IMG/VR virus record: IMGVR_UViG_3300010885_065766 | Coordinates: 1-25,476 of that record | DNA length: 25,476 nt | Source: a virus | Reading direction: 5' to 3' (one strand) | Shown here: positions 1 to 25,476 of the stretch, piece by piece | How positions within the stretch are numbered: the stretch's first letter is position 1 | How the letters are laid out: every line of letters starts with the position of its first letter | The notes under the pieces: generated by a model | The model's database searches: none | Seen by the model: only the letters and a program-made list of their open reading frames with translations | Told to the model about the DNA's origin: nothing | Position numbers and translations under genes: made by a program

Positions 1-156
1 CTTGAGGTCATCGTTGAACTTTTTTATCACGCCAACTGGGCAAAAAAGTCACGCACCCCAATGCGCATCATTGACCGTAACGGTGTTGTAAAAACTTTCG
101 CTGAAGAAAATATCAAATCGAAAAACCTCTGGGTTGAGCTAGGAGGAGTTTCATGA
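1..156 (+). CDS. C-terminal end of an unrecognised phage protein (5' truncated by window)
   Basis: Frame 1 is open from the first base to the TGA at 154-156 and gives 51 residues ending in ...WVELGGVS. The codons look like those of the following genes, and the stop overlaps the next start as ATGA (153-156), the same coupling seen throughout this block, so it is very likely the real end of a gene that begins outside the window. I do not recognise the family. The visible part is mixed basic/hydrophobic with no clear motif. Confidence 0.7.
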   Translation, partial: LEVIVELFYHANWAKKSRTPMRIIDRNGVVKTFAEENIKSKNLWVELGGVS

Positions 157-425
157 AATACTTTTTATTGATCTTGCTGGCTTCACTGGTTGCTTGCAAT
201 CACGTTGAACCGATTCGCAGCACTCAAATGCCTGTCGTGCCGATCGTGGTTGATCCGCAAGCGCAGCAAATGAGTCGCAACGAGGTAATCAACGCTGTGA
301 ACGAGTGCGAGTCAAGCGGGATGAGAGCTGTTCCAATTATTTCCAAACGTCTGATCAGCGGTATGATGTCAGACATTATTATCGATGTACAATGCATGCC
401 ACGTTTACGTTGGTTCAACAACTGA
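153..425 (+). CDS. small predicted lipoprotein
   Basis: This 90-residue protein begins with a short lipoprotein signal peptide: Met-Lys, a hydrophobic core (YFLLILLASL) and a lipobox LVAC with the acceptor cysteine at residue 15. The mature part is about 75 residues, without further membrane segments, and has two more cysteines (C52 and C81). The ATG overlaps the upstream stop (ATGA), and AGGAGGAG at 141-148 is a strong Shine-Dalgarno sequence about 4 bases before it. Family knowledge: short lipoproteins of this type occur in phage early regions, with unknown roles (superinfection exclusion has been shown for some phage lipoproteins, but nothing here demonstrates it). Position in the replication block rather than the lysis cassette argues against an Rz1 spanin. 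Confidence 0.75.
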   Translation: MKYFLLILLASLVACNHVEPIRSTQMPVVPIVVDPQAQQMSRNEVINAVNECESSGMRAVPIISKRLISGMMSDIIIDVQCMPRLRWFNN

Positions 426-435
426 GGAGAAAATC

Positions 436-639
436 GTGATTATAGATAATTACAGCAAAAGTGTAAGAGTTCGTAAAGAGTTCGGCAACAGCTTTGAAAA
501 CTTCCACGACGACGTTTTCGTTGAGCAGTTGGTCAACAATGAGTGGGTTGTTCGCCACACCTTTAACACAATCAGCAACGACTATGCGTACAGCACAGCA
601 AGAGAGTACGCTCTTGAGTTAGCTACCCAAAAATCTTGA
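436..639 (+). CDS. hypothetical 67-aa phage protein, GTG start
   Basis: The reading frame is open upstream, but the best start is GTG at 436, because GAGGAGA at 424-430 sits 5 bases before it and earlier ATGs in the frame lie inside the lipoprotein gene without a ribosome site. The product (MIIDNYSKSVRV...) is small and soluble, with an acidic/aromatic middle (FENFHDDVF) and the end AREYALELATQKS, which looks helical. I do not recognise the family and infer no function. The gene ends 11 bases before the next ATG, whose Shine-Dalgarno overlaps this gene's stop codon. Confidence 0.7.
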   Translation: MIIDNYSKSVRVRKEFGNSFENFHDDVFVEQLVNNEWVVRHTFNTISNDYAYSTAREYALELATQKS

Positions 640-650
640 AAGGAATCAAA

Positions 651-863
651 ATGCATTATTGCGACTACATCGCTCAACAAATCCGCGATGCTCTTTTAAA
701 AACCCCAGACGACATTCTGGGTCATGTTGGAAGCGTTAAATTGGATCTTCACCCAGAAGAAGGCTACATGCTTTCAACCAAAAAGACCCTTCAGGTGCAA
801 GACAACAACGGTCTCAGCTACACTATAACTGTCACTTTCGATGAGGAGAAGTCAGATGAGTAA
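651..863 (+). CDS. hypothetical 70-aa phage protein
   Basis: The start is placed at ATG 651 (MHYCDYIAQQ), preceded by AAGGA at 640-644 with 6 bases of spacing; a TTG 15 bases upstream is in frame but would bury that ribosome site. The product has a helical start (DYIAQQIRDALLKTP) followed by alternating hydrophobic/polar stretches (SVKLDLHPEE, TITVTFDEE) suggesting a small alpha/beta fold. It ends in an acidic tail and overlaps the following gene by 8 bases. Not recognised. Confidence 0.7.
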   Translation: MHYCDYIAQQIRDALLKTPDDILGHVGSVKLDLHPEEGYMLSTKKTLQVQDNNGLSYTITVTFDEEKSDE

Positions 864-1125
864 ATTAGTCAACAAAGGCAAAGTAATCAAAAAACTTTTG
901 CAGCTAGGCGTTCCCTATGCAGAAATAGCAGAGCTGATGGACGTTTCTCTTGGTTATGTTTATAGCGTCAAATCAAAAAACAAATACGAAGTCATGAGCG
1001 CCAAGGATGCAGAAATTCAAAATGCTTATGCTGAAGCTCACATGGAAAACATTTCGAGAGCGATTGACAAAATCAACTCTCCGTCCCTCAGTGCTAGGCT
1101 CAAATATCTTATTTACGGTAGATAA
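856..1125 (+). CDS. small helix-turn-helix protein, possible DNA-binding regulator
   Basis: This 89-residue protein starts at ATG 856, chosen because GAGGAGAA (843-850) lies 5 bases upstream. Residues ~10-40 read as a helix-turn-helix of the sigma-factor/transposase-like kind: KKLLQLGVPYAEIAEL, a turn, then VSLGYVYSVKSK as the recognition helix, where the pattern G-x-P/x-x-x-IAxxxxVS-x-x-x-V is typical. The C-terminal half is a basic/amphipathic helix ending in ARLKYLIYGR. Known of the family: such phage proteins bind DNA and often act as early regulators. That role is inferred here. The gene overlaps its upstream neighbour by 8 bases and is followed 2 bases later by a 28-codon membrane peptide. 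Confidence 0.7.
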   Translation: MSKLVNKGKVIKKLLQLGVPYAEIAELMDVSLGYVYSVKSKNKYEVMSAKDAEIQNAYAEAHMENISRAIDKINSPSLSARLKYLIYGR

Positions 1126-1127
1126 TC

Positions 1128-1214
1128 ATGATACAAAATTTAAAAGAGTTGCTTTTTGCTTTAGCTATTGCTTGTGTTTTGTATTTCTTTTTGGTTTTCT
1201 TATTGAGTTTTTAA
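1128..1214 (+). CDS. 28-aa single-pass membrane micro-protein
   Basis: The ORF runs from ATG at 1128 to TAA at 1212-1214 and exactly fills the space between the HTH gene (stop 1123-1125) and the zinc-ribbon gene (ATG 1217), with 2-base gaps on both sides. The peptide starts MIQNLKELLF and continues as an almost unbroken hydrophobic run (ALAIACVLYFFLVFLLSF), i.e. one membrane helix with a short charged N-terminus. Both flanking junctions have the same sequence TAATCATG. There is no strong Shine-Dalgarno (GGTAG at 1118-1122 at best), so translation would rely on coupling to the upstream gene. No function can be assigned. Confidence 0.55.
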   Translation: MIQNLKELLFALAIACVLYFFLVFLLSF

Positions 1215-1216
1215 TC

Positions 1217-1507
1217 ATGGTAAAATGCGAGTGTGGCGGAACAACAAAAGTCATTCAGGCTTACGGAGACAAAAGAAGAAGAAGGTGTGATTCTTGTGGT
1301 TTGAATTTCACGACGAAAGAAATATTTTTCGCCAAAGAAATGCAAATCAGATCGACACAAGTCAGGGAAAAGAAAGAAAAAACTCTTGTTGAGAAAATGA
1401 AAGAAGAAAAGAAAGTGCATGAAATTGTAGTTCAAAAAAAGGTAAGTGCCCGTCGAAAGATGGAGGACTTAATGGATGAGAAAAAATACAAGGATCAATT
1501 GATATGA
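1217..1507 (+). CDS. NrdR-like zinc-ribbon protein with charged C-terminal helix
   Basis: The start is ATG 1217 (MVKCECGGTTKV), directly before a zinc ribbon: C4-x-C6 and C24-x2-C27 around a basic RRRR stretch, closely resembling the N-terminal ribbon of NrdR-type repressors (CxxCG...RRRRxCxxCGxxFTT), including the FTTKE end. What follows is not the NrdR ATP-cone but a ~55-residue lysine/glutamate-rich segment (KEKKEKTLVEKMKEEKK) that should form a long charged helix. Upstream in-frame ATGs from 1007 run through the HTH gene and the micro-ORF and are rejected. The TGA stop overlaps the next ATG (1504-1507). Inferred: nucleic-acid-binding protein, possibly regulatory. 96 residues. Confidence 0.75.
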   Translation: MVKCECGGTTKVIQAYGDKRRRRCDSCGLNFTTKEIFFAKEMQIRSTQVREKKEKTLVEKMKEEKKVHEIVVQKKVSARRKMEDLMDEKKYKDQLI

Positions 1508-2241
1508 GCGAAATACTTTTACCCGAAGCAGCAACAAATGGCGTCAAGATGAGCAAGCTGTCTGACAAATACAGCCTCATCAGCACAGAGTCTGTGATTG
1601 ATGTTTTGAAAGACGAAGGGTTTTTTGTAACCCAAGCCAACAGCTTGAAGCCACGCAAAAACGATCCACGCACCGTGCGTCACTTTGTACGTATGCGTCA
1701 TGACAATTACAAGAGCGCAATCGAAGGGTCGATTCCAGAAATCCTGGTCGTCAACTCCCACGATGGTTCTTCCAGCTTGCGTATCGATGCTGGCTTGTTC
1801 CGTATGGTTTGCTCTAACGGACTGATTGTTAAGTCTGCAGAGATCGCTTCTGCCCGCATCCGTCACCTGGATGTTACTGCAGAAAAGGTCATTGATGAGT
1901 CGATGCGGGTGATCAAGTCAGCTCAAGAAGCAGCTCGTCGTGTTGAGCTGTTCCGCTCAAAACTTCTTTCTGAAGCGGAAAAGACTCAGTTCTCAGTTTA
2001 TGCCTCGCTGATCTGGGATGGTCGTGTCAAACCTCACCAGCTGCTCGAAGCAAGACGTGACGAGGACAAGACTGACGACTTGTGGACTGTTTTCAATCGT
2101 GTGCAGGAAAATCTGGTACGAGGTGGTGTTGTTTCTCGCTCACCAAATGGCAGAGCCACTCGCACCCACGGCATCCGTGCCATGGACAACACGATCAAAG
2201 TCAACACAAAGCTGTGGGAGTTGGCTGAGGAGTTCCTATGA
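1504..2241 (+). CDS. DUF932-like phage protein
   Basis: The product of 245 residues carries the recognisable DUF932 core: an N-terminal segment on the lines of STESVIDVLKDEGF, then HFVRMRHDNY, EILVVNSHDGSSSLRIDAG and LFRMVCSNGLIV (around residues 75-110), which is the phage/plasmid DUF932 signature. A helical C-terminal half follows. Family knowledge: DUF932 proteins are common on phages and plasmids near replication genes, and their biochemical role is not established. The ATG overlaps the preceding stop (ATGA) and the gene ends in an ATGA overlap with the flavoprotein. A second in-frame ATG at 1549 is possible but has no better ribosome site. Confident in the family, not in a function. Confidence 0.8.
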   Translation: MSEILLPEAATNGVKMSKLSDKYSLISTESVIDVLKDEGFFVTQANSLKPRKNDPRTVRHFVRMRHDNYKSAIEGSIPEILVVNSHDGSSSLRIDAGLFRMVCSNGLIVKSAEIASARIRHLDVTAEKVIDESMRVIKSAQEAARRVELFRSKLLSEAEKTQFSVYASLIWDGRVKPHQLLEARRDEDKTDDLWTVFNRVQENLVRGGVVSRSPNGRATRTHGIRAMDNTIKVNTKLWELAEEFL

Positions 2242-3143
2242 TTATAATTGGCGCTGGTCTTAGCGGATTGATCGCTGCGGTGCTGAATCCGCAAGCGGAA
2301 GTGTATGAGGCGTCTTCCAAAGAGAACCAATCTCACCGTGCCTTGTTACGCTTCCGCACTGCGGCTGTTGGGGATGCTGTTGGCATCCCTTTCAGGAAAA
2401 TCAAAGTACACAAGGGTATTTGGGATGGCGACAAGTTTGTTCAGCCAAACATACAGCTTGCAAATCTTTATTCCAAAAAAGTTACCAACGGACTTCACGA
2501 CCGATCAATTTGGAAAACAGAGTCTGTCGAGCGATATATTGCACCTGAAGATTTTATACTTCAGTTGATAGATCAGGTTCACGATCGTGTTTATTGGAAT
2601 GCTTCTGTTTCGAAATTAGACAATTCAAAACAGACGATCATAAGCACAATACCTATGAACAAAATGCTACAATTAGTTCCTTTCAAATCAATTGAAAAAG
2701 AACATTTTTCTTTTCAGCCGATCACAGTGCGTAGGTTTAGGGTTTTCAACTCTGATGTATTTCAGACAGTTTATTATCCTAATCCAGAGGTTTGCACTTA
2801 TCGCGCATCGATCACTGGCAATCTTTTGATTGTCGAAAGTGTTAATGATTCTGATTATGAAAACTTTTCCCTTAGGGAAGTTCTCAAACCATTTGGTCTT
2901 TACGAAGATGACGTGGTTGAACTTGATAAGGTAAATCAAAGTTATGGTAAGATAGCACCGATCGATGAAGACTTCCGCAGAGCTTATGTTGAATATCTTT
3001 CCTCTCAGTTTCAAATTTATTCACTCGGCAGATTTGCAACTTGGCGCAACATACTTTTAGATGACGTTCTGCAAGATCTGAATGTCATCAAGAGGCTGAT
3101 TGTTTCTGACAGTTACACTAGAAAATTGGAGAAGTTAAAATGA
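2238..3143 (+). CDS. FAD-dependent oxidoreductase-like protein (amine oxidase / UDP-galactopyranose mutase type)
   Basis: The N-terminus is a dinucleotide-binding Rossmann fold: MIIIGAGLSGLIAA with G5-x-G7-x2-G10, and an acidic residue (E24, in AEVYEAS) at the end of the second strand, where FAD ribose is held. The middle is divergent. The C-terminus has IYSLGRFATWRNILLDDVLQ (around residues 259-280), resembling the second FAD-contact motif (GR...) of amine-oxidase/UDP-galactopyranose-mutase-like flavoproteins. At 301 residues it is shorter than those enzymes (~370-400), so the substrate domain is reduced. It is coupled by ATGA overlaps to the DUF932 gene before it and thyX after it. Inference: a flavoprotein that works with, or supplies reduced flavin/electrons to, ThyX, or that modifies a nucleotide or sugar. 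Substrate unknown. Confidence 0.75.
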   Translation: MIIIGAGLSGLIAAVLNPQAEVYEASSKENQSHRALLRFRTAAVGDAVGIPFRKIKVHKGIWDGDKFVQPNIQLANLYSKKVTNGLHDRSIWKTESVERYIAPEDFILQLIDQVHDRVYWNASVSKLDNSKQTIISTIPMNKMLQLVPFKSIEKEHFSFQPITVRRFRVFNSDVFQTVYYPNPEVCTYRASITGNLLIVESVNDSDYENFSLREVLKPFGLYEDDVVELDKVNQSYGKIAPIDEDFRRAYVEYLSSQFQIYSLGRFATWRNILLDDVLQDLNVIKRLIVSDSYTRKLEKLK

Positions 3144-3907
3144 ATGTTGAGCTAATGAATTACACAGCAGATGCTATGGACTTGCTACTGCGTACAAAAA
3201 ACACCCGACTCAAATTCGATCAAGACCCTGCAAATTGGTCTCAAGAGGAAAAAGAGCAACACATTGCGTACATGCGTGACACGATTGCCAGTTCTTGGGA
3301 GTTTGTCAATTACACCTTCCGCATAACAGGTGTCACTCGTGCTTTCACTCATCAATTGGTTCGCACTCGCACAGGGTCGTATGCACAAGAGTCGCAACGC
3401 ACCATTGACGCTTCTTTAAACAATGTTGTTAAGCCTGATCGAATCAATAACGATCATCGTGCTAACTTTGTTTGGAATCAAGCTGTCAAAGATCTGATGG
3501 AATCATATAGCCGATTGCTTGAATTGGGCATCCCCGCACAGGACGCTCGTGGTTTACTGCCGACTAATATTGAAACATCAATCATCGCCCAGTTCAATTT
3601 ACGCACATTGAGTGGCATGATGGAAAAACGTCTCTGCCCAAGAACTCAAGGTGAGTATCAAAATGTCGCTAGAGAAATGCGCAGACTCGTTATTGAAGCT
3701 CACCCATGGGCTGCAGACTTCCTCGATGTTCATTGCGCTGTTCATGGCACTTGCGCTTTTCCTCGTTGGGGTGTTAAAGAGTGCAAGATCTATCCAGAAA
3801 CAGTCGGCAATGATAAACAATTTGCGATCCGAGACAAGATTCGTAAGGTTATTGAAATTGTTCGTCAAGAAGCTGTACCGATCGCAGTCGGCGCTAAAAC
3901 GATGTGA
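3140..3907 (+). CDS. thyX: flavin-dependent thymidylate synthase, divergent
   Basis: ThyX makes dTMP from dUMP using methylene-tetrahydrofolate and FAD/NADPH. The 255-residue product has FRITGVTRAFTHQLVRTRTG and then YAQESQR (residues ~60-87), matching the ThyX signature RHRx7S but as R75-T76-R77-x7-S85. The dUMP-binding stretch QDARGLLP (134-141) and a C-terminal NLRTLSGMMEKRL...TQGEYQ segment (153-174) follow the ThyX order. Two departures are visible: His to Thr in the signature, and Gln174 where the well-studied enzymes have the arginine of their EIR motif. A Cys/His cluster (H198, C199, C205, C215) follows near the C-terminus. The gene overlaps the flavoprotein by an ATGA. Assignment to the ThyX family is firm; activity is inferred. 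Confidence 0.88.
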   Translation: MNVELMNYTADAMDLLLRTKNTRLKFDQDPANWSQEEKEQHIAYMRDTIASSWEFVNYTFRITGVTRAFTHQLVRTRTGSYAQESQRTIDASLNNVVKPDRINNDHRANFVWNQAVKDLMESYSRLLELGIPAQDARGLLPTNIETSIIAQFNLRTLSGMMEKRLCPRTQGEYQNVAREMRRLVIEAHPWAADFLDVHCAVHGTCAFPRWGVKECKIYPETVGNDKQFAIRDKIRKVIEIVRQEAVPIAVGAKTM

Positions 3908-3914
3908 GGTGGTT

Positions 3915-4337
3915 ATGCAAAAGATCAGGATTGTAGATTTAGACAACACAATTTCAAACGATCACTGGAGGAATTGGCTGGTTGATCCTTCTCAAGAAAA
4001 ACCATTAGACATTTATCACAACTATCACATCCATTGTAAGTATGATGAAGTTATGAATCGTTACATTGTCGATGAATCTCCTTGCCCTGTTGTTTTCCTT
4101 ACAGCAAGACCAGAGTATTTACGAGCAGAAACAAAACATTGGCTTCAAAACAATCATTTGAAATATTCTGGATTGATTATGCGTGAGGCAAACAATCACG
4201 AGCACTCTGTTGATCTTAAGAGGAAAGCTATTTGGCGTCTTAATAATTATGGAGTAAAAATAGAGAAGGCTTACGACGACAGAACAGATATAATTCAAAT
4301 GTACCGTGACATCGGAGTTAGAGGAGTTTTAGTATGA
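3915..4337 (+). CDS. HAD-superfamily phosphatase (polynucleotide-kinase 3'-phosphatase-like)
   Basis: The start is ATG 3915 with GAGGTGG just upstream and 7 bases after the thyX stop; the long in-frame extension back to 3651 lies inside thyX and is rejected. In 140 residues all four HAD motifs appear in order: DLDNT (D8, D10) as motif I, FLTARPE with T63 as motif II, K102/K104 in DLKRKAIW as motif III, and YDDRTD (D121, D122) as motif IV. Length and the LTARPE/DDR wording resemble the phosphatase domain of T4 polynucleotide kinase and related stand-alone phage HAD enzymes. Likely substrate: a nucleotide or a DNA/RNA 3'-phosphate; which one cannot be read from the sequence. It ends in an ATGA overlap with the next gene. 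Confidence 0.8.
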   Translation: MQKIRIVDLDNTISNDHWRNWLVDPSQEKPLDIYHNYHIHCKYDEVMNRYIVDESPCPVVFLTARPEYLRAETKHWLQNNHLKYSGLIMREANNHEHSVDLKRKAIWRLNNYGVKIEKAYDDRTDIIQMYRDIGVRGVLV

Positions 4338-4627
4338 AAAGTGTGCCAGAAATTTTAAGATCAGGAGCAGAAACCTATGATCAACGAAACAGAATTTACG
4401 GTGACAACTATAAAAAGTTTGGACACCTTATGGGATTTCTTTTCCCTGACGGAATCCCTGTCTCCACTGCAGAAGATCACAATCGTCTTGGTATTTTCAT
4501 TCAGTGTCTTAGTAAGCTGACAAGGTATGCTGAAAGTATGAAAAATGGTGGCCATGCAGATTCTGCCCATGACCTTTGCGTTTACGCTGCTATGCTTGAA
4601 GAGCTGACTGATGATAATCCTACTTGA
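4334..4627 (+). CDS. DUF6378-like (MazG-related fold) phage protein
   Basis: This 97-residue, mostly helical protein contains AETYDQRNRIYGDNYKKFGH near the start and later KLTRYAESMKNGGHADSAHD, the pattern (R-x-x-YG-[DN]...K...R...D...D...YAA) seen in DUF6378 proteins, a small phage family related to MazG-type nucleotide pyrophosphohydrolases. Family knowledge would allow a dNTP-pool role, but the acidic metal-binding residues of true MazG enzymes (EExxE) are not clearly present, so I do not call an enzyme. The ATG overlaps the HAD stop (ATGA) and the end overlaps the exonuclease by 17 bases. Confidence 0.65.
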   Translation: MKSVPEILRSGAETYDQRNRIYGDNYKKFGHLMGFLFPDGIPVSTAEDHNRLGIFIQCLSKLTRYAESMKNGGHADSAHDLCVYAAMLEELTDDNPT

Positions 4628-5141
4628 CTTTGAAACGACAGGTTTGACGTTGCCTAGTTCGTCTGATCTTATGCTACAACCGAAAGTAATCGAGATCGGT
4701 GCGATCAAAGCGCATGAAAATGGTCACGTCGAAGAGTGGAGCGAGCTAATTGATCCTGAGCAGGAAATATCTGCAGAGATCACCAAGATCACAGGCATAA
4801 AACCAGAACAGCTCAAAGGCAAAAGGAAGTTCATCGAAATCCTCCCAGAGCTGGCTGAATTTTTTATTGGTTCGCAAACCCTCGTAGCCCATAATCTTGC
4901 TTTTGATCGTGATGTGCTTTATTATGAGTTGTTGCGTCATGGTTGGGAGAGGAGATTTCCTTTCCCGCCAAATCAGGTTTGTACCGTTGACAGCACCATG
5001 CACATAAAAGGCAGAAGGCTCAAGTTGGTTGAGCTTTATGAAATTACACAAGGCAAGAAATTAGACCAAACCCACAGAGCGTTGGATGACGTCAAGGCTC
5101 TTTACGAATGTTACAAAAAACTCGATGCTGACAAGAACTGA
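4611..5141 (+). CDS. dnaQ: DEDDh 3'-5' exonuclease (DnaQ/Pol III epsilon-like proofreading subunit)
   Basis: The DnaQ fold is clear in 176 residues: motif ExoI ILLDFETTG with D6 and E8; VIEIGAI after it; ExoII VAHNLAFDRDVL with D99; ExoIII THRALDD with H155 and D160. All five DEDDh catalytic positions are therefore present and the protein should be an active metal-dependent 3'-5' exonuclease. No clamp-binding motif or C-terminal polymerase-binding tail of the E. coli epsilon type is evident. It starts 17 bases inside the preceding gene and ends 17 bases inside the polymerase gene, so it is almost certainly co-translated with the polymerase and is inferred to proofread for it. Confidence 0.88.
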   Translation: MIILLDFETTGLTLPSSSDLMLQPKVIEIGAIKAHENGHVEEWSELIDPEQEISAEITKITGIKPEQLKGKRKFIEILPELAEFFIGSQTLVAHNLAFDRDVLYYELLRHGWERRFPFPPNQVCTVDSTMHIKGRRLKLVELYEITQGKKLDQTHRALDDVKALYECYKKLDADKN

Positions 5142-7854
5142 ATACACCTTTGGTGAATGCTTTGGACCGATCGATTCGGTGATCGCTCGCGCTAAGGCTA
5201 TAAACTGCCACCGACCTGCCATTTGCGATTTTGGCACTTGGGGTCACGTTCCTTTTTACAAAGCTGCGATGAAGGCTGAACTCGATCCGATCATGGGTGC
5301 GGAGTTGCCGATTGGCGATGAGGAAAGGTCTGTGAAGGTCTTGGCTAAGAATCAAGAAGGTTTGCGTGAGTTGTACAGGCTTAGTGCTGGTGCTTCTTAC
5401 GAAACTGAATTCTCAAACAACTTAATTGTGTTCCCATTCACTGCAGATCCTGAGAAAATAAAAGCAGCTGATTTTGTTTTGGATTTGCACCCACTGAACA
5501 AGGTGATCAATGAACGAAATATTGTGTTGGCGCAAAGACGGAAACTCCCTCTCTTTTTCATCTCTGATGTCAGGTATCCAGCTCCAACCGACCGCAGATA
5601 CGCCGAACTGTTGGGAGTTAGGCTCGGATCACATTCGCAACATTGGTTCTCTGAAGACGAAGTTATCTCAACCTACAGCGATTCAGTTCGCTGGCTAGAT
5701 ATATCTGAGCGAATAGAGTCCGTAACGCTTCCTGTGGCCAAAAATATGGTCGTAGGAGGCGATTTAGAAGCAGAGGCAAGGAAAGGTATCAACTGGCGGT
5801 TTCCAAATGGCTGGAGCGATGAATACGAGGCTAGGTTACAGCGAGAATTAGGTGTGATCAGGGAAAAACAGTTTGAATCTTACTTTTTGATGGTTTATGA
5901 CCTGATCCGCTGGGCGAGGGAGCGAATGCTTGTTGGTCCAGGACGTGGTTCATCATCAGGCTCGATCATTTGTTACTTGCTTGGCATCACCGAACTTGAC
6001 CCGATCGAGCATGGTTTGCTGTTCGAGCGATTTGTTGATGTGACCCGAATTGACTTACCCGATATCGACATGGACTTTCCAGGTGATCGGCGAGATGAGC
6101 TGTTTGTTTACCTCAAGCAAAAATATGGCTCAGAAAGCATCGCAAGACTAGGCAACGTCAACAGGATGAAGCCACGATCAATTTTGGCTCAGGTGGGCAA
6201 GCGTATGAAGATCCCTGTTTGGGAAACAACTGAAATACGCGACAACATGATCGAACGATCGTCAGGTGATTCGCGTGCAGCGTTTTGCTTGAATGATACA
6301 TTGGAAACTCTTAAAGCGGGAAGAGACCTACTTGAAAATCACCCAGGATTTAAGGACGCAGGAGCACTCGAGGGACACGCCTCGCATGCAGGAGTGCATT
6401 CTGCTGGGGTAATTATTTGCGACACGCCTGTGGCTGATTACTGCTCTGTAACAGGCGAAGGCATAGGTCAGATCGACAAGTACCAAGCTGAGTCGATTAA
6501 CCTCATGAAGCTGGACGTGCTGGGGCTGAAAACACTCGACATCGTTCAGGAAACGCTTGACGAAGTCGGAAAGAAAATTGAAGACATCGACGTCAACGCC
6601 AAAGAAATTTATGAGTTGCTCAACAGCCAAAAGATTACTGGGGTGTTTCAGCTTGAAGGTGATGCAGCAAGGCAATTGCTCAGGCAGTTCGAAGTTAGAG
6701 ATTTCAACGACATTGTTGCGCTGACTTCGTTGGCTCGTCCTGGACCACTTCAATCAGGCGGTGCAATGAAGTTTTTGGACATCCGCAACAACAAAGACAC
6801 ACCCTTTTATTATCACGAGCTGCATAAAAAGTGGACAGAGCAAACCGAAGGCATTGTCGTTTATCAGGAACAGATTTTGTTTTTGGGCAGAGACATTGGC
6901 TTGCTTGGCTGGCCAGAGTTGACAGCCTTGCGGAGAGCGATGAGTAAGTCGCTAGGCAAAGAGTATTTCGATCAGTTCAGGGATAAGTTTTTGCTGGGTG
7001 CAGAAAGCCAGAACATCGACCGCAACGCAGCGTCTGAGATTTGGAACTCAATGATGCACGCTGGCTCGTATGCATTCGTGAAAGCCCACGCAGCAGCGTA
7101 CTCTGTTATTTCTGCTTGGACAGCTTGGTTGAAGTATCACTACCCACTTCAGTTCTCAGCTGCATCGCTGCGCCACACCTCAGATGATGAGGCTGTTCTC
7201 AAGCTGCTCAGAGAAATAACTTCTGAAGGTTACAAGTATGTAGCATTCAACAAAGACTTTTCTGAAGCCTCTTGGGCAGCTAAAGGTGATGCCATTTATG
7301 GTGGGCTCATGGCGGTTCACGGTGTTGGTCCAAAGATGGCGCAAAAGATCCTCGCTGCAAGGAATGGTGGCAAACCATTGACACCTAGCATACTTGCCAA
7401 GCTTGAAACTCCTAAATTGAAATGGCCAGACCCATACCCATTTACTGCTCGTTTCGGCGATTGGTATGAAAACCCTAGGAGTCATGGGTTGAAAGATGGA
7501 TGGCAGCTAACTAAGTGCAACGACCTTGAGGCAGACGGGAAGGAGCATGTAGTCTTGGGCATCATGACGGAAAAGAACATACGTGACGCTATGGAAACTG
7601 GTAACGTGATCAAGCGTGGTGGCATCTCAACTGATTACGACTTGGAGTTTCGCTATTGGCTCAACATAACACTCAAAGATGATACAGGCTTGATGATCGC
7701 GACAGTCAGTAGGAAAGATTATCCTAAGCTAGGAAAAGAGATCCTCGAAACAGTGCCAGTTGGCGCTGCTGTTTTAGTTCGTGGGAAGATGGGTACGAAT
7801 GGTATCCGAAAATTGTACATTCAAAAATGGAAGGTGGTGAATGATGAGTCATAA
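5125..7854 (+). CDS. dnaE: C-family DNA polymerase (Pol III alpha / DnaE-like)
   Basis: Replicative polymerase of 909 residues counted from ATG 5125; an in-frame ATG at 5086 is possible but lies deeper in the exonuclease gene. Order of parts: an N-terminal PHP domain (LTRTEYTFGEC..., CDFGTWGHVPFYKAA), whose metal-site histidines are mostly lost; the palm with GPGRGSSSGS (~271-280) and PDIDMDF with catalytic D315 and D317; LMKLDVLGLKTL with the third Asp D464; FQLEGDAARQLL, ARPGPLQSGG; then FVKAHAAAYSVISAWTAWLK, a helix-hairpin-helix (HGVGPKMAQKIL) and an OB-like C-terminus (VLVRGKMGTNGIRKLYI). It is shorter than bacterial DnaE (~1160). The degenerate PHP domain fits the separate DEDDh exonuclease upstream supplying proofreading. 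Confidence 0.93.
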   Translation: MLTRTEYTFGECFGPIDSVIARAKAINCHRPAICDFGTWGHVPFYKAAMKAELDPIMGAELPIGDEERSVKVLAKNQEGLRELYRLSAGASYETEFSNNLIVFPFTADPEKIKAADFVLDLHPLNKVINERNIVLAQRRKLPLFFISDVRYPAPTDRRYAELLGVRLGSHSQHWFSEDEVISTYSDSVRWLDISERIESVTLPVAKNMVVGGDLEAEARKGINWRFPNGWSDEYEARLQRELGVIREKQFESYFLMVYDLIRWARERMLVGPGRGSSSGSIICYLLGITELDPIEHGLLFERFVDVTRIDLPDIDMDFPGDRRDELFVYLKQKYGSESIARLGNVNRMKPRSILAQVGKRMKIPVWETTEIRDNMIERSSGDSRAAFCLNDTLETLKAGRDLLENHPGFKDAGALEGHASHAGVHSAGVIICDTPVADYCSVTGEGIGQIDKYQAESINLMKLDVLGLKTLDIVQETLDEVGKKIEDIDVNAKEIYELLNSQKITGVFQLEGDAARQLLRQFEVRDFNDIVALTSLARPGPLQSGGAMKFLDIRNNKDTPFYYHELHKKWTEQTEGIVVYQEQILFLGRDIGLLGWPELTALRRAMSKSLGKEYFDQFRDKFLLGAESQNIDRNAASEIWNSMMHAGSYAFVKAHAAAYSVISAWTAWLKYHYPLQFSAASLRHTSDDEAVLKLLREITSEGYKYVAFNKDFSEASWAAKGDAIYGGLMAVHGVGPKMAQKILAARNGGKPLTPSILAKLETPKLKWPDPYPFTARFGDWYENPRSHGLKDGWQLTKCNDLEADGKEHVVLGIMTEKNIRDAMETGNVIKRGGISTDYDLEFRYWLNITLKDDTGLMIATVSRKDYPKLGKEILETVPVGAAVLVRGKMGTNGIRKLYIQKWKVVNDES

Positions 7855-7999
7855 AGATATAAGACAGTCTTATGAGGAGTGGCTTAAATTGCTCGAAGAA
7901 ACAGGTAATAAAGATCTTCTAGATGACCACTTTAATGTTTGGCTTGAGGCTTGGCATGTTGCTTCAGTTCTTGCTCATGAAAAAAAAGCCCAGCACTAG
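7841..7999 (+). CDS. 52-aa hypothetical protein at the end of the replication block
   Basis: ATG at 7841 lies 14 bases inside the polymerase gene, with AAGGTGG (7831-7837) as a ribosome site; a second ATG follows at once. The product is an acidic/aromatic helical peptide (YEEWLKLLEE, FNVWLEAWHVASVLAHEKK). It ends at TAG 7997-7999, inside the loop of the hairpin that terminates the opposite strand, so its last six codons are also terminator DNA. The codon pattern and tight overlap support a real gene, but I do not recognise a family. Confidence 0.65.
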   Translation: MMSHKDIRQSYEEWLKLLEETGNKDLLDDHFNVWLEAWHVASVLAHEKKAQH

Positions 8000-8006
8000 G
8001 CTGGGC
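7981..8006 (-). terminator. intrinsic terminator of the minus-strand late block
   Basis: GCCCAGC (7988-7994) pairs perfectly with GCTGGGC (8000-8006) around a 5-base loop. On the minus strand the stem is followed directly by seven Ts (7987-7981). This is a GC-rich 7-bp stem plus U-tract 36 bases downstream of the last late gene's stop (8042), a textbook Rho-independent terminator for right-to-left transcription. For + strand transcripts only four to five As follow, so it is not a good terminator in that direction. Confidence 0.85.
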
Positions 8007-8009
8007 AAA

Positions 8010-8035
8010 AACCTCTGGAAGGAGTCACAGAGGTT
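8010..8035. other. second hairpin at the convergence point
   Basis: AACCTCTG (8010-8017) pairs perfectly with CAGAGGTT (8028-8035), an 8-bp stem with a 10-base loop GAAGGAGTCA. It has no U-tract on either strand. It may slow + strand polymerases arriving from the replication block, protect the 3' end of the late mRNA after processing, or be a recognition site. The loop contains an AAGGAG Shine-Dalgarno-like sequence but no start codon follows on the + strand at suitable spacing. Confidence 0.6.
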
Positions 8036-8041
8036 CACACA

Positions 8042-9166
8042 TTAATGTTTTATCGCGCGATAAGCCTGATAGCCCATTTCTGGAAGCTGCATCCCAAAAC
8101 CAATCGCTTTGGCTGCGGGATGCGGAAACATACTAATACCACCGCCGACTCCAGCCATTAAGGCTAAAGTTCCTTCTGTTATGAGACCTTTATGGTAGGC
8201 ATCATAAGCATGCGCCAGCTCAGCACCAGAAAGAGCACCAGAAAGGATATTAAAGTAAGGCAGCCTACCAAGATTGTAACCAACTCTTTGCAAAACACTT
8301 GGTTTAGCTTTTTCGAGTTCTGCGAGTTTAGCAGCCGCACCAGAATGGGCTGCCTCAGCTGTTGTTACCGCATTTTGAGATTTAATTACCGTGTTTGGAG
8401 TTTTGGATCGCTCTAGTTTCAGTTTCGCTGCGGCTGCTTCTCTAATCGCTTGCTGGTGAGCAGCCTCAGCTTGCTGAAGTTTTTTAATCGCTTCCAATTG
8501 CTCTGGCGTGTGCACTGGCGCATTGGCTAGCTCTGCAGGCACTAGCAAACGGCTATTCCTAACAAAATTAGGATCATTCCCGCCCAAATGTTTAAACTCT
8601 TTTACACCTTCAAGCCCACGCTGAACTTTGTTTGCTTGACGTATTTCAGACATTTTGTCTGCGTGGCTTTCAGTACCACGGGAAAATTTTGGAGGTTCAG
8701 GTTCAGCAGAAGGTGCAATTTGAACTGGCTCAGGTAAAACATTTAAAGACCTAGCTTGATTTGTAGCTGCATTAAATTCTTGCGAAGCATTATGAAGTGC
8801 AGCATCAGCGGCAGCCTTTTCAAGACGCATTTTTTCAAGCTCTTGAGCGTAATTTTGCTGATGGGTCGATAAGGTGTTTTGCTGCGCTTCTAGCATAGCT
8901 CTTTTTGCAGCTAAGTCAGACTGAGCAGGGATTAGATTTGGGTTAACAGGTTTTTCAACCGGAGCACCAAGAACTTTACCTGCAACAGCACCAGCCAAAC
9001 CACCGCCCAATTCATTCATAGAATCTGAAGCTGGTTCTTGATTAACCACAGGAGCAGCCCCACCCGCATTATTAGTGGTCGGTGCAGCTTTTAAAGAGAA
9101 ATTTCCTTCTTGGTCGTGCAGCTCTGGAAGGATATCTGATAATTCTGATTTGTTTTTTTGATCCAT
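8042..9166 (-). CDS. putative internal virion / DNA-ejection protein, 374 aa
   Basis: Last gene of the late block. Residues ~1-85 are low-complexity and acidic/Gly-Ala rich with a short hydrophobic patch (GGGLAGAVAGKVLG). Residues ~85-125 and ~225-290 are strong Ala/Lys/Glu/Gln coiled-coil helices (AKRAMLEAQQNTLSTHQQNY; KKLQQAEAAHQQAIREAAAA). The C-terminal ~75 residues contain hydrophobic Gly/Ala-rich helices (FNILSGALSGAELAHAY; GTLALMAGVGGGISMF) that could insert in a membrane. The start is ATG 9166, with GGAAGG upstream overlapping the previous gene's stop. No family is recognised by motif. The coiled-coil plus amphipathic composition and the position after other such genes suggest a protein carried in the capsid and released with the DNA. 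Confidence 0.65.
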   Translation of the reverse strand: MDQKNKSELSDILPELHDQEGNFSLKAAPTTNNAGGAAPVVNQEPASDSMNELGGGLAGAVAGKVLGAPVEKPVNPNLIPAQSDLAAKRAMLEAQQNTLSTHQQNYAQELEKMRLEKAAADAALHNASQEFNAATNQARSLNVLPEPVQIAPSAEPEPPKFSRGTESHADKMSEIRQANKVQRGLEGVKEFKHLGGNDPNFVRNSRLLVPAELANAPVHTPEQLEAIKKLQQAEAAHQQAIREAAAAKLKLERSKTPNTVIKSQNAVTTAEAAHSGAAAKLAELEKAKPSVLQRVGYNLGRLPYFNILSGALSGAELAHAYDAYHKGLITEGTLALMAGVGGGISMFPHPAAKAIGFGMQLPEMGYQAYRAIKH

Positions 9167-9169
9167 AAT

Positions 9170-10732
9170 TTACCTTCCGAATGGTGATTTAGAAACTAAA
9201 TCACGATAAGTTGCATTCATCCGATCAACAACACTTTTATAATCAGACGACTTGAAGAAAGAAGCTGTAGTTGCTTTTGGGTGAGATTCAAAATAATTTA
9301 ATTGCGTTTCATACATTTCGTTCATGTACTTATTTACAATTTTGTTTTTGGCAGCTAAGTAAGTTATAAACTGAGCTGGGTCAGTCATTTTGAATCCAGG
9401 TTCAGCCATTTTCTGTGCATCAAAAGTACTGATTGATGGACCAAAAATCGACTTGCCATTTTTCATTACTTCTTGATTCAAATCAGACATAAGCTGCATT
9501 ATGTTACGAGCAACAGCTTGCTTTTCCGGAGTTAATTTTAATTTCGTCAACGCTTCAGAAACAGGAACATTTAATCGACCAACAGGTGTGTCAATTCCGC
9601 TTTCAGCAGCTTGAAGAAGTGCATACATTGGTCCTTGATGAGTAAGCATGGCAACAACATCAGGGTTATTTTTTGCAAGACCAATCAACTCACCATACTT
9701 TGCATCATTCAGCTGATAGGTGTTGTAATCATGCGCAGCAATAAGATCATGCTTAGCAAGGTAAGGTTTTGTTCTAGCCTCTTGTTCTTTAGCTTGGCGT
9801 TCAATTTCAGACTTTGCAGCTTCTTGCTGAATTGCTCGCTGCAATGCAGGCGAATCACTTGCCCTAACTTGCCCTTCTTTTAAAAGAGCAACACCCCCCG
9901 CAGGTGCTTCTTGTGGCTGAGCAGCCATAACTTGCCCTTCCTCTAAATTTGCTTTTGAGCTAGGAAGATTAGGAGCAGGAAAATTTGGGAAAGTTGGTGG
10001 AACCACAGGTTTGATACCTAATTTAGCAGCCTCAGTTGGTCCAACTTTGTCAATAAATTCACTAACAGCAACAGCAGCTTTTGTTGCGTCATTACCTGCT
10101 TGCAATATTTTTATCTGCAATTCTACGTAAGATTGCTGAAGTTTAATTTCTTCAATTTGATTAGAAAATTTATGCTGGCTTTTTGATTCATCTAAAGTGC
10201 CCTGCGCAATATCAGTTTTCCGACCTTCGTTAGTTAGCGTGTAATGTTCTTTGGCAAGAGCGCCGACTTCAGGATCTGTCGCAGTTATAGCAATGATAAC
10301 TCTGGGGTCTAAAGTTTTCATTTTCTGTTGCATTTGATCTGATACATTTCCAGAAGTCAAACTTCTTGCAACAATTTGCGGATCTTCACCCAAAGCATAG
10401 CCAAGCATTTGCATAGCCTTAGCTTGATTTTGGATTTTGTATTTTCCTTGCTCGAGCTGAGCACGCATCATGGCGATGTTCGGTGCCCTTTCCTGCTGCT
10501 GCTCGATGTCTTTACCGACAACACCCGCAGCGTTTCCGATAGCTTCACCAAAGCTACCTGTTTTTCCAGGATTGAAAAATGCCTGAGAAATTGCAAACAT
10601 GTTAGGTTTGTTTCTCTGCTCTAGCGAGTTTATGATGTTCTCATAACCTGCGATAGTTTTGTTCTGCGCTTCCGGATCCAAAGAAGAGGAAAGTGGAGCT
10701 GCAGGTAGTGCTACGTTGTCTTTAGCTGCCAT
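9170..10732 (-). CDS. putative internal virion protein, 520 aa
   Basis: The protein is helical, rich in Ala, Gln and Lys, and has no signal peptide. Residues ~40-110 (FAISQAFFNPGKTGSFGEAI, then EQQQERAPNIAMMRAQLEQG) resemble the N-terminal part of phage internal virion proteins that begin with a Gly-bearing helix and a coiled coil. Another coiled coil lies around ~190-215 (NQIEEIKLQQSYVELQIKIL). The C-terminal ~180 residues (from ALLQAAESGIDTPVGRLNVP) form a more globular helical domain with TYRDLVSK near its end. The start ATG 10732 is preceded by AAGGAAAG. It lies 3 bases upstream of the 374-aa gene in transcription order. Ejection role is inferred from context. Confidence 0.65.
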   Translation of the reverse strand: MAAKDNVALPAAPLSSSLDPEAQNKTIAGYENIINSLEQRNKPNMFAISQAFFNPGKTGSFGEAIGNAAGVVGKDIEQQQERAPNIAMMRAQLEQGKYKIQNQAKAMQMLGYALGEDPQIVARSLTSGNVSDQMQQKMKTLDPRVIIAITATDPEVGALAKEHYTLTNEGRKTDIAQGTLDESKSQHKFSNQIEEIKLQQSYVELQIKILQAGNDATKAAVAVSEFIDKVGPTEAAKLGIKPVVPPTFPNFPAPNLPSSKANLEEGQVMAAQPQEAPAGGVALLKEGQVRASDSPALQRAIQQEAAKSEIERQAKEQEARTKPYLAKHDLIAAHDYNTYQLNDAKYGELIGLAKNNPDVVAMLTHQGPMYALLQAAESGIDTPVGRLNVPVSEALTKLKLTPEKQAVARNIMQLMSDLNQEVMKNGKSIFGPSISTFDAQKMAEPGFKMTDPAQFITYLAAKNKIVNKYMNEMYETQLNYFESHPKATTASFFKSSDYKSVVDRMNATYRDLVSKSPFGR

Positions 10733-10741
10733 GATCTTTCC

Positions 10742-11773
10742 TTAAACGACGTAATTGTCGCCAGAGTAATAACCGCTGTTGTTATAATCATTACCAGCGT
10801 TGTCATTAAGATTATTATAATAATCCTGATCTATTAGAGGGTTGTTTCTGTTAAAATTAGGGTCGCTCACTGGGTCACCCATAGCGTTGTAAGTGATTCC
10901 ATTTATAGTTGTTGTACCTTGCAACTCACCATTGACCGAAGTTGTCCCAGCTGCTGTATTGTTTGTCGGTGCAGCATTACCACCTGCTCCAGAACTACCA
11001 CCTGTTATATAATTCCAAACCGAACTTACTGGTTTGGAAAGGTCAATATCTTTCAATGCAGATGCAAGTCCAGGAATTATATCTTTAAGACCTGTGGCCA
11101 ACGTGCCCATACCTGCAATTTGAGCCAGCGGAGAAGCACTGTAAGCTCCAGGAACTGGTCCTGTGTAGGTCTGACTTGTTGAAGTAGGTATGGTTAAACC
11201 TTTTAGCAATGCAGCTTCATTGCTTAGTTGTTGCATCGGGTACAACTCTTTGTTTTGAAGCGATTGCTGTCTTTCCTTGCCAAGAGTATTTTGCGTGTTT
11301 ATACCTTGAATAGCATTCAGAAAATCTTGTTGGTTGGCTTGAGATTGCTGAGCTTGGGTTGCTATATTTGCATTTGAAATAACACTTCCTAAAGCACCAG
11401 CACCGCGAGAAGAGCCAAACTGACCCGAGCCTGCAATACCCGCAACTGCATTGGGAGCTAGCGTTGTCGCAATGTTTTGCTGGTTCAAATTACCCAATGC
11501 ATTCGCAAGTCCAGAGCCAGAGTTAAGACGCGAGGCAGCGTCGTAGGCTTGATTTTGTAAACCTGTTTGCCCAACATAATTAGAACCTTGAGCTGTTTGC
11601 GCAGCTTCAGTTCCAATTTGCTGAATTGCGTCCATGTACCATTGCGGTACTGTGGTCGCTGTGCCAGAGGTCGTCGTTATGTTTGGCAGTGCTTTGCCTT
11701 GAAACAAACTGCCACCTGTTTTTTCAGAGCCAGCAGTCGCCAATGGCGCTGGCGGTACGTAATTAAGTGCCAT
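10742..11773 (-). CDS. putative structural / DNA-ejection protein, Gln/Asn/Gly-rich, 343 aa
   Basis: Composition is dominated by Ala, Gly, Asn, Gln and Thr. The N-terminal two thirds are a predicted helical region with Gln/Asn-rich heptads (LNQQNIATTLAPNAVAGIAG; QAQQSQANQQDFLNAIQGIN), and QFGSSRGAGALGS lies in the middle, a pattern seen in many phage ejection or tail-needle-associated proteins. The C-terminus (from ~265) is a disordered Asn/Tyr/Asp-rich tail (NNLNDNAGNDYNNSGYYSGD). Stop and start of the flanking genes are 2-9 bases away, with the junction TAATCATG at 11771-11778. Function is inferred from composition and order only. Confidence 0.65.
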   Translation of the reverse strand: MALNYVPPAPLATAGSEKTGGSLFQGKALPNITTTSGTATTVPQWYMDAIQQIGTEAAQTAQGSNYVGQTGLQNQAYDAASRLNSGSGLANALGNLNQQNIATTLAPNAVAGIAGSGQFGSSRGAGALGSVISNANIATQAQQSQANQQDFLNAIQGINTQNTLGKERQQSLQNKELYPMQQLSNEAALLKGLTIPTSTSQTYTGPVPGAYSASPLAQIAGMGTLATGLKDIIPGLASALKDIDLSKPVSSVWNYITGGSSGAGGNAAPTNNTAAGTTSVNGELQGTTTINGITYNAMGDPVSDPNFNRNNPLIDQDYYNNLNDNAGNDYNNSGYYSGDNYVV

Positions 11774-11775
11774 GA

Positions 11776-13683
11776 TTAACCTTTCGTCATTGTGCTAACA
11801 CCGTGTCGCTTGATCGCTTTTTTCATATATTGTAGCGGAGCAGCGGGAGGTGGTATTTTATCATTGGGAGCGGATCGCTTGTGCTCTCTTAATGCTTCTC
11901 TAAAGTGATCCAGCAATTTTGCACCCGCATCGGAACTTCCATTCCCTAGCGAAGCGACTGTGTCTGCATCGAACACATATTCGCCATCAGCCAACATAGC
12001 AGGGACATCATCAGACTGGCCATCGCCGTGACCTTTTACATAATGACCTGTCGCCCCAGTTATAAACACAGGAGCTTTCGGAAGAGCACCGCCATTTTTC
12101 ATAGCAACAACTCCACCATCTTTGTAAAATGCAGTTTTGTTCCCTCCGTTTTCCATCAAAGACAAAAGTATCCTAGGGTCGACGTTTTCAAGCTGAGGAT
12201 ATTGATTGATCTGGTCTTGTAGCTGAGGATACATCGACATAACTCCTTCCATTGTTAATTTGGGAGCTGGATTTCCATAAGGAGTCGAAGAAGATAATGT
12301 AGAGCTTAAACCAGATTCTTTCATTGGGCTTATACCTGTGTCTGCACCGTAAGAGGAAACTTTTGTTTGCTGCGGAAGTCCATAAAGATCAATAGAAGCC
12401 AAAGGATTAGGAGCGTTTTGAAACGTGCCTTGAATTGATCCAGGAGAAGCACTTTGCATCGTTGGTGTTGCGATTGGCGCAGCCAATGCTTGCTGTGTAA
12501 AATTACTTGGAGCTTGTTGTGTAAAATTGTTTTGAGCTTGCTGTGGACGCTGAGTTGGAAGGTGACCAGCATTTTGCTGAGGATTCTTTTTCCCAAGCAA
12601 GTCAGCAGTTTCATACCTAGCCACACCCCCAGCCAAACTGCTAATCGCTCTGTTGGCGTTGGGGCTTGTCGTTAAATCGTTTGTTGCACCTTCAGCAGCG
12701 CCACCTGCAGCGTTTATTAAAGCACCAGTGATAGGGTCTTGCTTGTGCAGCAAAGCACCTGTCGCTCCCTGAACTGCACCATTGATCGCACCTTGTTGCA
12801 CTGGGGAAAACAGTGGATTACCATTGGCGTCTTTTGCTGCAGTTACCATCGAAGTAGCACCGCCAACACCGCCAGTAACACCTCCTGTTAGCAACGCTTG
12901 ACCAACGTCTCCGTGATGCAGCGCAGCACCTGTACCTGAGCCAACAGCTCCCGCACCAGCGCCAGAAATAATCGGGTTGTATCCGTATTGAGTTAACACA
13001 TTTCCAGTGCCACCCCCAACGCCACCTGACAAAGCACCTTTCGAAATTTCTTCTAAGTTAAGTCCTTTGCCACTTATAAGACTTCTAAGACCAGACTGAG
13101 TTGCTCCTTTAAGAGCACCCTGCCCCGCTGCTTTTAATAGCTTGCTTGTGTTTAATGGGCTAGTTGATCTGTCTTCAATTGGCGCATCAGGACTACTGCC
13201 AGAAACATCTGTAACGCCTGCGTCTGTTGGAAGTGCGCCAACTTGATCTGAACCTAATGCCGCTACATTATCACTAGCAGCGTTTGCTATATCTGGAGAA
13301 AGAATTGCAGTGTTACCCGCCTCTTCTGCAAAAATGGAGGAGGTGTCAGGTGCATTAACGTATTCAGAAATGCCCTCTGCAATACCTTGAGTCGCGAAAG
13401 AAGTGGCTGCAGATTTTAAACTCGCTCCAAAATCGCCAGTGCGAGCGTATGTATCAACGCCATCAATCAAAGGGATCAATTCTGGATTGCCAGTCGCGAT
13501 CGCTGCTATTTTTGCAATCGTGCCAATTGGGTCGTTAAGAGCTGCTTGAACTGTGTTTGCAACAAAGTTACCTACGTGTTCAACTGCTTTGCCGACAGCA
13601 TTAACGACATTGTCAACAGCTTTACCAACGCCATGAATAGCGTCATCAACAAACCCTAAACCTATGTGACTGAAGAATCCCAT
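11776..13683 (-). CDS. glycine-zipper internal virion protein with conserved C-terminal phage motif, 635 aa
   Basis: The N-terminal ~45 residues form a membrane-active amphipathic helix (HGVGKAVDNVVNAVGKAVEH). Residues ~190-340 are one long glycine-zipper region (SGGVGGGTGNVLTQYGYN, GAGAGAVGSGTGAALH, INGAVQGATGALL), typical of proteins that insert into or cross membranes. Residues ~340-480 are a Gln/Pro/Ser-rich linker with a short tandem repeat. The C-terminus (~550-603) carries GHGDGQSDDVPAMLADGEYV then ALGN/SLGNGS...GAKLLD, a motif common at the end of phage structural proteins. Inferred role: an ejection protein that forms part of the DNA conduit. ATG 13683 is preceded by GGGAGG. Confidence 0.72.
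   Translation of the reverse strand: MGFFSHIGLGFVDDAIHGVGKAVDNVVNAVGKAVEHVGNFVANTVQAALNDPIGTIAKIAAIATGNPELIPLIDGVDTYARTGDFGASLKSAATSFATQGIAEGISEYVNAPDTSSIFAEEAGNTAILSPDIANAASDNVAALGSDQVGALPTDAGVTDVSGSSPDAPIEDRSTSPLNTSKLLKAAGQGALKGATQSGLRSLISGKGLNLEEISKGALSGGVGGGTGNVLTQYGYNPIISGAGAGAVGSGTGAALHHGDVGQALLTGGVTGGVGGATSMVTAAKDANGNPLFSPVQQGAINGAVQGATGALLHKQDPITGALINAAGGAAEGATNDLTTSPNANRAISSLAGGVARYETADLLGKKNPQQNAGHLPTQRPQQAQNNFTQQAPSNFTQQALAAPIATPTMQSASPGSIQGTFQNAPNPLASIDLYGLPQQTKVSSYGADTGISPMKESGLSSTLSSSTPYGNPAPKLTMEGVMSMYPQLQDQINQYPQLENVDPRILLSLMENGGNKTAFYKDGGVVAMKNGGALPKAPVFITGATGHYVKGHGDGQSDDVPAMLADGEYVFDADTVASLGNGSSDAGAKLLDHFREALREHKRSAPNDKIPPPAAPLQYMKKAIKRHGVSTMTKG
12488..12547 (-). repeat. 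24-bp tandem repeat in the linker of the 635-aa protein
   Basis: GCTTGCTGTGTAAAATTACT recurs as GCTTGTTGTGTAAAATTGTT exactly 24 bases later (starts 12488, 12512), with a partial third unit from 12536. It encodes an 8-residue repeat (NNFTQQAP / SNFTQQAL). It is in frame, so it only changes linker length; likely slipped-strand expansion. Confidence 0.75.
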
Positions 13684-13684
13684 A

Positions 13685-14113
13685 TTAGCCTCCCAATGTC
13701 AGAACAAATTGTGTTCTTCCATCTGAACTCACTCCAGAATCTTGATGAATTTTTATCGGTGGATTTTGCATCACAAGATTGAAAACTCTAACCTCTTCAT
13801 CTGTGTCAGCATCCACGACCAAATGTTTTAATTTTAATTTTTTTTGGCAGTAAATAAACATCCCTCTTGTGTTTTCTACAAATCTTTCTTCAGTGTCTGC
13901 GTTGTATGACCCAAGGTAACCAGAGCTGCTGTCTCCTAAAATTGTAAAAAACAGCGTGTTGCCGATCTGTTTTGCTTTTACCATTTTGTGAGTTAGCTGC
14001 GCTACTGCACCTGCGAGCATCGCTTGCATTGGATGAGGCTGTGGGTTTCCTTGCAGACTTTCGACCACAATCTCAAAAGAGTTCAATAGTTTTTCTCGTG
14101 AATCTGTAGGCAT
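13685..14113 (-). CDS. hypothetical virion-associated protein, 142 aa
   Basis: This globular alpha/beta protein of 142 residues has a helical N-terminus (REKLLNSFEIVVESLQGNPQ) followed by alternating strands (GNTLFFTILGD, GYLGSYNADT, LKHLVVDADT, TQFVLTLGG). I do not recognise a family with certainty; size, position between ejection-type genes and nozzle genes, and the strand-rich second half are loosely reminiscent of T7 gp13-like (acetyltransferase-fold) internal proteins, a weak comparison. It is spaced 1 and 4 bases from its neighbours and is part of the late transcript. Confidence 0.65.
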   Translation of the reverse strand: MPTDSREKLLNSFEIVVESLQGNPQPHPMQAMLAGAVAQLTHKMVKAKQIGNTLFFTILGDSSSGYLGSYNADTEERFVENTRGMFIYCQKKLKLKHLVVDADTDEEVRVFNLVMQNPPIKIHQDSGVSSDGRTQFVLTLGG

Positions 14114-14117
14114 TTTG

Positions 14118-14351
14118 TTACCCTATTATATTCATAATTCCGACCAAGTTCTCAGCCCACTCCTGCCAGCTTTCGAACCCTCTCTGATCAGGCACACCGG
14201 AGTTTACAAAATATCCAATGCCTTGCATACCATCAGCCCAATTACGCCAATTTTCTTCTTCAGCCGTGCCAAGCTGATTCGCTGCGAACAACTCAGCCAT
14301 CCTAGCGCACCACTCATCCCAAGACAGACCTCGTGGGTCAATTGTTACCAT
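14118..14351 (-). CDS. small acidic Trp-rich phage protein, 77 aa
   Basis: 77 residues with six tryptophans and strongly acidic helices (GLSWDEWCARMAELFAANQL; EENWRNWADGMQGIGYF; FESWQEWAENLVGIMN). The repeated W-x-x-W-A pattern suggests two similar helical hairpins packing on a partner. Its first base is the last base of the upstream nozzle gene's stop codon, so it is translated right after it. Such small proteins are common next to nozzle genes in podovirus-like genomes, but no function is known to me. Confidence 0.7.
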   Translation of the reverse strand: MVTIDPRGLSWDEWCARMAELFAANQLGTAEEENWRNWADGMQGIGYFVNSGVPDQRGFESWQEWAENLVGIMNIIG

Positions 14352-16609
14352 CAGGGATTACCTGTAGAACGCTCATCACCCATGTCGGTGCTCAGCAAGA
14401 CATTACCCATCTCATAATTACCATTGAAGGTGTTGCTTGTAAATCTTAATCGCATCTCACGACGTTGTTCACGCATGTCAATTTTAAGCGTGGTGCCATC
14501 AAAGTAATAAGGGTCAGAAACGACATCAACATCTTCCGCATAACCTTTACCGTAAATTGTCACACTCATTTGACCAGACTGCACAAAGTCAGGTTCAACT
14601 CGCTCCAAGCGTATCCATTTGTTGTCACCTAACAGTTGCTGATTTCCTGGACCACCTGTCACCCAACCGATGTTGTTGGTTTCAAAATAAGAGTTGACTG
14701 CATCGACGTTGGTATACAAAATTTTATCCGTGCCGATTTCATGCTGCCATAAACTGTAGTTCGGGAAAACAGTTGGGGTAATAGTCAAACCAGTTCCAGA
14801 ACCTGACAAAGCTGTTGTAGCAGTGGTTGCGGAAAATGTGTTTGAATAATTACCACCACTGATGATCGTTATACCTGTTGCAGGACCAGTAGCACCGCCA
14901 CCTGAAATCGAAGTTACGGAAACGCTTCCTGGAGTTCCATTGCCATTGACACGTATAACGTCATTCACCGCATAGCCTGTACCACCTGCAGAAACAGAAG
15001 CTGAACTTAAAAAGTAGCCAGAAAAAGTATTATCAGCCCAGATTGGATATTTAAAAACTTCAGAAAACAAACCAGCAGAGCGGGTTGCTCCATCAGCGAA
15101 CCCAGCATCATACCAAACTTTTTCTCTTACGTTATAAATAAGAGCGTTGTTGCACTCTGTAGAGGTGCCAGAAGGATAGAACCACCAAATCTCACCCCAT
15201 CGAGGTATTTTGGTCGCCCAGACTTTTTGACGCTGATCGTAATTAATATTGTCAAAAAAGAAATTAAGGTTAGCTTCGTTTTTGATTTCTTGAACGACAC
15301 CGTTGTAAGCCAAAAATCTATCCACACCACACCAGTAAATGATGCCGTCATATTCAATAACACTTTGAGAAGACATAATTGACGTTTGAGTAGATATAAT
15401 ATCATAACGCCAATAAACCGTAGAAGTGCCTACTGTTTGTGGTGCTAAAGAAACACGAGTTAGTTGATCAAGCGACCAAAACAATCCAGAAGGAGAAGTT
15501 GTACCACCTCGCAGCGCCATACCTTTGACAATTTTTGTTGCAGAGACATTGTTCGAGTTTGCGTCCGCAGCTGTCCAGTTTGTAAAGTCACCCGCACTGC
15601 TATTTTGAATCAGACCATTGTTGCCATAAACGAACAGGTAAGGATAAAGTAGGCAAGCACCGCCAGAAACTGAAATCTGATTGTCAAAAGTAATCGCATT
15701 GTTTTGTGCAGGTGTGGTCGAAGTTGATACGTTGACAACTGTGTTGGCGCTGCCTGTAAAGGTTACAGAAGAGCCAGAAGTGCCGACAGTTTGGGAAACG
15801 CTAACGGTGTATGTTCCAAGACCGCCTATACCAGTTACTAGGGCAGTAATTGTTGTCCCTGCAGCTATACCCACAGTGCTTGTACCTGTGATCTTCTGAC
15901 CCACATATAAAGCACCTACGTTGGCTGTAACAGTTAGCGTAGTACCCGCAATGTAACCTGTAATCGTGCTGTTGGCGTAAACAATAGGAGGAGGAGAAAC
16001 AACAGTCGTGCCAGCAGTAATACCAGTGCCTGTGACAAGCTGGTTCAAACCAATCCTGTAATCAGACTGACCAATTATAATTACAGTTCCGTTTTGGTAT
16101 GTCGGCAGAGAGGCAGAACCCGTTATGGTAAAAACCCCCACAGGACTTAACGTGCCTCCAGGAAATGAACCAGAAAGGACAGGAGAGTTAACGGTGCTGT
16201 CAATGTTGGTTAAATTTTTTCCAGGATGAGCGACAACCTGCATGCCTGTTTGCGATGAGTTGTAGCCAACGTCAAACTGCCAAAGATTGTTCGGACTCGC
16301 TGTGAAGCCAGAGCTAGGTGTTACATCTGTTGGTCCAAAACCAATACCTGCGTTGTTACCTGTAATCCAATATTTTAAAAAACTAGAAGAGCCTGAATAA
16401 ACATAGTTCAAGCCTGATTGGGATTGCATAACCATCCCACGACTTATCTCTGGTGCGTTTGAAAATAATGCTCTATAACCACCGATCTTTCTCGGTCTGC
16501 CACGCTGAAAACGAACCCATTGACCATCCACAAACATAGGAGCGTCAAACAGGGTTCCGTCTCTTTGGATCCCAGCATTTATTTTCAGAGATATAACTTT
16601 AGCTGTCAA
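14351..16609 (-). CDS. tail nozzle / P22 gp10-like stabilisation protein with inserted modules, 752 aa
   Basis: Residues 1-80 ([20 protein letters not shown], then [18 protein letters not shown]) and ~340-540 ([37 protein letters not shown]) look like the beta-propeller of phage nozzle proteins related to P22 gp10. Two foreign-looking inserts split it: a Gly/Thr module (~216-280) and a [11 protein letters not shown] type beta module (~533-613). The C-terminus ([30 protein letters not shown]) is typical for the family. The start is TTG 16609, overlapping the preceding stop as TTGA; no ATG occurs before residue 25, which is inside the conserved part. Role: lower end of the tail channel. Confidence 0.75.
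14770..15006 (-). repeat. inserted GGxGYxVND-type beta module in the nozzle gene
   Basis: The encoded segment [20 protein letters not shown] then [20 protein letters not shown]...NYSNTF is a Gly/Thr-rich beta module that also circulates among unrelated phage and environmental fibre proteins. It sits between two conserved propeller segments, as an insertion would. Single copy in this window. Confidence 0.55.
15770..15964 (-). repeat. shared Gly/Thr module, copy in nozzle gene
   Basis: Encodes residues ~216-280: [20 protein letters not shown]...[14 protein letters not shown]...[12 protein letters not shown]. The same plan (TGxIxGTTLTV, a ~10-residue linker ending GxxIxG, GTxITALGTG, GTYTVSxSQTV) is found in the 980-aa and 256-aa genes. 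Bases 15786-15818 match 21902-21934 at 28 of 33 positions. Confidence 0.8.
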
Positions 16610-17856
16610 AATGACCCCGCCCCAATAGCCACAGCGATTAAGTTCGTCGCTGTGAATTGATACCTTTGGATTTGGTTGATTGAAATGTCAACCTCTGATG
16701 TTGCACCACTTCCAACAAAATAAACACCTGTTGTAGTTTCAGCTCCAGTTACTGTTGGCGCAACAGCAGAACCGTTAGCCAAGTTTAGCGGTGAAGTAAC
16801 TGACCCAGAAGCAGAGGAAGTTGCGTTATAAACATTTGTTCCATCACTAACCAAAAGAGCGACTTTGCCTTGGGTTACAAGAACACCCACACTGCCAGAG
16901 GCTGATGTTTTTACAGTTACGGTAAAAGTACCACTGGTGTTGTTGTAAAAACTATACAACTGAACGGTCGGTGGAAGGATGATCGTCTGGGCAGCGGTTA
17001 GAGTTCCAGTTAAAGTTTGAATCGTGCTTGATGCTTGAAGGGAAGTTTCTGTAATCGTACCGCTGTTTGCAGCCAGCGTTAGCTGAGTGTAAGGAAAAGC
17101 GTTTGACCTTCCGTAAGCAAACGAGTACCAAGTCGTACCAGCAGAAACTAAAACAAGCGACTCACCTAGCTGAAGCTGCTGATTCGAGCTGCCGTCAATA
17201 AGGTCTGTATTGCTTGGGTAACCAGCTGGGTTCAACGTCAATATACCTGTTCCATCATTTTTAATAATGGTGAACCAGTTAGCTGTAACTGAGGAGGCAG
17301 AGGGCAGCGTTATAATCCCTGCACCACCTGTCCAAACGATCATTTGAGCTCTGGCAGCTGAAGTTAAAGTCGTAGCGGAGCTTAGTGTTTGAACAACGTA
17401 TTGTTGATTCAGTGTCGTGCTAAGGGCAACCAAACCCGCACCAGCGAGTGAAGCAGCATTAGCGGCAGAAGTACCTGCACCAAAAGTTATAGCCGACCAA
17501 GAGCCATTGGCAGTTGTGTTGTCTGTCAGGTAAATATAAACCGCAATGCCAGACGCTACACCTGTGGGGATTGAAGCGATTGTGTTTCCGCTTATGTCTG
17601 TAACGGTAAAAGTATTCGCCCCAACGTTGCGGATTAAAACAGCTTGGCCAGTCGACACTTGAAGAGCTGTCGGAAGTAGCAGGTTCAAACCCGCAGTTAA
17701 CGCTGAAACTTCAATAATATTCGCAACCACATTTGTGGTGTCGTTGCCATTGATTGGCCATTGCAGGGTCGTGCTTGCAGAAATGGTTAGAGATTCGTAA
17801 CCAACCTGTGCAGGTGAAATTGTTTGTGCTGTAAACGGATTTGTATAAGTAGTCAT
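16606..17856 (-). CDS. beta-rich virion protein (tail fibre / head-fibre-like), 416 aa
   Basis: The protein is almost entirely Thr/Ser/Ala/Gly/Val-rich short beta strands, with no cysteine. The start ([20 protein letters not shown]) followed by [20 protein letters not shown] and repeated blocks ([60 protein letters not shown]) resembles phage fibre or capsid-decoration proteins built of repeated beta blocks. The C-terminal ~70 residues ([20 protein letters not shown]) look like a separate small domain. The junction with the adaptor gene is TAATCATG and it overlaps the nozzle gene by 4 bases, so the three are co-translated. Exact location in the virion cannot be decided from sequence. Confidence 0.7.
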
Positions 17857-17858
17857 GA

Positions 17859-18488
17859 TTACGAATCCTGAACGATTGTTTGACGATCAGCAAGACGAGT
17901 TTTGTCTTCATTTGACAACAATTGAATCGCTTCTGTGTATTTCTGCTGAAATATTTGCCGCTGATCATTTTTCAAAAACGGCATAGCTTGCAGCAATGTT
18001 CCGAAAATGACCGCATTCGGTGCATTTTGAGTCGCCCAATTTGTCTGATTTGTGGAAGACAAAGGATTGAGACGCTCGTAATAAAGCACCTCAAAAGGAT
18101 AGGACTGATCAGGAGTGGGAGAAACTAGCCAGTGTCCGTAGTCGTAATCAGCATAGTACAAGGGCTGACCTGCGGCAGTGCCAGAATTGTAATTTAATAA
18201 ATATTCGTATTTTCTCAGCAATATGGGGTTTGGCACATTGTTAACAGTGACATTCATTGAAACTGTTTTTCGCCACCTAGCTGGTTTAGCAATGATTGGG
18301 TTACCAGCGTTCATAACGCTTTCAACGACAACCTGCTGACCCAAAGTTTTTATTTGCTGGGCTAATTCAAATTCACAAAGTGTAATGAATGTTGGAATTT
18401 GATTTACGACAGCAGCATCATTACGCTCGAGATATTGTTCAACCGTAGTGATCAAATTGTCATAAGTAAGAACAAATGAGGCAGTCAT
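17859..18488 (-). CDS. phage adaptor (head-tail connector) protein, SU10-adaptor-like, 209 aa
   Basis: Helical 209-residue protein beginning MTASFVLTYDNLITTVEQYL, then PTFITLCEFELAQQIKTLGQ and KPARWRKTVSMNVTVNNVPN, with a middle beta hairpin/loop (LLRKYEYLLNYNSG; QPLYYADYDYGHWLVSPTPD) and a closing helical segment (FGTLLQAMPFLKNDQRQIFQ; YTEAIQLLSNEDKTRLADRQ). This order matches the adaptor family described for SU10-like podoviruses, which rings the portal and receives the nozzle. Adjacent nozzle-type gene supports this. ATG 18488 is preceded by AAAGGCG. Confidence 0.8.
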   Translation of the reverse strand: MTASFVLTYDNLITTVEQYLERNDAAVVNQIPTFITLCEFELAQQIKTLGQQVVVESVMNAGNPIIAKPARWRKTVSMNVTVNNVPNPILLRKYEYLLNYNSGTAAGQPLYYADYDYGHWLVSPTPDQSYPFEVLYYERLNPLSSTNQTNWATQNAPNAVIFGTLLQAMPFLKNDQRQIFQQKYTEAIQLLSNEDKTRLADRQTIVQDS

Positions 18489-18500
18489 TTTATTCGCCTT

Positions 18501-18977
18501 TTAACTTAAATAAAACGCACGTTCATCTTTGCGTCGGTTATCAAGTCCTTTCAAGACTTTCCCGCCAGCTTTGTTATATTTCAAAAATTCGTCGGCAGCT
18601 CCTTCGTAGTCGCCTCTGTTATGCTTTTGTCGCAGTGTGCTTCTTTGTAAAGTGCCCAAACCTACATTAAAGGAAAAACTGACCAAAGCGTCCAGCCAGT
18701 TTTGCTTGCCACCAGCATTAGGGCAATATTTAAGAACTCCACGTTCAAATTTCTCAAGGTCTTTTGCAAGTATTGCATCGACTTCTTCCATTGTAAACAA
18801 ACGATCCCAGCCAGTTGGGCAAGGCATGCAAATTCTTTGGTCAACCTTCATACTGCACTGATTGGGGTCAATTACATGACCAACCCCAATCGTCCACAGC
18901 TTCGCTGGGCACTGATAGGGTTTCAACCGCACCCCCTCATGGTGCTTAATCAAATTTAAGGCTTTGGCGCTTATCAT
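18501..18977 (-). CDS. endolysin, GH24 lysozyme (muramidase)
   Basis: Hydrolyses the peptidoglycan N-acetylmuramic acid-GlcNAc bond. In 158 residues the catalytic cleft reads HHEGVRLKPYQCPAKLWTIG: E14, then C23 eight residues later and T29 five after that, the E-8-C-5-T arrangement used by P1 Lyz-type and many Gram-negative phage lysozymes instead of E-8-D-5-T of T4. GVGH and the C-terminal LVSFSFNVGLGTLQRSTLRQ block are conserved family features. There is no signal peptide or SAR anchor, so export depends on the holin. The ATG overlaps the stop of a 25-codon micro-ORF (ATGA). Confidence 0.93.
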   Translation of the reverse strand: MISAKALNLIKHHEGVRLKPYQCPAKLWTIGVGHVIDPNQCSMKVDQRICMPCPTGWDRLFTMEEVDAILAKDLEKFERGVLKYCPNAGGKQNWLDALVSFSFNVGLGTLQRSTLRQKHNRGDYEGAADEFLKYNKAGGKVLKGLDNRRKDERAFYLS

Positions 18978-19051
18978 TTGGGCAAATGCAGAATTAAATA
19001 AGAACTAGCTAACACGGTAACCAGCATCCTGAAATAAATAGCGTAGATCAT
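18974..19051 (-). CDS. 25-aa hydrophobic micro-ORF between holin and endolysin
   Basis: ATG at 19051 overlaps the holin's TGA (ATGA, 19051-19048); its own TGA (18976-18974) overlaps the lysozyme ATG (18977) as ATGA. The 25-residue peptide begins MIYAIYFRMLVTVL and is hydrophobic throughout (ASSYLILHL), ending Pro-Lys: a single membrane helix. It occupies the whole space between two well-defined lysis genes with perfect coupling at both ends, unlikely for noncoding sequence. The role could be a holin antagonist, a lysis accessory, or only a reinitiation bridge; sequence does not decide. Confidence 0.55.
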   Translation of the reverse strand: MIYAIYFRMLVTVLASSYLILHLPK

Positions 19052-19563
19052 TTCCCAAATGCTCTTCCACCGAAATGAAAAGCAATTATACTGGCAAAAA
19101 GAGCCTGAGTCTCATCATCCCACAGTTGATTTGCTAAGGTATTAAAGTCGACACCGCTAGTAATCCCTTTATAAGCTAAAGTTGCATCTATGGCTACTAG
19201 TAAGAAGAAAAACCCATAGGTGATCACAGGTCTAACACTGGCTCGCAAGTCTTTCATCCAGCCAGACGTTCCTTCATTTAAGGAGATGTCATGAGCATAA
19301 ATGGCTTGCATTTCAGCTTTCTGAGCGTCAACTAAAGACACCTTTTCAGCAGACTGAGTCTGGGTTTTAATCTCATCAAGTTTAATCTCTTCAATGTGTT
19401 GCTGGGCTAAGTAACCTGCAGCGGCTAATTGAAGTTCACGATCTGTTTGCAGTTGGGCTAATTTTAGCTCGTGGCTCTTATCAGCTTTGTCTTGAAAAAA
19501 ATCAAGTATTTTAGGCAAACCACCCATCAGGAATGAAACTAATGTTGAAAATATGGTAAGCAT
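19048..19563 (-). CDS. 3-TM holin (GTA_holin_3TM family)
   Basis: 171 residues with the plan of the GTA_holin_3TM family: an N-terminal hydrophobic/amphipathic segment (LTIFSTLVSFLMGGLPKILD), a long charged coiled region (~24-110, DKSHELKLAQLQTDRELQLA), then WMKDLRASVRPVITYGFFFL with LVAIDATLAY as a second membrane helix, and a C-terminal ALFASIIAFHFGGRAFGK that ends the family characteristically. It permeabilises the inner membrane to let the lysozyme reach the cell wall. Start ATG 19563 has AAAGGTGA upstream and lies next to the 97-aa gene stop. Confidence 0.85.
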   Translation of the reverse strand: MLTIFSTLVSFLMGGLPKILDFFQDKADKSHELKLAQLQTDRELQLAAAGYLAQQHIEEIKLDEIKTQTQSAEKVSLVDAQKAEMQAIYAHDISLNEGTSGWMKDLRASVRPVITYGFFFLLVAIDATLAYKGITSGVDFNTLANQLWDDETQALFASIIAFHFGGRAFGK

Positions 19564-19856
19564 TATTCACCTTTCATTTCTAATAAAATTCTAACTCGCA
19601 ACTCTCGCATTTTTCTTGCTTCTTCCATTGCCATAGCTGTTGCATTATTCATGTCCATGTACGCTATGCCCATTACAGGCAAAACTAGAACTAGCACAAT
19701 ACACAATACCAATACGGTAATGAGTAAAGACCACGGAATGTTTGGCTCGTCCTTATCAGCACCATCACCCATAGAAACCATAATATTATGAACGCGACCG
19801 CTAGAATTAACGTCATCTGCTCCGCGATTTTTCTTTTTAAACTTGCCCGTCGCCAT
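19563..19856 (-). CDS. 97-aa membrane protein of the lysis cassette, nested start
   Basis: Basic cytoplasmic start (MATGKFKKKNR), a stretch GRVHNIMVSMGDGADKDEPN, then one strongly hydrophobic segment (WSLLITVLVLCIVLVLVLPV; ~42-66) and an Ala/Met/Glu/Arg C-terminal helix (ATAMAMEEARKMRELRVRIL). It starts inside the upstream 181-aa gene in another frame; 166 bases are shared. AGGTGG five bases before the ATG supports initiation. The wording IPWS-hydrophobic-PVMGI-DMNNA recurs, as I recall it, in small membrane proteins of related phages, so it is a real gene. Orientation (N-in, coiled C-terminus outside) would fit an i-spanin-like role but this is not shown. Confidence 0.75.
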   Translation of the reverse strand: MATGKFKKKNRGADDVNSSGRVHNIMVSMGDGADKDEPNIPWSLLITVLVLCIVLVLVLPVMGIAYMDMNNATAMAMEEARKMRELRVRILLEMKGE

Positions 19857-20236
19857 TGAGCCACCTGTTGCTTTAGTAACTCTTGCCGCTGAACCTCTGC
19901 ACGTTCTGCTTTAATCTTGTCACGCATCACTTCAAATTCAGACCAGATAGCACCCAACTCTTTTGGGGCTTGATAAACCATCATTTCTCTTAATTCAGTT
20001 TCCAGCCTTTGCATTTCTTTTTGCGCCAAGATCCGATTAAATGCTTCTTGGTTAACCGAGAGTTCAGGGTCGCGAGTTTTCTTTGCTTTTAACTCTTCTT
20101 CGTGAACATGTTTTTCAAGTTGCTGATGCGCTTTAAAAAAGTTTCCCAAATGGCTGCTAATGTCAGCAACAACATCTTTGGCTTGACCATAGGCATCGAC
20201 AAGCTCCATGCCTTGCGCTTTGTATTCTTGATACAT
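19691..20236 (-). CDS. coiled-coil protein with C-terminal membrane anchor, 181 aa (may start earlier)
   Basis: The conventional ATG at 20236 (AAGG 7 bases before it) gives 181 residues: charged helical region with KAHQQLEKHVHEEELKAKKT and QEAFNRILAQKEMQRLETEL, REMMVYQAPKELGAIWSEFE in the middle (a block I recall from related phage proteins), and a C-terminal membrane helix (MTLILAVAFIILWFLWVMVL). The frame is open back to 20302, adding residues EPLTILAAAKLAASAIKQGC, which resembles the true N-terminus of this family; the only possible start for it is ATT at 20302, one base after the previous stop. The 3' end overlaps the 97-aa gene by 166 bases. Function unknown. Confidence 0.75.
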   Translation of the reverse strand: MYQEYKAQGMELVDAYGQAKDVVADISSHLGNFFKAHQQLEKHVHEEELKAKKTRDPELSVNQEAFNRILAQKEMQRLETELREMMVYQAPKELGAIWSEFEVMRDKIKAERAEVQRQELLKQQVAQWRRASLKRKIAEQMTLILAVAFIILWFLWVMVLIRTSQTFRGLYSLPYWYCVLC

Positions 20237-20303
20237 AGCGCAGCCTTGTTTAATTGCGCTTGCAGCCAGTTTTGCAGCTGCAAGAATAGTAAGTGGTTCA
20301 ATT

Positions 20304-20498
20304 TTATAAACCTAACAATTTTTTAACAAACTCAGCAGCAACTCCAGGACCAAAAAGCAGTATGAGCATTATGGCGTAAAGAATATACTCAATTTTGCTC
20401 ATTCGTTTTTCACCGGCATTTAGTTGATTGCAGATCTGTTCGTATCTTTGAGCACAGATAGCTTCGTGAACTGCAAAATTTTTTTCTAAATCATTCAT
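20304..20498 (-). CDS. 64-aa small membrane protein, XhlA-like plan
   Basis: An N-terminal soluble helix (MNDLEKNFAVHEAICAQRYE) with Lys/Glu heptads leads into KIEYILYAIMLILLFGPG, one membrane segment, and a short amphipathic end (AAEFVKKLLGL). The coiled helix plus one C-terminal membrane helix is the plan of XhlA-type lysis accessory proteins, which fits the neighbourhood, but the family is not proven. ATG 20498 is preceded by AGGCTGA, which includes the stop of the 980-aa fibre gene. Confidence 0.7.
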   Translation of the reverse strand: MNDLEKNFAVHEAICAQRYEQICNQLNAGEKRMSKIEYILYAIMLILLFGPGVAAEFVKKLLGL

Positions 20499-20502
20499 TT
20501 GA

Positions 20503-23445
20503 TCAGCCTATAATAAAACCGTTAGAACCGCCACCTTGCGTGAATAAAATGTTTGTGTTGTTTCCTTTGTCAGCTTGATAGCCGTATGCACGAATTGTGT
20601 TCGTTGCATTTATGTCTTGGTACGTTATGTAATAAGTTGAGCTACCTACTGGGATCGATAAGTACGCCTGATTGCCAACTGAATCTGAGCTTAAATTTAA
20701 ATAGTAAGTCGCATTGCCAGCTATGTTGAATGGATTAACAACGAAAGTTTTATTGTTGGCTAATTTTATGTTTATGTTTCCGCTGTCATTCGTCCAACCT
20801 TGCGCGAAAGTTGTATTTGTATCCACCGAAACAGTAGCTGTGGTTCTTGAACCTGTGGAGTTTGAAAACTTTAATTGATAGAACCCACCATTGACAGAGG
20901 TAAAAGAACTATCACCAGATAAATTAACCAGCAAGTTTGTATTTGAAAAAGAACTTTTATTAAAATTAAAACCACTTACGATCGCTTTTCCAGAGCCAGC
21001 TGTAGCTGTAATTAGACCAAGTCCTGTAAGATAAAAATTTGTAATGTTTGCAGTTTGAACATCGAAAGCAAGTGTTCCTGAAATTACATTGAAACTCAAA
21101 AAAGAACAGGAGGCTGAAAGAGTATAAACACCACTTATGGATTCTAAATAAATACGGTTGTAGTACCCAGAAGATGGAAAAGTTTGATTTGACCTATTCA
21201 TCAAATGCATTGTTAAACTAACACCTCCTGGATTGTACCAAGCAGATGTATTGTACCAATACTGAGTAGTTATTAAATCTGGTATTAAAGTTGTAACTGT
21301 TTTAGTTCCGTAAACGTAATAATCAGTTAGGTAACCTGGAATTGAATTGTTGCCGTACAAAGTTACTTGGGGAGTAAAAGTCAACCCTGTGCTTGGCTTA
21401 GCATTAACAGTTGTAATAGCAGTGCCATCAAGTTTAACCAACTTAAAAGTGCTATTGTTGTTTGTCGCGGAAACTTTGTATACACCCGCAGTTAAACCAG
21501 AGCCACCTGTATTTATACCTGTTACTTGAACAGCTTGATCGATTGAAATCGTCAAACCCAAAGTTGCAGTAAAACTAAAATCGCCAGTTGTGCTTGTGGT
21601 GGTAACTGTAGCACCATCACTGGGAAAATATTGAGTGTACTGAGAAAACACACCTGTAAATCCACTAGCAACTGTTATTTTTGGAAGATTCACCATGTCT
21701 GGTGTTATGTAACCAGAACCTGAATTCGAATCAAAAACAACTTGGTCTTGTGCTAAAGGGATCCGACCAGTTGTAGTGACACCACCAGAGGTGGTCGCCC
21801 ACATACCTCCAGCAGCTGGTGAATTTGACCAGTTGAAGTTATTACCCGCAGTCACTGCGTAATAAATAACTCCCCTAGTGTCAAAAGAAGTTCCCGCAGC
21901 GACTGTTTGAGAAATGCTAACCGTATATGTTCCAGCTCCGCCAGTGCCAGTGCCAAGAGCTGTAATGTAAGTTCCTGAAGCGGTTGTTCCTCCGAAGAGT
22001 TGAGCTCCAACTATAATTGTGCCGTAAGTAGGGGCAGCTGCAGTTAATATAGTTCCTACAATTTGCCCTGTAAAAACAGCGAGGCCAGTGCCGGAATATA
22101 CACCTCCCGTGCCACCAAGATCACCAACAGAGGTGGCAACAATAGCTTTGCCAACAGTTCCAGTTATACTTTCAATGTCGCAGTTTGTTAAAGCAGAAGC
22201 GACCGAAGTGCTGGTTGAATTTAAAGTAGTTAAAGCTCCTGTCCTTGTCGGACCAGACAAACGCAATCTATTTGCTACAGAGTTACCCGCGATGTTAAAA
22301 CTATTACAAGTCGTTTCGCTGTATAAAGTAAATGTGCTGCTTTTGTTTACCCCACCATTTCTAACTAAAGTGCCAAAGCTGTTCGCAGCTGTGGTGCCAC
22401 TGTAAGCTTGAATGGAAGAGTTTGTATTGTTTAAAGTGAGTGTGCCAAGAAGTGACGCACCAGTTATTTCGAAACTAGATTCAGTTGCATAAGCACAATA
22501 TTTATATCCGATAGTTATCGCAGTTGAAGCATTGTCTGTCACGACGATATTTGCAGTAGTTCCGTCTATTTGGAAACGAGAAATTGATAGTTGATCGGTT
22601 AAGTTCGTGCCGATGTTTAAAGTCGCACCAGCTAGAGCGATCGTAACTAGACCCGCAGGGTTGTAAGATGCATAAAAATAATTCTGATACGCAGCATTTA
22701 CTATGCTAAAAGTTTTACCCGTAGCAAAAGTTAAATTAGCAGATGCGTCTATATAGCTGTAACCCAATGGGTTGCTAATCGTTGCGCTGTTTGTTAAAGT
22801 TACATTCCCAGAGGTTATATTTAACGTCTGCATTTGACCTAAAGCCAAATTGTAAGTTAAAGTGTCACCCGCAACAGTTACCGCACCAAGGAAAGCTGTA
22901 CCTGTATTTGTCGCTGTTTGAGTTGTGGTCGGAGCAACAGCGACGAAATTTAAATTTAAATAATTATCGACAGTAACAATTGTCGTGGAGGTAAGAGTTT
23001 GAGAAACGTCGACTGTCCAAGAAAGTCCACTGCCACCTGTAATTGTTGTATTTAAAGCAACACCAGCGACTGAAAGTACAGCGCCAATTTTAATTATTCC
23101 AGACGTAACCGCTGAAACTGTAAGTGTCGTACCTGAAATCGAACCTGTAAAAGTAGCAGCTGACCTAGCTGAGGTGTCCGAGCTTAGGTTGCCATAAAGG
23201 TTTAAAGAGTTTGAAGGTATACACTGAAAATACAAACCTGTAGGAATTGCAGTAACTGTAAAGTTATTACAAGTAGCTGTAGCTCCTATCGTTATCGTGC
23301 CAGTTCCAGAGGATGCGTTGAAAGTAACGTTATCAGCTGAAGTTGGGAAAAGAGTTGGGCTGACAGCACCACCAGAAGCAGTTGACCAATTTCCTGGGGT
23401 GTTATCCCAAGTCCCTGATCCACCAACCCAATAATAGTTTGCCAT
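20503..23445 (-). CDS. large fibre-like beta-repeat virion protein, 980 aa
   Basis: Begins MANYYWVGGSGTWDNTPGNW, the recognisable start of phage fibre-like proteins with a W-N-x-x-NW/PTSADN pattern. A related block (NNFNWSNSPAAGGMWATTSG then RIPLAQDQVVFDSNSG) recurs around residues ~523-581, suggesting internal duplication. Two copies of the shared Gly/Thr module are at ~97-156 and ~456-520. A further Gly/Thr block (TGDFSFTATLGLTISIDQAV) is near ~620-680. The rest is a beta-helix-like series of short strands ending in a small Gly-rich tail. It reads like a receptor-binding or fibre protein. GAGAAA upstream and an 11-base spacer to the next gene. Receptor unknown. Confidence 0.72.
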   Translation of the reverse strand: MANYYWVGGSGTWDNTPGNWSTASGGAVSPTLFPTSADNVTFNASSGTGTITIGATATCNNFTVTAIPTGLYFQCIPSNSLNLYGNLSSDTSARSAATFTGSISGTTLTVSAVTSGIIKIGAVLSVAGVALNTTITGGSGLSWTVDVSQTLTSTTIVTVDNYLNLNFVAVAPTTTQTATNTGTAFLGAVTVAGDTLTYNLALGQMQTLNITSGNVTLTNSATISNPLGYSYIDASANLTFATGKTFSIVNAAYQNYFYASYNPAGLVTIALAGATLNIGTNLTDQLSISRFQIDGTTANIVVTDNASTAITIGYKYCAYATESSFEITGASLLGTLTLNNTNSSIQAYSGTTAANSFGTLVRNGGVNKSSTFTLYSETTCNSFNIAGNSVANRLRLSGPTRTGALTTLNSTSTSVASALTNCDIESITGTVGKAIVATSVGDLGGTGGVYSGTGLAVFTGQIVGTILTAAAPTYGTIIVGAQLFGGTTASGTYITALGTGTGGAGTYTVSISQTVAAGTSFDTRGVIYYAVTAGNNFNWSNSPAAGGMWATTSGGVTTTGRIPLAQDQVVFDSNSGSGYITPDMVNLPKITVASGFTGVFSQYTQYFPSDGATVTTTSTTGDFSFTATLGLTISIDQAVQVTGINTGGSGLTAGVYKVSATNNNSTFKLVKLDGTAITTVNAKPSTGLTFTPQVTLYGNNSIPGYLTDYYVYGTKTVTTLIPDLITTQYWYNTSAWYNPGGVSLTMHLMNRSNQTFPSSGYYNRIYLESISGVYTLSASCSFLSFNVISGTLAFDVQTANITNFYLTGLGLITATAGSGKAIVSGFNFNKSSFSNTNLLVNLSGDSSFTSVNGGFYQLKFSNSTGSRTTATVSVDTNTTFAQGWTNDSGNINIKLANNKTFVVNPFNIAGNATYYLNLSSDSVGNQAYLSIPVGSSTYYITYQDINATNTIRAYGYQADKGNNTNILFTQGGGSNGFIIG
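21885..22080 (-). repeat. shared Gly/Thr module, second copy in the 980-aa gene
   Basis: Encodes FTGQIVGTILTAAAPTYGTI...GTYITALGTGTGGAGTYTVS-SQTVAAG. Of all pairs, this copy and the nozzle-gene copy are closest at DNA level in their 3' part (28 of 33 bases at 21902-21934), which points to a fairly recent exchange. Confidence 0.8.
22978..23157 (-). repeat. shared Gly/Thr module, first copy in the 980-aa gene
   Basis: Encodes TFTGSISGTTLTVSAVTSGI...GVALNTTITGGSGLS-WTVDVSQTLTS. The central TALGTGTGG stretch is shorter and more degenerate here (TGGSGLS), so this is an older or eroded copy. Confidence 0.7.
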
Positions 23446-23456
23446 TGATTTTCTCT

Positions 23457-24227
23457 TTAAGATCTAACAACAGTCAACGACAAAGAAACTCGAGTTATGT
23501 TTGTAATTGAGTTTATATTGAACCGCAGCGTGTCACCTGCGTTTATAGTAGTAACCCAACCAGTTAATGTCGAGCTTTGAGCTTTTATAGCGGAGGAAAT
23601 GGTTGGCGCTCCTGCACCTGCTGTGGTCATTGCTTGAGAAGAAACTGTCGCAACGCTATTTCCAGTTATACCATAAGTGCCCGCACCGCCGCTGCCACTT
23701 CCGTAAGAGGTGATCGTAGTTCCTGGAGTTACTCCACCTGAAAGTGTTTGACCTAAAACGATAGTTCCTGTTGGGGTTGGAGAAGCTGCCACAGTAAGTG
23801 TCGTTGTGGTGGCAACAGATCCTGTAAAAGCAGCTGAACCTGTTATGTTGTTTGAAACAGTCGGTGGGTAATTACCGTAAGTGTTTTTCCAAATGTCAAC
23901 AACAACAGACCCAGATTGATCAGCCAGCAAAGTGTAAGAAGATATGGTGCATTTGAAAGGGATATAAAGATCACCTTTAACACCTGTTGTTAGTACAACA
24001 CCACCTCCGTCCATAACATAGGTGATAGAAATATTTGTGTTTGTGGCGAGTATCGCACTCGCTAACACTGCAGGTGAACCTGCGGGTGGCTGGTAATAAA
24101 GTTTACCGTCTGCATAATTCAACGCTATTTCGGAGCCTAGCGTTCCGCTATTAGTTATGGATCCAGCACCAGGAGCAACCCCAGCTGTTCCACTTCCGTA
24201 AATATATATTGGTTGAATTTTCGCCAT
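23457..24227 (-). CDS. tail-fibre-associated protein with shared Gly/Thr module, 256 aa
   Basis: N-terminus AKIQPIYIYGSGTAGVAPGA followed by SEIALNYADGKLYYQPPAGS is characteristic of small beta-rich phage tail proteins (the x-ALNYADGxLYY motif is frequent at collagen-like or appendage N-termini). ISITYVMDGGGVVLTTGVKG and IPFKCTISSYTLLADQSGSV begin a jelly-roll-like domain whose last strands (TLRFNINSITNITRVSLSLT) close at the C-terminus. The shared Gly/Thr module is inserted at ~132-200 in the middle of this domain. TTGAGGT before the ATG 24227 is the ribosome site. Likely a virion tail component upstream of the large fibre. Confidence 0.72.
   Translation of the reverse strand: MAKIQPIYIYGSGTAGVAPGAGSITNSGTLGSEIALNYADGKLYYQPPAGSPAVLASAILATNTNISITYVMDGGGVVLTTGVKGDLYIPFKCTISSYTLLADQSGSVVVDIWKNTYGNYPPTVSNNITGSAAFTGSVATTTTLTVAASPTPTGTIVLGQTLSGGVTPGTTITSYGSGSGGAGTYGITGNSVATVSSQAMTTAGAGAPTISSAIKAQSSTLTGWVTTINAGDTLRFNINSITNITRVSLSLTVVRS
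23628..23834 (-). repeat. shared Gly/Thr module, copy in the 256-aa gene
   Basis: Encodes FTGSVATTTTLTVAASPTPT...GGVTPGTTITSYGSGSGG-AGTYGITGNSVAT. It interrupts the jelly-roll-like domain between GNYPPTVSNN and GAGAPTISSAIK. Confidence 0.75.
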
Positions 24228-24253
24228 AACTTTTACCTCAATTAATTAAAGGT

Positions 24254-24469
24254 TTAAACAACCTCTTGTGTAATTTCAATCCATTGTTCATCTGTTTGGC
24301 TCCAATACCAATTACCTTCTGGTTTAGGGTCACGAATAACCCAACCTGGTGGATACCACCAAATTACCTCTTTACCATCAGGACAAACTGGTTCATCAGG
24401 AACTTCAATCCATCCATCTGTGCCATCGGTTTCGGTTTGTGGAATACTTCCGTTTTTAGAGTAAAGCAT
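24254..24469 (-). CDS. small Trp/Pro-rich tail-associated protein, 71 aa
   Basis: 71 residues, very rich in Trp, Pro, Glu and Asp: TDGWIEVPDEPVCPDGKEVI, WWYPPGWVIRDPKPEGNWYW, SQTDEQWIEITQEVV. Similar short acidic Trp/Pro-rich proteins sit beside tail fibre genes in many phages, where some act as fibre-assembly or chaperone proteins; that role is inferred from position only. Start ATG 24469 preceded by AGGTGACG. Confidence 0.65.
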   Translation of the reverse strand: MLYSKNGSIPQTETDGTDGWIEVPDEPVCPDGKEVIWWYPPGWVIRDPKPEGNWYWSQTDEQWIEITQEVV

Positions 24470-24476
24470 ACGTCAC

Positions 24477-25476
24477 CTATTGAATTGGGAATGCCACAGT
24501 TGGAACTGATGTAACTCCTCTAGCTAATTTTGTTATTCTTACTTCATCAAGATACCCAACTAAAGCATTTGTTGAAGTTCTATCAAGAGCAACAAGCATC
24601 GTATCTGTATTATTAAAGTTATCTGTCACAGCACCTCCGCTTGTCGCCTCAAGAGTTGTTGATCCCGTTGTTCCTGAATATAATTTTAAATTTCCAGTTG
24701 CACTACCTGAACGAACAACAGCAAAATAATACCAAGTGTTAATTGATAAAGTAGTAGTTCCAGTTAAACTCGATGTTGTGTAGTTAAACTGAAGTTTATT
24801 GGCTGTAGTAATATCTACTGACCAACCTGTTGTTGATGTACCTTTGCTTATAAGACCATAAGCAACACTAGCTGAAGAAAAATATACCCAACCTTCAATT
24901 GTAAAATCACCAGTTCCCATTTGAAGATTCGGCGAATCTGGAATTGTCAACCAAGAATTAGAACCAGGAAAAGATAATGAAATTCCACCAAATTTGCTTT
25001 GAGTTGTACTTACCTGCGCGTTAACAAGAGTAACATTAGGGCTTTTAGCTGTTGCGTCATATATGCCTGAATTTGTATATCCTAAATACAGATTAGACCC
25101 TGCTGATGCCGATGGCGATGTGGGGACAGTAACAGTAGTAACTCCTGAACCAACAATTACTTTTGATGTCGTTATGTAACCAGAAAAACGGTCAAGTCCC
25201 GCGCTAGTTCCACGAGCACCTATCAATGGTCTATTTGTACCATTTACATACGTTGCTGAATCGGCAGAACCAGCACCTTGCAAAACACCATTAATAAATA
25301 ATCTTGTTGTGCTTGAAACTCTAGATGCAACAATATGAGTCCAAGCATTAAGGGGAGCTGAAGCAGTAGAACTAATTGTTAGACTGGTATTTGTAAATTG
25401 TATTTGTCCACCAGCTAATCTTTGCAAAATTGCTGATATAGTAGCAGATGATCTAAAGTCAATAATTTTACCGTTA
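24477..25476 (-). CDS. LamG/concanavalin A-like tail protein, C-terminal part (cut by window edge)
   Basis: The frame stays open to the right edge, adding NGKIIDFRSSATISAI before a TTG that could be mistaken for a start; that extra part continues the same jelly-roll, so the gene begins outside the window. Two LamG-type (laminin G / concanavalin A-like) domains are visible: one ending around LFINGVLQGAGSADS...FSGYITTSKVIVG, and a second from FGGISLSFPGSNSWLTIPDS through FTIEGWVYF, WYYFAVVRSGS and VGYLDEVRITKLARG. LamG domains in phage tail proteins bind host surface glycans. The stop at 24477 is 7 bases upstream of the next gene's ATG (24469). Confidence 0.82.
   Translation of the reverse strand, partial: NGKIIDFRSSATISAILQRLAGGQIQFTNTSLTISSTASAPLNAWTHIVASRVSSTTRLFINGVLQGAGSADSATYVNGTNRPLIGARGTSAGLDRFSGYITTSKVIVGSGVTTVTVPTSPSASAGSNLYLGYTNSGIYDATAKSPNVTLVNAQVSTTQSKFGGISLSFPGSNSWLTIPDSPNLQMGTGDFTIEGWVYFSSASVAYGLISKGTSTTGWSVDITTANKLQFNYTTSSLTGTTTLSINTWYYFAVVRSGSATGNLKLYSGTTGSTTLEATSGGAVTDNFNNTDTMLVALDRTSTNALVGYLDEVRITKLARGVTSVPTVAFPIQ

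Follow-up and report, generated by a model that had tools for sequence, protein, structure and literature searches.

A Gly/Thr-rich module shared by three virion genes of one phage is probably a mobile decorating domain

Introduction

Phage Ig-like domains are optional accessory beta domains on virion exteriors, for which weak carbohydrate binding has been proposed (PMC8718954). In 936 lactococcal phages, carbohydrate-binding modules are carried on the evolved Dit, TpeX and NPS proteins (PMC6669499), and the tail nozzle of phage SU10 has domains inserted between the blades of its propeller (PMC9509320). Domain mosaicism, in which proteins of different functional classes, tail fibres and receptor-binding proteins among them, exchange domains, is described in passages of the survey by Smug et al. 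2023 (PMC10684548).

Here we analyze a module of ~67 residues, termed M1, which occurs four times in three genes of one viral sequence and which, on the best reading, adds a new and so far uncatalogued domain to a known class, the mobile domains that decorate virions. Similarly to Ig-like domains (Big_1, Big_2 and FN3 in lambda gpV, T5 pb6 and SPP1 gp17.1; Hoc), M1 is found in several kinds of virion protein; however, it has no Pfam Ig match, the solved folds closest to it are small beta barrels, and it nearly always sits within a protein and not, as an extension, at the C terminus. The adhesion modules of 936 phages resemble M1 in that several virion proteins within a single group of phages carry them. 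Those modules have been tested for host-cell binding, whereas M1 is known from sequence and predicted structure, and it has no match to carbohydrate-binding modules (CBM) and lacks aromatic residues of the kind usually seen at CBM sites. The SU10 nozzle domains are also inserted accessory beta domains, and one of the M1 sites described below (site A) probably corresponds to them by chain order only, but M1 is not limited to nozzles. The survey of Smug et al. 2023 is based on known ECOD domains, and a term search of its text (PMC10684548) returned no passage on M1. The PHROG profiles 21413 and 38233 each contain an M1 copy; these are whole-protein families named unknown and tail fibre, respectively, in which M1 is not recognized as a domain.

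Four M1 copies in three genes

The window, by which we mean the whole stretch of DNA analyzed, comprises positions 1 to 25,476 (25,476 nucleotides) of IMG/VR virus record IMGVR_UViG_3300010885_065766. All features described here lie on its minus strand. The first host gene (14351..16609) encodes a protein of 752 aa, for which structural modeling supports assignment as a tail nozzle with a platform and a beta-propeller, of the P22 gp10 / T7 gp12 / SU10 gp17 type (phrog_3287). Its best Foldseek matches are the nozzle chains of Pa223 (E 4e-12), VP1, SU10 (E 2e-8) and T7 (E 4e-7), and structure comparison gave Z 13.9 with Pa223 and 13.5 with P22 gp10, although plain propellers score equally. The second gene (20503..23445) is an open reading frame for a presumed virion surface protein of 980 aa; a family search gave no match to it outside M1, and the name "fibre" is a presumption based on gene position and composition only. 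The third gene (23457..24227) encodes a virion structural protein of 256 aa (phrog_35197, E 1e-27; phrog_10330, E 1e-18).

A reading of the sequence alone had reported four segments of the same plan in these genes. We searched the host proteins with a profile built from M1 copies of other phages' nozzles, from which the window sequences and their closest relatives, L002 and L036, were left out. At E<1e-3 the profile matched the four reported places, within a few bases, and nowhere else: copy 1 in the nozzle at site A (aa 213-283, 15761..15973; 67 bits), copies 2 and 3 in the 980-aa protein (aa 97-158, 22972..23157, 34 bits, E 8.5e-11; and aa 456-520, 21886..22080, 53 bits, E 1e-16), and copy 4 in the 256-aa protein (aa 131-202, 23622..23837; 38 bits, E 7e-12). 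Copy 2 is shortened and lacks the LGTGTG turn. The highest score in 500 shuffles per host protein was 9 bits. Protein identity between pairs of window copies is 41-53%.

Presence and absence of M1 among relatives

Alignment of 80 relatives of the nozzle protein revealed two independent insertion sites, A (window aa about 211-290) and B (aa 528-622). Site A holds M1, a different module termed M3 (in L020-L029), or nothing. Site B holds M1, nothing, or, as in the window, another module, M2, of the GGxGY.VxDV type (14744..15028; pLDDT 80-89). All four on/off combinations of the two sites are found. Most nozzle homologues have no M1 at site A, and alignments of sequences with and without it are clean. 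The closest nozzles to that of the window, L036 and L002 (88% identical), carry M1 at site A and have site B empty. The nozzle of the spring-water phage MW202545 has an M2-like insert elsewhere, at a third site (near aa 93); that of Caulobacter phage GB2A is without any of the inserts. On a nozzle backbone tree, from which insert columns were removed and incomplete rows excluded, gain and loss of M1 require a minimum of 5 changes at site A and 3 at site B; when all module states are considered, the numbers are 6 and 7, respectively.

In the 256-aa family, the relative L082 has no M1 and shows a clean junction at that position, and cyanophage homologues (28-33% identity) span its place contiguously. 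The only full-length relative of the 980-aa protein, L085 (62% identity), carries both M1 copies at the same places, and a module-free relative of this protein was sought and not found. The earlier statement that the module interrupts otherwise family-like proteins is borne out by relatives of the nozzle and the 256-aa protein, while for the 980-aa protein its sole full-length relative has the same two copies. Because the nozzle and 256-aa families include M1-free members, the segment is not a constant feature of all three families, and these alignments indicate that M1 is optional in both.

A nested insertion and exchange of modules in the nozzle

At site A, those nozzles of the window's clade that have no insert possess a short domain of their own, M0, the whole of which is absent from phage GB2A. 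In the window, its N-terminal half (aa 157-212, 15974..16141), identified by hhalign, is parted by M1 from its C-terminal half (aa 288-308, 15686..15748), identified by alignment with insert-free homologues. M0 is a divergent M1-like domain: the hhalign comparison with M1 gave a probability of 96% (E 3e-9), as opposed to at most 8.7% in 39 column shuffles and 0.1% with a reversed profile. As judged from these alignments, M1 appears to split M0 in a turn equivalent to its own GTGTGG turn. Since M0 is both M1-like and split by M1, one domain of the M1 family seems to have been inserted into another, older one.

A stretch in the 980-aa protein (aa 613-691, 21373..21609) resembles M3, the match being weak (17 bits, E 6e-4). 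We consider it possible, and advance it tentatively, that two or three fixed docking sites exist on the nozzle, where modules of at least three types (M1, M2 and M3) replace one another in the manner of cassettes, site A being a recursive insertion into M0. If this is true, nozzle cassettes would be a modular system by which a large and for the most part uncultured group of phages varies its tail tip.

Distribution of M1

Searches for the module alone in other genomes used a DNA pattern for the GTYT.S.SQTV strand; because this pattern favours canonical copies, the resulting counts are lower bounds. The pattern occurs in 60 stretches of bacterial genomes, and profile searches confirmed M1 in at least 119 viral and at least 37 bacterial-genome loci, with unrelated structural proteins as hosts. 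A tblastn search with M1 against phage and plasmid records gave no matches, the query probably being masked by the low-complexity filter. Among the matches listed, 223 of 227 copies are internal to their proteins and 32 are directly tandem; the carriers, once modules are masked, fall into about 68 BLAST clusters, a number that remote kinship between clusters may inflate. In at least 31 loci M1 occurs in two or more proteins of one short locus, so it is common for a phage to have several copies and the window is not special in this respect.

All identified hosts of M1 are structural. A prophage of Paraburkholderia elongata carries it in the tail sheath and the minor head protein of the same locus (L251), and other hosts are a neck terminator (L245), a capsid protein (L214), a baseplate wedge (L235), a head closure protein (L124), tail tube proteins and tail fibres. 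Four kinds of protein in BFVD share the M1 fold (TM about 0.9): an HK97 capsid protein, a gp10 DNA-stabilising protein, a side tail fibre protein and a protein with collagen repeats that is attributed to a giant virus. M1 is common in environmental phages and prophages.

Predicted fold and composition

Modeling of one copy (copy 3) as an isolated segment with AlphaFold2 gave pLDDT 95.8 and pTM 0.82, and M1 is accordingly predicted to be a self-contained, autonomously folding domain. It has three main predicted strands (residues 3-15, 39-45 and 51-67), of which the first and the last are long. The full nozzle model at site A (pLDDT 30-45) is too poor to place M1 as facing outwards.

Among solved structures, M1 matches small barrels of the translation-factor and F1-ATPase type at Z 5-6.6, possibly a mere common arrangement. 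The matches to the barrels of IF2, eRF3 and ATP synthase were not taken to mean kinship, because small barrels that are unrelated commonly give Z of about 6. The best candidate among phage structures, chain 1 of Arthrobacter phage Bridgette (residues 9-73; 29% identity, 1.8 A over 59 residues, Z 6.4), ties with unrelated rows; T5 pb9 and residues 104-175 of the Mystique tail tube protein score similarly, and none stands out.

At the sequence level, no Pfam or NCBIfam model matches M1, and no relative was found in the PDB at E<=1, save for one spurious row at E 1. The window proteins have no Pfam Ig-like match at E<=1. Across 17 families in 62 M1-bearing proteins, no Ig-like match was seen except one HYR match to one whole protein; likewise, M1 itself has no CBM match, and the single CBM_5_12 match is to one of the 62 whole host proteins. 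Charged residues make up 2% of M1 and Trp is nearly absent, which leaves no obvious ligand site; a single Tyr and a single Gln are conserved.

Possible roles of M1

M1 is, in our judgment, quite probably a mobile insertion or decorating domain of phage virions. With its first and last strands presumably side by side, it could drop into a surface loop and leave the host fold undisturbed; it would pass between phages by rare recombination and then be inherited vertically at each site. As for function, we would rank first an exterior, nearly uncharged, Ser/Thr/Gly-rich decoration that makes weak contacts with glycans, as proposed for phage Ig-like domains. Second, at the nozzle, M1 may be an extra domain on the tail channel, at its wall or its tip, where SU10 carries Ig-like nozzle domains. 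By analogy with phage Ig-like domains and with the carbohydrate-binding modules of 936 phages, weak multivalent adhesion to cell-surface or environmental glycans is plausible, its probability lying somewhat below an even chance.

It is rather unlikely that the role of M1 is instead chiefly structural, with M1 as a ligand-free spacer or piece of wall from which nozzles, fibres or fibre-like proteins gain length. The inert composition of M1, the existence of tandem copies and its probable location at the place of the SU10 nozzle domains, as judged from chain order (PMC9509320), would all suit such a role, but capsid, sheath, terminator and minor head proteins carry M1 too, and in these extra length has no obvious use. 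We have a lower opinion yet of the proposal that M1 is a selectively near-neutral passenger, inserted by recombination into tolerant surface loops: its repeated gain and loss, the wide range of its host proteins and the presence of several module types at the same sites are compatible with this, whereas selection is suggested by the strong conservation of the Tyr, Gln and SQTV positions across distant phages, even if folding may suffice to explain it, and by the fact that every identified host is structural.

If M1 is a decorating domain, its on/off occurrence in an otherwise conserved nozzle makes the role of such domains testable by comparing relatives. Since M1 has no Pfam or NCBIfam model, annotation by best match to PHROG 38233 would label any carrier a tail fibre; naming M1 as a domain would correct such annotation.

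Descent of the copies

Spread of the module by recombination within one phage genome had been proposed in the sequence-only reading, along with a match of 28 of 33 bases between the nozzle copy and a fibre copy. The count is exact, and the match covers the most conserved M1 peptide (GTYTVS.SQT; GTYTVSISQT in one copy). In random back-translations of both proteins with the phage's own codon usage, however, the best 33-mer reached at least 28 matches in 4.2% of trials (before correction for choice among six pairs of copies); for this reason, and given that six pairs were available, the match is weak evidence of kinship at the DNA level.

When entire modules were compared, none of the pairs of window copies showed a significant codon excess over protein conservation (P 0.08-0.81), the highest sharing being that of the nozzle-fib2 pair (16 versus 11.9 expected, P 0.08). 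The positive controls, by contrast, were significant: the nozzle copy against its L036 counterpart (P 0.009), the two copies of the 980-aa protein against L085 (P <0.001 and 0.0095) and the copy of the 256-aa protein against L085 (P 0.002). The nearest kin of each window copy is the same-place copy in relatives, that is the L036 copy for the nozzle (85% protein identity) and the L085 counterparts for the 980-aa and 256-aa proteins, and M1 copies cluster by site, not by genome. Because codon excess is seen in orthologous pairs and is lacking in window pairs, each copy seems to have been long inherited at its own place. It is therefore very improbable that recent duplication or gene conversion within the phage's own genome produced the four copies, notwithstanding the 28 matching bases (P 0.042 given the protein and codon usage) and the leading position of the nozzle-fib2 pair. 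The data support movement of M1 between unrelated virion genes over evolutionary time.

Finally, it is scarcely credible that the copies are convergent low-complexity Gly/Thr beta sequences without common ancestry: Ser, Thr and Gly do make up 55% of M1 and such sequences are frequent in phage tail proteins, but same-composition shuffles score at most 9 bits as compared to the 34-67 observed, M1 has a confident single predicted fold, and specific residues are kept in 112 copies (Tyr in 99%, Gln in 98% and Ser in 96%).

Further modules at the nozzle sites

The tail nozzle protein carries a second insert, M2, at aa 528-622 (window 14744-15028). Nozzles of two other loci, L002/L036, are 88% identical to that of the window and lack M2, and in other phages this same site holds M1, the 67-residue beta-rich domain. 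The nozzle of L270 (MW202545) has an M2-like insert near aa 93-165, at a third nozzle site, which is unused in the window's clade. A third module, M3, whose sequence includes YYIIATNGTTTFTLS, fills nozzle site A (aa ~205-305) in the loci L020-L029, which form one clade. About ten M3 matches fall within one protein of the locus L130, and a weak M3 signal is seen at 21373-21609 in the window's 980-aa gene.

M1 in other proteins

An apparent prophage, L251 (Paraburkholderia elongata), has M1 in three proteins: inside the tail sheath (6753-8000), as three tandem copies on a minor head protein (768-1886) and as one copy in a third protein (5987-6700). The M1 fold is also present in two BFVD collagen-repeat proteins (A0A1V0SCQ2 and A0A1V0SDM6) assigned to Indivirus ILV1, a giant virus of eukaryotes; this reflects either a wider spread of the fold or a mixed metagenomic bin.

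Other genes of the window

A Laminin_G_3 (concanavalin-like lectin) protein, a candidate adhesin, is encoded at 24477-25427, where it adjoins the contig end and is possibly incomplete. The window combines short-tailed virion genes with a DNA polymerase III alpha-like replicase (5086-7854), ThyX (3140-3907), a DnaQ-type exonuclease (4611-5141) and a lysozyme (18501-18977).
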